DNA of 64,000 nt from Halichondria panicea (taxonomy: Eukaryota > Porifera > Demospongiae > Suberitida > Halichondriidae): positions 30,771 to 94,770 of the forward strand of contig NW_026986607.1 in assembly GCF_963675165.1 (NCBI RefSeq), given 5' to 3'. The notes under the pieces were generated by a model. It had not been told where the DNA came from and ran no database searches. It worked only from the letters and a program-made list of their open reading frames with translations. Both the position numbers and the translations under genes were made by a program. Numbering within the stretch: the first letter of the stretch is position 1; each line of letters starts with the position of its first letter. Below, in pieces: positions 1-64,000 of this stretch.

Positions 1-457
1 ACGTTATCACCACAGAGGTCACGGTGGATAATCAGCTTGCTGTGAATGTAGGCCAGACCACAAGCCATGTCTTTGGAGAGGCTAATTTCACATTTGCTAG
101 AGAGGGACTCTTCATCAAGGCCGGAGAAATAGGATCTCAGATTGCAATCCATCAGCTCAACAACGAGGATTGTACCACCTGATTTGGGGTGCTTAGCAGT
201 CAATAAAAACTGAACAACGTTTGGGTGCTGAAACGACTTGAGAAAATCACTCTCACGATCAATGGCATCGCTAGCATCTTCACTTTTGGTGGCGGGAATA
301 TTTGTCTGCATCTCCATAACAACCTGATGCAATAGTTTGATAGCACAAGGATCGCCTCTGTAGCTGCCTTTGAAGACTGCTCCAAATGCACCACTACCGA
401 GTGGCTCGTCCAGGAAAATGGTCAAATCATCATTGATCTTCTGGTGATTTTGGTCAA
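1..457 (-). CDS. TKL-type protein kinase exon, truncated by window edge
   Basis: Seen: reading right to left, an AG acceptor precedes 457 and an open frame runs off the left edge. It encodes the kinase N-lobe (glycine loop GSGAFGAV, CAIKLL lysine) through the HRD catalytic loop (IHRDLCGDN). It matches bases 7936-8392 at an offset of 7935 with only scattered substitutions, and the neighbouring intron is copied too. Family knowledge: these are the ATP-binding and catalytic elements of a TKL-like kinase. Inference: this is the C-terminal part of a Death-kinase paralogue whose activation segment and any kelch region lie outside the window. Upstream exon: 586-892. Confidence 0.75.
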
Positions 458-585
458 CTGTAGGGTGTGGGGAGAGTGAGTGGGTGAGGCAGTGAATTAA
501 CAGTGATCATGGGATTATAGGAAAGATTGCTAACAAACATTATATAATATGAATTCCAGCTCAATTAATTGGTACTTATACGTAC

Positions 586-892
586 CCTCTGACTTCACAT
601 CAGTAGACTGTACATGATCTTTCTCGATGGTCCTGGCTATGTAACTGAAGCCCACAATAGGACTAGACAATGCTTTGACAACATCTTCCCAGCGGCTCTC
701 CCCATTTTTCAGCCATTCTTTCAAACCCTCACGATAGCAGTCATCAGGATCATCTCGCCATTTCGTACCTATGCTGTCGATAGTATCCGAGGATACGTCA
801 AGAACAAGCAAGAAGTTTCGCCACTTCACTCGAGCATCGAACGTGACTAAGTACACTTTCTTAAGATCTTCTATTGTGAGATAGTCAGACAT
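586..892 (-). CDS. Death-like domain exon of the duplicated kinase gene
   Basis: Seen: the frame starts at ATG 890-892 with MSDYLTIEDLKKVYLVTFDA and ends at a GT donor just left of 586. The six-helix pattern, including WRNFLLVLDV and DPDDCYREGLKEWL, is a close paralogue of the last Death-like domain at 8521-8827. The phase-1 join to 1-457 is the same as in the large gene. The copy starts inside the parent exon, so the ATG is new to this locus. An AG just upstream (about 898-899) could instead be an acceptor fed by 1933-2109. Inference: a short Death-kinase protein, or a partial gene duplicate; expression unknown. Confidence 0.65.
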
Positions 893-1932
893 CTTTTCTG
901 TATAGTGCTAGTGTGGAATACGAAAAAGCAATGAATGTATAGCAAAAAGCAATTATCTAGCACATCCATATGCATACACAGTTAATTGTCTGCCCTCACT
1001 GATAATATCCCAGAGGCTACAGCATTCTGATCACAGCATGATAATACACAGTGCTAGTGCAGTGAGGTTGGTTAGCGGAGAACAACACCAGAGCAACTTT
1101 ACGAGACACGCCCTCTTTCTTTGACTACTGTGCACATTGCGCATGCGCATAGCCTGTCATTGGCAAATTAATGGTGGGTTACAATTATTTTGACACCTGG
1201 AAAATACAACACACAAGGTAAAATAAGTGTGTCTAGCTATTTGGTGTTCTTTTATGGACAGAGTTCACCGACTGATGTAACAAGTTGTGAGGAGTTGAAC
1301 TCGGAAAACACCAGACAAGAGTAGCAGAGAGCATCTTGTGCAGGCAGGGACGATACCAAAGCACCTGTGCATGCATGGGGAGTGACGGTTAATAATGACA
1401 CTATGGACGTACCATATAATAATAGTTGAGGGTCTAAACATTAATTTTGTGAATTGCATGCAAGGAGAGTGACGGTTAATATTATAGTGTACTAGCCTAG
1501 GTACGTGTATATAGTTGGAATATGGACATAGTATGTAAAAAAATCGTGAATTGACAATTTTGTGGATTAGTCACAGAGAGCGGAATGTTTTGACACCTGT
1601 GTATAATTGTGATGGCTTATTCCAGTTCATGTATAGCTACCTACATGTACGTACGGTAATAAGGTAATGGGGTAACGGGTGAACCCTGACCTCTCTGACA
1701 TTTTTTCACCATTACATGAAGCTATTGTGAATATGTTTTAATTGCTCTTAACAATAGAAGGTCCTTCAATTGAGTGACATTTTAACGGTGCAAACTGATC
1801 ATTTTGACCCAACCAAAAACTACAGACATGCTTCAAATGAGATTACCGTATTCTCTTGAACGTACGTACTCTACCTACGTAACATAATATAGCAGCTCTT
1901 AGGAATCTTCCTACACTGCAAACCCCACCCAC
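893..1932. other. No gene recognised
   Basis: No convincing exon or RNA gene. Bases 972-1150 resemble 3765-3925 in the same orientation (shared ACTGATAATAT.CCAGAG core), so a dispersed repeat or old duplication is present. Confidence 0.4.
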
Positions 1933-2109
1933 CTGCTCCAGTGCTTGTTGTACACCAGCTGGTCTCCTCCGAGGGATGGACTGGGCAGGGGAAGGGGCGG
2001 AGTCTCGGGGGAGCACCAGTCAACAAGGCATACACAGCTCTTCCATTGTGTGGTGGACTATGAACTCTGGGAGGGACTCTGTGGAGAGTGTGTGGGCAGG
2101 GGGATAAGA
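1933..2109 (-). CDS. Possible upstream exon of the 586-892 gene (weak)
   Basis: A GC-richer island. On the minus strand it is bounded by an acceptor (CCTCCAG) and a donor (GTGGGT). One frame is open and ends in phase 1, which would fit an acceptor near 898 and continue into MSDYLT. The peptide is Pro/Ser/His-rich and matches no family I know. The plus strand also has an open frame here, so strand and coding status are uncertain. Confidence 0.22.
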
Positions 2110-2422
2110 CTGGAGGAATGGAGATATGATTAAACCCCTTGGAAGCACACACACATTGTATTGCCATACTACAAGAATACACACTGTACATTAAGATACT
2201 GTACTGCTACTGTAACAATGTGCCTGGGTACAGAGTTCAAATTTTACAATTGAGAAAACATTTGACACTTTGCAATCTAAATTTTGCAATAAGGAAAGTT
2301 TGTGCTATTATCATACAAGTACTGGTATGCAATCTTATTTTAGTGATGTCATAAAGCACTCACAAAGTTCGACACTGTTTGACACTTTCAAAAAATTGCA
2401 GTAGTAATACGATAGTTTAAGT

Positions 2423-2631
2423 TACCTTAAGGTGACATATTTTCGCGTGTATTAATTTCTGCTATTTCTGCGAATGAGAGTAAAATCGCAAAAATTAGTA
2501 CTTGCAAATAATTGGCCGCCCTCTTGTTTAATGTATCCAGATCGACATTTCGCAAAAAATTATACCGCAAAATGTACAAAACTGTAAAAACGCAAACAAA
2601 TCTACCTGTGAAAATATGTCACCTTAAGGTA
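2423..2631. mobile_element. MITE with ~22-bp terminal inverted repeats
   Basis: Starts TACCTTAAGGTGACATATTT and ends with its reverse complement. The 209-bp interior has several short CGCAAAA/TTTGCG motifs and no coding frame. Non-autonomous DNA transposon of unknown superfamily. Confidence 0.7.
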
Positions 2632-4047
2632 GTAGACACAAAGTGTGATGACTTCTTAAAGAGAATCTAGCTCTAAAAGGTAGACTAAGCAACGCAGCCA
2701 CTATCACTAAACAAATAAATTACAAGAAGGAATATATAGCTCTTACTATGAAGTCGTGGGAGGTCAAGGCCCGTGGTGTGTCTAAAAGTATACTAAAGTA
2801 GTTTGAAGGACTATACTGCAAACGTTTATGAACAGTACAGCTTATCCATAGCATGAAACCATCCTATATAGCACTTAGATACATAATAACCAAGTCAAGC
2901 AATGTCCTTTGCTGTTTCGGCTTCACAGCAGGGAAAGACCTGGAGTATTTCAAGCTAAACTCAACAAAAAGTAAAAACAGAGTAAAGACAAGGGACTTAG
3001 AGCTTGTCAGTGGTGTACTTCTCTATAGAGTACCTCCCAGCTTCTGAGTGATCAATAGTGGATAGGAGAGCTAGAAACAGTTGAAATACAACCAAGTACG
3101 GTAAAAACTAAAATATTCACGAGCACGAAATCATAACGCGAAGTGTTTCACCCGTTGACACAGGGAGGCCTGGTCGTTTCCAATCCCCTTCCTTTTCAAT
3201 CTATGTTTTGATGCTAAAACTAAACACACTATATAAACCTAGAACTCTCTGAACGCATTTTTTTACACTGGAAATTGGTCAGTTAAGTTATCGTATGGGT
3301 CTTCAAGGTTTCTGCTGACACAGCACATACGTATACATGCATGCATACTGTGCAAGTCTTGATTAAAATCAGATCCACTAGCTAAACAAACACGTACCAC
3401 ATTCCATAGAGCTACATCTTTTCCTTAAAGCAGCTCTTGACAGAGTCCACAAATGTTATAGTTTAGAGCAGCACACTCACATTGCCACACCCCCATTGGC
3501 ACACCCCCTTGTCCAGTTCCGTGTTCTCGTCTCGTACCGTCCAGTGTCACCTGTTGGATCATCCAATCAGCCAAGGATCTATCATTCCATGTTGCCCAGA
3601 TCCCTCACACACATACACACAGGTTGAGGAAGCGTATCGATAGTTGTTTGCAGAAGATCTGTTAGTGTGTGATAATTATAATATAATTATGCCATCAATG
3701 AAACTCACAAGCAATTAATGTGTCTCTACAGTATCAATGTCTAGTCTGTGTATCTACAGTACACAGTGGTGTCTGTACTCACTGATAATATTCCAGAGAC
3801 TACAGCATCTTTATTCTCATCACAGCTAGGAGTAGATACACAAGTAAGAGAACATGAGATTGAGATCCTTTTGCAGCTAGCTACAAGACACACCCTTTTC
3901 CTTGTCACATGCGCAATAACATTGCTGATTCAGCAAACATGCACATTTTTAGAGACAGAACAGGAGTTGACAGTTGAAGCATAATTAATAATCTATGATG
4001 GAACAAGCTAGTGCAGTGGCCAAACATTTCACTGTCTGGATTTGTAG
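2632..4047. other. No gene recognised
   Basis: Short unconnected open frames only. The motif CGTTTCCAATCCCCTTCC near 3174-3192 belongs to the inverted family seen at 52-58 kb. Confidence 0.35.
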
Positions 4048-4155
4048 GAAGCTTTGTCCAGTCCTATTGTGGGCCACAGTGACATAGCCAGGACCATGGA
4101 GAGAGACCATGTACAGTCTACTGGTGCAAGCACTGAGGAAGCCAACGTCGTATAG
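4048..4155 (+). pseudogene. Decayed Death-domain exon fragment
   Basis: After an AG acceptor the plus frame reads ALSSPIVGHSDIARTMERDH, clearly related to the ALSSPIVGFSYIARTIEKDH tail of the Death exons at 586-892 and 8521-9525, but on the opposite strand. A stop (TAG 4153-4155) comes right before a GTATGAG donor. Inference: third, inverted and damaged copy of the Death module, or the edge of a plus-strand paralogue. Confidence 0.55.
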
Positions 4156-4378
4156 GTATGAGAAGGGAGGCAACTCAATGAGTGACTCTAGACTGCATAG
4201 GAAGATGACAATTCTGAGCCTGTGTTAGTGTACAGTGTGTTGTACAGTACATTATAGCATGAGATGAGTTGGAAAATACATTAAATTTTGTCATCATACA
4301 GCGTGAGCTATAGCTCGTGATGTGTGTTTCCCTGTAATGTATTTGAAGGTGTGCAATGTACAATCATGTACGACCCCA

Positions 4379-4406
4379 CCCCCACACACACACACACACA
4401 CACACC
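4379..4406. repeat. (CA)n microsatellite
   Basis: C-run followed by about a dozen CA units immediately before the acceptor of the 4412 exon. Confidence 0.85.
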
Positions 4407-4411
4407 TCTAG

Positions 4412-4641
4412 GCCTACTATGCTGCTAAAAGAGGAGCCTCACGTAAACTGGCCACTCAGACGCTAACAGACCTCAGCAGTATGGAAAAGGGTCTGTCATC
4501 AGAGACTAAAAACTCCCCTGACACCCAGCCCTTACATGCAGCCCACCTCCAGTCTGGTGAGCAGCCTATAAGCAGTGAGGGACAGTCTGAAGACATGGGT
4601 CCATGGACAGGGGCTACTGAGGAACCTTCATCAAGAACAAG
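4412..4641 (+). CDS. Probable exon of an unrecognised plus-strand gene
   Basis: Bounded by an acceptor (CCTCTAG) and a strong donor (AAGGTACGTG), open throughout. The peptide is hydrophilic, Ser/Thr/Glu-rich and low in structure (KGLSSETKNSPDTQPLHAAH); no domain recognised. It follows the Death fragment on the same strand, so it may be the disordered tail of that paralogue. It ends in phase 2, which does not fit the next exon (4999) directly, so an exon is missing or the gene is broken. Confidence 0.4.
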
Positions 4642-4998
4642 GTACGTGTGTATAATGTGTAGTTATGCAGTGCAATGAGTCCACTGTGTACTATTGAATG
4701 TACAGTACAGAGAATGGGAACCTAGCATGCTTACTAGTCTGTATGTACATGCACTTGTATACAAGGTATGCTTCAATCTATGCAGTTTAGGTGTGTACAG
4801 GGAAACGTCTGTCAATTGAGAACACTGGCTCACAATATTTGTACATGACATTGTACAGTACGTGTACCAGACCCTTCATCACACTACCAGTTTGAATGTG
4901 TCCATGTCAATTGGCTTTCAATTTTCTCACCCTTACTTCCTAAGCCCTCAAACTTCCACCGAGTATGACTATGACCATGTGACTCTTTAACCCCTCAG

Positions 4999-5138
4999 TT
5001 CCTGAGCCCCACCTCTTACTGTCTGACTCGGAAGAGGAGATAGACTTTGGATTCTGGGAGAAGGCGTCCACCCTACCCTCGGACAAGACCCCAACCATGC
5101 AAGGACCTGAACTTGTTATGAGACTGTCACATAATTAG
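4999..5138 (+). CDS. Probable terminal exon of the unrecognised plus-strand gene
   Basis: Acceptor CCCCTCAG, then an open frame to TAG at 5136-5138. The peptide holds an acidic stretch (LLLSDSEEEIDFGFWEKAS) and no recognised domain. It would be the 3' end of a plus-strand gene converging on the large minus-strand gene, whose stop is at 5307. Confidence 0.4.
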
Positions 5139-5306
5139 TATAATTATTGTCGGTTTCTTGTCTATTCGGGAAATTTAATTATGTACCAACTAATTGTTTT
5201 TGCATAATTTTTAATAGCTGCCAATCGAAATTCAGTTGCAACTTTAATTATTATGCTAGAAAAGTATCATTAATTTATAATTATAACACGAAGGACATGA
5301 AAAAAA

Positions 5307-6230
5307 CTAAGAACTTATAGAGAAGAAATCCACAGTTTGGATTTTAATCTTATTTACTATCTGTCCTCCGGCTACAATAACCTCTCCACTAGGAAGTACT
5401 GAGCATGTGCAGCAGTATCGTACAGTAGGCAGGTCTCCTACTTTCAACCACCTCCTGGTGTCAGGCTGGTAGAGGTGGATCGATGAACTTGGGTTGACTC
5501 TGTCATTCGCTCCACCAACGGCTAATAGTGACCTCCCAATACTGAGAGGAGCTGACAACCCGAGTGGTACTTCTTGTAAGGTCTGCCAGAGAGTGGGTGT
5601 GTCCAGGTTGGAAAGGGCCTTTGTAATGATGAGTTCATTGAGGTCGACGTGGTGCACTGTCTTGGTTGGCCCAGTGTGATCGTACCCTCCCATTAGGTAG
5701 AGGGTGTTTCCTATGAGAGTTGATTTCAGTTCTGATCGTGAGTTAGGTAGTGACTGAGCAATGTACCATCTTCTTGATGCCACGTCCAACACCTCCACAG
5801 AGGAGATACGACCATCACCATCACGCCCACCAGCTACAATTATGTGGTTGTTGAAGGAGACAGCTGTTGAGGATTGACGAGCAATGTTCATTGGTGGGTA
5901 CGGGTGAGTCCATTCCCCTGACTCGAGCACTGAAAGTTGATTGCTGGGTGTGTTGTTTCTTGGATCACGTCCTCCCACTAGCACTAGTCGATTAGCGAGT
6001 GATGTCATACCAAACCACTTGGCAGTGTACTCTGGTAGTTTGGTCCATTGATCTTGCTCGAGCTTCATCACTGTACACACGTTACAATCATCGCCTGCAC
6101 TGCCTCCACCAACATACGCCGTGTCACCGATAACAACACTCTGCACTGTGTAGCCCATCTTGATCGGCATGTCTTTTCCTCTTCTCCATTTCAGAGTGAG
6201 TGGAGGTCTCAACTCTCTTGGAGGGGGATC
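5307..6230 (-). CDS. Kelch-repeat beta-propeller, C-terminal exon
   Basis: Acceptor ATTCAG before 6230; begins DPPPRELRPPLTLKW and ends at the stop at 5307. Six kelch GG doublets are visible (AYVGGGS, VLVGGRD, IIVAGGRD, LYLMGGYD, LLAVGGAN, VIVAGGQ), each followed by the usual aromatic spacing, so a six-blade propeller of about 300 residues. Residues about 3001-3307 of the model. Kelch propellers are protein-interaction platforms. It joins in phase 0 to the coiled-coil exon, so it is the tail of the kinase chain and not a separate gene. Confidence 0.8.
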   Translation of the reverse strand, partial: DPPPRELRPPLTLKWRRGKDMPIKMGYTVQSVVIGDTAYVGGGSAGDDCNVCTVMKLEQDQWTKLPEYTAKWFGMTSLANRLVLVGGRDPRNNTPSNQLSVLESGEWTHPYPPMNIARQSSTAVSFNNHIIVAGGRDGDGRISSVEVLDVASRRWYIAQSLPNSRSELKSTLIGNTLYLMGGYDHTGPTKTVHHVDLNELIITKALSNLDTPTLWQTLQEVPLGLSAPLSIGRSLLAVGGANDRVNPSSSIHLYQPDTRRWLKVGDLPTVRYCCTCSVLPSGEVIVAGGQIVNKIKIQTVDFFSISS

Positions 6231-9200
6231 CTGAATAATGAATGAGCGTAATTAGGATAGTGTCTACTAACAAGCGAGTGTTACTTGTAGCAATAATTGT
6301 ATGCACACTAAATCACTTTTTTGAATAATCGTATGGAGGGTAATGTCGTGGGGCAAAATATTCGTGGTTTTCTAGTTGAAGGTCTGACCACGAATATTTT
6401 ACCCACGAATAAAGCGACCTTGCCTACCCTTCCCAGCAGTACAAGCAGCATGCAACCACGAAATGTCTCAAAATATTACCCACGAAACGTCTCAAAATGG
6501 CTGAACCACGAATATTTTGCCCCCTAAAAATTACCCGCTATACTGAAGCTTAAGAGGTGAAGACCACCAGCCCACTAGAATGTACAAAACTATAACATCA
6601 AAGCTTCTACTATAGCTCTGCAATAATATAATGGTGCATTGCACCTCACCTGTCTCTGTTCCTGTCTCTGTTGAATGATGGCGTCTCTCTTGACCAGCTC
6701 AGCATCTTTGTGCTCCATCTGTTCCCTGTGTGCCTGTACAGGGGAACGTTGGTGGAACTCATAGGAGAATGTAATAATTGTAGCAGTAGACAATTATGCT
6801 ACAGAACTACAGAACAAAATTAATCTTTACGCTAAAAAAATTATGTAACAATGAAACAGCACCCTAAGGAACAGTACTGTTGTTTGTGGCTGTAATCAAG
6901 AATCTCATTCACACACTACATGTACGCACCTTCTCGACTGGTAGAGTGTCCCTCTTTGTTGCCTCCACTGAGTCCGAGTCTCTTGTCAGTGAAACATCTA
7001 AAAGTAAGAATTAAACGTAAAAAACAAAATCGACAAATTTTTCTGAAGTGTAAAACACATAATTATCATGCACTAGGTACCGTCAGGAGCACATTAAGAG
7101 GAGTATGCAACTCCCACGCACATGCATTCCATCACTAACACTTGTAGTTGTGTAAACTATTAGCCATGAATAAAATTAAATGTGGGCTGGAGGTACAAAC
7201 CACACGTGTGTGTGTGCCGATATCTAATAACCACTACACCTACGCACCCACTTAAGATGTGGTCTGATAGTGACGTGGTATGACATGCTCCTACCGTAAC
7301 CTGGTTTACACTACAACTGCTACAGTTGGATACTCCTCTTAATGTACTCCTGGTACCGTATAGCGCGAAATTTTAGAGGCACTTATATTAATTTTCGTGG
7401 AATGGCCTCTAAAAGCATTTCGTTGCACAATGTTCGCGGAATGACTGCTTACCGGAAGCCAAGCCTTTAAATCTTTGCACGTTATAGCAGATAATTCTAA
7501 TTAAAGAATAATTTTCGTTGACTTAATTTTTGTGTAGGATTGCTAACCCACGAAATCCGCGCTATACAGTATCTAATAGACTCACAGATGTCCCTGGCAG
7601 ATGGTCTCCTCGTCATGTCTTCTTGCAAACAGCTGTCGATAAGCATCCTCAACCTGTGTGTGTGAGGGATCTGGGCAACATGGAATGATCGATCCTTGGC
7701 TGATTTGATCGTCTCTAACTTGCAAACAATCTGCGTCAAAATCACCCCAAAAGAAAACACATCCAGGCTATTATCGTAATTCTCCTCTTCCAATCGATAT
7801 GCCTCGGGAGGTAGATACCCTCTACGCTGACCAATGGCTGTGAGGGTGGAGCTGAGCTTGGAGGGATCGTATAGTCGCGACATACCAAAGTCAGAAATCT
7901 TTGCAACAGGCACTGGCAGTGTCAGCTTCAGCAAGACGTTATCGCCACAGAGGTCACGGTGGATAATCAGCTTGCTGTGAATGTAGGCCAGACCACAAGC
8001 CATGTCTTTGGAGAGGCTAATTTCACATTCGCTAGTGAGGGACTCTTCATCAAGGCCAGAGAAATAGGATCTCAGATTGCAATCCATCAGCTCAACAACG
8101 AGGATTGTACCACCTGATTTGGGGTGCTTAGTAATCGACAAAAACTGAACAACGTTTGGGTGCTGGAACGACTTGAGAAAATCACTCTCACGATCTATTG
8201 CATCGCTAGCATCTTCACTTTTGGTGGCGGAAATATTTGTCTGCATCTCCATAGCAACCTGATGTAATAGTTTGATAGCACAAGGATCGCCTCTGTAGCT
8301 GCCTTTGAAGACTGCTCCAAATGCACCACTACCGAGTGGCTCGTCCAGGAAAATGGTCAAATCATCATTGATCTTCTGGTGATTTTGGTCAACTGTAGGG
8401 TGTGGGGAGAGTGAGTGGGTGAGGCAGTGAATTAACAGTGATCATGGAATTATAGGAAAGATTGCTAACAAACATTATATAATATGAATTCCAGCTCAAT
8501 TAATTGGTACTTATACGTACCCTCTGACTTCATATCAGTAGACTGTAGATGATCTTTCTCGATGGTCCTGGCTATGTAGTTGAAGCCCACAATAGGACTA
8601 GACAATGCCCCCATCACATCTTCCCAGCTTCTCTCCCCACCCGTTAGCCATTCTGACAGTCCCTCACGATAGCAGTCATCAGGATTGTCACGCCATTTCG
8701 TACCTACATTGTTGATAGTAGCCGGGGATACGTCAAGAACAAGCAAAATGTTTCGCCACTTAACTCGAGCATCAAACGTGACTAGGTACACTTTCTTAAG
8801 ATCTTCTATGGTGAGATAGTCAGCCACAGAATGTTGTTGCCTACTTGTTTGAGCATCTGTTGTCTTCAGGACGACTTCATTTAATCCACTCTCATACAAG
8901 ACAGTAACAAGTTTATCTCGAGTAGCATCTTGCCCATCTCTTCTCTTCCACTCGTTGAAAAACCGATAAATCTGCTCTTTGAGGTCTCGTTCATTGGCAT
9001 ATTCAATTGATTGAATATCAATTTCCGTAAAACCAAGACTTCTGGCTAGGACCATCCAGTCTCGTCCAATGTGGTCAGAGACTTCACTGATGAGGGCATC
9101 CACTGACTCTACAGCATAGTCAGCATCAGGGGGCTCCAAGATTGATGGGTCTATTGCAATGGGATTCATGGTTGAGGAGGAAAGTGCATATCTCTCAAGT

Positions 9201-12200
9201 TCTTGAACAATTTTATCATGTCCTCGATGCTCCTCACTGGTCTTAAACAAGCAATCGTAGAGTAGGGCAAAACCATTTTTACCTCCATTTCTTTTTGTTA
9301 GATTGAGAAGATTAGATATTTTAGTTGAATTATCAAGATTCGGCGATTGTACAGAATCGACGTCAGCCCGATGTACCAGACGATATTTGAGCAAGTATGG
9401 AAAGAGTGTGGATATGCTAACAAAGAGTGTGAGGTTAGGGAGACACTCTTTAAAGACATCTTCAGTCATGGAATACCGTTCAATCAGGGAGTCATCAATC
9501 AGGGAGTCATCAATCAGGGAGTCATCTGAGGATAAAAGAAAATAGTGATTATAGCTGTATGAAGTAGAAATGAGAAACATGATCTAGTATGAACGGCCCT
9601 ATAATTATACTGTACTTTTAGAGCCTCTGCATAAAGTTAAAATTATACCTGATTGTTTCAGATTCGAAATGACTTGTTGAACCTCCTCCCAGCTTGGGTT
9701 GTGATGAATGTGGAACCATTTTCTGATCACCTCCATTAGTGCGGCATCCGTGTCTTGGCGGCACTGTACTGTTATGGTTTCCAGCGCATCACTCTCCAAG
9801 TTGAAGAGCATTCCCACTTTGTACCACGAACTAGACCATGGAATGAGTTCAGCAAACACGTTGTGAACGGTAACTGCGTCAGCACCTATGTAATTATACA
9901 ACCCAAAATAGTGATCAAGTTTTAATAATTAATTTTATACTTACTATCATGTATCTTGGTAAACCAGATGTCTTGAGTAGAAAAAAGTGCAAGCTTTTCA
10001 TTTGTAGCAGAACATCTCCAGTGACCCTCTGTGCTAGGAACGATCATGTGTGTGTTGTCAACCTGACCACATGTGCAGTGAAACCCCACAACAGGAAGAG
10101 CTTGACCAGTAATGTGAAACGCTTCTGCGGCTTTGTTTAAACCAGTAACAATTGCTGTTCTGATAAATGGTAGAAACTCATAATCTTGCATCGAATTTGA
10201 ATTGATATAAACAGTTAGTTCAGCATCTTCCTTTCTATACACATTTATGAGAGCATTGACTCCGGGTAGAATGAATTGCACAAAACTTTTGAATAGATCT
10301 CGACGAACATCAATTTTCCATGGCCATGGGTGACCATTGTACTGTGAGCACAAGTAGCACATGATGTATTCAAAACAACCATGGGCTAATAAACACTGGA
10401 TCACAAGTGGAGCAACTTTGGTATCTTTCAAACCGGAAACAAAGCTGAAAGTTTCAACACTGACTTCTTCCCTCAGTAAGCATGGCATCAAGAATAACGA
10501 ATTTTTCATTTCAATTAACAGATGTAAATCTTTAAAGAGGGATATTGCTTCTTTACATGTGAACAATCCTTCAGCATACATTACTTCACAAACTTCAAAT
10601 GCAGAGAAGGGAATAATAGCTCCTCGATTATGTTGTAGGTCAAAAAGGTTTATCTTTGCAATCAATTGGATCAATACGGTCGAATCCTTAAATATCACAT
10701 TTGGAAGAACATTGCCAAAGTAAAGAATCACACCAGTTATGTGCAGGCTAAGTAAGGCAATTTCAAGATCAGTTTCTGACATTCTGAATTCAGCAGCAAT
10801 AGTCAATACTTCTTGCTTGCTAATAAAGTTCCGATTGTATTGTTGCATAACTTTCTTGATAGCGTGACCAAGCATGTGCCAGAATAAAGAGACTTGCTTC
10901 AGTTCACTCAAATCCAATGATGATACTAGCTGTCGTTCGATGTTTTCTATCTCCCTCAATGATTTGCCTACTTCAAATACTTCTTGTTTTCCATTTTTAT
11001 CAGCAATTAATTTGGCTTGCTCATTATCCCTAAAGAGAATTTCACTATTTTTCTCAATCGACTCAACTTCTGCATGTGTTTCAACGACCATCAGTTTTGT
11101 TGCTAGCATACTGATGTCTTTTATTAGTTGCTTATTAGTAAAAGATACATCTGCTTCAATTTCAGTTTCGGGAACTAAAATTTTCTGAAGGATTATTTTT
11201 CCTTCGAGATCTTGGCTCAAACTCATACAGTTTATGCCTATGGCGATGCCTTTAAGGAAAATTGGTAGTACATTCAACAACCAAACATCAGAGCAGCATA
11301 CGCAATTAATAATGTTCAAATTATCAAAATCTTTTGTAAGCGATCGATCGCGATTTACCATTAGTTGTAAAATATTCTCAGGAGAGACACATTTTAATAG
11401 ACTCTCTTTAGGTATTGGCTCATAGATTAGAATCTGATTAGAAGTGAGATGCTGTGGGGAGTTTCCAGCAGGTATCGATCTTGGTACTTCAACTTCTTTA
11501 CCAACAGATTGAGCAGACCTTTCTTGCTTATTTCGATCACTTGCAGAGTTTTCACTTGATGTCTCTTTGGGTCTTTGCTGTAGAAAATGTTCATCTGGCT
11601 CGGTTTGGCCAAGCACTATATTGGGTTGTTGGATGGAATGTTCATCTGACTTGTCATTTTTAGCTCCCTTTGGAGTCTGTACAGCTGCATTACAAGCAAA
11701 CACCATATCCGAATCATCATCGTGTAAAGGTTTAATCTTTTCATCACTGACGGTATAGTAACTAAATTCAAAGCTGGGATCCAATGAGTGTGGTGATTCA
11801 AAAGGAGTAAAGTTCTTATCCATAATCAAACGCTTGCAGGTATGGACATCTGATCCTGGCAGTCCAGTAAAAAGAATTGTTGTGAATCGCAGACCAAACT
11901 TCTTTCCTTTCATCGCAGCCTCAAATCTAGCCTCAGCATCTGCAACAATAAATTATTATTGGCTGTATAATTATATAGTAACACCATTATAATTTACCTT
12001 TTAGAGTAGCTATCTTTGGATGATGTTCATCACTCAACCATATTTTGTGGGCAGCAGTGAGCTCCATTTGTTTGCCAGTATGTTCACCACATGTTACATG
12101 GTTATCAGTTGCAAATGGCAAATAATTGAGAAAGTGGATGCTAGATAAATGTTCGGAGCAAGAACATACAAATGTTAAGCGCATCGATTTCGTATTGATA

Positions 12201-15200
12201 ACTCTTTGCAGCTGCACATTAAGAGTGGATACAATTTGAAGACATAGGTCAATATGGGGAATATTGTCATCAGTAAGTCCATCAAAGTGAGCTCGAACAC
12301 AATCAATAAACTCAGTGAACACAAGCCGAAACTGGTTATTAATTTCAAACGACACCATGTTCTTACAATTTATAAAATCGGGTGACAGTTTCCATATTAT
12401 TCTGCCTTTTTTGATTCCAGAAAGTACGGTCATTAGTCTTGGAAAAAAACCTGGTGGTATAAACTTAGAGATTGGAACCAAAAACAGTGGTGCCACTTGT
12501 AAATCGGCTGGTAATACAGAACAGGCTGAAATTCTCGTATGAAATACATGCTGATGATTAGGACAAATGGGAAGCACTTGGAGCATAGACGGAATAAAGT
12601 AGCTTTCCAGTAAAGGCATATGCATTGCTAAATGGTGTTCATCAAAGAAGTTTAGAATCCATGATAGCGGGAGACCAGTCTTACTATCCTCTAGAAGCTT
12701 TTTACCAACTTGGACATTCAGAATACCCTGTGTTTGAAGACTCTTCCATTGCTTAGGATGATCCTTATACACTTGGGGATCAAGAATAGTTCCAAGAATG
12801 GAAAGTAGGTTCTTAGGCTCAACAAAAACATATTCTTGGAGCATTTTCTTGTTGTGATACCATATGAAGATACCAAGTTCATGAAAATAGCAAAGAGCTG
12901 CTCTAAGGTCTGTTTTACACTTTTTAGCTATTTCACTAGCTTTTTCAAATGTCACAATTCCTGTGCAAGGCTGTTGTAAACATGATTCTCGTTCTAGATC
13001 AATCTTGAAAGCAATCCATTTGCTAGGTATTTTTGCTTTGGCACTCTTTGTGCAGAAAACTATTTGCTCTCGCAAAGTTTTCATTCCAGGATCATCATAC
13101 TTTGCTCCTGATTGTGTGTTGTCTATCTCAAACATAAAAGAGTTGGGTGTAGAAGTTGAAGGCAAGATTACCTTTTCATGAAAGTTCGTTCCTTGAGAGT
13201 TCAGATTGAGTTTTAACTGAAGGAGCATTTGATCCAAGTCTTGCTTGTCATCTACTTTAATCTGATCTTTGAAAGTACCGATAAAGGCTATTTTAGGAAA
13301 AACCGTTGCACTAGCTAATTCGAATACTCTCTTCTTTAATATATCTGGAAGGTTGCTGAGATGCACATCCAGTGAATTAGAGTCTAAGAAGGAAAGACTT
13401 CGATACAGGTAATCAGTATATGTGTAAGGAGACTCTCTCTCTATTTCAAGTGGGCAGGTAGGTCTAATGGAAGCGTTAGAATTTTCCAACAAATCACAAA
13501 GTCGAACAACAATACCATAAATGGATCTAACTTTGGCGAAGCAAGGAAGAAGATCTTGAAACATTGGTTGCCCTCCTGTGTCCCAGAGAGTGAGATAAAT
13601 ATTATCTGGGTCGCTCTTATAAACACTGTCGTACTTCTTAAATACCACGGCGCTTTTCTTGGAGTCTATTGTACTTTCAAATGTTTCTTGGTAAAGCAGC
13701 TCCGGCTCCATTATGATTGTGCTTTTCTCCTTATCATTAAAGGGAATGTTCTGAAGATGCTTTCTGATGGACGTCTTTCCAACTCCCGTGTGGCCAATGA
13801 GAAGCATGTGCAAATGTGGTACCTCCAAATATTCAGAATCTGCTAGTTCAAAAGTAGCTTTCATTTCCAGGCTGGTTTTCTCCAACTCTAAATCGTATGA
13901 ATAATTATAATGACATAGATAATTGCTGTTACTTATAATAATACTTACTTACCTAGTATGTGTTCTAGTTCTTTGGCAACATCTGCTGTACTTGAAGAGC
14001 CTCGTTTATTGTCTGGGAACCACCTGTGCTTAAAAACGTTGAAAAGAATGTGGTTGTCAGGTAGTTTAGAATCGCTGTTGCACTGTTTACGATGAACCAT
14101 CAAAAGAAGACTATCGTTGAGCCAATTCAAGCTGGGTAACTCTGGTTGGGTGTTGAGTTCCACTTTATGGAAGTAAGATTGCTCATATATAGGTAAAAAC
14201 ATAGCTTTTGTGTCATTAGTACTATATTTGTGTACAAACAGAGATTCTGTAGTCAATTGAAGGGTAATATTTGGTGAGAACCCAAGAACACTAATAGCAG
14301 CATTCAATAACAATGAAAGCTGTTGTATTTCAGATAAGGCCTCAGATAAAAAGCAATACTCTTTTAATGGTTGCTGAACTTCAAACAGGACAACAGGGTG
14401 TGAATAGAGTTTAGTATCAAAATGAATGCATTTTGCTGGCATTACATTGGGCTTATTCGTTTGCACATCCTCGATGTATTTGGTGAATTTCAATTTATCA
14501 CCTTCACCATTGTATACTAATGCCATACATTGCTGTCCATTGTGAAGAGCTTTCCAGAGCGAGCATGGAGACACGTCTAGGTCCATTTCCTTTTGTAGTT
14601 CAAGTTTAGTTTCACAAAAAGTGTTGAGAATTTGATTGTAGGTTACTTCCACTTCAGATCCAGGATCTACAATAAAATCAACTATCATACTGAATAATCT
14701 AAAAAATAATTTACTTGCCTGTAAAAGTGTATTCAATGTCCGTGGTATCAATATCTGCCTCTTCTCCATCAATTGTCTCATTGTCTGCTTCACTACATGT
14801 ACTGCTGATCTCACCCATCCCACTGCTATCGAGACTAGACACAGAACCTGCATAAATTAACAAATGACATGCATAGCTTACAAGTACCGTATATACTAGT
14901 ATATACTTATACCACACTTACGTCACCACTCATTGGTCAACAGCTGTAGGATATTATAGCCCAGGCATGCACAGTTTTCAAGTTTTCAAGAAAGTAAGCA
15001 AAGACGGTTCTAAAACTCAAAGCAACGGCAGAAACACGGAAGCTGCTCTCCAACAAGATGGCTAAGCTTCCATGGCACGGTTAAGATACATTTTATCCAA
15101 GAAATCTTGCAACTCCAGTAAGGGACGTCGAATGGTCAACGCTTAGCATCTGTATAGGAGTTGACGTGTTGCTCAACTAGCTCTTTGATGGCTTGAAGAA

Positions 15201-18200
15201 GATCAATTGACTGCTTCAGCATATGTGCCAACTCCCGTAATAGTTCACAAAAGCACTATATGTTTTGTACCTCTAGCTAGCTAGCCACTATAGATCTATT
15301 GGCAGGCTGAAAGATTAATGATTTTCATTTCAATACTTCAGCATTAGCATAGATCTATGGCATTAGATATCAGCCACTACACTTAATTGCAAGACTCCAC
15401 GAGTAGAACGACGAAGATGATACAAAGCAGAGATTTGACTGAGATTTGTGATGCTCATCAATGGATGTTGTGTTACTCTAGCTAGTGGACTTAGCTGTAT
15501 ACATATACTGAGCGATTTTTTTACAAGATTATCATGTGTGACTTAACTATTTATAGCACAGCAACTCAGGAGCAATAATACTAAACCAAACTAGAGGCAT
15601 GCTGAGTATTTTGACGTTTTACTATAGATATTATATGTACTGTGGACTAGGATCACAGCAAAGAAGCCTGGAGTCTCAGAATGACAAGCACCCTCATGAC
15701 CCTACGCTGCCTTATAATTAAATTTTGACTCGATATTGAGACATAAAACGAGTGTGTCCATCAGAAAAGTCACGGAGAGCGCACAAAGTTGCGAAAATCG
15801 ACGTAAAGAGTAATTTTTTTCCTCGTGTTTTGGTCTGCTCCCCCGCACAGTGTATGGGGGGATCTTAAGGAGGGTGAAAGCTAAAACCCTATATATATAA
15901 TTATTATATTATGTATAGTTTCATAATACTCTTAATTGTGTTGTGTATACCTTGTACAGTGACATCATTCTTTGGACGCTTTGACAGAGTTTCAACTTCT
16001 TCATCTGATGGTAATGATCTTCTGCGCTGGCCTGAGGCTAGAGGATCTGTATGTAGTGTGTAGGAACAGATACAGTGCTAAATTAGAGCACTGGTGCTAA
16101 CCCTCGGCTGTTGACATAAATAATTAAAAAGGAGTATTCAATTAAGATATATTTTCATCAGTCTTGGTCTGTTGATTGTTGAACACCTACACAATACCTA
16201 TACCATACTCTACCAAGATTATGACCACCCTAATTGCATGCTACAAAGCAGTTACATGCATGCAGGTGGGATGAGCTTTATCTTCGAAAACATGTAGTTT
16301 ACGCTCATGACTAATGAGTGCACTCATAAGTCTTTTCTGTCTGCATGACAAATGCATCACTCCTGTTCTCGAGGCAATTAGCCTATGCAGGAACTTCCAC
16401 TCAAAAGTGGGGATGGGCATAATTTCGAACGTGGGCGTAACCTTGGTAGAGTATACACGTGTACACATGCATGTGTGTGATAAATGCTGATACTAACCTC
16501 CATACATCAGCACTAAACCTTGAATGGTCGGAACACTGTCACCTATCACTGATTCAGAGTCATCCTTTTCAGAAGATATATCTCTGACTTTTTGGCTGTG
16601 CAAATCTTCAGGAACAGTTGAGGGTTTTATCTCAGTTCTGAAACAGAAGCCACACAATTACACAGTATACTATAATGATTGACTCATTTGAAAAATCAAA
16701 CACTTACCCTTGCATGCATGGGTTGTTGTCGTTACATGTACGTGGTGATTTTATTTTAGAAGTACGCAAATGCCACATATGAAACATCGTATATAGTGTT
16801 GGAAATCTTATTAGTTATTGTGTCACTACGTATTATGTCATCAGTATTGTAATCACATGATCAGACACATGTTGTGAGAAATGAATGAAAGATGAACAAG
16901 AGTCAATATCTGTAGTATAGCGATAATGAGAACAGTTTGAACAGTTAAGGTTAAGTAAGAGTGAATTCTGATGGTCCTTCGAACCGGATTGGAATCGGAA
17001 GTCTACAAACAAGTTTGCGAAGACTACTCAACGGATCACTCTACTGTCTGCTCACATAGTGTGCAATGACCGACGCAGAAGTCTCAACAAGGAAGAAAAG
17101 AATACGCACTGGCCACAAGGCGTCGGCCACGCGCACTCTGGGTCAACTGGCTGTTGCTCTTGGAGAAACACCCCCAAACCCAGATCGACTGTCTCTACTT
17201 AAGCAGCCCCTCGAACAAAAGTTGGAAACACTAAAGGGATTAGATTATTGAACTTACCCCAGAGGAAACCCTTGATGATGAAAATCAACAAGCCGACGAG
17301 TATCGGGAGCGAATATATGAAGCCTTGACACGAATCAAAAGAGCTGAACCTCCTGCTACAGCACCTGGGATTGCCCCACCTACGACCACTCGAGGTTCTG
17401 AACGAGGGGCGAGAGTTCAACTGCCCAAACTAACACTTCCACACTTTAATGGTGACCTGATGAAATGGCCAACCTTTTGGGACTCATATGAGTCCGCTAT
17501 TCACAATAACGATGGGCTAACAGACACGGACAAGTTCAATTATCTGAGGTCCCTGGTGGAACGAACTGCGTATGATGCCATTTCCGGACTCACCGTGTCG
17601 ACCGTTAACTATCAAGAAGCGATTGAGATCCTGCAGAAAAGGTTTGGCAATAAACAACTGATAATCTCGAAGCATATGGAGACACTGTTGACGGTTGGAG
17701 GCTGTGACATCAGACCAGAACCTGAAGGATCTGCGACGACTCTACGACAGCACCGAATCACGCATGAGAAGTTTGAAGTCCCTAGGAGTGGAATCAGAAT
17801 CGTATGGGGCTATGCTCTCCTCTGTGCTGCTAACCAAGCTACCTACCGATCTGCGTCTCATTGTCAGCCGTAAGGTCACATCCACAGATTTGAACATGGA
17901 TAGCCTACTTAAAACCTTCGAAGAAGAACTGGTCGCTAGAGAGAGAGCTTCCAACTCCAACTCCTCCCATACACCACCACGTCGAAACCAAGATCGAGGC
18001 CGACAAACTTCCTCTACCCTATTGTCAAGGGTGCAGGAACCATACAAGAGCTGGCGTAAGTTGTAGCTACTGCCAGCAATCCCACTCGTCAACCGACTGC
18101 AAGACTGTAATCAGCCTCACTTTTTTCCAGGACGGTACTGTCAAGGAACACTTAGCGGAACTAAGCTGCGAATGGGTGTTCAACGTTGAACGCGCACCAT

Positions 18201-21200
18201 GGTCGGGTGGTGTCTTCGAGAGAATGGTCAAATCGACAAAACGTTGCTTACGCAAAGTGATATGGAGAGCCCACCTCTCGCATGATGAACTCCTCACTGC
18301 AGTCACGGAAATCGAAGCCGTTATCATATCTCGGCCAACGATTTGGAGGAAGAACTCGCTCCTTCTCATTTGATTGTGGGACGTCGAATTCTAAACTTAC
18401 CCGACCATATTGGATATCTATGTGATTCTACCGATGATGAAGAGTTCTCAATCAATTCTACACAACTTGCGAAACGCGTTAAGCATCTCAGCAGTATACA
18501 TTGAATCACTTTTGGAATCGATGGAGAACCGAGTATTTAGCAGAACTGAGGGTAGCCCATTACCATTCTGTGAAGAAAGTTGCCAATTCTGGAGACCACA
18601 ACCTGTCCATTGGAGATGTCGTGATCGTATACAACAAACACCTACCCCGTGGACTTTGGAAGCTCGAGAGGATACAGGAACTCATGAAGGGTCAAGACGG
18701 ACAATTTAGGGGTGCCACAGTCAAGATGGCCACGAGAGGTCGCCAACAGACTCTGCTGCATCGACCGATCCAACTACTATACCCCTTAGAAGTGAGATGC
18801 CCAATGGACCAGAGAAGCCAACTAACGATGCCGAGGAACCTGACACCGAACAAGAAGCTGACGTGGTCAAGGAAGGTCCTATGGAAACTCGACAAAGAAC
18901 AACACGTGTTGCAGCCCAACATGTATGAACTGGAAGACAATTGAACTTAAAGGACTGAACTTAAGATTATGTTATCCCGATTGTTGACCATGTTTGGTCA
19001 ACGGGGGGAGTGTGTTGGAAATCTTATTAGTTATTGTGTCACTACGTATTATGTCATCAGTATTGTAATCACATGATCAGACACATGTTGTGAGAAATGG
19101 ATGAAAGATGAACAAGAGTCAATCTAATTGAATCCTGTAGTACAACCTTTTTCACCTCATTTGAAATACACATTTTAAAAACAAAAAAAGAAATGTACCA
19201 CTAATTGACCTCAGGTATGTACATATAGTAATAGTCAGAGCTGGGCATGTTCACAATTTCAAATTGTTAATGAATGATAGATTGTGCAAGACCTAGATCT
19301 AAGCCTTCTTTAGAGTGATGTGCAAGACCTAGATCTAAGCCTTCTTTAGAGTGAATCCTATAGACGTTTAGGGCATAATGTGGCAGCACTTGTAGATCTA
19401 CCAGCAATCTGAATTTCAGGTAGTCGGCTTTTCAAATCATCTCAATGACGATTAGTTTATCGTGAGATCATCTAGACAGTACTCCCTTGGGCTGGCTTTA
19501 TTAGCAGACACATCTCCAGTGTGTTGAAATCTATCAACAACCCTCCAAACAGTAGCTTCAGCAACAAACAATCTATCTACTGCTTCCTTAATGGTACAGC
19601 AATTGACAAGCCTTTGCCATATACCATTCTCCACCTCAGATTCTCATGATAGGATTTTGTACGGCCAGGTTCCCCCATTATTACTTGGTCTTGCACAATC
19701 AATCATTTATGAAACTGTGAACATGCCCAGCTCTGACCATTACTATATGTACATACCTGAGGTCAATTAGTGGTACATTTCTTTTTTTGTGTATATTTCA
19801 AGTGAGGTGAAAAAGGTTGTATAGCGATAATAAGAACAGTTTGAACAGAGTGAATTCTGATTATTTACATATAGCAATACATACAGCATTTTCGTGAGGT
19901 GCAAAATTTCGCGTTTTTCGAAAGTATATAGAGCAGTAACACGAAAATTAAAGCCGGGATAAACTCCCATGCACGCACCGGTATTTTACATGCAAAGCTA
20001 TTGGTGGGTGTGGTTTCCTGACATTGAACCGCGAATATTAGAACTCACGAACATTTTTGCTGAGGGCTCTGGAGCCAAACAGCAAACATTTGCACCCACG
20101 AAAATTTCCCGCTATAATGGTATGTGCCCCCTACACCTTTGTATCAGTAATAGTACCTCTCAACAGTTGTAGGTGCATCTTGAAAAATACTGATTCCTGC
20201 CTCACAGAGAGAAGCTAGTTGTGAAACCGTGGGTGGAAATAACTGAGCAAAAGCCTTTGCAGAAAAAAGGAACCTTAGACACAAGCATCCATCCTCGATA
20301 CTGCATAAGCGAAATGTCCATTCATTCACGTTAAAGATAGAAGCAATGGTATCTTTGGCTGAGATAACATCACGAAGGGAAGAGTATCCACTTGAAGTTA
20401 GTTTCACTGTCAAAATGTTTGTACCGTTCCTTGATTCAGGTAAGCTGGGAAAGGTGTTGCGGGGAATCTCAAAGGCACTTCTTTTACAATAGTTGTCGAA
20501 TGCAATTACATAATCCTTCATGATCATTTTGTCCTTTTTGGAGCCGAATTCCAATACAATACTATTGACAATTTTGTAGTTCAAGAAAGACTTGTACGGC
20601 CTAAGGGCAACAAAAATAGAAGGAATTGTATCAGCTATTTCCAGTTTTGCGATGTATTCCTTCTCATCCGAAGATGAAATCATATCCAAAACAAAATTTT
20701 TGACCACCGCTACATCTTCCTTCGCTACATCTTCCTTGAGATTTTTTGCAATAGCAGTGTCGGCTCTAGCAAAGAGCTCGATCATATTCTGAGTATCCTT
20801 TCTGAGAGTGGCCTCTAGTACTGATCGATCTTCTTTAGAGAGTGCTGGTGTGTTGAGGTATGGAAAGAGGGTTTCACCAGTTGCTTTGTGGAAGGAATTT
20901 TTTGACAAGTACTGCTCAAGCGTGCATTTCTGACAATATGGACAGATAAAGCTGGGCCCTATAAAGAAAGAAGATTATGAAAAACAGTCAATAATTATTT
21001 TAAAACCAGTAGGCTTTCACGGGTAACGTTGTACCAATCTTGAAGCGTGTATAATTATAGTATTTTGCATGCACATACGTATAAATTTCACTAGTATTCG
21101 AACTGTTATAATTATCTTGACATTGGCGTGAATGAATCAAAACAGCATGGAAAGTATACCATACCCTCGCGAAAATAAGCCCACCCTTTTCTGCAAGAAG

Positions 21201-24200
21201 TCTAGGCTTATTAGGGGACTGGGCGTTTAATCGCGAACGGCTTGTTTTCATTTGAATATACGCCCATTCGCGGCCTCAAATCGAGGTTTACACTTTGCTC
21301 TATGACAATTCTTTAATTTTAATACATACTTTTAGTATGAACATTTCATTGACAACAACAATGTTATAAACTAATGCGTGAGTATGATTAAAGCATGACA
21401 AGAGAATGAACACGAAGAAGTGGACTCTGACTCTATTCGTTGCTTGTCAATGTCAGATGTTAGCAGAAACTTTCCGAAGGATGGTAGGTCACACTCCTAC
21501 AGAGCAGCTATCAGGTACTTTGTTTCAGAAACCCAAGGCAAGGTAACCTGCAAAATTAGCGTGTGTGATAACTTTCTTGGACTTTGTGTTTTCCTTTCTC
21601 AGCATGTAGGACTACTTGTTCCCTGCATATACATCTTTAAGAGAAAACTGATCCATACAGAGAAAGTTATATGTCTGATCTTGGTCCAGCAAGGAGTATA
21701 GTCTTACTATATCTGCTACCTAAAACTTCCTTTCTTCGTAGTTAACATGTGACATTCAGCTACTGCGCATGCTCATCTCTTTATTCTGGGTGGGCTTATA
21801 ATCGAGTGAAAATACCCTCGTGCAAGAACTTCAAAGCAAAAGAGGGGATGGGCGTTTATTCAAGATGGGCTTATTTTCGCGAGGGTACGGTACATGCATT
21901 TATCGCCTTTATCGTGTATATGAACGTGTGCTATGATATTTGTTTATGCATAATCATGTAAAAGGGCTTGTAGAATAATGAAAGCACTGCGGGTGCTATA
22001 CATGTAGCCTCTACACAGGCTCTCCTTTTTCTGTTCTTTATCACAATCGTTCAATAAGATAAAATACTGTATTATTCGTTCAATGAGATAAAATACGGTA
22101 TTAATTGGAGGAATAAAGAAAGAAATAGACGTAAAGTTAGGAAAAAGGAGAGCCTGTATCGGGAAGTCGCGTGAGGGTAGAAGGGTGGTAGAAGGGTGAA
22201 AATGAGCGTGGGCATACTGAGCTAGAGATGTTGGACTGCCCACGCAGAGGTCTACGACTAGTAAAACTTTGCCTGCTGCAAGCTGGACATGGACTTGGAA
22301 CTGGAAGTTTGCAAGCACTATAGCTAGCTATACCTTAGGCTTAGCTAGATGATCTACTAGTCTAGATTGTATGTTTAGATTCTATCACTATTACCTTTTC
22401 TTGTGTCTTTCTACATGCTATAGTAGAATAGCTTAGTCATCATTATCATATAGCAGGTAGCTACTGCCACCAGAGCTGGCCACGCTGGTTCTCTGATCTG
22501 ACTTGCAGCACAGCTTGGTGGTTGTCTCAGTGCAGTACAGTACAGTCTTACTCGGAATGCGTGGGAGAATACCTTACGTCACGATTGTGGGCTACATATC
22601 GCCCACGTTCATAAAAATCCTTGTGGATCACGCGATTTCCCAAACCAGGCCTTACGTTTTCTTAACTGTACGCCCATTTCTTTCTTTGCTGCCTCACTAT
22701 GTCTTTCTTATGTTTATGGATGAACAGTGACAACAGCAAGAAAAAGTAAGGCCTGGGAACGAGGCTACTATACATGATGCCTCGGTGAAGGTGTAAAACT
22801 TACATATTAACATAAAGCTGCTTTTATATACTAGCTCTTTGACGGTTGCAAAATCCGGCATATAGTCTTGTTCTTTTTGCAGTCTGCATCGTGGGATTGA
22901 ATTTTTGCTAGGGGGAGGTCCTTTTATAGTGCTGCGGTCACGTGGTATATAAGTCAGATATGCCACACCTACTCGGAGAATATGCACCCTATATATCCTC
23001 CGCTACAGTGGTTACATACCCCTCGGAGTAACCATGCACAGTAACGGAGGATATAATTATGGGTGCATGCATATCCTCCTCTTATAGGTGTGGTATATCT
23101 AAAACAATTTTCGTGGGCTTAATTTTTGTGTAGGATTGCTAACCCACAAAATCAACGAAAATTAAGCCCCTCGAAAATTTAGCGATTTACGGTGTATACA
23201 TGCAGATGCTCATACATGCAGATGCTCAAGAGTTTAATAAAGATTATGAATCTCATTAACGCTAAAAGTAATTATATATAGAGATTGTACCTTGTAGAGC
23301 CGTGTAGACCTGGATATCATCAATGGTGATGGATAGAAAGCCATTATTTGCTAAGAATTCAAGTTCTTTTCCTTGCTTCAACTGTTCCTCTATTGAGCAC
23401 GCCAGAGAAGGAGGGACGTACAAGATGATGCTTTTGACACCACCTGCCACAAGAATAAATTCCTGAGATAGGGAAAATCCTTTCGAAAAAAGTTTGCTAG
23501 TTGTCTTCACATCATACAAAGTACAGTCTTCCCATTTTTTGCATACTTTTTTAACGACTATTCGTTTCAACTTAACCATTGATGGCTTTGCAATTAAATA
23601 CGGCCAATAGTCAACAAAATCGCAAAGTTTAGTTTTAATAAGAAATGTTTTCCTTTCACTCTCATACTCGGCTAGCTTCCTCAGCAAAGGATTGTCTGCT
23701 TCAGTGAACATAACTCGAACCACGTGTTGGAAGAGCTCATAGTTCAAGAAATCCCAGAATTGATTTAACTTGCCCCATATCTCTGCGAGCATGTTCGCTT
23801 TCTCGAAGCATTCTTCAACATAATTTCCTGTAATGTGCTTTAACGATACACTCATGCTCGTTACAATAGCATAGAAATTGTCTACACTAATGCCAGATTT
23901 CTTAATTCGTTGATACCCTTCGTTAGTTAGCAAATTAAAGATCTCCTCCAGGTGTTTAACTTGGTCATCCAGGCTTGAGTAATCTGAGCCTGCAGGTAAT
24001 GAATTAACTGATTGTTCAGGTTACGAAAATCAATACTTACCAATTAGGCCAGTTTCTGATAAAGGAGACGGAAATTTAGACTGCTTTTTGCTCATCATTC
24101 CTATTGAAGAGCAAAAAAAGTGATCATTTGCTGAATTAATCAATAATAATTATGTTATAATTATTTGGGTACCAATTCTCCACTCCTCAATCTTCTCCGC

Positions 24201-24445
24201 CACATCCTTACGGTCCACGGTTGGAGATCGGAGACAGTCACACACATCCCTCCATGAGAGGGGGCCACCAGAGTGCAGACGTTTAATCAGCATTTCACGG
24301 AGACAGGTGTCAAGATTTTGGCTGTTTATTTCGTGGATCGCACTCAAGTCGTTACCATCAATGTTCAGGTTCAATCCAATATTGAACCATTTAGTACGAG
24401 CAGGATAGAGTTGTTTATGCAGTGGTGAAAGGTCATCACATATAT
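5307..24445 (-). CDS. Giant Death / Roc-COR GTPase / Death-CARD / kinase / kelch gene (16-exon model)
   Basis: Exons read from splice sites: 24173-24445, 24041-24100, 23291-23989, 20157-20958, 16498-16637, 15951-16046, 14719-14847, 13953-14666, 11998-13887, 9945-11939, 9649-9885, 8521-9525, 7586-8392, 6930-6997, 6650-6733, 5307-6230. Together 9,923 nt, one frame, about 3,307 residues; the N-terminus lies right of 24445 and was not found. Twelve of 15 introns are phase 1, so most exons are symmetric modules. Family knowledge: Roc-COR proteins are GTP-regulated dimers often coupled to kinases; death-fold domains build signalling complexes; kelch propellers bind partners. Inference: a cytosolic stress or immune signalling scaffold-kinase. 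The weakest join is 20157 to 16637, across a BEL element. An 8-nt start exon at 16708-16715 could instead begin a 2,698-residue gene. Confidence 0.6.
6331..6543. mobile_element. MITE in the kelch intron
   Basis: Ends are imperfect inverted repeats of about 37 bp (GGGGCAAAATATTCGTGG near both ends, outer GTATnGnGGGTAA). The interior repeats CACGAA motifs. Same broad group as the elements at 7356, 26360 and 30083 (outer CGTATAGCGGGT-type ends). Confidence 0.65.
6650..6733 (-). CDS. Coiled-coil linker exon
   Basis: 84 nt, acceptor CCTGTACAG, donor GTGAGG, phase 0 on both sides. Encodes 28 highly charged residues (AHREQMEHKDAELVKRDAII then QQRQEQRQ) with heptad-like spacing. It connects kinase and kelch parts. 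Such Glu/Gln/Arg coiled coils could mediate oligomerisation (inference). Confidence 0.7.
6930..6997 (-). CDS. Short linker exon after the kinase
   Basis: 68 nt between acceptor TTTTAG and donor GTGCGTAC. Taken with one base from the kinase exon it reads YVSLTRDSDSVEATKRDTLP then VEK. Changes the phase from 1 to 0, consistent with both neighbours. Confidence 0.7.
7075..7357. mobile_element. MITE family M2, copy 1
   Basis: Inverted ends (GGTACC...AGGAG.ACATTAAGAGGAG). The interior (ACCACTACACCTACGCACCC, then GACGTGGTATGACAT) is the reverse complement of sequence at 27640-27815, defining a two-copy family in this window. Confidence 0.65.
7356..7571. mobile_element. MITE with CGTATAGCGCG ends
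   Basis: CCGTATAGCGCGAAATTTT at the left, CGCGCTATACAGTA at the right. The GTAGGATTGCTAACCCAC core near 7537 is repeated at 23128-23146. It ends about 15 bp from the kinase donor at 7586, so it lies tight against a splice site. Confidence 0.6.
7586..8392 (-). CDS. TKL-type protein kinase domain
   Basis: Acceptor CCCTACAG before 8392, donor GTGAGT after 7586, 269 residues. Visible motifs: glycine loop GSGAFGAVFKG, VAIK-type lysine in CAIKLL, HRDLCGDN catalytic loop, SDFGMSR metal-binding motif, GYLPPEA activation-segment end, DVFSFGVIL, and MTRRPSARDI. All catalytic residues are present, so it is probably active. The HRDLxxxN loop is compatible with TKL or tyrosine kinases; TKL is my preference because LRRK/RIPK-like kinases have this N-lobe. 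It follows Death domains and precedes coiled coil and kelch. Bases 7936-8392 are duplicated at 1-457. Confidence 0.8.
8521..9525 (-). CDS. CARD-like plus two Death-like domains
   Basis: Acceptor ATCCTCAG before 9525, donor GTACGT after 8521. Begins with a 15-bp repeat encoding DDSLI three times, then a helical block (MTEDVFKECLPNLTLFVSIS ... GFALLYDCLFKTSEEHRGHD) with CARD/DED character, then two death-fold blocks: DHIGRDWMVLARSLGFTEID and DYLTIEDLKKVYLVTFDARV. Death-fold domains pair with like domains in signalling platforms. The last one is duplicated at 586-892. It lies directly before the kinase exon, phase 1 on both sides. Assignment of the first block as CARD rather than DED is tentative. 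Confidence 0.7.
9649..9885 (-). CDS. Death domain exon
   Basis: 237 nt, phase 1 both sides (acceptor TACATAG, donor GTATAAT). Encodes a single death-fold unit: FAELIPWSSSWYKVGMLFNL, ALETITVQC, DTDAALMEVIRKWF, NPSWEEVQQVISNL. The W-x-x-V-x-x-x-I end helix is typical of Death domains. It links the second Roc-COR-like block to the CARD/Death exon. Confidence 0.75.
9945..11939 (-). CDS. Second, degenerate Roc-COR-like block
   Basis: 665 residues in one exon, phase 1 both sides. Near the start, ILFTGLPGSDVHTCKRLI occupies the P-loop place but lacks the GxxxxGK(S/T) lysine and Ser/Thr, so GTP binding is unlikely. A long Ser/Glu/Gln-rich insert follows (about residues 70-180 of the exon), then a winged-helix-like stretch (ISKQEVLTIAAEFRMSETDL ... 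LLSLHITGVILYF) that resembles COR-A and a COR-B-like C-terminal half. Inference: a pseudo-GTPase repeat of the preceding exon. Could also be a diverged unrelated NTPase; I did not see intact nucleotide motifs. Confidence 0.6.
11998..13887 (-). CDS. Roc-COR (ROCO family) GTPase exon
   Basis: 630 residues, acceptor GATTTAG, donor GTAAAT. P-loop LLIGHTGVGKTSIRKHL about 30 residues into the exon; switch-II WDTGGQPMFQDLLPCF; a candidate G4 segment IGTFKDQ; then the COR region with a winged helix (ELGIFIWYHN, a long helix with LLSILGTILDPQ) and COR-B (PLFLVPISKFIPPGFFPRLM). This is the order known from ROCO proteins such as LRRK2, where COR mediates dimerisation and couples GTP state to a kinase. 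The exon is followed at once by the degenerate copy and, further down, by death-fold domains and a kinase. Confidence 0.8.
13953..14666 (-). CDS. Unrecognised ~238-residue domain before Roc-COR
   Basis: Phase 1 both sides; acceptor TTATTGTAG, donor GTAAGTAAG. Globular-looking sequence with segments VVLFEVQQPLKEYCFLSEAL, LLLNAAISVLGFSPNITLQL and SLLLMVHRKQ. The layout (small N-part, hinge-like hydrophobic strand, long helix, later NHILFNVFKHRWF) faintly recalls a protein-kinase fold without any catalytic motif, so a pseudokinase is conceivable; that is inference only. No family recognised. Confidence 0.55.
14719..14847 (-). CDS. Acidic linker exon with a GC splice donor
   Basis: 129 nt, 43 residues rich in Ser, Glu and Asp (EISSTCSEADNETIDGEEAD). 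Acceptor TTATGCAG. The exon ends ACAG followed by GCAAGTAA, i.e. a GC-AG intron, and this is the only border here that keeps frame with 13953-14666. GC donors with otherwise strong consensus are a known minor splice class. Confidence 0.6.
15951..16046 (-). CDS. Basic/Ser-rich linker exon
   Basis: 96 nt, acceptor TACATACAG, donor GTATAC, phase 1 both sides. Encodes PLASGQRRRSLPSDEEVETL plus KRPKNDVTVQ; RRRSLPS is a plausible basophilic phosphorylation or binding motif. No domain. Confidence 0.55.
16498..16637 (-). CDS. Linker exon (phase 2 in, phase 1 out)
   Basis: Acceptor TGTTTCAG, donor GTTAGTA. Encodes TEIKPSTVPEDLHSQKVRDI and a Ser/Asp-rich tail. Its phase-2 start fits both the exon at 20157-20958 and the tiny ATG exon at 16708-16715, so it is the point where two gene models diverge. 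Confidence 0.55.
16708..16715 (-). CDS. Alternative 8-nt first coding exon
   Basis: ATGCAAGG followed by a strong GTAAGTG donor. Joined to 16637 it gives MQGTEIKPSTVPEDL in frame. If real, the Roc-COR-kinase-kelch gene starts here (8,097 nt coding, 2,698 residues) and the exons at 20-24 kb form another gene. Eight bases are easily found by chance. Confidence 0.3.
16797..16971 (+). repeat. Left LTR of BEL-2
   Basis: 175 bp, matching 19013-19140 and 19820-19860. Contains GTAGTATAGCG, the uninterrupted version of the site where the right LTR carries a transposon. A 17-bp segment near the end is absent from the right LTR. Confidence 0.8.
16972..16989 (+). other. Primer-binding site of BEL-2
   Basis: TGGTCCTTCGAACCGGAT, complementary to a tRNA 3' end including a T-arm-like GGTTCGA and terminal CCA. 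Identical to the site at 43415-43432. Confidence 0.7.
17066..18100 (+). pseudogene. BEL-2 gag remnant
   Basis: Starts MTDAEVSTRKKRIRTGHKAS, then in a second frame the BEL/Pao gag core (LPHFNGDLMKWPTFWDSYES, DUF1759-type), a third frame from about 17690 (LRRLYDSTESRMRSLKSLGV), and a zinc-knuckle remnant CSYCQQSHSSTDC in yet another frame near 18065. At least three frame changes and a stop at 18064-18066 show decay. Gag packages the element's RNA in intact relatives. Confidence 0.75.
18120..18944 (+). pseudogene. BEL-2 integrase C-terminal remnant
   Basis: Resumes with ERAPWSGGVFERMVKSTKRC, the region around the third catalytic position of BEL integrase, followed by the DUF5641-type tail (GDVVIVYNKHLPRGLWKLER). 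Everything between the zinc knuckle and this point is missing, so a single large internal deletion near 18120 removed most of pol. Later frame slips occur near 18350 and 18490. Confidence 0.7.
19143..19819. mobile_element. Tc1/mariner-like element with long inverted arms
   Basis: Ends CAACCTTTTTCACCTCA and its reverse complement; arms extend about 150 bp (AGAGCTGGGCATGTTCACA on both sides). Flanked by TA at 19141-19142 and 19820-19821; the other BEL LTR shows the empty GTAGTATAGCG site, so TA is the duplicated target, as for Tc1/mariner. A 36-bp direct duplication lies at 19283-19354. The interior keeps only a helix-turn-helix fragment, so it is non-autonomous. Confidence 0.8.
19452..19634 (-). 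pseudogene. Transposase helix-turn-helix fragment
   Basis: Reads IKEAVDRLFVAEATVWRVVD then RFQHTGDV, the paired-like helix-turn-helix found at the N-terminus of Tc1/mariner/IS630 transposases. No DDE domain follows. Confidence 0.55.
19875..20125. mobile_element. Degenerate MITE of the CGCG/TAGCGGG group
   Basis: AATTTCGCG and GAAAATTTCCCGCTATAATGG motifs at the two sides with CACGAA-type interior words, as in the 6331 and 26360 elements. Borders approximate. Confidence 0.35.
20157..20958 (-). CDS. Module B exon of unknown family, with a CxxC start
   Basis: Acceptor TTTATAG, donor GTACTA; phase 1 in, phase 2 out; 267 residues. Starts PSFICPYCQKCTLEQYL, a small Cys cluster, then an alpha-rich domain: SFLNYKIVNSIVLEFGSKKD, VKLTSSGYSSLRDVI, LRFLFSAKAFAQLFPPTVSQ. 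It aligns by eye to the 23291-23989 exon at FLNY, VK, L.DV and the PP/P-x-x-A-x-x-L region, so it is a diverged repeat. Contains a tandem 15-bp repeat (KEDVA twice). No known domain recognised. Confidence 0.6.
22008..22260. repeat. Dispersed repeat family R, copy
   Basis: AGGCTCTCCTTTTTCTGTTC at one side and GAAAAAGGAGAGCCTG with GAGCGTGGGC at the other; same layout as copies at 52853, 53390, 56893, 57680 and 58730. Short inverted arms enclose AATAAAGAAAGAAA. Confidence 0.6.
22570..22775. repeat. Dispersed repeat family R, diverged copy
   Basis: GTGGGC, CGCCCATTTCTTTCTTTGCT and GAAAAAGTAAGGCCTGGGAA elements in the family order, with more changes than other copies. Confidence 0.45.
22957..23099. 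mobile_element. Hairpin MITE
   Basis: Ends AGATATGCCACACCTA and TAGGTGTGGTATATCT; arms continue through GCACCC and ATCCTCCG, so the 143-bp element can fold along most of its length. Confidence 0.6.
23105..23200. mobile_element. Partial MITE related to 7356-7571
   Basis: Shares TTTTTGTGTAGGATTGCTAA and flanking AAAATTTAGCG/ACGGT words with the element next to the kinase exon. Confidence 0.45.
23291..23989 (-). CDS. Module A exon of unknown family
   Basis: Acceptor CCTGCAG, donor GTACAA; phase 1 both sides; 233 residues. Starts SDYSSLDDQVKHLEEIFNLL and has FWDFLNYELFQHVVRVMFTE, KTKLCDFVDYWPYLIAKPSM, DCTLYDVKTTSKLF, IILYVPPSLACSI. No transmembrane segment or enzyme motif seen. Related to module B (20157). 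Its place between a Death domain and the GTPase suggests a signalling adaptor or sensor module (inference). Confidence 0.65.
24041..24100 (-). CDS. 60-nt linker exon
   Basis: Acceptor TTCAATAG, donor GTAAGTATT; phase 1 both sides; encodes MMSKKQSKFPSPLSETGLI. Frame agrees with both neighbours. Confidence 0.55.
24173..24445 (-). CDS. Death-like domain exon, most 5' exon seen
   Basis: Acceptor CACACAG, donor GTACCC; phase 1 both sides; 91 residues. Pattern LHKQLYPARTKWFNIGLNLN, DLSAIHE, LDTCLREMLIKRLHSGGPLS, WRDVCDCL, VAEKIEEWRI is a Death domain (WxxIGxxLxxxxxxLxxI ... WxxVxxxL). A phase-1 start means a coding exon lies further right; I could not identify it. An in-frame ATG at 24488 precedes a GT/CA-rich tract and is less likely to be the start. 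Confidence 0.65.
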
Positions 24446-25375
24446 CTGTGTGCGTGTGGGTGTGTATGTGTGTGCATGCTCTGCGCACTTAAGGCCCGGG
24501 TCCAGATTTTAACACCAAAATTTACACTATGTTCATACTGCTGTATTATTTGCAATATACAGTGTATGCTGCATCAAAATGATCCAAAATGAAGCTCAAT
24601 GTTTTCTTTTTCCAAAAAACTAATTAGCTTAATTCAATTATGCTAATTAGTCCCATAAATGATGATGACGTCATGCCACTTTCAGAAAGAGAAGTGCAAA
24701 TACGGCGTTGAAGATGCCAAGATCAAGCTTTAAAAACAAGGCTAGATGAACATCTCATAGCTAGGTACTAGTATCCTTGATGGGAAGAGTAGGAGTTATT
24801 GTATTCTTGAGATACACAAAATAGCCTACCTCTAGGGTGGCTGTCAGAGCTAAAGAAGCTAGCATAGCTAAGAAAGTTTTGGACATTTTTACTTCCCATC
24901 AAGGAAACATAATCATAACAACATAATCTATCTTTTGAGGGCCTAAACAGCTACTCTTACCTTGTTTAAGTCCGCCGTATTTGTTGCCAAAGATAATCTA
25001 TAATAGTTCTAGCAGCTAGCTAAGCAAATACATTGACCTTATGACGTCATGTGCAATGAATAACATTAATAAACATTATGAATCTCATTAACACTACATG
25101 ATCTACATGATCTACATAAAATGTAGGCAATGAATAAAATTAATCTTATCAGTGCCTGACCCAGGCCTTAACTGCCCAGAGTGCTGTGCAACAATATCTT
25201 GTAATGATTCCACTAACAAAATTCATGCCCTCATACACGATTTCTTGGAATGTGTTTTATTTGTTACACTGTACTTTCCCCCATGTTACCCTCATCCACC
25301 ATGTTGAGTAGGCCAAAGAATTTACTATAAAGAGAACAATACTTCAGTCCTGTGAATAAATTAAAAAGCTATATA
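24446..25375. other. No gene recognised
   Basis: AT-rich, no splice-bounded open frame. Two TGACGTCA palindromes (24666 and 25042 areas) are CRE-like by sequence; whether either belongs to the large gene's promoter is unknown. Confidence 0.3.
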
Positions 25376-26009
25376 TACCGTAGTTAACCGTCGAACCGCC
25401 CACCTGTTTTGATGGCTTCATTTAGGCTATAATGGTGTAGCTATAGGATTGGATCATAATAGCAAGCAAATACCTGGTGTAAAGTATAACTGGTATAAAG
25501 TATATCCAATACTGCACAGCTCTCATTTAGGCTAAACAATTAAGGGGTGGGCGGATTTGATTATGTGGCTACTAAACCGTGCAAGCACCCATCCAAGAGA
25601 GTTGTGCTGGTACTTTCTGTGAAAACTACACAGCTCATCTTCTATACAGTTACAGATCACATGCAGAAGACACTCTGCCACAAGAGAGAAAGGGGCCTGA
25701 ACTGAAAGTAGACCATGTGTTTTGGTGTTTAGAAGAAACAGTCTCTTTGAACACTTGATGTCTGTTCTAGGATAGATCTACTATAGTAACTTTTAAAGTC
25801 TGTTTTATGCATGTTTATAATGAGCTACAAGCTATTTAATAGCTCCACACAGTGAAAATCTTGCATCGTGTTGACATTTGACCTAATTATATGCATGCGC
25901 AATAGTGGGCGCTTCTATACGATTGCAATTAGGCCTCTACAAGACTTTCAGGCAAAAGTAGGGGATGGGCGGTTATTTGATATGGGCGGTTTGACAGTTA
26001 ACTACGGTA
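25376..26009. mobile_element. MITE with TACCGTAGTTAAC ends
   Basis: Starts TACCGTAGTTAACCGTCGAA, ends with the reverse complement of TACCGTAGTTAACTGTCAAA; second-order CCGCCCA motifs follow at both ends. 634 bp, no coding frame. TA-type ends. Confidence 0.7.
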
Positions 26010-26125
26010 CACACAAGTGATAGTAAACTGATACAATTGATCAACGTGTTAATTAAGTTGCTGCATGTGCAGCTACAGATCTGTTATTATGCCTCGGTGC
26101 GCATGCGCAAGCGAGGTATACGGTA

Positions 26126-26721
26126 GTGCAGTGGCGTAGGCAGAGGGGGGCTGACGGGGCTGGAGCCCCCCCCTTTTGTGTTTCATCAACTCCAAACCAG
26201 CTTGAATCACCTTGATCTGTCCATAGATGTGATCTGTCAATCTATTCTGTCAATCTATTCTGCAACTGCACTGCATGTGTTACTAGAATGATGTCATTCT
26301 CAATGGAAATGTGGGCAGGGTCATCTACTCATCTACTGCGCATGCTTACTGCTGATGAATACCGTATAGCGGGTATATTTCGAGGGTATAAATTTTCGCG
26401 GATGGACCATTACAAAGGATTTCGCGGATTTTATTTTCGTGGTCTGAGTTCCAGCCTTTTGGCGCATGCGCACATCAACATGCAGCTGTACCTCCACATC
26501 GTTAGCCTCAAATCCATAATACTGAACACACCTACTATTACAAATTTTCGTGGGTATACATTTTCACGGTACAGGCTCAATCCGCGAAAACCGCGAACAT
26601 TTATACCCTCGAAATATACCCGCTATACGGTAGTGATGACCTTTTTTTTCTAAGCTATTCAGCGCCTGCTCCTGGCCCTGCTCAATGGATTTGAGCCCTG
26701 CCTTTCCCAAAATCCTGGCTA
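26126..26721. mobile_element. Element G1 with CAGTGGCGTAG ends, carrying a nested MITE
   Basis: Begins CAGTGGCGTAGGCAGAGGGG and ends CCTGGCTATGCCACTG. Its interior matches the reverse complement of 27113-27370 along its length, except for the extra 26360-26632 segment. CAGTGG-type termini suggest a hAT/Kolobok-like MITE (inference). Confidence 0.75.
26360..26632. mobile_element. MITE with 42-bp inverted repeats, nested in G1
   Basis: TACCGTATAGCGGGTATATT at the left and its reverse complement at the right, arms nearly perfect for about 42 bp (GAGGGTATAAAT, TTCGCGG). Flanked by TA. The related element 27113-27370 lacks it, giving an empty-site comparison. Confidence 0.85.
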
Positions 26722-26731
26722 TGCCACTGGT

Positions 26732-26740
<9 letters not shown>

Positions 26741-26786
<46 letters not shown>
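26741..26786. repeat. (GT)n microsatellite
   Basis: About 23 uninterrupted GT units just after element G1. Confidence 0.9.
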
Positions 26787-26788
<2 letters not shown>

Positions 26789-27112
26789 ATGTGTGTAGAC
26801 TGCTACAGCTGCTCAAGGATGAATCAAGTGCAAGTAAGAGTTTCTATATAGGCTTCTAGTCATGTTTACTTGGATTTTAATTCGTGGATTTGCAAAATAA
26901 TGCTTCGTTCTCGAGTTATGCCTAGTTTTGCTTACTTGGAATGCCATTGCAGCCTTTTCAGAAGAGCACGTATAGCCAAACTTGTTTACCGAGTGTTGCT
27001 ACTCTACTTAGTAGTTATAGCTCTGCACTAAAACGCTAGCTATTGGTAGCTGCAAGAGTGAGAAGAGAGCTAGCTGCAAGGCTCTCTGACTTGCAGCCAT
27101 TAATTTTAGGCA

Positions 27113-27370
27113 GTGGCGTAGCCAGGATCAGTTTGGGAAGGGCAGGGCTCAAATCAGTTGAGCAGGGCATCACTTTTGCTCAGCAGTCAGCATGCGTATT
27201 AGATGGCCCTGCCCACATTTCCATTCAATGACATCCGGCATTCTAGTAACTATATACACATGCAGTACAGTGCAGAATACATGGACAGATCGCAGCTGAG
27301 TAGGAGTTGATAAAGCACAAAAGGGGGGGGCTCTAGCCCCTCAGCCCCCCCCCTCTGCCTACGCCACTGT
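27113..27370. mobile_element. Element G2, inverted relative of G1
   Basis: CAGTGGCGTAGCCAGGATCA at the left, TCTGCCTACGCCACTG at the right; interior is the reverse complement of G1 without the nested MITE. Confidence 0.75.
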
Positions 27371-27639
27371 TAGGCTTGAACTTTTGGCATCACAATCGTT
27401 TTTAACAACAATCATGGTCGATCATTACCCACTCCTTGAGTTTCCTTGGATTTTGCATGCAAATGTTCATAATGATAACCATGATATCCATGTGTGTAGC
27501 TTAGTAGCTTTATGTTATGTAGCTATAGCACCTCCACCGAGGCATCAGCACCCGCGGTGCTTTCATTAGACTAGAGTTGCTTATACTAGAGGTGCTGCAT
27601 GTTAATAAAATAACACTTTCTGTTAGCATGCATCATGGG

Positions 27640-27830
27640 TCCAATCAGGAGTACATTAAGAGAGTATCCAACTGTAGCAGTTGTAGTGTAAACATAGGAG
27701 TATGTCATACCACGTCACTATCAGACCACATCTTAAGTGGGTGCGTAGGTGTAGTGGTTAATTACTTCAAAATGATATCACGCACATGGTCTGCTGTGGT
27801 TTGTACCTCCAGCCCACATTTAAGTATTAT
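27640..27830. mobile_element. MITE family M2, copy 2
   Basis: CAGGAGTACATTAAGAGAGT at the left, then CACGTCACTATCAGACCACA and GGTGTAGTGGTTAATTACTT; reverse complement of the 7075-7357 copy. The right terminus is degraded. Confidence 0.6.
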
Positions 27831-27990
27831 TTAGAACACACCTAGCCAAGATTAAGTGTTTTAATCTGCGTGCCGAGGATGGCCTCGAGGTTAACGTGGT
27901 GCTCGAGGCGCAGCCGAGTGCATTACGTAACCGAGAGGCCATCCGAGTGCACCAGCATTAAAACACGTGACTTGGCTAGGTGTGTTCTAA
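27831..27990. mobile_element. Hairpin MITE
   Basis: TTTAGAACACACCTAGCCAA at the left and its reverse complement at the right; middle parts GGCCTCGAGG and GAGAGGCCATCC also pair. 160 bp, largely self-complementary. Confidence 0.75.
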
Positions 27991-28086
27991 AGGATTTAGT
28001 GCTGTCACGTGAGCTCTAGCCTCGTGGCAGCTGCTACATTTTAAATCAGTTGCTGGTGGCTAGCTAGCTAGCTAGACGTAATAGCA

Positions 28087-28480
28087 AGTTTTAGTAGGTT
28101 TGTAGATCCAGTAACTGATGCAAAGGAGAAGGAGATACGATCTAAAGCTATCTGGACTGACTGGGCATGTTCTCGACTTATTTCTCCTGCTGACCAACAG
28201 TCCCGATCCCACTACTGGATATGCCTCCAGTTGATCTGGCTTACTGGATGGGAAACTTTGTGCGCAAACTATATGGCAATGAGTATCTGGTTTGCTCTTT
28301 TGGAACGCTATGATATTCGAAGCACCTTTGATGAAACGATTATATGGATCTGGCTTAGGTACAGGTACGTACATTTTCGAAGCAAGCTGAGCCTATTTCA
28401 CCAGACGAAAAAGTGATGCTATGGTCAAGTCAGCAATTCGGTACACATGAAACAAGTCGAAACAATAACATTCAACTTTC
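28087..28480 (+). pseudogene. Crypton-related (ZMYM/KCTD1-like, DUF3504-type) fragment
   Basis: Pieces recognised in three frames: VDPVTDAKEKEIRSKAIWTD WACSRL-type start near 28105, then YWMGNFVRKLYGNEYL near 28235, MKRLYGSGLGTGT near 28335, and KQAEPISPDEKVMLWS then QQFGTHE from about 28380. The order matches the KCTD1/ZMYM-type region derived from Crypton tyrosine recombinases. Frame changes between every piece and an internal stop indicate decay. No catalytic recombinase part remains in the window. Confidence 0.5.
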
Positions 28481-28929
28481 TAATACTTTTCAGCTTTGCT
28501 TGTGTACGTATTCAATCTGCTTGTATTATATTATAACTAGGAGCATGCAGAGCATGTTTGGGGCGAGCGAGCAATTTTGTATTTGTTGTACAGTCATTTG
28601 GTACAATGTGGTAATTTTAAGTATTATTGTTTATTTATGAATCGAATGAAATGAACAGTGATTGTGAATAACCGAGTAGTCCATACATGTAGACGACTTT
28701 CCTGTGCCACCTGTGACAATTATTCTGTCAGAGTGGTGTAGGGTTGTTGTCTTTGACTGTGCATGGTGTAACTTGAAGTTGACTTACTAAGAGTGAAACA
28801 AATTATATCTATGAGTGAAAGTTCAGCACGAAAGAGCTGGCTGTACAAACTAAGCAAGGAGATATTATCACTTTTTGCTGGACCCAAATTACAAGGCTAT
28901 AGTATACTGTCAGTGTAAACAATCCTTAA

Positions 28930-29300
28930 AGCTACTCTGACCTGTTGTAAGCCTGTGTGGCCTCAGAAGTTTCCATCTGAGCTGGTCTGACCTGCCGTAG
29001 TGCTGTATTATCTAAAAGTGCCTGTGCAACTTCAAAAGTCTCCATCTGAGCTGCTCTGACCTGTCCTAGTGACTGGCCTCGATCTCTGTTTTGTCCTGTT
29101 GAGCTAGCAGGTTTATTATCACAAAAACACAAGACTTGGAAGTGAAACATGGCAAGTAAGCTGCTGTGACCTCCTGCAGGCGTGCCTGTGTGATCTTAGG
29201 CTCAGAAGGTCCCCATTTGAGCTGCTCTGACCTGCTGTAGGCGTGCTTGTAGCCTCAAGCGTCTCTGTGTACGTGTCTTGTCTGAGTCTTCGTTCCTGAG
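28930..29300 (-). repeat. Degenerate repeats encoding QVRAAQMET units
   Basis: On the minus strand about five units share CAGGTCAGAGCAGCTCA (near 29225, 29170, 29060, 28995, 28945), spaced 50-110 bp. Translated units read LGQVRAAQMETFEVAQALL and LRQVRPAQMETSEATQAY, so coding is possible (heptad-like helix), but frames change between units. Could be a minisatellite or an old exon array of the minus-strand gene starting at 32825. Confidence 0.45.
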
Positions 29301-31284
29301 TATAGCTAGCTCTTGTGCCCATGCGCAGCTTTCACGTAAAAGTTGGTAAAGGGTCACGAGCACAAAAAACAAATATCGTGCCGGTCCATGACACACACAC
29401 AGACAAAATTGCAACGTTCATCACTAGGAAGGGACTCGCTTCGCTCGCCCCAATTATGATGACATTCAGATTCAATCTGCTTGTATTATGATTGTTTGAT
29501 AAAAGTGTGCATTAACAAACCAACTTAAAGCACACTTAAGTGTGGATTAAGTTATTTAATCCATGGTCACCTGACTACTTTCAGATAAGCTGATTGGCTG
29601 GAGATCATGTGATCAGCACTAATTTTGGCTAACACAACTACAAGTGTTAGTGACGGATTCAGTCCTAGATGTAGAATAGAATGGAATGTGCGTACTCTTG
29701 ATATAATACTCCTGGTCCAATGAAAAGATATACATATATAATAGCTTCGACGACCCTCAGAGAGTGGACTCAGCAGTAAAATAAATTAACAGTATAGCAG
29801 GCTTGGATCTGTAAACTTGATCACTTTGTTGGAGAGCATAAGATTTTATGTTGCTGGATGCTCTTCAACAAAGTGATTACTACGGATACAAGCCCCGAGT
29901 ATACATAATCACTTCTGTGTAAAAAAATGTTGTTGCCACTCACGACGGAACAGTTGCTAACATTTTTGCTTGAAACCACTCCCCGTGCATAACCTCTATA
30001 ACAAGTGTTGCAAGCTGCGCTGTGATAAATTCCTCTGTTATGTTTTGCTTTCGCTCAAAAAGTTATTAGAGTGATTAATTTTACCGTAATTATAGCGGGT
30101 AATTTTCGTGGGTAAAAATTCGTTATTTTCGTGGTCACTGACCTCCACGAAATTTAACGTAGGTGTGGCTTATTGTAACGTATGAATGCAGTGCAGGCAA
30201 CGAGATTTATACTCACTGAGAAGTAATTAGTATAATAATTATAATGTTATGCTGACACTGTGTGATTCAGTTTTTTTGCCTATTATTATGATGGCTTGAT
30301 GATCTTCAAGGATAGAAGCCAGAGGACAGATCGAGGTTATTGCGCGTTTCCTGTCAATGAATAATGAAAAAAGGGGTGGATTTCCAATGAGGTTAGTTCA
30401 CAAGGCTGTATATATGCTGGCAGTGAATACGTGTATATGCAGCTTCGTAGCTCTTTTCTGGCTTAGCAATAGCTATAGCGCTTTAGTTCAAGGCTAGCTC
30501 ATAAGTTGAATAGAAAGCGAATTACTATACTGATGAAGAAGCCTTCACTGTGAGTCAATTAAACTAGCCATAACTCGAGAGGAAACTTTAGTTTACCATA
30601 GTGACCACAAGAATGCAGATAGTATGGCTGTAATAATTGCACACACGCAATGTTTACAATCACTGCGTGTGCGTTATCTCATTAGTTGTGGCTGCGCTCG
30701 CATGTACATTGTACTACCGTACTAGCGCCTATCCTCACGTACGAACGCACAATATCATTTGGGGGCGTAGCTTTCATTTAAGCGAGCTATTTAGCCACTA
30801 CCGTAGAGGGTAAGCGCTAAAACGTTCGATCTAGAGTTCCACGTGCAGGATAGGGCCTATATTTAGCATAGTTAACCCATGATGTCATGTTAACAAAATT
30901 TTGATCCATATAATATGGTCTAGATTTTTCTAAACTGGGTGTGTCACAGCAAAAAAAGTCTATAAATTGAACAACACAGGAAAAAACGTTCAGTAATATT
31001 GAAAAGCATTTCAAACGGCATAAAATGATATAAAAACCAAGTCCCTAGCACTAGTGGTTTTTTACGCGGAACCATTTTTAGCTATTCACTAAAATGGCTT
31101 GCTGTACCTCTTCCGGGTGATATTTCTTCTTGATTCTTGAGGTAGGCACTAGTAGCTTTTAAGTATAGTGAAGGACCCATGTCTCTACTGGCAGCAGTTT
31201 CATAGTTAGTTTTCCCTAGCAACAGCGTGTGGGCGTAGGTGGGCCAGCACCCTTTAAAATATCATATCTTATCATCTTAATCTT
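29301..31284. other. No gene recognised; small inverted repeats
   Basis: A stem-loop at 29801-29893 (TTGATCACTTTGTTG versus CAACAAAGTGATTAC) and a partial TAGCGGGTAATTTTCGTGG MITE at 30083-30175 were seen. No splice-bounded frame. Confidence 0.4.
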
Positions 31285-31532
31285 CTATCATCTTGTTGCC
31301 TAAGAAATTCCGCATCATTTGGCATGTTGTATGGCTTCACTCGATACAGTTTGGTTATTGCATCTAATTAGTGTTCTTTGAACTCAGACATTAGGATTGT
31401 TTATAATAACTCAAACAACAAATAATTATTGCCCAAGTAACACTACATCCTACAACATATCTCGTGATATGAACTAAAACATAGCTTCAAAAGAGTTCAA
31501 AAGATGCAGAATTTCTTAGGCAACACGATGAT
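31285..31532. mobile_element. MITE, inverted ends ATCTTGTTGCCTAAGAAATT
   Basis: About 30-bp imperfect inverted repeats (TTGTTGCCTAAGAAATTCCG against CAGAATTTCTTAGGCAACAC). Confidence 0.5.
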
Positions 31533-31933
31533 ATACAATTTTAGTCTTCAATGTTAATGGTTAGACAGTTACAGTTTAACTAACAGCATGCAGCCACTTC
31601 AAAAGTTGAGAATTTCTAATCAACTCAATCTCAAAAGCCATCTTTTTTTACAAAACCCAACATTTTTTCTAAGATGTTATCATACCATTCCTCAAATACA
31701 TACACCAAGTTTCGTGCAATTCTGAAGACGTCACGTTTTAAATTTCGTTGAATTTATATGGAATGACCCATAGTTATCTCTTCTCTCAAGCTAGTTCGTC
31801 TGAGGCTCAACCGATTTTGGTGCAATTATAAAGCTATTGGTGGTATCCCAGGAGCGCGAGTCAGTTTTATACATGCCGTAAAACATAAGGCCACGTCATG
31901 TTTTAATTGACCATGCATGGCATTCCTCTCAGC

Positions 31934-32082
31934 CCAGAGGAGGTACGACAGGCGCGGTGCAGCTCTAGCAATTAGCCTTTGACTAATTACCCGCCCACGT
32001 TGTGTTGTTATTGCTAGTACAAATGTAATCAGAGGCTAATTGCTTTAGCTGTGCACAGCGCCTGCCGGACCTCCTCCGACAG
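31934..32082. mobile_element. Short foldback element
   Basis: GAGGAGGTACGACAGGCGC pairs with GCGCCTGCCGGACCTCCTC; inner AGCTCTAGCAATTAGCC pairs with GGCTAATTGCTTTAGCT. Confidence 0.55.
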
Positions 32083-32233
32083 TATGTTTACCCGAAGACC
32101 TCTCTACCTCCAAATAAATAATTGTTGACCTCTAAAAGTAGCGACAGTTGCGTTGACAATGTCGTGTCCTAAATGGAGGCAAATTTAGCCACACTCTATA
32201 GCCGGCCCAATAGAAAATACACGTTTTTAAGCA

Positions 32234-32629
32234 CTGATCAGAGTAGTCTGGGGGCCAGACCTTTTCTCAGAGGGGGAGGAGGAAGAGAGAAAGAGGTCTG
32301 GAGACTCTTGCAGCACTTCCGTGTGCTCTTGGAATGTCAATAGGGAGGAGACTGTGATATTGGAGGTTATAAAGAAGGAGTAGATGTAGCAATACTCTCA
32401 TTTCATTGGCTGCATCTAAATTCCATTGGCTGTAATCCAAATTCCACAGAGGCAATACTCACATTTCATTGGGTTAAAAATCACATGACATTTATAGGAT
32501 ATGCATTTCATTGGCTCTGGCCACATTCTGCTAGAGCACACGGAAATGCTGCAAGAGTCTCCAGACTTAATCCTAGCTCTCTTGATTTTGCCCCCGAGCT
32601 ATTAGGTCTGGCTCCCAGACTATGATCAG
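32234..32629. mobile_element. MITE with CTGATCA ends
   Basis: CTGATCAGAGTAGTCTGGGG and the reverse complement at 32605-32629; inner AGACTCTTGCAGCA also inverted. Central CATTTCATTGGCTG words repeat. Confidence 0.6.
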
Positions 32630-32770
32630 AGCTACATGCTACTCTCTATATGCGACATTCAATACAATTTTTCAACCTCCAAAATAACCAACCTCTTGCC
32701 ATTTAATTATGCCTCGAGGCGTAGTTAAATTAGGTATTGCACTGCAGTATTTATAGCTTGCCCCACTCAC

Positions 32771-32825
32771 CATCTAGTGGCGATGCCTCTCCACTGTCGA
32801 CACCGTGTCCACCACCAGTAGCCAT
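32771..32825 (-). CDS. Possible first coding exon (gene D)
   Basis: ATG at 32823-32825, reads MATGGGHGVDSGEASPLD, then a strong GTGAGTGGGG donor, phase 1. Gly/Ser-rich start, no domain. Later exons not found; the QVRAAQMET repeats at 29 kb are one candidate. It faces away from the 37507 exon. Confidence 0.4.
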
Positions 32826-33022
32826 AGTCTTGTGGACCCAGACCACCCTGAAGAGGCAGTATACTGAGTACAGTAGCCGTGGCGGACTATGCGGGATCGA
32901 CTAAGTTCACCCAAGGGCGTATACAGAGAAGAGGGCATGCAACTCGCCCCATTCTCAGAATCATCCGACTTCGTATTGAGCTATTTTTAGAACTGCCCAC
33001 AAAAACGCCCACGCGTAACCTT
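32826..33022. promoter_or_regulatory. Half of a probable shared promoter, cut by the gypsy insertion
   Basis: 197 bp upstream of gene D's ATG. If the gypsy element and one target duplication are removed, it joins 37411-37506, leaving about 290 bp between two divergent ATGs. Part of it (GGGCGTATACAGAGAAGAGG, ATCCGACTTCGTAT) recurs inverted at 39960-40046. Promoter role is inference. Confidence 0.35.
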
Positions 33023-33202
33023 TGTCGTGTATTGACTTAGTTAGTTCAAGCACGATAAGTAATAACAATCATTCAGAATTACTTGCACAAAGAGACTTAT
33101 ATTAATGACAAAACTCAAGTATAAATACAGCAACACAGGAAGTAAATGATGACGTCACAATACATAAATTATACAATAAGAACAAATACTCAGTACACTA
33201 CA
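33023..33202 (-). repeat. 3' LTR of the gypsy element
   Basis: 180 bp identical to 37231-37410. Holds TGACGTCA at 33150-33157, a full CRE/ATF palindrome that could drive or tune LTR transcription (inference). Confidence 0.9.
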
Positions 33203-33216
33203 TTCCTTCCCCCTTA
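33203..33216 (-). other. Polypurine tract
   Basis: On the coding strand AAGGGGGAAGGAA directly abuts the 3' LTR, the usual plus-strand DNA primer site. Confidence 0.7.
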
Positions 33217-33264
33217 CATTGAAGGTCTATCAACTAAATGTCACAGTTTTAACTTATAAGTCCA

Positions 33265-35220
33265 TTATACGAACGAGGGGTCATACCACTCCACTGGACG
33301 GCGAGCCCGCTTCGGATACTCTTTTCGACTATCTGGTGGGATGCCTTCAACATTCTCATCAGCCTTTTGTTCAGAAGTGGATTCAATGTTAGCCGGCACA
33401 GTCGCTTCTTCGGGGGCATCCTCCGGTATGCAAGGTTCCACCCTCTCGGTTTCGACATGCCTCTGTCTCAATTGGTCAATGTGACATTTCCGGATCCTGC
33501 CACCTTCCAGTTTCACTGAATAGGAAACGTTTCCTCGTGAGCTCAGCACAACCCCAGGGATCCACTTTTCTCCAGAGGGCATATTTCTAACAAATACCAT
33601 TGACCCTTCACTTAAAACTCGTAACTTTGAATGGTTATCGTGATCTTTCTTCTGTTGTGATTGTTGTTTCTCAACCCTCTCTGCTGTATTAGACCGTAGA
33701 AAATCGAGTCTCGTTCGAATTCGTCTTCCGAGTAACAAGTCAGAAGGAGCCTTCATTGTGGTAGCATGAGGGGTCACTCTATGTGCAGCAAGAGTTTTGC
33801 TCAGCCTAGAACGAAAAGTTCCTTCCTGATTCTTCTTCAGTCCTGCTTTGACGATTTGCACCGCTCTTTCGGCCAATCCGTTTGAGGCAGGGTGGTATGG
33901 AGCTGTCGTGATGTGGTGAATACCATTGGCCTTGAGGAACGCTGCAAACTCAGCACTGGTAAAACAACTTCCATTATCCGTCACCACAGTCTCTGGCAGT
34001 CCAAACTGAGCAAACTTCTCTCTGCATGTTTCGATTACAGCCGTGGAGGTTGCTGTGGATGTGTGAATTGCTTCGATCCACTTCGTGTGGGCGTCAATCA
34101 CTACTAATACCATTTTTCCTTCTATAGGGCCAGCATAGTCCAAGTGTAGACGTGCCCAAGGCCTGGTGGGCCAGCTCCAGGAGTGCAAAGGAGCTTCGGT
34201 TGGCTCAGCTCGGATCTTCTGACATGGGAGACATTGTTTCACGGTTCTCTCAATGTCCTGATTGATTCCTGGCCACCATACGTACATGCGGGCTAAAACC
34301 TTCGTTCGGACAATTCCTTGGTGTCCCTCGTGTAATTGTGTGAGGACTGCTTCTTGGCACGGCTTTGGAACTATGACCCTGGATCCCCACAACAAACATC
34401 CTTCGAAGGTCGATAATTCATTCTTCTTGTCAAAATACGCTCTCAGCTGTGGTTGACCGGGGATAGTTGCTCTAGGCCAGCCCTGATTCACATATTGTGA
34501 TATCGTGGAGAGCACCGGGTCCTTCCGTGTGGCTTCAGCGATTTGTTCCGCGGACACAGGAGAGTTTTCGAGATGCGTTGCCAATAATACTAATTCAGCT
34601 GGTTTGAGATGTTTCTTGGGTTGCTTGGCCCGTGGCAAGCGTGACAATGCATCAGCGTTTGCATGAGCTGTAGTGTTCCGGAAAGTGAGCATATATTCGA
34701 ACATCGACAAATAGAGTGACCACCTTTTTACTCTGGCTGATGCTTGGGGTGATGTAGACTTGCACTCACTCAGTAGTCCCAACAGAGGTTTGTGGTCTGT
34801 GATCAGTGTGAAGGGGTGCCCAAACAAGTAGGAATAGAACTTCTTGACTCCAAAGACGAGGGCTAGCCCTTCCTTCTCTAGCTGAGCATAGTTCTTTTCA
34901 GCATCGTTCAAGGTCCTCGAGACGTATCCAACTGGTCGTTCGGAACCATCTGGCATCGTATGGGCGAGTACTGCCCCAATACCGTACTGAGAGGCATCAC
35001 ATGCCAACACAATCGGCAGTGTTGGGTCGAACCGAACTAATAGGTTTGAGGAGGTTAGCAACTGTTTGGACTTTTGGAACGCTTCTTCTTGGTCTGTAGA
35101 CCAATTCCACGTTGTGCTCTTTTTCAACAGGGTGTATAGCGGTGCTAGAGTAGTGGACAGGTTCCCCATAAATTTTCCGTAATAGGTTAGCAATCCTAAA
35201 TAGGACTTGAGCTCTGTCAC
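33265..35220 (-). CDS. Gypsy RNase H and integrase
   Basis: 651 codons. RNase H: PIVLACDASQYGIGAVLAH, later ALVFGVKKFYSYLFG and TDHKPL. Integrase: HHCC zinc finger (HEGHQGIVRTKVLARM ... CLPCQ), DDE core with LHLDYAGPIE, VTDNGSCFTSAEF and HPASNGLAERAVQ, all three acidic residues present. C-terminal tail ends in a basic RRPVEWYDPSF. It starts within 4 bp of the RT frame's end, displaced by one frame. Confidence 0.85.
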   Translation of the reverse strand: MTELKSYLGLLTYYGKFMGNLSTTLAPLYTLLKKSTTWNWSTDQEEAFQKSKQLLTSSNLLVRFDPTLPIVLACDASQYGIGAVLAHTMPDGSERPVGYVSRTLNDAEKNYAQLEKEGLALVFGVKKFYSYLFGHPFTLITDHKPLLGLLSECKSTSPQASARVKRWSLYLSMFEYMLTFRNTTAHANADALSRLPRAKQPKKHLKPAELVLLATHLENSPVSAEQIAEATRKDPVLSTISQYVNQGWPRATIPGQPQLRAYFDKKNELSTFEGCLLWGSRVIVPKPCQEAVLTQLHEGHQGIVRTKVLARMYVWWPGINQDIERTVKQCLPCQKIRAEPTEAPLHSWSWPTRPWARLHLDYAGPIEGKMVLVVIDAHTKWIEAIHTSTATSTAVIETCREKFAQFGLPETVVTDNGSCFTSAEFAAFLKANGIHHITTAPYHPASNGLAERAVQIVKAGLKKNQEGTFRSRLSKTLAAHRVTPHATTMKAPSDLLLGRRIRTRLDFLRSNTAERVEKQQSQQKKDHDNHSKLRVLSEGSMVFVRNMPSGEKWIPGVVLSSRGNVSYSVKLEGGRIRKCHIDQLRQRHVETERVEPCIPEDAPEEATVPANIESTSEQKADENVEGIPPDSRKEYPKRARRPVEWYDPSFV

Positions 35221-36035
35221 GTTCTTCGGTTTTGGTGCCTTTGGATAGCCTTCATCTTGCTCGGCATAGGGTGTAACCCTTTCTCATCCACAACATGTCC
35301 AAGGAAAACAACTTGCGGCTCCATGAAGTGGCATTTGGTCTTTTTAGCTCGCAGTCCAGCTTCGGTAAGTCTTCTCAGCACCTCTTCTAACGAGTTCAAA
35401 TGCTCGACATTGGTTTGGCCCGTGATCAGAATGTCATCCATATACACGACAACACCTGGAATGCCACGGAGCATCTGCTCCATTGCCCTTTGGAAGAGGC
35501 CTGGTGCAGAGCTGACACCATAAGGCAAGCGAGTGTACCTAAATAAGCCTCTGTGAGTGTTGATCACTACGTACTTCCGAGATTGAGCGTCCAGCTTCAT
35601 TTGTAGGTACGCCTGTTTAAGATCAATGGTAGAAAATGTTTTTCCTTTCACTAAACCGGCAAACAGATCTTCTACCCTCGGTATTGGGTAACGGTTCAGT
35701 TTCGATACTGAATTCACAGTTGTTCGGAAATCGCCACAAATTCGGATAGTTTTCTTGTCGGCCTTCAATACTGCCACTATGGGTGCTGCCCAGTCGGAGT
35801 ACTCAACGGGCTCCAGTGTGCCCTCAGCAACTAAGCGGTCTAGTTCATCTTCAACCCCTTTTCTTTTAGAATAAGGTATGGTCCTGGCTTTGTTGTAACG
35901 AGGCTGGGCATTTGGATTGATTTCTAAATGGGCTTCATACCCCTTGAAGGTGCCTTGGCCATCTTCAAATATCTCACTGTACTTCTCTAGTACCTTGGGC
36001 AACCCAGCAGGCTCAGTATAATAATAGACTGCCAA
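35217..36035 (-). CDS. Gypsy reverse transcriptase
   Basis: Contains AAPIVAVLKADKKTIRICGD, FSTIDLKQAYLQMKLD, LPYGVSSAPGLFQRAMEQML and the catalytic VYMDDILITG. The frame is offset from both the Gag-protease frame (overlap 35987-36035) and the RNase H-integrase frame (overlap 35217-35220), each by one base in the same sense. The second break lies in an A-rich run. RT copies element RNA to DNA in intact relatives. Confidence 0.85.
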   Translation of the reverse strand: MAVYYYTEPAGLPKVLEKYSEIFEDGQGTFKGYEAHLEINPNAQPRYNKARTIPYSKRKGVEDELDRLVAEGTLEPVEYSDWAAPIVAVLKADKKTIRICGDFRTTVNSVSKLNRYPIPRVEDLFAGLVKGKTFSTIDLKQAYLQMKLDAQSRKYVVINTHRGLFRYTRLPYGVSSAPGLFQRAMEQMLRGIPGVVVYMDDILITGQTNVEHLNSLEEVLRRLTEAGLRAKKTKCHFMEPQVVFLGHVVDEKGLHPMPSKMKAIQRHQNRRT

Positions 36036-37207
36036 TCCAACCTAATAGCCTTCAACCAATTCCTACCAAGCAATGTGGGACCATTTCCCTTGACAACAAT
36101 CAGTGGTAAGTCAGCGGTTTGACCTCCATATTCAACCTTAACCACAACACTACCAACAACAGAGATAGGTTCTCCCAAGTAAGTCTGTAGTCTGACCTCA
36201 GATTGTACTAGTGGGTGTTTGGGGAACAACTTAGAGTAATCAGCTTCTCCCATGAGGCTAACAGAGGCACCTGTATCTACTTCAAAATCTAGGTCTACCC
36301 CACTCACAGACATTGTTACTCTGATGGGTGGTGACCTTTCTCTCCTCTTGACTTGAGAGATATCAGCCACCATCTTGATGTAGTCTTCGGCATCTTCACT
36401 CTCTGAAGTAGTTTCTTCCTCTAGGTATCGAACGTTCTTTCTTGAGTGCTTGGGCCTCCATGCCTCTGCCTGCTGTAGTCGATTTCTACACACTCGAGCA
36501 ATGTGGCCTTTCTTTTTGCAAAAGTTGCAATATTTGTCTTTAAACCGACATGTAGTCGGTAAATGTCCCTCAGTACCACAGCGTGAACATTGTGTCAGTT
36601 TATTGGCTGTCTGAGTCTCTTGTCTCTCCCTGCCAATCTGAAATACTGGCTCTGTCTTGATAGGGACAGGCTTCATCTCCCTTAGGTTAGCGTCTGACGT
36701 CTCCACACTCTGGGAAATCTCTACTGCTCTCTGGTAAGTCAATGCTCGCTCTCCCAGGAGTCTTTTCTGTGTTGCCTCATTGTTGATTCCGCCGACTATT
36801 CGGTCTCTCAACGCTGCATTCAATGATGCTCCAAAGTTGCAATATTCTGTCAGCTTCCTCAACTCAGCTATGAACGCTGACACTGACTCTCCTGGTTGTC
36901 TTGATCTGCCATAGAATCTGAACCTTTGGATCACTTCTGATGGCGGTGGACTGAAGTGACTCGTCAGTACTGCCGTCAACTCCTCGAACGTCTTAGTGGA
37001 AGGTTTGTCTGGTGAGAGAAGGCTTCGCAGGATGTTGTAGGTACGCTTTCCCACCACGGACAAAAACACAGATCGTCTCTTCTCGGCCATACCCTCTCCT
37101 ACCATCTCATTTGCTACGAACATCTCTTCCATTCTTTCTGCATACTGCGGCCAATCGTCTGCCTCAGGCTCGAAAGCCTCTATGTGCCCCATCAGCGTAG
37201 TTGCCAT
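35987..37207 (-). CDS. Gypsy Gag and protease
   Basis: Starts MATTLMGHIEAFEPEADDWP, about 23 bp inside the 5' LTR. Capsid-like helical region, two CCHC knuckles (CSRCGTEGHLPTTC and CNFCKKKGHIARVC), then a retropepsin with FEVDTGASVSLMG and TLLGRNWL. Gag and protease share one frame; the frame ends shortly after LDWQSI where RT begins in another frame. Confidence 0.85.
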   Translation of the reverse strand: MATTLMGHIEAFEPEADDWPQYAERMEEMFVANEMVGEGMAEKRRSVFLSVVGKRTYNILRSLLSPDKPSTKTFEELTAVLTSHFSPPPSEVIQRFRFYGRSRQPGESVSAFIAELRKLTEYCNFGASLNAALRDRIVGGINNEATQKRLLGERALTYQRAVEISQSVETSDANLREMKPVPIKTEPVFQIGRERQETQTANKLTQCSRCGTEGHLPTTCRFKDKYCNFCKKKGHIARVCRNRLQQAEAWRPKHSRKNVRYLEEETTSESEDAEDYIKMVADISQVKRRERSPPIRVTMSVSGVDLDFEVDTGASVSLMGEADYSKLFPKHPLVQSEVRLQTYLGEPISVVGSVVVKVEYGGQTADLPLIVVKGNGPTLLGRNWLKAIRLDWQSIIILSLLGCPRY

Positions 37208-37209
37208 GA

Positions 37210-37229
37210 TCCGTTAGTCCTCGTCGCCA
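37210..37229 (-). other. Putative gypsy primer-binding site
   Basis: Next to the 5' LTR the coding strand reads TGGCGACGAGGACTAACGG. The TGG start fits a tRNA CCA end; the tRNA is not identified. Confidence 0.5.
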
Positions 37230-37230
37230 C

Positions 37231-37410
37231 TGTCGTGTATTGACTTAGTTAGTTCAAGCACGATAAGTAATAACAATCATTCAGAATTACTTGCACAAAG
37301 AGACTTATATTAATGACAAAACTCAAGTATAAATACAGCAACACAGGAAGTAAATGATGACGTCACAATACATAAATTATACAATAAGAACAAATACTCA
37401 GTACACTACA
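37231..37410 (-). repeat. 5' LTR of the gypsy element
   Basis: Identical to 33023-33202; CRE-like palindrome at 37358-37365. Confidence 0.9.
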
Positions 37411-37506
37411 ACCTTTGACCGCACAAGGTAAATCAAAGTATTTTTTATATCTGTGCCAGCTAGCTAGCTCGATTGCAGCATAGTAAAACTAGTTCTCAGC
37501 AGCAGT

Positions 37507-37580
37507 ATGGCTTGTACTAGCAGTGTCAAAGGCAAAGGCAAACCATCCAACAGTTGCAACTCCAAGAAGATGAAACCTAG
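37507..37580 (+). CDS. Possible first coding exon (gene E)
   Basis: MACTSSVKGKGKPSNSCNSK then KMKPR, followed by a GTACAATAA donor, phase 2. Basic, no domain. Lies about 95 bp from the gypsy insertion point and diverges from gene D. Downstream exons not found; the foldback element begins 140 bp later. Confidence 0.35.
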
Positions 37581-38198
37581 GTACAATAATCTGTCTTCCT
37601 GAGTCTCTGGTACTTCTTAACAATGCGCCCAGCACTCAACTTCATGCTCGAAGGGGTTGTCTTGGACCTGGCTGGACTAGGACTGGTCATGACACTTCTC
37701 TAAAATAATACTGCACTGTTACAGTGCAACAACCAAAGAGAGTAGATTTTTTTTTTGGTACACATTTTTTACATTTTGTGGCATATCTTCTAAAGTAAAA
37801 GTGATATGATCTATTTGAGTGCAGGTACTGAAAGTTCAACTATTGGCGCTTCCATTGGACCACCACCTGTTACATCACATGACATCATCAGTATAAAATG
37901 GCTGTCTGAAGATGTGTACTTCCGAAAATATGTTAGGAATAGAAGTAGCTTATTTGTTTGAGTTAAGATCTGAAATTTGTTGTGCATGTACCTGAATATA
38001 TTGCTCATCTTTTGAGCTTCAACGGAAGTCTGGGCTACTAGTAAGTTCTGAGAAATACTGCATTTTGTTGTTTTTTGGTGGCAAATATGTTAGGAATACA
38101 ACTTTCGATTTTATATTAGTTAAGGTCTGATTTTTGAGCAGCATGTACTACAATAGTGTACTTTTCATCTGTACTAACTTACAGGAGTTAGGCTAGCC

Positions 38199-39072
38199 CA
38201 GGGGCGGATCCAGGATTTAGGGAAGGGGGGTTCTTACTTCTTGGCCGCGCGAAGCGTGGACAAGAAGAAGTGTCACTCGGCGTGTAGCGCCGAAATTTTT
38301 GGCTGACCACGCCCCCTTTTACATGCCACGCCCATTAATTAACCACATTCCCTTCAACAAAAACATTATACAAAAACATAAATTATATAATATCTGAAAG
38401 AACACAAGGCAAAGCCATTCTCATGCTCTGGGATAGTGATTGCACTTTCTTCTCTTTTAGGAGAGCTCCATTGGCTGATCCTCAGCGGAAGATCTCGTTG
38501 CTTGCTTCGATGAACATGGAGGGGTGATGGAGGTGGCTGGTGGTTCCAGTGGAGAGATAGTTGTGACTGGAGGAGAGATGGTTGTGACTCGAGGAGAGAC
38601 AGTGGTGGCTGGAGGAGAGACGTTGATGACTGGAGAAGAGACGGTGGTGGCTGGTGGTTCTCTTGAAGAGGAGACTGGCTGTAGATCATCTAGATTATTA
38701 TATTAGTCAATATAATTATTATAGCAATTATAATTAATCTATACAGTGTCTATCATTCAGTATGCAGTGCCATGAACTTTCCCTTACCTGAAACTTTAAC
38801 CAGGAGTCAATGGAGGGTTGCAATCTAGACCTTTTGTTAGGATTCATGGCCAGGCTCAATTATCACTGTGACCATGGCTGGATGAGTCAATATAGCCAGC
38901 CCCACCCTCATATTATGCAGAGAGTACCAGCCCCACCCTCACATTATGCAGAGAGAACTTTGTACCCTATTGTCATGACAGTAAGCTAGCTAGCCAGGTG
39001 TAATATAAAGTATCAACTTAGTGGAAGGGTAGTTCGTACGAACCCAACGAACTACCTCTGGATCCGCCCCTG
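38199..39072. mobile_element. Element with CAGGGGCGGATCCAG ends, in the foldback loop
   Basis: Perfect 15-bp inverted ends (CAGGGGCGGATCCAG / CTGGATCCGCCCCTG). Interior holds imperfect GGAGAGA.GGTGGTGACTGG repeats at 38540-38660. hAT-like by end sequence (inference). Confidence 0.7.
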
Positions 39073-39073
39073 C

Positions 39074-39366
39074 AGCCTCTTCTTTGCTAGAGCGGCCCAT
39101 CTTGTCAAAAACAGTGCTTTTTATGACTTTTGGGGCGATTTGGCTACGTAGTAAGCTCAATTGCCACGCCCCTGTGACACAGAATGACCAGCACCAACTG
39201 TGTATTTGCAGGTAGACATCACATAACCTTTGGATGTAGCAAATAACAACAAGATGATTTGTGATGTCACAAATCAATGAATATCATTGCATACGTCAGC
39301 AAAAGTAGCAAAACGGAGCAAAATCACCGTTTTTGACAAGAAGGGCCGCTCTAGCAAAGAAGATAC
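39074..39366. mobile_element. MITE with CTTTGCTAGAGCGGCCC ends
   Basis: TCTTCTTTGCTAGAGCGGCC near 39077 and GGGCCGCTCTAGCAAAGAAG near 39343, with TTGTCAAAAAC paired inside. Also within the foldback loop. Confidence 0.65.
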
Positions 39367-39959
39367 TTGTTTAGCTCCTGTAAGTTAGTGCAAATGAATT
39401 TTACACTATTGTAGTACATCCTTCTCAAAAATCAGACCTTAACTAGCATAAAATCGAAAGTTGTATTCCTAACATATTTGCCACCAAAAAACAACAAAAT
39501 GCAGTATTTCTCAGAACTTACTAGTAGCCCAGACTTCCGTTGAAGCTCAAAAGATGAGCAATATACTCAGGTACATACACAACAAATTTCAGATCTTAAC
39601 TCAAACAAATAAGCTACTTCTATTCCTAACATATTTTTGGAGGTACACATCTTCAGACAGCCATTTCATAGTGATAATGTCATATGATGTAACAGGTGGT
39701 GGTCCAATGGAAGCGCCAATAGTTGAACTTTCAGTACCTGCACTCAAATAGATCATATCACTTTTACTTCAGAAGATATGCCACAAAATGTGAAAAATCA
39801 AAAAAATCAAAAAAATCTACTCTCTTTGGTTGTTGCACTGTAGCTAGCTAGCTAGGCAGCTCTGATGTACACGCCCATAATTATAACTCCGTAAACAACA
39901 CCGCCCACTTGTTCACGTCCGTATACTAGATTCTATTTTTAGCATATCCGGTCTCTGAT

Positions 39960-40046
39960 ACGAAGTCGGATGAGTACGTAGGATACATAGTGAGTTGCAT
40001 GCCCTCTTCTCTGTATACGCCCTTGGTTCACCGAAGTTGATGAGGA
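39960..40046. repeat. Inverted copy of the 32897-32985 upstream region
   Basis: ACGAAGTCGGATGA and GAGTTGCATGCCCTCTTCTC, TGTATACGCCCTTGGTTCAC are the reverse complement of sequence upstream of gene D. Confidence 0.6.
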
Positions 40047-40213
40047 TCATCACGTGATTGATCTAGTGAGTGGGTTGGCTCCACCCAACTACTTTTTAAT
40101 TATACACACACAAATATACAAGGAATGACATCAGTATAAACAAAGGAGGCTCAGCTTGGCTTGCAGAGATCTAGATAGAGTAATTACTTTATCTCTGGTT
40201 CTTGGTACATGGT

Positions 40214-40958
40214 CTAATAAGTTAAATCTACAGTTGATGTTGCTGACTGAAGCTCAGGAGCACTGTCCATTGAGGTGAGCAAGAGGTTAGAAGGGGTTAC
40301 CCTATCAAAATGGCATTCCAAAGTATGAATAAGCTCTATGTGGTAGCCCTTTGGTGGTGAAAGCTGAAGGATCTTATTAAGTACTAAGTCTGAACATTTT
40401 TCTTGTTGATGAAAGTGCTCGTTTGGTCGATAGCAAATCCAATGGTAACGTTGGCTGTCTGGTTGCTTACAGAAAATGTAGATTTCTGTCTTCAACAAGT
40501 TAGCTGCTGCATAGATTTCAACTTGCGTACCCCAATATATCCAATAGCTTCCATTTTCTTGCAGTGAGCCTCAAGGGTACCATCAAATACATATCTTTTA
40601 AATAAATGGCTGCTTTCTCGTGTGTGTCGGTTTGTCGGACTGTATGGTGAAATTTTTCATGGCCCAAGATCTCTTTGGAAAGTGCTCTAAACAGACAATT
40701 TCCATCAGCTTGAATGTAGTCAATTCTCCGTTGTTTTCCCAGCATATTCTGAAATAGTTTATATCCTTCTGTGTTCGGTGCAGGATTAATAATGTATCTT
40801 GTTTCGTGTATATGATCTGCTGTCTTTTCGCTTCCCAACAGAGACAGTGAAAGCTGGCGTCTGTAACTCCGTACCATTACCTCATGTGTTGAGTAAAGCC
40901 CACCTGAACTTGGAACATATTGCGGAGGGACAGGAATATCTGCATTGGGTAGCTTCAC
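40214..40958 (-). pseudogene. OTU-type cysteine protease domain of the MULE
   Basis: Active-site motif IQADGNCLFRALSKEILGHE (Asp, Cys), then HHTVRQ; the C-terminal part YHIELIHTLECHFDRV carries the expected histidine. OTU proteases remove ubiquitin. Two frame changes near 40500-40580 separate the halves, so the copy is broken. It is the last domain of the element. Confidence 0.7.
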
Positions 40959-41189
40959 AAATCCCGGGCAAGACCTGAAATAACCCTATTGAAGGTATAT
41001 ATAAAATAATAAGAGTGCGACATCAGAATTAGTGCTATACGTACATCACAAAATTCCTTTTCTGATACTTTCCCCTTTTCTTGCACTTCAAGTTGTGGTG
41101 TTGAAGCTGCACCTGTATAAATAATTATTGTCTCCATGCGATTACAAATGTGGTATATGATTATATGGTAACCCCCTTACCACTAAAAT

Positions 41190-41400
41190 GGTGTAGTCTT
41201 GAAATAACATTTGCCACATCAGCTTCTGCTTTTGCAGTACGAATGCACTTGCGTTTGATGCAGCACTGTTTCTTAATTCCTGGTCCACCATTCTTAGGCT
41301 TGTCCAAACAAAACTTACATTGATTGCAGTCTGTATACTAATGCATCCTGGACACTGTTCACACCGTCTTTGCCTCTTCCGACCTGCCATATAAAGTGTA
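41190..41400 (-). pseudogene. CXXC zinc finger of the MULE
   Basis: RKRQRRCEQCPGC, then after a one-base frame change DCNQCKFCLDKPKNGGPGIK and KQCCIKRKC. The Cys spacing and GGPGxKKQxC are diagnostic of CXXC fingers (CFP1/KDM2/MLL/DNMT1 type), which bind unmethylated CpG. The element ORF continues on both sides. A GTAAGG donor follows HHFSG. Confidence 0.75.
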
Positions 41401-41584
41401 AAGTTGTGTGGTGTAAAGTAGTCAGGTGTACTTTTTGAGTCACTATGAATGGTTTGTGTTTTACTGGATAGTTGTTCTGGCACTTGCTTTGTCTTTACCC
41501 TCTGCATGAACTCATTTCGTGACTCTGACACTTCTTGTGCAATCTTAAAGTATATGACACACATATATAATTATGGCCTTGTAA

Positions 41585-41890
41585 AATAATTATAATAGTC
41601 CTCACCTTTTTATACCTTAGTGCTTTGTTCCCTACACGGCTTTTAAAATGCCAGTCCTTTTTTTGTGGTGGATCTTTGAATGCACGGATAGAGAGGAATA
41701 TTTAAGGGATTTTTGGTGCACTTTTGTGATATCTTCTTTGCTGAATGGGTAACAAGGGCAGGTCTTAAAAGTAAGCCTCCTTCATGTGGCAACATTCCTC
41801 TGAACCTAGCCTCCACATCTTTAAGCATTTGATCAAGGTGCCGTAACTTTGTGCTGTCAGTGCAGCTGTATGACAGAGACTCTACCACTT
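41585..41890 (-). pseudogene. MULE region between SWIM and CXXC, function unknown
   Basis: ALVTHSAKKISQKCTKNPLN and DQMLKDVEARFRGMLPHEGG segments; acidic-basic, no domain recognised. Frame changes near 41650. Confidence 0.5.
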
Positions 41891-41968
41891 TTAGTGTAGT
41901 GAGAACTTGTTGTCGTGTTTTTTGAGTAGAAACAGAACGCTATATGTATAACATAAGCTTGAAGTATA

Positions 41969-42365
41969 TACCGTATATGCTTGATCAGGAGCCGCGGCTA
42001 CTAAATGTTTCATTTTGCTGGAAGAGGAGGCTACAATTCAAGAGGGGCCACTGTTCAAGAGCGGCGTTTATTAGCTCCAGATAATTTAGTTTGTTATCAA
42101 AAGTTGTTTTCACCTGCATAAACTTGAACTCTGCCATGAGAAAGTCTTTGTGAAGCACTAACAAGCTGCTACTCATAGCTACGTACATGTAGCTATATAG
42201 CTAATAATTTTTTTGGCTGCCACGTGCAGAAATGCTTGAGTCAAAGTTCACTGAGGCTACTATTTGAGAGCGGCTACTAAATGTTTCATTTTGCTAGCAA
42301 GGGAGGCTATACTATTTGAGTGCGACCTTTATACAAGAGCGGCCTCTGATCGAGCATATACGGTA
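41969..42365. mobile_element. MITE inside the MULE
   Basis: TACCGTATATGCTTGATCAG at the left and the reverse complement of TACCGTATATGCTCGATCAG at the right; ACTAAATGTTTCATTTTGCT occurs twice inside. Confidence 0.75.
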
Positions 42366-42533
42366 TACATATACATGATTTGTAGTTAAATCAAAATACT
42401 CACCTCATGTCGGGGAATGTCATCTGTAATCGTTTTTTCTTCTTCACTCAGATAAGCAGATGCAATGCTAACTGGAGCGTCACTATTGGATAGAGGAGTG
42501 AGTATAGCTGAGTCAGCAGTAATATATTCATTC

Positions 42534-42790
42534 TTAAGGTAGTCCTTTGGTAAGCTCCGATCCATCCTCAGTTTCAAACACTGCAAAAAAGTGTTTGCAA
42601 GGTATGTGCCAGCGTGTCCAATCTTTGCAAGAGCACTGTGGCATGTTTTCGTCGTTTATGAACTCAAGTGTATCTTGCTTTCCCGAGGTAGTCTTAACTG
42701 TGAATTGACCTTTCGTACCATTTTGTTCAATTGACGCTTTAGGGAATTTTTCAGCTTTTCTGATTCGGGTCAAACAGTGCAGAATTATTG
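42534..42790 (-). pseudogene. SWIM zinc finger of the MULE
   Basis: LTRIRKAEKFPKASIEQNGT leads into MPQCSCKDWTRWHIPCKHFF: CxCx8-9CxH, the SWIM signature, which follows the transposase in Mutator-like proteins and helps DNA or protein binding. Confidence 0.75.
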
Positions 42791-42849
42791 ACCTAGGCCG
42801 GCCTCAGGAACAAACTCGTTGTATGATCTGCACGAATCTGACATAGCAA

Positions 42850-43038
42850 AGTTGTCTTTCTAATACTTCTGTAGCATGCTGGGTAAAAACTCTTTTATGA
42901 TGTTACTAGATGCGATAGCATTGTATTTTTTCCCTTTGGTAAATAGTTGTATTTCAATGTTTTGTTCATTGCTTCAACCCCATTGTTGGTGTTTACAGCG
43001 GCATGGTAACAATCATTCCTATAAACTCTGGCCCATAG
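42850..43038 (-). pseudogene. MULE transposase C-terminal part
   Basis: After a CCATTACAG acceptor: LWARVYRNDCYHAAVNTNNG then VEAMNKTLKYNYLPKG, the third-acidic-residue helix region of MULE transposases (NNGVEAMN). A stop and frame slips follow near 42895. It continues the exon ending at 50002 once the BEL insertion is ignored. Confidence 0.7.
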
Positions 43039-43067
43039 CTGTAATGGGATCAAAAGTACAGTCACAT

Positions 43068-43409
43068 TGTTGATGTGTACAAGCTAGGTGTTTAATTACT
43101 TAATGTTATGCAATATTTACTAGGTTCATAGTTTAATGAGTTTGTGGTGAATGTGTTGTTTTGTTCAATTTTCTTTGTTGTGCGCAGGGCCCCTTGCTCT
43201 GGCCCTGCCCCCTTTGTTTTGTATTTGCCATCACCCACTATCTTTCTCAGTTGTTGTTGTTTTTTGTCTAAACTCACTAAGAATTGTTGCAAAGGGTCAA
43301 GTCAACTTGTACTCTAGGATAAGTAGGAGCCTGTCTCCCAACCATAGCTAACTCTCAAACTAAACTAGCCTGTCTAGTTCTTAGTCTAGATACAAGAAAG
43401 AGCTCAACA
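43068..43409 (+). repeat. 5' LTR of BEL-1
   Basis: TGTTGATGTGTACAAGC start, AGAGCTCAACA end; differs from the 3' LTR by one base near 43381 (CTGTCTAG versus CTGTGTAG). Confidence 0.9.
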
Positions 43410-43414
43410 TTAAT

Positions 43415-43432
43415 TGGTCCTTCGAACCGGAT
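43415..43432 (+). other. Primer-binding site of BEL-1
   Basis: TGGTCCTTCGAACCGGAT, five bases after the LTR; same 18-mer as in BEL-2, so both families use the same tRNA. Confidence 0.8.
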
Positions 43433-43509
43433 ATACGACTCCGAACTCATTGGCATCCACGGCTCTCTCTTGTAGCCCTCTCTCACTCATACAGTCCACA
43501 CTCGATCGT

Positions 43510-43690
43510 ATACGTCTGCACAAGAGTGCACGAACTCTGTACAAAGGTGCACGACCCATCGTATCGCACGACCTGCACAACGGTGCACAACTCGACGGCT
43601 GCACAAGAGTGCATGTAAGTCTGCACAAAGGTGCAAAAATTGTTGCCCTGCACAAAGGTGCAAAATTGTTGCCCTGCACAAAGGTGCACG
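43510..43690 (+). repeat. Leader repeats TGCACAAAGGTGCA
   Basis: About seven near-palindromic TGCACAA(A/G)(G/A)GTGCA units between primer site and start codon; the last three lie in a 25-bp direct repeat with AATTGTTGCCC. Each can form a small stem; packaging or translation role is only a guess. Confidence 0.75.
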
Positions 43691-43731
43691 AACGAAACCA
43701 AAACATTTAGTATACTTCATTCTTATCTCTT

Positions 43732-46700
43732 ATGATGTCTGAGCTCACTACTCTCAAAAGAAGGAGAGGCTCAGTAAAGGCCAGCATCACAAGGTTGACT
43801 TCCAAGCTAACAGAGCTCGAAGGCATGGACTTTGATCAATCTGTCTCAAGCCAAGCGCAACAGTTACTTAAGAGATTGGAATCACTTGATACTAGCTTCA
43901 AGACGCATAACATGGCAATTCTTGACGCTATAGAAGAAAGCCAAGTCGAAGCTGAACAAGAGACACTTGATGAACATGACGACGATGTCATGAATATCTC
44001 ACTCAGACTACAAGCCCTAACTACTCTTAACACTGACACTGTCGAGGCTAGACCTCTCCCTGATCGTACTCTCATTGGTCGCCGTCTGGCGCAGTTGCAA
44101 GCGAGACTCTTGTCAGTCACAGAAGAAGCAAATACACTCTCTGGAGATCCTGCAGAAGTTCACTTAGCCCACACCTACCAAGAAATACTTGCAGACCTCA
44201 AGGCAGAACTCGCAGACATCAGGAAGGAAGCAGTAGTCATTGCCGCCGATTCATCTGATGATCTCAGCACGGCTGTTTGTAATCAAGACAAGGACATTTT
44301 CAATCTATCAGTAAAGATCAAAAAAATCCTTTACAATCCTGGATACACTTTGGAATCGCTCACCACCACGACACCTGAACCGCATGGAGTTAGACTCCCA
44401 AGAATTGACATTGCTTCATTCGACGGCGACCTGCTCAATTGGCAAACTTTCTGGGAGCAGTTTAACATTTCTGTCCACAGTCGCAAGAATGTTGCTAATG
44501 CGGAAAAGTTGGCTTATCTCCGACACTCTCTGAAGGACGGCCAAGCCAAATCAGTGATTGAAGGACTCTCTCAATCTGGTGATCAATACGCGGAGGCTAT
44601 TGAATCTCTCAAGGCACGGTACGACAGGCCACGTTTAATTCACCAAGCTCATGCTCGGAAAATCTACGAAGCTCCAAACCTAAAGGATGGCAGTGGCAAA
44701 GAGATCAGACGCCTGCATGACTCTGTACAACAGCACTTGCGTGCTCTCAAGGCAATGGGTGAAGAACCTTCTGGAGCATTTATAACTTCTATACTGGAAC
44801 TGAAACTGGACCAAGCCACGATGTTTGAATGGCAAAGGGCCAGTCAGGACTCTACCAGTGTTCCACACTATCAAAAACTACTTGAGTTTCTTGATCTTAG
44901 AGCACAAGCCTCAGAGACGTGTTCGCTTACTCAAGAAAGGCGTAGCGGACGATTTGAGCACAAGAAACCCTACACCAATCCTCACAAGATTTCAGCTCAC
45001 ACTGGAAACGTTTTTGAATCAGCCGGAAACTGCGTCACTTGTAAAGTCGAGAAGCACCCACTGTATGCCTGCCCGAAGTTCAAGAGCTTACCCCACGACA
45101 AGATGTTGTCAACTGTTCGCTCTAACAATCTATGCCTAAACTGTTTTAGGCCCGGACACATGGCCAGGAATTGCTCAAGTCTCCATCGTTGTAAACAATG
45201 CCAAAAACCCCATCATACCTTATTACACATTGAAACCAAGGTATCTGGTCAAACTCCTTCTGCAACTCCAGAAACTCCAGAAAACGAACACTCATGCACT
45301 GCCAGCATCGTTTCGACCAATGCGCAGACAGGTACAAGTTCAAGGACTCTCATGATGACCTGTCAAGTACTAATTCATGCCCCCGATGGCTCTCAAATCA
45401 AGGCTCGTGGTCTACTCGATTCAGGTTCAACAACCTCGTTTGTATCTCAACGATTGGTACAGTCACTTGGGCTACCAAAGTCGTCGAAGAATCTTCAAAT
45501 CACTGGAATAGCTGGAATCTCTCACAACTCACCGTTGCATTCAATTTCCACATTCCACGTCTCGCCAACGTTTTCACCCGATGAAAGAATACCAGTCACT
45601 GCGGTTGTTGTCCCGAGGGTCACTTGTGATATGCCTGCACAGCCTGTGGGTTTCAATTCAAAATGGAATCATTTATCTGGCCTAGAGCTCTCTGACTCGG
45701 AATTTGGATGTCCTGGAAGGATCGACATTTTGTTTGGCGTCGATGTCTGTGCATATTCACTATTGCAAGGCCGGCGGCAGGGACCAGCTGACTCGCCAGT
45801 AGCATTCGAGACCATCTTCGGCTGGGTGCTTGCTGGCAAAACAGACAAGCTACAAGTCCTCCACAGTCAAGTATCAACCCATCACGTCACTGTCACTTCT
45901 GGAGATGACATTTTGAGACAATTCTGGGAAATCGAAGAGAGTCCCAAGGCTGCATCCAATCTATCCCCTCAGGAGCGTACAGTCATACGTCATTTTAATG
46001 AGACTCACACTTTAAATAAAGATGGTAGATTTGTTGTGCCTCTCCCCAAGAACCCTGACTCCAAACCCCTTGGAGAATCCAGAATGCAAGCTGTGCGAAG
46101 ATTCCTTTCTCTTGAACGATCCCTCCGTGCCAAGAACCAATTCAAAGATTTTGCCACAGTCATGGAGGAATACATGAAATTAGGACACGCTGAAGTGGTA
46201 CCAGACACAGACAGTCGAAAATCAAGCAATTGTGTGTTCTATCTACCAATGCATGCTGTGCACAAAGAACATAGCACCACTACAAAGATTAGGGCCGTTT
46301 TTGATGCATCCGCCAAATCTAGTACTGGAGTCTCCCTAAATGATACTTTGTTGGTTGGACCAACTGTACATCCACCGTTGATTGATGTATTACTACAATT
46401 TCGCTTCCATAGAATTGCTCTCACGGCCGATGTGAGCAAAATGTACAGAGCGGTCGAGCTAACACAATCTGATCGTGATCTCCACCGATTTGTATGGCGA
46501 AGCACACCCACCGACAATTTGACAGACTACAGAATGACAAGAGTCACGTTTGGTGTGTCTGCTTCATCCTTTGCTGCCAACATGTCCGTTAAGCAGAACA
46601 CTCTCAACCATGCTACAGAATACCCCCAGGCCGCAAGAATTGTTGAAACGTCTTTCTATGTAGACGACTGCCTCTCGGGAGCTGACTCTGCTGAGGAAGC

Positions 46701-49239
46701 AATTATTCTTCAGCGGCAACTACACAATCTGTTTACCAAGGGAGGATTTCTTCTCAGAAAGTGGGACTCAAATGATGCAACGGTATTGGACAGTATATCT
46801 TCTGAGCTCAGGGATAGTCAATCATCACACTTGCTTCCCACTGACGACGAGTACAAGAAGACCCTTGGTATCGAGTGGAATGCAAGTAAAGATCACTTTC
46901 GACTAACTGTGGCCGATCAACCTCCAATTGAGACTCTAACCAAACGGGGTCTAGCCTCTGATGTTGCTAAGACATATGACGTGCTCGGGTGGTTTTCTCC
47001 TGCTACCATCAAGATGAAGATCTTACTCCAGAAGTTGTGGGAAGAAGGACTCGAATGGGATGATCCAGTTCCTTCAAGTATCAAGGATGTATGGTGCAAG
47101 TGGAGATCTGAACTTTCCCACAAGTATATCCCTCGCTGCTACTTTGACGTAGCCTCTCACATCTCATCGATCCAACTTCACGGGTTCTCCGATGCCTCAG
47201 AATCCGCATATTCTGCTGTTGTGTACCTGCGTCTAACGAACACATCAAATTCCAATCAAATCTCACTAGTCATGTCTAAAACCAAAGTGGCACCAATCAA
47301 GCGTCTGTCGATTCCACGGCTTGAATTGTGTGGTGCACACTTACTCTCTCAATTGCTGAGTCATGTGAAGAAGGTGTTTGACATTCCCCTTTTCAGCATA
47401 CATGCCTGGACAGATAGCACGGTGGTACTAAATTGGCTGGATGGAAGCCCAAAGCGTTTCAAAACATACGTGGGAAACCGAATCTCTGCAATTCTTGACC
47501 TGATTCCGCCAGACAAGTGGAGACATGTGAGTGGACTAGAGAATCCAGCCGACTGTGCCTCTAGAGGTCTCTATCCCACTGAGTTACTAGACTACGAGCT
47601 CTGGTGGAATGGTCCTGACTGGTTGAAGAAATCTTCCACCGAATGGCCTAAGAAAAATATGATCAAGCCCAATACCCCAGCTGACGAAGAAAAGGAGATT
47701 TCATTGCTGGTAGTGGCAGAGTCTGACCACTTGCCAGTAATCCCTTTGGAACGATTCTCAAATTTTAACCAATTCAAACGTGTCACTTGCTGGATCAATC
47801 GTCTTGTGTACAATTCCAAAAGGAAAAGGAAAGACAGGATCCTGTCTAGCTGTTTGACCACCCTTGAACTCCAGCAAGCGGAGAATTACTGGTACAAATT
47901 CGTTCAATTGATTCACTTCAAATCCGAGATTGAAAACCTGAGCAGCAACCATCCACTGCCCAACTCAAGCTCACTCATCTCTCGAAACCCATTCCTTGAT
48001 GATAACAAGTTGCTTCGAGTCGGAGGCAGACAGCAACTATCTCAATCGTCTTATGAATCCAAGCACCCTCTGATTCTGCATGGAAGTCACAAGCTGACTC
48101 GTGTGATCATATTCACAGAGCATATTCGATTGTTGCACGCTGGTCCAACACTGCTTGCCAGCTCTCTGAACAGACGGTATCATATAATTGGTGGATACAA
48201 GGTCATTCGCTCTGTCACAAGGAAATGTGTCACTTGTCGAAAGTATTCAGCCAAGCCCCTACCACAGATGTTGGGACAGCTGCCACCGGAAAGAATCACT
48301 CCTGGATCTGTTTTCGACAAAGTAGGCATCGACTATGCCGGTCCAGTGCTGATCAAGTATGGTTATGTCCGGAAACCAACTATCGTAAAGGCATACATTT
48401 GTGTTTTTGTATCGCTATCGGTAAAGGCAGTTCACTTGGAATTGGTGACCGATCTGACAACGGACGCGTTCATCGCTTGCCTAAGAAGGTTCATCGCTAG
48501 ACGTGGTCTACCTACACTCATTTAGAGCGACAATGGCACCAACTTTATTGGCGCATCTAGGCAGCTATCAGATGTCTACAAATTCCTTGAAACGCAAGCG
48601 AATCACCAAACCATCAGTGGTCATCTTGCTAGTCAAAATATAGAATGGCGGTTCATACCGCAACGTGCTCCACACTTTGGAGGTTTATGGGAAGCTGCAG
48701 TAAAGAGTGTCAAGACTCACCTGCGCAAGATCTTAGGCGAAGTCAAGATGACGTATGAGGAAATGTCCACAGTCCTGTGCCAGATTGAATCTACCCTCAA
48801 TAGTCGACCGCTGACACCCCTGCACAACGATGATGATGGCATTGAGGCTCTCACCCCGGGACACTTCCTCATCAATAGACCACTCAAGGCACTACCTGAT
48901 GTCTCATCTATAGCTCCTCGTCCACTCTCACTCTTGAAGCGATGGCAATGTTGTCAATCATTGGTACAGCATTTTTGGAAGAGATTCTCGACAGAATACC
49001 TTTCTCATATAGGAAAGTTCTACAAATGGCAACACCCAACAAGAAACATTCGCATTGGTGACCTTGTGGTCTTTAAAGAGGATGCTCCCATACGCAATCG
49101 ATGGCCATTGGCTAAAGTATTGAACGTTCATCCAGGCAAGGATGGTTTAGTGCGAGTGGCTCAGATCAAGACGGCCGATGGAACCTACACTCGTCCCATT
49201 ACCAAGCTCGCGGTAATACTACCGATTGACGAACAATAA
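43732..49239 (+). CDS. BEL-1 Gag-Pol polyprotein (one in-frame stop)
   Basis: Starts MSELTTLKRRRGSVKASITR. Order: coiled-coil N-terminus, gag core (LPRIDIASFDGDLLNWQTFW), zinc knuckles (CVTCKVEKHPLYAC, CLNCFRPGHMARNC), aspartic protease (GLLDSGSTTSFVS), reverse transcriptase (SKMYRAVEL; catalytic FYVDDCLSGAD), RNase H (HGFSDASESAYSAVV), integrase zinc finger (HAGPTLLASSLNRRYHI ... CVTCRKYSAKP), DDE core (GIDYAGPV, then SDNGTNF and GGLWEAAVKSVK), and a DUF5641-type tail to 49239. A TAG at 48523-48525 falls just before SDNGTNF. The rest of the frame is open for 1,836 codon positions, so the stop is recent, suppressed, or an error. Confidence 0.9.
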
Positions 49240-49294
49240 GTAACTGTTGAACAATGGCAATGTACCTAAGACCATCCGGTCTTGGCCGGCGGTA

Positions 49295-49636
49295 TGTTGA
49301 TGTGTACAAGCTAGGTGTTTAATTACTTAATGTTATGCAATATTTACTAGGTTCATAGTTTAATGAGTTTGTGGTGAATGTGTTGTTTTGTTCAATTTTC
49401 TTTGTTGTGCGCAGGGCCCCTTGCTCTGGCCCTGCCCCCTTTGTTTTGTATTTGCCATCACCCACTATCTTTCTCAGTTGTTGTTGTTTTTTGTCTAAAC
49501 TCACTAAGAATTGTTGCAAAGGGTCAAGTCAACTTGTACTCTAGGATAAGTAGGAGCCTGTCTCCCAACCATAGCTAACTCTCAAACTAAACTAGCCTGT
49601 GTAGTTCTTAGTCTAGATACAAGAAAGAGCTCAACA
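49295..49636 (+). repeat. 3' LTR of BEL-1
   Basis: 342 bp, one difference from the 5' LTR; followed by the CACAT target copy. Confidence 0.9.
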
Positions 49637-49806
49637 CACATAATAATAATCATAATTATATGTACAACCGTATATGTACAACCGTTTTTATTTTCTCGTA
49701 CCACTCAGGATAATTATACGCAATAATTATTATGTGACAGACGTGCATGCACACTGCAGTATTAATTGTGAAGTAATAAAGGTGTATACAGTCACTTACA
49801 ATATTA

Positions 49807-49989
49807 TAGTGGAACCCCTCTATAACGGACACCTTTGGGGAACAATGTTTTGGCCTTTATACAGAGGTGGCCTTTGTTGAGAGGTTGTTTTGTACACAAA
49901 CTGTTCATTTGGGACCTGGGTGCCTGGCCGTTATAATTATAGCAACTGGCCTTTATTCAGAGGTGGTTGTTAAAGGAGGTTCCACTGTA
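49807..49989. mobile_element. MITE with TA(C)AGTGGAACC ends
   Basis: TAGTGGAACCCCTCTATA at the left and GGAGGTTCCACTGTA at the right; GGCCTTTAT.CAGAGGTGG repeats inside. It begins only 12 bp into the MULE intron downstream of the donor at 50002. Confidence 0.7.
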
Positions 49990-50001
49990 GACGATGCTTA
50001 C

Positions 50002-50616
50002 CTTTGGGATACTTAACCATTTTGTATTGAGCCAATCCCTTACACACTCATGGTGTTTCCAGATGTTGGATTGTTTAAGGTCATCTACCGCTTTTTGATA
50101 GTAGAATTCTGAGGGTAACCCTGACACGTTTTCAGTTGGTGGAGCATTAGCACATTCCCTTAACATAGATAGAAGACATTCCTTTTCATCATTACTGAGA
50201 CCATGTTTGTGATTATTTGTCCACCTCTCCCATGCTTGTTCGCGATGAAAATCACATAAATATATTAATTTTGTACACCTGGAAAGGTCTGTTTAAGAGC
50301 CAGAAGTTCAGCCTCCGAATAATCGGTCATGAAAAATTTGGGGTTCCACTTAGGATTCCATTTACGTAACAGTTGTAAGGCCTCAGATACATGTTGAGCC
50401 GTTTCAGACTGGTTAATAAACTCACCAACCACACTGTACCCTACATTCGTTTTGACACAGATAAAAAATAAGGCCAAGTCGTAACGTGTGCATGGTTTTA
50501 TACGTTGCATCTATGAGACTTATAATTATTGTTCCCATAACGTTCCAGTAACTTTTTTTGCCATTGTGTTTGGTGTACAACATACAGGAAACTTTGAGAG
50601 CATTGCTTGTGAGATC
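50002..50616 (-). pseudogene. MULE transposase core
   Basis: Acceptor TTTTAG before 50616, donor GTAAGC after 50002. Segments: SLIDATYKTM, YDLALFFICVKTNVGYSVVG, KWNPKFFMTDYSEAELLALK, YLCDFHREQAWERW, LPSEFYYQKAVDDLKQSNIW, TKWLSIPK. DAT and DYSEAE hold the acidic residues of the MULE DDE fold. A frame slip near 50490-50505 and another near 50270 break it. Confidence 0.75.
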
Positions 50617-50645
50617 CTAAAACCTCACACCAGTCATCACATCAC

Positions 50646-51222
50646 CTCCAGAGTTTCCTTGAAACCCTTTGGTTAATGTGTCTTCCTTTTTCTTTTCCTC
50701 TTTAGGTACTTCTTCTGATGATTGATGGTGCGTTTCAGAATCTTCAGACGAGATATAAGGGCGAAAGAAAAAGGTGCTTTCCCTGTCATGTTCTTCCCAT
50801 TCTTTAATTTTGAGTCTCAAGTTTTCTTGATCCAATTTTGAGAGCTCTAGTGCTCTCTTTGCTCGATACACATGATTTTTCATATCAACATTGTTAGGAT
50901 AAAATGCTCTGTCATGGGCTTGTGGTTTGAATCCAAGCTCTCTACTAATTTGGTTGTCTGAGTAGTACTTCAAGAGCTTTTTTACCTCGTGTACATCAGT
51001 AATATTAGCTGACACTATAGCTCTGAAATTTTTGATAGTAGCAAGGGGTGTACTTTCTGTGCAAATGCAATATCTGCTCCAATCGGGTGGCTGTTGTGTG
51101 CTTCATTCGTAGGAAGCGATACGAAGTATTTTGTTTGTTTTTTCGGGGTACCTGTAGCCAATTCATTCCTCAGCTCTCCCAATTTACCTTCACGTAGTAG
51201 CCGTAACTTCCATGGACTAGCA
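50646..51222 (-). pseudogene. MULE N-terminal exon
   Basis: TKYFVSLPTNEAHNSHPIGA, then after a two-base slip near 51013 SANITDVHEVKKLLKYYSDN, then LSKLDQENLRLKIKEWEEHD and FFFRPY. This layout precedes the transposase in SWIM/Mutator-like genes. Ends in an acidic/Lys-rich stretch and a GTGATG donor. Confidence 0.6.
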
Positions 51223-51615
51223 CTGCTCAAAAAACACAAGAAAAGGAAAATAAGGTAATAATACAATATATACGTGTATATTTAATAGTTTGAATGTGTG
51301 CACAACACCCAATTTTTCTTGTGCCTTGTAGTCGTAGCCGAGCATGTTTGCACTCTTTCTTTCGAAAGTAGTGTTGACCATATTGGCAATCTAATATATA
51401 TGTTGTGTATTTGTCAACAGAAAAAGGCGTATCTTTAAAGTTGACTGCATTTTTCTTCTCCCAGAAAATCTTCGCCGCCTGACTGCTACAAGCAGGGACC
51501 TCCTGCAGAGTGAAAGACTCTTACATTAATTATACTACTCTGTTTATTGTCTCAAGTTTATTTATTGTATTATTACCTTATTTTCCTTTTCTTGTGTTTT
51601 TTGAGCAGTGCTAGT
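51216..51615. repeat. Perfect 51-bp inverted repeat around a MULE exon
   Basis: 51216-51266 and 51565-51615 are exact reverse complements (ACTAGCACTGCTCAAAAAAC start), loop 298 bp. The left arm carries the polypyrimidine tract and acceptor of the 51222 exon; the right arm duplicates it in reverse, so mirror frames YYYLIFLFLCFLSSAS appear on both strands. Confidence 0.9.
51275..51502 (-). pseudogene. MULE N-terminal exon inside the inverted repeat
   Basis: Acceptor CTCTGCAG; reads VPACSSQAAKIFWEKKNAVN, then TYILDCQYGQHYFRKKECKH and TRKIGCCAHIQ. Conserved-looking zinc-like Cys/His set; continues into the 51222 exon. Confidence 0.55.
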
Positions 51616-51639
51616 GCTTGCGCGCGCACGACCGTCGAA

Positions 51640-51775
51640 TACCAAATGTTGATACTGTGCATGCTTGGTGCTGCTGTCTCACCAAGTCCAAGACTGTGTC
51701 ATCAACGTAACCTTCATAGTATAGGCCAACTCTCCTCAGGTTGTGTTCTCCAACCCACTGTGGTGCTGCATCCAT
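51640..51775 (-). pseudogene. Probable first MULE exon
   Basis: ATG at 51775: MDAAPQWVGEHNLRRVGLYY then EGYVDDTVLDLVRQQHQAC; open to about 51610. No upstream ORF. Its 3' border is unclear. Confidence 0.45.
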
Positions 51776-51899
51776 AGCTAGCTAGCATGCAGTAATGATA
51801 GATCTACACGTACACACGTGTACCATGACCATTTATTAATTTACCGCCCGCGGCGACGTGGACCAAAAGTGTCTGGTAAAGGTATGTGTTTCCATAGAT

Positions 51900-52850
51900 A
51901 AACGAACAGAAAGGGATTGGAAACGCCTATCTGGCCCACGTAATAGAGGCTAGTTACGGTCACATGACAGGAAGCTCTAAAATTAACTCTTCTTCCACTG
52001 CAAGCCCATAGCAACGACCCGTAGGAACAGCATCTAGAATCTGTAAAATTATGTTGGACTGTTTATAGACTGTAATAGAGGTTCAACTCTGGTGGAGCAT
52101 GCTACTGTTTACATCCCTGAAGAAGAAGATGCATCTGCTGAACTTATGATGAGAGGATCTGTTGTTGTGTTGTGTCCAACTTGTTAGATCTAATAATCGT
52201 CCAACTTGTTAGATCTAGTTACACTAGTACAATTTTGCTCGGAAGCAAGAAGTAAAGCGTATTAAACGTAGAGAGACACTGCAACATCAGACATAATTTT
52301 TAATTGTTTAGTAAAATTAATTTTATAATAAATAAATCGATTATAAATTATTATTGTTGTATAATACATTGTTGTAACATTGTACAACAATTTCTTCCTG
52401 GGTCTCTGGGAGAAGCTTGTCATTGATAACTCCTCTGAATCACAAAATTAACACAATACGTACTAACATGACATAGTTATAATCATTACAAAGTATATAC
52501 ACACAGCGTCAAAAATGTATGTAATGAAAGGTACACATGGCTCATATCCAGGTATTAAAGCAATACCAAAAATAAATGTCATATTCCTATTCTACTATGC
52601 ATAAACAATTAGAAAACACATTAAACGCTACTCACGCTAACTTAGAAGTCACTGTGGAGGAACGGTAACATGATAGAGAAAATTTACTACAAGTAGTTAC
52701 CAATTATTATTTTTATAATAGAATGCCAGCATTGATGGTTCTATTGAATATGAGCTTTCATATAATACAGCATTCAGTAAGTAATAGACTTGCAAAAGTG
52801 AGATATAGGAACAAAACCTTAAAATGTAGCTGTTTTGAGCACAAATCCTA
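51900..52850. other. No gene recognised
   Basis: AT-rich; one AAAGGGATTGGAAACG family motif near 51916 and a duplicated CCAACTTGTTAGATCTA (52168, 52200). Nothing coding seen. Confidence 0.4.
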
Positions 52851-52852
52851 GC

Positions 52853-53120
52853 CTCCTTCGCAGCCTCTCCTTTTTCTGTTCTTTGTCACAGAAGAGAAAA
52901 TTGGAGGAACAAAGAAAGAAAGAAGGAAGTAACTAAGAAAAAGGAGAGCCTGCCTTGCTAAGTCGTGTGATCCCCTACTGACGTAGACAAATTTTAACGA
53001 GCGTGGGCGAGAGAAAACCTCAATAACTGTCCTCCCACACAGTACTAGTACTTGGAGCGCATTTACCAGGAACATAATCTGTTATGAACAGTACAGTACA
53101 GTGCAGTAGAGTCAGCCTTT
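52853..53120 (-). repeat. Family R copy, arm of an inverted pair
   Basis: GCCTCCTTCGCAGCCTCTCC then GGAGAGCCTGCCTTGC and GAGCGTGGGC. The reverse-complement copy is at 53360-53577, giving a pair with about 240 bp between. Confidence 0.7.
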
Positions 53121-53359
53121 GTGAGACCTTTAGTCAGTAGAGGAAGTATGAAAGACTAGAGTAGAGTAGACTATACTGCTGTAATAATTATATCTACTAA
53201 TCAAGTGGGTCTGTTCTGAACTCAGGAAAAAAAACTGAGCTAAATTTAGATATTAAATAGTCTCTTTAGTCTTTACTAGGTAAGCCCTTGTCTACGATGT
53301 CTCCACGCTTGATTCTGGCTTACTATCTACGATGCTAACAGCTTTTATTTAGAGTTTGT

Positions 53360-53577
53360 AATGCGTAGGCATGCTGCTCTGTCAGGCTCCGCCCAGCTAG
53401 TGATTGCCCACGTTCATTTTCACTCGTCTACCACTCGTCTACCGTCACACGACTTAGCAAGGCAGGCTCTCCTTTTTCTTAGTCTCTTCCTTCTTTCTTT
53501 CTTTGTTCCTCCAATTCGTCCCGTATTTTATCTTATTGAACTACAGTGACAAAGAACAGAAAAAGGAGAGGCTGCGA
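53360..53577 (+). repeat. Family R copy, second arm
   Basis: GCCCACGTTCATTTTCAC, CGACTTAGCAAGGCAGGCTC and GAGAGGCTGCGAAGGAGGCT, mirror of 52853-53120. Confidence 0.7.
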
Positions 53578-53620
53578 AGGAGGCTACACAAATCCAAGCA
53601 CAACTGCCAGTGAGCGTACT

Positions 53621-53676
53621 AGTTGGGCGGAGCCCGACCGTCCCTGACGGGAGGGACGGTCGGGCTCCGCCCAACT
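53621..53676. repeat. Perfect 25-bp GC-rich hairpin
   Basis: Arms AGTTGGGCGGAGCCCGACCG+TCCCT and exact complement, 6-nt loop GACGGG. Flanked by GTGAGCGTACT and ATGAGCGTACT, a short direct repeat that could be a target duplication. Confidence 0.9.
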
Positions 53677-53794
53677 ATGAGCGTACTGGAGCATCAGTTG
53701 GAGCTATCAGGGAAACCATGCAGATGCTAGAAGTTCAGTGCATACCTGGATTTCCCCCTGTAGAAATCGGCTGAAGAGAAAAGTGGGCAGAGCT

Positions 53795-55154
53795 CAACCA
53801 AAGATATAGGAAGGGAAGGATTGGCAACGGTAGAAAATTTGAAGCTATCCGTGACACGCTTACGTCATTGGAATGCATCACTTTGCCTCTACTTTTGTTG
53901 CCTCCAAACTATGGCAATAAAAATAACAGAGAGAACAAGTCCTATTAATTCTGAAAGAAGTCATTAATGACAGATGCAAGTTGACATCCCAAGAATCTGC
54001 CTCAAGTTAAATACTGAGAGGGATTCTCAAAGTCAACAAGAAAGAGAGAAGCTCAGAAACAACACTTTAATACTTAGACAATACTGCTTGTGTTCATGTC
54101 CATTCTCACATTTGATATAAGCTCTGGGCTTGTATGCACAAAAACTAGATAACATAGATAGACTGATAGTACTGTAGCCATTATCAATATTCTCTGTAAC
54201 ATGTTCTGTACGACATTTTACCAAATTATAATAAATTATCAACATTTCACAAGTCATATAAACTGCTAAGCTGCATAATGAACTGCTACTGCTGCTACTG
54301 CATGAGGTAGAGCTGGTGCTATACAACTGTACAGGTCTTTTGCATGTAACAAAGTCTTTCATTTCGTTTTTTAATATGTAGCCCAAAATAGTCAATCAAC
54401 TCTTCCTTCTTCAGCTTCATAAATTTCTTCCAGCATACTGATAGTACGATGAAGATCTAATAGTATGACTGTGTATGTGGGGGGGGGGGGCATATGAATG
54501 AGTTAGTAAAACACTGTGGCACTGACCTGGAGCTTTCTATCCCAGTTCTGTATAAGCCGATAATCAGGCCTTACACCTCCAGTCATATTTTCTGCAACTG
54601 ACTAAAATTTAAAGCACAAAACCTGTACCAGTTGATGGACCTGACATTGATAAACACTCTCATGAAGTCAGTATAATTTTAAAAGCATGTGTGTTTCTTA
54701 AAAAGGGAGCATAAAACGTCAGATGAAATAAGCCATACTTAACACTACAACACATTCTAAATGGTATGAATAGGCGATTTTTGCCTTTCAGTAGATCAAC
54801 CTACATACATACAACCAGGAAAACTTGAAGAATAGTGAGTACTGTTTCTTAAAAAGGGATCAAACCTTGTAAAATTGTAGTTTTTCTGTAGTAAAAAGTC
54901 TTTGTTTTTTTAGTTTTACAAACTGGCATGATAATCTAACTCTAAATAAAGCACAACATCAGTGTAACACCATGAGAGGTCATGAGGCACTAAAGGAAGA
55001 CCATAAACAGACTTTTCTGCTTTTCGCGGGCATTCTGGCAGGAAAACAGGCGAGTCACGGATGGTTTCATTACAAAACTGCAGAAACACATGTAAAATGA
55101 TCACGTGAACCACTTCCGTTGCCAATCCTTCCCTCCTATATCTTTGCCTCAACC
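53795..55154. mobile_element. Inverted-end element, GGATTGGCAACGG family
   Basis: CAACCAAAGATATAGGAAGG then GATTGGCAACGG at the left; CCGTTGCCAATCC...CTATATCTTTGCCTCAACC at the right. Interior AT-rich, no solid coding frame; an 11-G run at 54480-54490. Confidence 0.55.
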
Positions 55155-55250
55155 AGTGCATAGATTCTGGAGCGTAACAAGCCTATTCTGAGGGTGTGAC
55201 GTCACACGTTGAGATTGTAATGAATCACGTGAGGCGTTTCCTGTTTGTTT

Positions 55251-56808
55251 ATCCATAGATATAGTGTAGTAAGAGGGATTGGAAACGGACCGCGATTGTC
55301 GGCCAGTCCAGGCTGCGCAGGAAGTTAATTCACTCCACCGGAAGCTAATAATAGTTTCTTCACATCACCTTGGGATGGCAGCACAGATTGCAGAGCAGAC
55401 AGACAGCACATGAGACCTTGATAAGAGCTAGAGCTAAAGAGCAGTGATGAGCATCAAAGGTATAAGTCCAAAGTACCAGTCTACATTTGTATAGCTAGCT
55501 TGCTTGTCCATTTTAATATTTGTCCCTTTTAATACAGAGAAACACTCTACTGAGATCGAGAGAAGCCACTAAGCCTCTGTTTGTGAAGACGAAGGATTCA
55601 AGATATTTAGCAGTGCCAGCATCATGTAACTGCACTGACTTTGAGCAACAAAGTTGTAGCTATGAATGGATGATTTACAAGGGAAATACAATTTAATAGC
55701 TATCACTTTAGCGTATTGTGTATTCACACTCTTATACTCTTAGTGTATATAGTTGATTCGATTCATAATTATAATTATGGTTGTTTGATCACACGTAAAA
55801 AAATAATTATGTGCATCAAATAGAAATGTAGTTAAACACTTCGAGAGGGTTCTAGCCGATTTGCTCACTCAGAAAGGCACTTGCATCAGGGAGGATGAAC
55901 AGGTCTCCTACCATGTCAATGAATGATTTGACTGCAAAGGGGCGAGGGGAGTTTTAGGTTTACAATACACATTGTATATATACGTACCTGACTGTGAACT
56001 TCAGTCCTTGTGGCATCACTACAGCATCTTGTTGCAGCCAGTGCACTTAGCTCCTTACGGCTAGAAACCGATTTTTCCCAGTGTCCCAGTCGTCCAGGTA
56101 TTCATTCTCCAACCCTATAGTATATATCACCCATGGGCAAGTAAACAAGACGGTAGTAACATAATAACGTATGACCAGTATATACATGTACATACGTCAA
56201 TTTGTAATTATACATGTAGACTAAACATCACAGCTACTGCCAAAATAAGGCTTTGTTCAGTCAAATGAAGGTGTCTATTGCACAATATACAGCACTCACT
56301 ATAATATTAAGGCATTTAGAAATACTCACGACAAATTATATGCCAAAGAGAGGTACAGAAAAGTGGACATAAATTTAGGTCAATTTGTCATTTTATCACC
56401 ATGTTCTTAGTACTTAGCAGGGCCAACTCAACACCATTTCATTCCTTACCTAATTCTCTATCAACAACATCATCAATCTTTAATATTGCTTGTATAACAA
56501 AAAAGATATAGGTACAGAAAGTCATTCCAGTTTGAAAATGCCGCCAATTTCTGATATAGGACTGGTAAATAAGGTCCCAATAAATAATAAGTATCTACAC
56601 GGTAAGAGAGGCTCTAATAAATACTGCTACTAGTTTTAGTGCTTTACCTTTGTCCTAGAACAGGAGAAAACCTTGTCTTTGTATCTCTGGACGGGCGTGA
56701 TTTAGCGCTTATAGCTGCGTTACGCGCAGCCTGGATTGTCCACAAGGCCCTGATAAGCCCACGTGATCCCGTTTCCAATCCCTCTTACTACACTATCTAT
56801 GGTTTATC
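55251..56808. mobile_element. Inverted-end element, GGGATTGGAAACGG family
   Basis: CCATAGATATAGTGTAGTAA then GAGGGATTGGAAACGG at the left; CCGTTTCCAATCCCTCTTACTACACTATCTATGG-type sequence at the right (shown in parts). About 1.5 kb apart. A 79-bp open stretch at 55853-55931 is not convincingly an exon. Confidence 0.6.
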
Positions 56809-56889
56809 TATGGTGTTTCTAATAAGAAAACACCCACGCTATTATAATATAATAAGAGCCAATAGGGATTTCATCGGTAAGCCTGAAGT

Positions 56890-57140
56890 ACTAGCCTCCT
56901 TCGCAGGCCTTCCTTTTTCAGTTATAACTGTTGTTTGTCACAATGTTAACACCATACGGGAGGGAGCAAAGAAAAAAAAAGGAAGCCACTAAGAAAAAGG
57001 AAGGCCTGCCCCGCTAAGTCTTGTGATCTGCTACTGACATAGCCAAATTTAATTGAGCGTGGGCAAGAGTAAACCGCAATATCTGTCCTCCCACACACTG
57101 TGACACAGTACTTATCAGGAACTAGAGGCAAAGCAGTGTT
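56890..57140 (-). repeat. Family R copy
   Basis: GCCTCCTTCGCAGGCCTTCC, GGAAGGCCTGCCCCGCTAAG, GAGCGTGGGCAAGAG and CTGTCCTCCCACACACTGTG. Confidence 0.7.
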
Positions 57141-57162
57141 ACAAGATGAAGCCACTAAGAAA

Positions 57163-57683
57163 AAGCATAGATTGAAGAGTTAGAGGGATAGGAAACGGAG
57201 TGGTGCACGTGATGATTTTACATTGAATCTGCAGTGGAGCCTCGAAAATTATCCGCGCTACGCCCTATGAACGAGGCTATTAAGCACACTTTTGCCGGGT
57301 AACTCCCAAAGCTGTGTTTCCTCGAGACATCATCTCTTTCAGCAACTTAAAACACGCCTAGTCCATGAGCCACGTGTAGTACTTGCTAATGACTGACCAC
57401 ACCCAAAAAAAGAGACTTTCCAATAAAGTTATATGTTCCCAAGGCTGTTTTAGAGCTATTGGAACATATAACGTGTAAGCGTGTTGGTTATGACTACTAC
57501 AATAGGTATAGACCTTGAAATATAAGTGAGTTGCACGGACTAAGCACAGTTACTTGTAGTTTATTATGCACTGAGTGTAGAAATAGATATTGTTGTGATG
57601 GCCTCGATTAAACCGCAGCGTAGCGCGGATGTTACTCGAGATACCAACCGTTTCCTATCCCTCTAACTCTTCAATCTATGGAA
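57163..57683. mobile_element. Inverted-end element, GGGATAGGAAACGG family
   Basis: CATAGATTGAAGAGTTAGAG then GGATAGGAAACGG at the left, exact complement at 57646-57679; inner GCCTCGA.AATTATCCGCGCT pairs with AGCGCGGATGTTACTCGAG. Confidence 0.65.
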
Positions 57684-57832
57684 AAAGGAAGGCCTGCCCC
57701 GCTAAGTCGTACTGACGTAGCCAAATTTAATTGAGCGTGGGCAAGAGTAAACCGCAATATCTGTCCTCCCACACACTGTGACACAGTACTTACCAGGAAC
57801 TAGAGGCAAAGCAGTGTTACAAGATGAAGCAT
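57684..57832 (-). repeat. Family R partial copy
   Basis: Near-identical to 56995-57140 (GGAAGGCCTGCCCCGCTAAG, AAACCGCAATATCTGTCCTC); both flank the 57163 element, so that element seems to have landed in, or duplicated, a family R copy. Confidence 0.65.
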
Positions 57833-58690
57833 GAAATGCTAGAGTACTACTGTATCTGATATAATAGCACTGTCAAAAGGACCTGGGCAAAGAAGGAACC
57901 TATCCCAGATCCTGGACAACTCACAGCAATAGTATTGCCAATACTTCTGACATGCCAAAATTGATAGATCCCTTCATGTCATCAGTTTTAGTCCAAGTCA
58001 TAATAAGAAGAAGAAGATTGCCCTAGGCCTAGCACTATCACACTATCCAAACTAGAAGGGCAAGGGCAACCAATTTTATCCTCGGATAATTACAGTAGAA
58101 CTACAGCAGAACTACAGACTACAAGACTCGCCTTATCAAACTCAATGTGCTCCCACTCCAAGACCTCACGTTCGACCTAGTCGAGTGTTTCAAATTACAG
58201 CAGACAATGTAGACCTGAGTGCTTATCTGCAGGTATTATTTCCGTATCCACTATAGAGCTGGTTCTACTGCCAGAAAGTTCCAAAAGGAGCAGAACCTCT
58301 AATACTACTACAATAGGATTACACGACTATGGAATTGACAGGACCCTATCGATCTTCAATCTATTACATGTATTGAACTAAGGGAAAATTCGACATTGGT
58401 GCTCGTGCCCCTGTGAAAACTGTCTCATGCACACAAATTAGTATGGTTTAGTCACTCTGTCAGTACTCATGAGATCACAACCTTGCAACATTGTCATGTC
58501 ATTCTCAAATACACTGTTTCGTAGACTAGACTACTGCTCAATAATAACTGAAGCCTCAATTTAAGGCTTGAGGATAGGCTCAAAGATAGACCTTTAGTCT
58601 TCAGACTTCACTATATATGCTAGGTATTTAAAGCCATCGTCTATGATATAGATAATATCTCCAGACTTGCATATGAAGTAAGTCTGCAAT
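57833..58690. other. No gene recognised
   Basis: Degenerate sequence; short ORFs without splice context. Nothing assigned. Confidence 0.35.
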
Positions 58691-58905
58691 GCGTAGGCAT
58701 CCTGTGGCTTTGTTGCCTGCCAGGCTCCGCCCATCTACTGAAAGCCCACGCTCATTTTCACTGTGCCACCACTGTGCCACCGTCACGCGACTTAGCGAGA
58801 CAGGCTCTCCTTTTTCTTAGACGGTTCGTTCTTTCTTTCTTTGTTCCTCCAATTCTTACCGTATTTTATCTTATTGACCGTGTGACAAAGAACAGAAAAA
58901 GGCAG
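58690..58905 (+). repeat. Family R copy
   Basis: CAGGCTCCGCCCATCTACTG, CCCACGCTCATTTTCAC, CGACTTAGCGAGACAGGCTC and GTGACAAAGAACAGAAAAAG; its GAGGCTGCGAAGGAGGCTAC end reappears at 59375-59397. Confidence 0.65.
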
Positions 58906-59880
58906 AGGAGGTTGGACACGATCACGTGCACCACTTTTTTTGCTGAGCTGGCACAAAAATTGACAAATGAGTTCTATGTAAACTTTTAGCTGGTGTTGCA
59001 CGGTCATTAGAGACTGAAGGCAAACTTTATGTGCCTCGCTGGCTTCTTTTGATATAAAACTTTCATTAACCAACCCGATCCCCACCGATCCCCTTTATTC
59101 TGGCGAGTTATCAGTGCATACAGTGTTTACTAGATTCTTGACAGCCAGTACAATGCAAGCTTCATACAGCACTGCTAAACTATACTCTACCCTATAGTCT
59201 AGCTAATCTTGGTCCAGCCAGACAACAGACACAGCTAGTCCGGTGTTACAAGTCAGTAAAGCAAGAGTATCCATAACTTTTTTATTACAGTTATTCGGTA
59301 TCTATGGTAACGTGAGCAGAGACCTTAGGAATGTCACATGATTGATGACGCGTGGCCAACCTCCTCTGAGAAAAAGGAGAGGCTGCGAAGGAGGCTACTG
59401 AAGTACTATGGCATAGCCTCGATCCCAGGCCGAGTTTTTTCGCTTTTATAACGGTTAGGCGAACAACTAGGCCTGGCGTCAGTCGTTTGTCAGATTCTGA
59501 CGAATGGATATTCTCGTTCACTTTCGTGACATTTATATTTGTGTACTATTGTGTACTAGAAGTCAGTTCCCGTTTTATCATTATTGGAATCGATTGGAAT
59601 GGCTCTTAGGCTTAGCTGAAGCTTCTCTCTTCTCTGAAGCTTAGAAAACATTATTCTGAAGACTGAACAACAAGGGAAGAGGTATAAAGCTCTGTCAAGC
59701 TTGTTAAGGTCAGATGTTTTTGTGTGGGCCCTATGCTATCAAGTCTTGTTCATGTTTGGTAAGATCTAGGTAGACTATAGTATCATCATTAATATGGTGG
59801 ATCAAGTGAAGAGTGTGAGCTAGAGAACTTGGTGCTGCCATCATCAGCTCGTCGACAATGACACTATAACCTGTTTTATA

Positions 59881-60160
59881 TGAGGCCACTCCAAGTGATA
59901 CTCTGGTTTCTGGTCCACCGCCCGCATCAGATTTTATTCTTGGATTTCTATCTCATTATTGGATTTCTATCTCATTATTTCTACTACGCATGCGCAGAAT
60001 GGTCCATGTGGTACAAAATAGTGTGATAATGATATTCATTTGCAAAATAATGAGATTCATAAGGTGAAATGGATAATGACATAATGAGAAAAGCCGCCCG
60101 CCCGCATGCAATTAGAAAAACTTCAGGACCAGAAACCAGAGTGTCACTTGGAGTGGCCTG
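59881..60160. mobile_element. MITE with GAGGCCACTCCAAGTGA ends
   Basis: AGGCCACTCCAAGTGATACT at the left and AGTGTCACTTGGAGTGGCCT at the right, continuing through CTGGTTTCTGGTCC. Interior has tandem GGATTTCTATCTCATTATT. Confidence 0.75.
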
Positions 60161-60689
60161 ATATGTATAGATCTACACGTATTTAGAATGTCTACTTCTC
60201 TGTACAGGAGCAATGGATACTATCCAGCTATCCCAACATTGTTCCTCTTGGCTATACTAACGGACGAGACTGGACAGTTTGAGGTAAGGATTTAACTGTG
60301 TTTGGTTTCTTTTAATATTGTCCTATACTTACAGGACTAGAGTATGACCTGCTCGTTCGAGCGTTGCTGGGTAGCTCAGAGGCATCAAGAGAATCTACGT
60401 TTTCTCAAGCAAAGTTTAACTGAGTTACGAGTTGGGGCCTAGAATCAGAGAAGTCCAGCAGCCTGCTAAATCGTTTTGAAACGTAATTTGAAGGCATTCA
60501 TTCATCTTGAAGTTGCCCTGGGTCACTGTAACCGTGCTGCAGCACAACTGGCAACTCCCCAGGCCCTTGTGAAGCAGCTCCCTATGTGCATCTTTTGTGT
60601 ACTCACTCCGTGCATTTTCTGTGTACAAATTTTGATTATAAATATTTTTGCCGACCACAAATATAATGAAAATTTGACACATGCGCAGA

Positions 60690-60835
60690 CAACTAGTACC
60701 GGTGTCATAGGATAGAACCTCCGAGCGACAGTTTCTCCCCCGGAGCCTGCGGTCTTAGGACAATGCCTCCCCCCCCGGTGGTTTCGTCCTAGGACAGAAT
60801 CCCCGCCCCCAGGATATATCATCCGGGTACATGTA
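60690..60835. repeat. GC-rich TAGGACA repeats, possible transposon end
   Basis: Three units start with AGGA(T/C)A(G/A)A and a CTCC/CCCC run (near 60708, 60755, 60810). The last bases of the window read GGAGCTTTTGTCCTA, the same pattern inverted. They bracket the Ginger-like gene. Confidence 0.4.
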
Positions 60836-60880
60836 CCCTGTCAAAACCTATAAGCGTGCGCGTGCATGCGAAATGTATAG

Positions 60881-61793
60881 ACTGTTAGCAATCAACAAGA
60901 GTATGAGGACATACTGCTGTACAAGACTGCTGCCAGCAATGCTGGCCAGAAGAAATACAGAGACGGGCTTTCCACTAATGACAAGAGAAGTATAAGAGAC
61001 AAAACTCAAAGATATGCTCTGCAGCAACAATGCTTATACCTGCCTGAGAAGGACAGCACTGGCATGCATAGAATGAGAAGAGTTGTGGTGAAGCAAGAGG
61101 AGAAAAGCAGGATACTAAACATGTGCCACGATGGACTGGATGGGATGCATTTTGGGAGAGACAAGACCTATGGAAAGGTATATTTATCATCATATCTTAT
61201 AAAGTATAATTATATCTGTTTCATGCATGTAGGTTGCTCAGGATTTCTACTGGAAAGGCCTACATGCTGACGTCATACAGCTCTGCAAGCACTGCGACAA
61301 ATGCCAACGAACGAATCACCAACTGCAGAAGCCCAGAGCAGAACTACACCCCATCCCTGTGACAAAGGTCTGGTACAGAGTTGGTATTGACTTGGTAGGA
61401 CCTCTACCTGAAACAAGCTCTGGAAACAAGTACATTATCACCCTCTCAGACTATTTCTCTAAGTGGCCTGAGGCTGCCCCACTCCCATCAAAATCAGCAG
61501 AAGGTGTAGCAAAATTTCTGTTTGACACATTTTGCAGGCATGGGTGGCCAAAAGTGATTCAATCAGACCAAGGAAGAGAGTTTGTCAACGAAATCAACAC
61601 CCGACTTTTTCAGTTGACTGACATACAGCACTGCGTATCAAGTGCTTACCACCCACAAACAAATGGCCTTGATGAACGCTTCAACCAGACTCTATATAGT
61701 GAACACTCTCAAGAAGGTAATCGATTCTATAGTACTGATGACTGGGATTAGCATCTCTCTGCTGCTCTTTATGCCTATCGCATATCAAAACAG
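60881..61793 (+). pseudogene. Integrase zinc finger and DDE core (two exons)
   Basis: First exon: CLYLPEKDSTGMHRMRRVVV and CHDGLDGMHFGRDKTYGK; second: VAQDFYWKGLHADVIQLCKH plus CDKCQ completes the HHCC finger. DDE residues in VGIDLVGPLPETSSGNKYII, IQSDQGREFV and TNGLDERFNQTL. Intron 61178-61232 (GTATAT...ATGTAG), phase 0. A TAG at 61749-61751 interrupts DDWD-HLSAALYAYRISKQ. Integrases of this type cut and join element DNA. Confidence 0.75.
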
Positions 61794-61845
61794 GTAAAAT
61801 TTTAATTATTATATCATGCATGCATATATTATTTTTTGATTGTAG

Positions 61846-62398
61846 GCGTCATCAAAGTACACACCCTTTTTCCTAATGTTCAATCGCCACCCGCGGAAAG
61901 CTGTTACTTTTGATATGGATCAACGAGATGGTGTCGACGCTATAGAAGATAGAGGAGATGCTGACCAATTGAGTGGAGAGGAGACTGAAAATGAAGAAGA
62001 CGGAGAAGACATGGATGGAATTCTCCAAAGGTTGATGGAAATTCGTGACCGCTGTCACCTCAATGCCAAGGAGAACATTGCTGCTGCACAGCAAAAACAG
62101 AAGCAGCAGTATGACAACAAGCATAACTCTTTGAAGGTATTATTTTATATAGCAAACTTTAGCTTATTTTTTGCCATTTTTGTCGTAGAGTTATCCAGTT
62201 GGCAGCAGTGTCATGCTATGCTATATCGTGTCATGGCCAATTCTCATCGAATGGGAGGGAAAATGGACTGCACCTGGAAAGGTCCATATATTGTCCATAA
62301 GATCCTTGACAAGGGTAGATACGAGTTGCAGTCTGGGAGCGGCAAAGTATTGAAAAAGTGTTACAATGGGGTACTGCTAAAGGAATACTACTCTCCAG
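61846..62398 (+). pseudogene. Integrase C-terminal exons
   Basis: ASSKYTPFFLMFNRHPRKAV, acidic ETENEEDGEDMDGIL, AAAQQKQKQQYDNKH; next exon SYPVGSSVML, a frame slip, then WKGPYIVHKILDKGRYELQS, a chromo/GPY-type barrel as in gypsy and Ginger integrases. Confidence 0.65.
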
Positions 62399-62471
62399 GT
62401 AAAGTGTGGCTAGCAATAACCTCCTTCTGTCGTGTTCCTTGCTATATAATTATGCTTAAAACATTTTACAG

Positions 62472-62870
62472 AAACCAACGATGAAGAAAACACTCTTCCT
62501 GGCTCTGAAGACAACCACTCTTCTCCAGTCAAATCACCTCCTAAGAATAAACGAATGCCTGACGTATACCCTCTCAAAATCCTGACCTACCCTCTCAAAA
62601 GCCTGATGCACCCTCTTAAAAGCCTGACCTACCCTCTCAAAAGCCTGATATACCCTCTCAAAAGCCTGATGTACCCTTTCAAAAGCCTGACCTACCCTCT
62701 CAAAAGCCTGATGTACCCTCTCAAAAGCCTGATGTACCCTCTCAAAAACCTGACCTATACCCTCTCAAAAGCCTGACCTACCCTCTCAAAAGCAAGATAA
62801 GCGTGATAAGCGTCCTCTTGACACAAAAGATCCTTGCAAGTCACCTCCTAGGAAGAAACAAAAGAGTCAG
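62472..62870 (+). pseudogene. Low-complexity exon with 21-bp tandem repeats
   Basis: TNDEENTLPGSEDNHSSPVK, then about ten units of CCTCTCAAAAGCCTGA(T/C)(G/C)TA, then DKRPLDTKDPCKSPPRKKQK. In one frame the units read SQKPDVP/SQKPDLP, in another YPLKSLM; the first better fits the flanking hydrophilic sequence and the second is what the current upstream frame gives. Confidence 0.6.
62566..62792 (+). repeat. 21-bp tandem repeat array
   Basis: About ten copies of a unit ending AAAAGCCTGA(T/C), with single-base variants; one unit has TCTTAAAAG, a stop in the QKPD frame. Confidence 0.85.
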
Positions 62871-62978
62871 GTAATAATATATAATTATCATAACATGTCT
62901 ATTTTCTTGGTAGAATATTCTGTATAAGCTGTGTATATATCTTGTACAATTCTTAGACTTCTGTGTATATGATTATAG

Positions 62979-63768
62979 GGAACGATGTGGCTGAAGAAAC
63001 CTCTTTGACAAACAAGTGTTGAGTGCAATAGGTGGTATGCTCTCCGACAAGCATATGCGTGCAGCCCACCAGTTATTATCGATGCAATTCCTTAAGTTTG
63101 AAGGCTGCTATAATACTCTCTTGGCCCAATTAAAGGCATTTCCACCAGTTTTCAATAATCAAGGCCCAGGTAAGACAACGTTTATGTAATTATGATAATT
63201 TTACTTGTACACGTGCAGCTGTGCAAATCTTCTTTGTTGAAGAACGACAGCACTGGATTGCCACTTCTCTGTTTAAGGGTGAACTGTATTTATACGACAG
63301 CTGCTTCAATGGAACGCTTTCCCCAAGTACTGAGCTCCAGATAGCACAAGTGTATAGCCCATTAATTCAATGCAATGGGCTGTTGATTTCTGTGGTGGCT
63401 CTCCAGCAGCAAGAGGGTGCTAACAACTGCGGACTATTTAGCATTGCTGCTGCATATCACGCTGCTATGAACGATAATGTGGATTCTCTAGTGTTTGATG
63501 AGGCCAAAATGAGAGCACATCTCATTAAGTGCTTTGAGAAGGGCAAACTCTCACGGTTCCCTCGCACAAAGAAAGTGATGCCCAAAAGACCAACACCACA
63601 AACCATTGCCATTACAATAATATATTATACTGCATGTGCAAGAGACCGGACTCTTTTGAGGATATGGTCATGTGTGACAAATGTAGTGAGTGGTATCACT
63701 ATCGCTGTGCCAAAATTCGCAAAGAACCAGTAGGTAATTGGTTTTGTTCTGGTTGCATCACTTTATGA
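62979..63768 (+). pseudogene. Ulp1-like protease and PHD finger
   Basis: Exon 62979-63169 ends AFPPVFNNQGP and joins 63219: VQIFFVEERQHWIATSLFKG (His), LYLYDSCF (Asp), QQQEGANNCGLFSIAAAYHA (Gln and Cys), the C48/Ulp1 catalytic set. C48 enzymes cut SUMO or related conjugates. From 63625 in another frame: YCMCKRPDSFEDMVMCDKCS then EWYHYRCAKIR and NWFCSGC, a C4HC3 PHD finger ending in TGA at 63766-63768. The protease frame and the PHD frame differ by one slip. Confidence 0.75.
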
Positions 63769-64000
63769 TTTGTGCACTTTTGGTTATATTTATTGTACTT
63801 CTTTCTCTTGCATTGTTGTATATATTGAGTATTGAGATCTATAACATAATAGATACAGCATCTATTGCATCTAGTTAGGCTTTGTCTATGGCTGTTTACT
63901 TCGTAGCCTAGACTAGTCCTCTCAGATTACCTGTGGACTGACTTTCACCTGCACCGCAGAATGGGGGAGCTCTGGTCCTGGGGTAGGAGCTTTTGTCCTA
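63769..64000. other. 3' flank of the Ginger-like gene
   Basis: No gene. Ends in GGGGTAGGAGCTTTTGTCCTA, possibly the element's right terminal repeat, cut by the window edge. Confidence 0.35.

Follow-up and report, generated by a model that had tools for sequence, protein, structure and literature searches.

A putative ROCO-type chimera in the sponge Halichondria panicea with a kinase-kelch tail from a neighboring gene family

Introduction

Kinases of the RIPK/IRAK type carry a Death domain beside a TKL-like kinase. Among ROCO proteins there are cases in which GTP controls a kinase of the same polypeptide, in either direction, and kelch motifs are mentioned for some members, without detail (PMC6320773). 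According to the same source (PMC6320773), DAPK1 starts with the kinase, and ankyrin repeats, Roc-COR and a Death domain come after it. For the sponge Amphimedon, a further study describes a Death/TRADD-N expansion (NCOA6 clade) of 357 proteins with one to three death-like domains, TRADD-N and a variable C-terminus that is sometimes a kinase (PMC8195603), and for brown algae, another reports an expanded ROCO family with exon shuffling and diversifying selection, proposed to act as immune receptors (PMC11378527). Among the titles and abstract openings listed for ROCO, death domains, kelch, LRRK and sponges, we found no description of a fused Roc-COR/Death/kinase/kelch architecture, and the accessible part of the H. 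panicea proteome paper mentions neither Roc nor kelch (PMC12345144).

Here, we analyze a window of 64,000 nucleotides (C28:30771-94770) from the genome of the sponge Halichondria panicea (131 Mb in 39 contigs). The original prediction for this DNA held that a single minus-strand reading frame encodes a Roc-COR GTPase together with death-fold domains, a kinase and a kelch tail; our reconstruction upholds it with corrections. On balance, we consider it moderately probable that the locus is a recent chimeric gene, in which a ROCO-type scaffold was joined in frame to a Death-kinase-coil-kelch array gene, and that its product would work by the sensor-switch-kinase mechanism proposed below. Outside C28, we compared C6, two M2 loci (C1 5.39 Mb and C22) and four front loci, of which three include Roc; the pre-Roc copies on C12 and C10, though close, were left aside, and domain maps included matches of at least 40 bits (38 for the C6 map).

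Results

A 17-exon gene model with an intact frame

Rejoining the 16 splice-bounded minus-strand exons first proposed (24445 to 5307) gave a stop-free frame of 3,305 residues, as predicted, but of 9,920 nt rather than 9,923. Acceptors were AG in 16 of 16 cases and donors GT save for one GC after 14719, a donor that is also GC in three of the four paralogues aligning there and GT in the fourth. The chain of exons stood, but it needed two corrections: a start exon had been missed and the end of the kinase exon was most likely misplaced. The exon originally taken as the first (exon 2 here) has no usable start codon, and a search for a short ATG exon with a phase-1 donor, kept upstream in paralogues, located the start outside the proposed span. 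This exon 1 (32771-32825, minus strand) consists of the start codon and MATGGGHGVDSGEASPLD, followed by a phase-1 GTGAGT donor; its 18 residues are identical in all five loci compared (the window, C4 and three on C1), where base changes are synonymous only. For the kinase exon, the most likely end is 7586, with the donor GTGAGT, which is the one that the related proteins P0090, P0082 and P0087 imply. The donor first assigned, at 7568, was rejected because it would break the frame in C6, whose copy is one base shorter at this point, and because it differs from the donor implied by the three related proteins found.

The preferred model thus has 17 exons on the minus strand (5307-32825) and 9,957 nt encoding 3,318 aa, without frameshift or premature stop; the frame does not look accidental, as the exon at 9525-8521 has 0 stops when read in it, compared with 18 and 43 in the two alternative frames. 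Splice sites that break the frame, the finding that the original prediction had named as speaking against it, were not encountered: frame and sites are intact throughout the preferred model. Introns are in phase 1 from the donor of exon 1 to the kinase exon, with the exception of a phase-2 intron between M2 and the next linker; as M2 and this linker share that intron, they form one symmetric pair, and the layout permits module shuffling.

In the paralogue comparison, splice dinucleotides are conserved at nearly all aligning places. An automatic comparison returned out-of-step lengths for exon 6 (C1 3.01 Mb), exon 11 (C1 3.01 Mb and C4) and exon 14 (C6), and read the exon 13 acceptor as AT in C1 3.01 Mb. 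Read base by base, the discrepancies in exons 11, 13 and 14 are alignment or local differences with the sites intact, and that in exon 6 is unexplained. The phase-1 GTAAGT donor of exon 11 is common to C1 3.01 Mb, C1 3.10 Mb and C4, and the exon 13 acceptor (TCAG/AT) is also present in these three and in C6.

Several elements lie in and around the gene. Ty3/gypsy-type frames at window 33265-37213 on the minus strand (RT, RNase H and integrase by Pfam; a gag-like frame by eye) lie upstream of the gene and end some 440 bases before its start codon. A BEL/Pao-type retroelement occupies 43711-49239 on the plus strand, with Peptidase_A17 and DUF1759 in the frame 43711-48525 (Pfam), and a BEL/Pao-like fragment (17244-18944, plus strand; DUF1759 at 17244-17873 by Pfam, the rest by eye) lies in the intron between M2 and the next exon. 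Within intron 1, alignments to the four front loci break off over about 700 bases beside the Death exon (24485-25181), a probable insertion. The short repeat GTGGGTTAGCAATCCTACACAAAAATTAAG is found at 7500-7590 (beside the 3' end of the kinase exon) and 23100-23170 (another intron), and in similar form beside the kinase exons of C6 and C28 31 kb; by eye, it looks like a small dispersed element.

Domain order along the protein

Exon 2 (24173-24445; this and all following exons on the minus strand) encodes an N-terminal Death-like domain (NDeath) and exon 3 (24041-24100) a linker, with AG/GT kept in four of four aligning paralogues for both and the frame kept as well for exon 3. Exon 4 (23291-23989) and exon 5 (20157-20958) encode the homologous modules M1 and M2, and the window carries both. 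M1 aligned in three of the four front loci (C4, C1 3.10 Mb and C1 5.35 Mb), with no alignment in C1 3.01 Mb or the C6 stretch, and M2 in one of the four, with AG/GT, in C1 3.01 Mb only. Residues 173-265 of the M2 model are predicted to form a ferredoxin/RRM-like sandwich, a TRADD-N candidate, and Foldseek gave no match for M2 at E 0.001 or below; M1 and M2 may be TRADD-N-like. Three linkers follow: exon 6 (16519-16637), weakly supported, with its donor end kept in C1 3.01 Mb and its front and acceptor different there; exon 7 (15951-16046), the least supported exon, which comes from reconstruction of the exon chain and to which no paralogue aligned at the DNA level; and exon 8 (14719-14847), which is acidic and bears the GC donor. 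Judged by these alignments, the connection from the modules to Roc is weakest at exons 6 and 7. Exon 9 (13953-14666) encodes a pre-Roc module with seven close places listed among the 40 of 230 candidates scored (C28, two on C1, C4, C6, C12 and C10), six of them further copies in the genome.

Exon 10 (11998-13887) encodes Roc1-COR, in which GHTGVGKTS (1014), DTGGQ (1085) and GTFKD (1186) are what we take to be intact Roc G motifs. Pfam matched Roc on Roc1 (41.2 bits against a cut-off of 27) and, after it, COR-A over the whole 143-position profile (E = 8.8e-7; 29.4 bits, below the cut-off of 35.3); in the close copy P0090, COR-A reached 50 bits over two stretches. Across the genome, COR-A gave 60 matches, 25 of them above cut-off (70 of 70 candidates scored). 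Exon 11 (9945-11939) encodes a second Roc-COR that had been called degenerate, rightly so: the P-loop lysine is gone (the place reads GLPGSDVHT), the catalytic motifs are absent and the COR-A match is weak (E = 2.5e-4).

The kinase is C-terminal, and between it and Roc1-COR lie this Roc2-COR, the Death-like domain D2 in exon 12 (9649-9885; joint Death profile) and, in exon 13 (8521-9525), a helical domain, DD3 and DD4. For the order of domains, the original prediction found mixed support. Of the Death domains, Pfam matched DD3 alone, besides Roc, COR-A (below cut-off here), kinase and kelch; the other three (N-terminal, second and fourth) depend on a weak joint profile with 13 PDB matches (E up to 1), comprising 12 PIDD/FADD death-domain chains (E 0.02-0.23) and one unrelated chain. 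The CARD-like label of the helical region was upheld by no test, as Pfam gave no CARD match there, an eight-sequence profile searched against the PDB gave no death-fold match and one unrelated match at E 1.3, and the structure model of exon 13 had a mean pLDDT of 49.

Exon 14 (7586-8392) encodes the protein kinase (Pkinase, 127.7 bits) with the catalytic motifs GSGAFG, CAIK, HRDLCGDN and DFG; its 60 best PDB matches did not single out RIPK or IRAK. Coiled-coil parts in exon 15 (6930-6997) and exon 16 (6650-6733) keep AG/GT in C6 and in the downstream C28 copy (89% of exon 16 aligned), and exon 17 (5307-6230) encodes a kelch propeller of six GG blades (Kelch_1, E = 6.2e-27), with the stop at 5307. 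Pfam gave no WD40 match on the tail. No LRR was matched in P0090, P0092 or the exons scanned (singly, all but exons 1, 3, 6-8 and the coil exons), and no ankyrin repeat in the exons scanned. By its Roc and COR matches, the protein is a ROCO member and neither an LRRK nor a DAPK; orthology to LRRK or DAPK was rejected, as the domain order does not fit.

A front half shared with paralogues

The original prediction had called for relatives with the same order. Three paralogues (C1 3.01 Mb, C1 3.10 Mb and C4 7.73 Mb) share the order and orientation of the front, from Death to the CARD-like region/DD3, and are 65-94% identical to the window by segment; the tail, however, was not found in the stretches compared there, and C6 (P0090) is joined at another breakpoint. 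A fourth locus, C1 5.35 Mb, carries exon 1, Death, exon 3 and M1 within the stretch compared. In the long proteins P0090 and P0092, a related module, similar to M1/M2 by eye, precedes Roc in one chain. Together, the paralogue order, the kept splice sites and these module-Roc chains support the view that the front half is one gene.

C1 3.01 Mb and C1 3.10 Mb end after DD3, with stops 2 and 14 codons past ...SRQHSV in the DD3 exon, respectively, and C4 ends after the CARD-like region. Behind C1 3.01 Mb, C1 3.10 Mb and C4, the 16.9, 10.1 and 8.1 kb compared contained no match to kinase or kelch that reached 40 bits.

An N-terminal 2A-like motif, GDVETNPGP, follows a hydrophobic stretch in P0090 (one copy) and P0092 (two copies); neither the window nor the C1, C4, C22 and C28 stretches compared contained it. 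In sea urchin, one study reports 2A-like sequences in about 35% (85/241) of NLR proteins and an N-terminal one that acted as a recoding signal sequence (PMC4981915).

An in-frame joint within exon 13

Exon 13 reads ...SRQQHSVADYLTIEDL..., where the end of the Roc gene runs into the start of a stand-alone Death-kinase-kelch gene with no stop between, in frame and within a single exon. A DNA search spanning the joint placed the breakpoint at 8825-8827 (minus strand; about 8826). With a 560-base query, 42 matches were listed (40 of 163 candidates scored) and the window alone spans the joint; of the others, three cover the first 256 bases and 38 lie within 255-560, with none covering both. The sequences on either side are unlike and share about 2 bases. 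The exact joint was seen only on C28, an unplaced 94.8-kb contig. The open frame of the joint exon was absent among the 17 proteins found with that exon, and a whole-length protein search returned no protein with the window's own front.

Stand-alone Death-kinase-coil-kelch genes starting with MSDYLTIEDL or a close variant of it stand in tandem downstream on C28, the start exon of a neighboring one (590-892, minus strand) exemplifying the kind that would have donated the tail, and similar genes occur among NCBI-named proteins (P0082, P0087). The joint is, by sequence identity, young: its DD4 part matches a stand-alone place on C6 at 97% identity, and the kelch exon matches another at 99%. The position of the stand-alone ATG reads GTG in the window (GTGGCTGACTATC), leaving the tail without a start codon at that place, and the donor after DD4 is common to the window and the downstream stand-alone copy. 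As far as alignment can tell, this shows a kinase-kelch tail gained recently from a neighboring gene family. With the tail absent from the stretches compared behind three paralogues and stand-alone genes of the donor kind on the same contig, the kinase-propeller arrangement looks independent of LRRK2, as originally proposed. The further proposal of a signaling hub is not supported as an established role, the joint being young and seen on this contig only.

A second joint and other tails

At C6 725-735 kb, on a 7.6-Mb contig, the same back half runs into kinase, coil and kelch, with DD4 absent; at the protein level, identity to the window is 97% in Roc2, 92% in DD3 (with a small insertion) and 97% in the kinase. 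The Roc (DD3) exon of C6 retains the ancestral TAA, with the pre-kinase intron immediately after it. The predicted C6 protein P0090 (3,215 aa; Roc, COR-A, Death, kinase, kelch) bypasses this TAA via a donor in the last codons of DD3 (TTDAQ-KIDQNHQ), the sequence of which (A/GTAGGC) also exists in exon 13 of the window. We rejected one ancestral fusion for both loci because C6 keeps ancestral bases and a stop missing in the window, and DD4 is kept in the window and missing in C6. As neither state yields the other by simple loss, we read them as two fusion events with different breakpoints, a reading that gene conversion could complicate.

The NCBI model LOC135345186 (assigned to C12) combines Roc, COR and Death with a kelch tail unlike that of the window (22% identical) and has no kinase, on its predicted sequence another kind of tail. 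Going by these joints, the ROCO-type scaffold is one that gains tails from neighbors, in a layout that is not of the LRRK2 type. A 2,862-aa model, P0093 (LOC135335598, assigned to C4), reads Death-Death-kinase, then repeated AAA/GTPase-like and Ig-like segments; as modeled, this is another tail on the same kind of kinase.

The same observations might arise from two genes that merely look fused, with Roc transcripts that terminate no later than exon 13 and a kinase-kelch part that is transcribed, like the stand-alone copies, from its own start. Such a view would suit the three paralogues that end after DD3 or the CARD-like region, the stand-alone kinase-kelch genes that start at the homologous place, and the C6 DD3 exon, which still ends in TAA so that a fused C6 protein needs another donor. 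The window, however, has no stop, reads GTG in place of the stand-alone ATG and shares the post-DD4 donor with the downstream stand-alone copy, and we consider two separate genes unlikely. From its sequence, the fused product is a strong prediction.

Mosaic identity, constraint and kelch variability

From the N-terminal Death domain to Roc1, window DNA is 85-98% identical to the four front loci (Roc1 97%) and 87-89% identical to C6 where aligned. From intron 9 to the kinase, it is mostly 97-99% identical to C6 (intron 10 91.5%, exon 13 front 93%), and its exons are 79-92% identical to C1/C4; for the coil and kelch exons, identity is 84-96% with C6 and 81-100% with the best-matching C28 copies. 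On these figures, the gene is a mosaic with a front like C1/C4 and a back like C6, and the identity switch at intron 9 indicates that the two halves have different histories. The mosaic could be of assembly origin, and the joint itself might be an artifact if the contig merges reads from different copies of a repeated family, as the unplaced contig, the parts 97-99% identical to several C6 places and the change at intron 9 would allow. Misassembly usually joins long identical stretches, however, whereas this joint is sharp, in frame and between unlike sequences with their roughly 2 shared bases, and a comparable Roc-to-kinase joint lies on the 7.6-Mb C6 contig; we regard an artifact as decidedly unlikely.

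Ka/Ks values for Roc1, the kinase and most other exons were about 0.2-0.6, with stops in 0 of the 41 comparisons printed (those below 60% identity, below 60% of segment length or identical were dropped). Against paralogues, we obtained 0.31-0.57 for Roc1, 0.19 and 0.37 for the kinase, 0.34 and 0.36 for DD4 and 0.33-0.37 for M1; values were looser for the N-terminal Death domain (0.63-0.95), M2 (0.51-0.68) and Roc2 against C6 (0.67), and ranged from 0.36 to 1.06 in the kelch tail. Roc1 and the kinase look to be under constraint, with their catalytic motifs kept. Least likely of all is a decaying pseudogene produced by random recombination in a transposon-rich array, for although the joint is young, retroelement frames lie upstream and in an intron and kelch Ka/Ks reaches 1.06, all 9,957 nt run free of stops and frameshifts, the splice sites are intact and Roc1 and the kinase are constrained.

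In the eight residues after the six GG pairs of the kelch propeller, 39 of 48 columns are variable, compared with 58 of 249 elsewhere, a contrast favored by the choice of GG pairs as invariant and to be read against the loop variation of most propellers; none of 296 circular shifts reached this clustering. The pN/pS ratio was 1.55 in the loops (bootstrap 0.93-2.92) and 0.57 in the rest (0.41-0.85), from 5 copies (4 in the bootstrap, from related arrays), and the genome search scored 40 of its 189 candidates, each with an identity of 89% or more. In Keap1, the corresponding post-GG loops face the ligand. The pattern suggests that the kelch loops form a diversifying binding face. Large arrays of near-identical kelch and Death exons lie at C1:15.5-17.4 Mb and C6:0.4-0.8 Mb.

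Discussion

If the locus is the recent chimeric gene that we favor, its ancestral scaffold would have consisted of Death, one or two TRADD-N-like modules, Roc-COR, a dead Roc-COR, Death, a helical domain, Death and a stop, and would have been joined, most simply via a deletion, within one exon to a gene of the tandem array. In the product, the kelch face would bind a varying ligand, Roc-COR would serve as a GTP-controlled dimer switch and the Death domains would gather copies into an oligomer, where proximity would activate the TKL-like kinase to signal in an immune or death response. The fusion would thereby put sensor, switch, assembly and output in a single chain. Plant NLRs with integrated domains are a comparable case, and an immune role is an inference.

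More speculatively, the locus could belong to a tail-swapping receptor system, a possibility that we put forward tentatively and do not expect to hold as it stands. A small family of ROCO/Death genes would retain constant fronts, and a hypervariable Death-kinase-kelch array, fused to them in frame again and again, would supply variable C-terminal sensors and kinases. Recombination between loci would mix fronts and tails, individuals would differ in their fused receptors, and the whole would be the animal equivalent of plant NLRs with integrated domains, built around an LRRK-like GTPase.

What stands out most in the chimeric gene, as we read it, is that it arose by fusion and that fusions of this sort occur in more than one form. 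An LRRK-like layout of GTPase, kinase and propeller would here have been assembled from scratch by fusion of neighboring genes, visible at base resolution, and such assembly apparently happened twice, with different breakpoints, in one genome; tail fusion from neighboring genes may be a way to build new sensors. If functional, the protein would make receptor, switch, assembly and kinase available to biochemistry in a single chain, and would allow one to ask whether the intracellular receptors of early animals diversified, like those of plants, through domain integration.

Like LRRK1/LRRK2 and the Dictyostelium ROCO kinases, the sponge protein has a Roc-COR GTPase and, further on, a TKL-type kinase and a propeller. 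Unlike them, it has no LRR that we found and has kelch instead of WD40, a dead second Roc-COR and death-fold domains lie between COR and kinase, and the kinase-kelch part appears to have been acquired locally. DAPK1 also combines kinase, Roc-COR and Death in one protein, but its kinase is N-terminal and that of the sponge protein C-terminal. As in the Amphimedon Death/TRADD-N expansion, a death-like domain comes first and a variable C-terminus that can include a kinase comes last, and the modules after the first Death-like domain may correspond to TRADD-N, whereas Roc-COR and kelch are not named in the accessible part of that study (PMC8195603). In the brown-algal ROCO family it is LRR exons that shuffle, whereas in the sponge it would be whole tails and phase-1 modules. 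Finally, the donor genes resemble RIPK/IRAK-type kinases in pairing a Death domain with a TKL-like kinase, from which the sponge protein differs in its kelch tail and its ROCO front.
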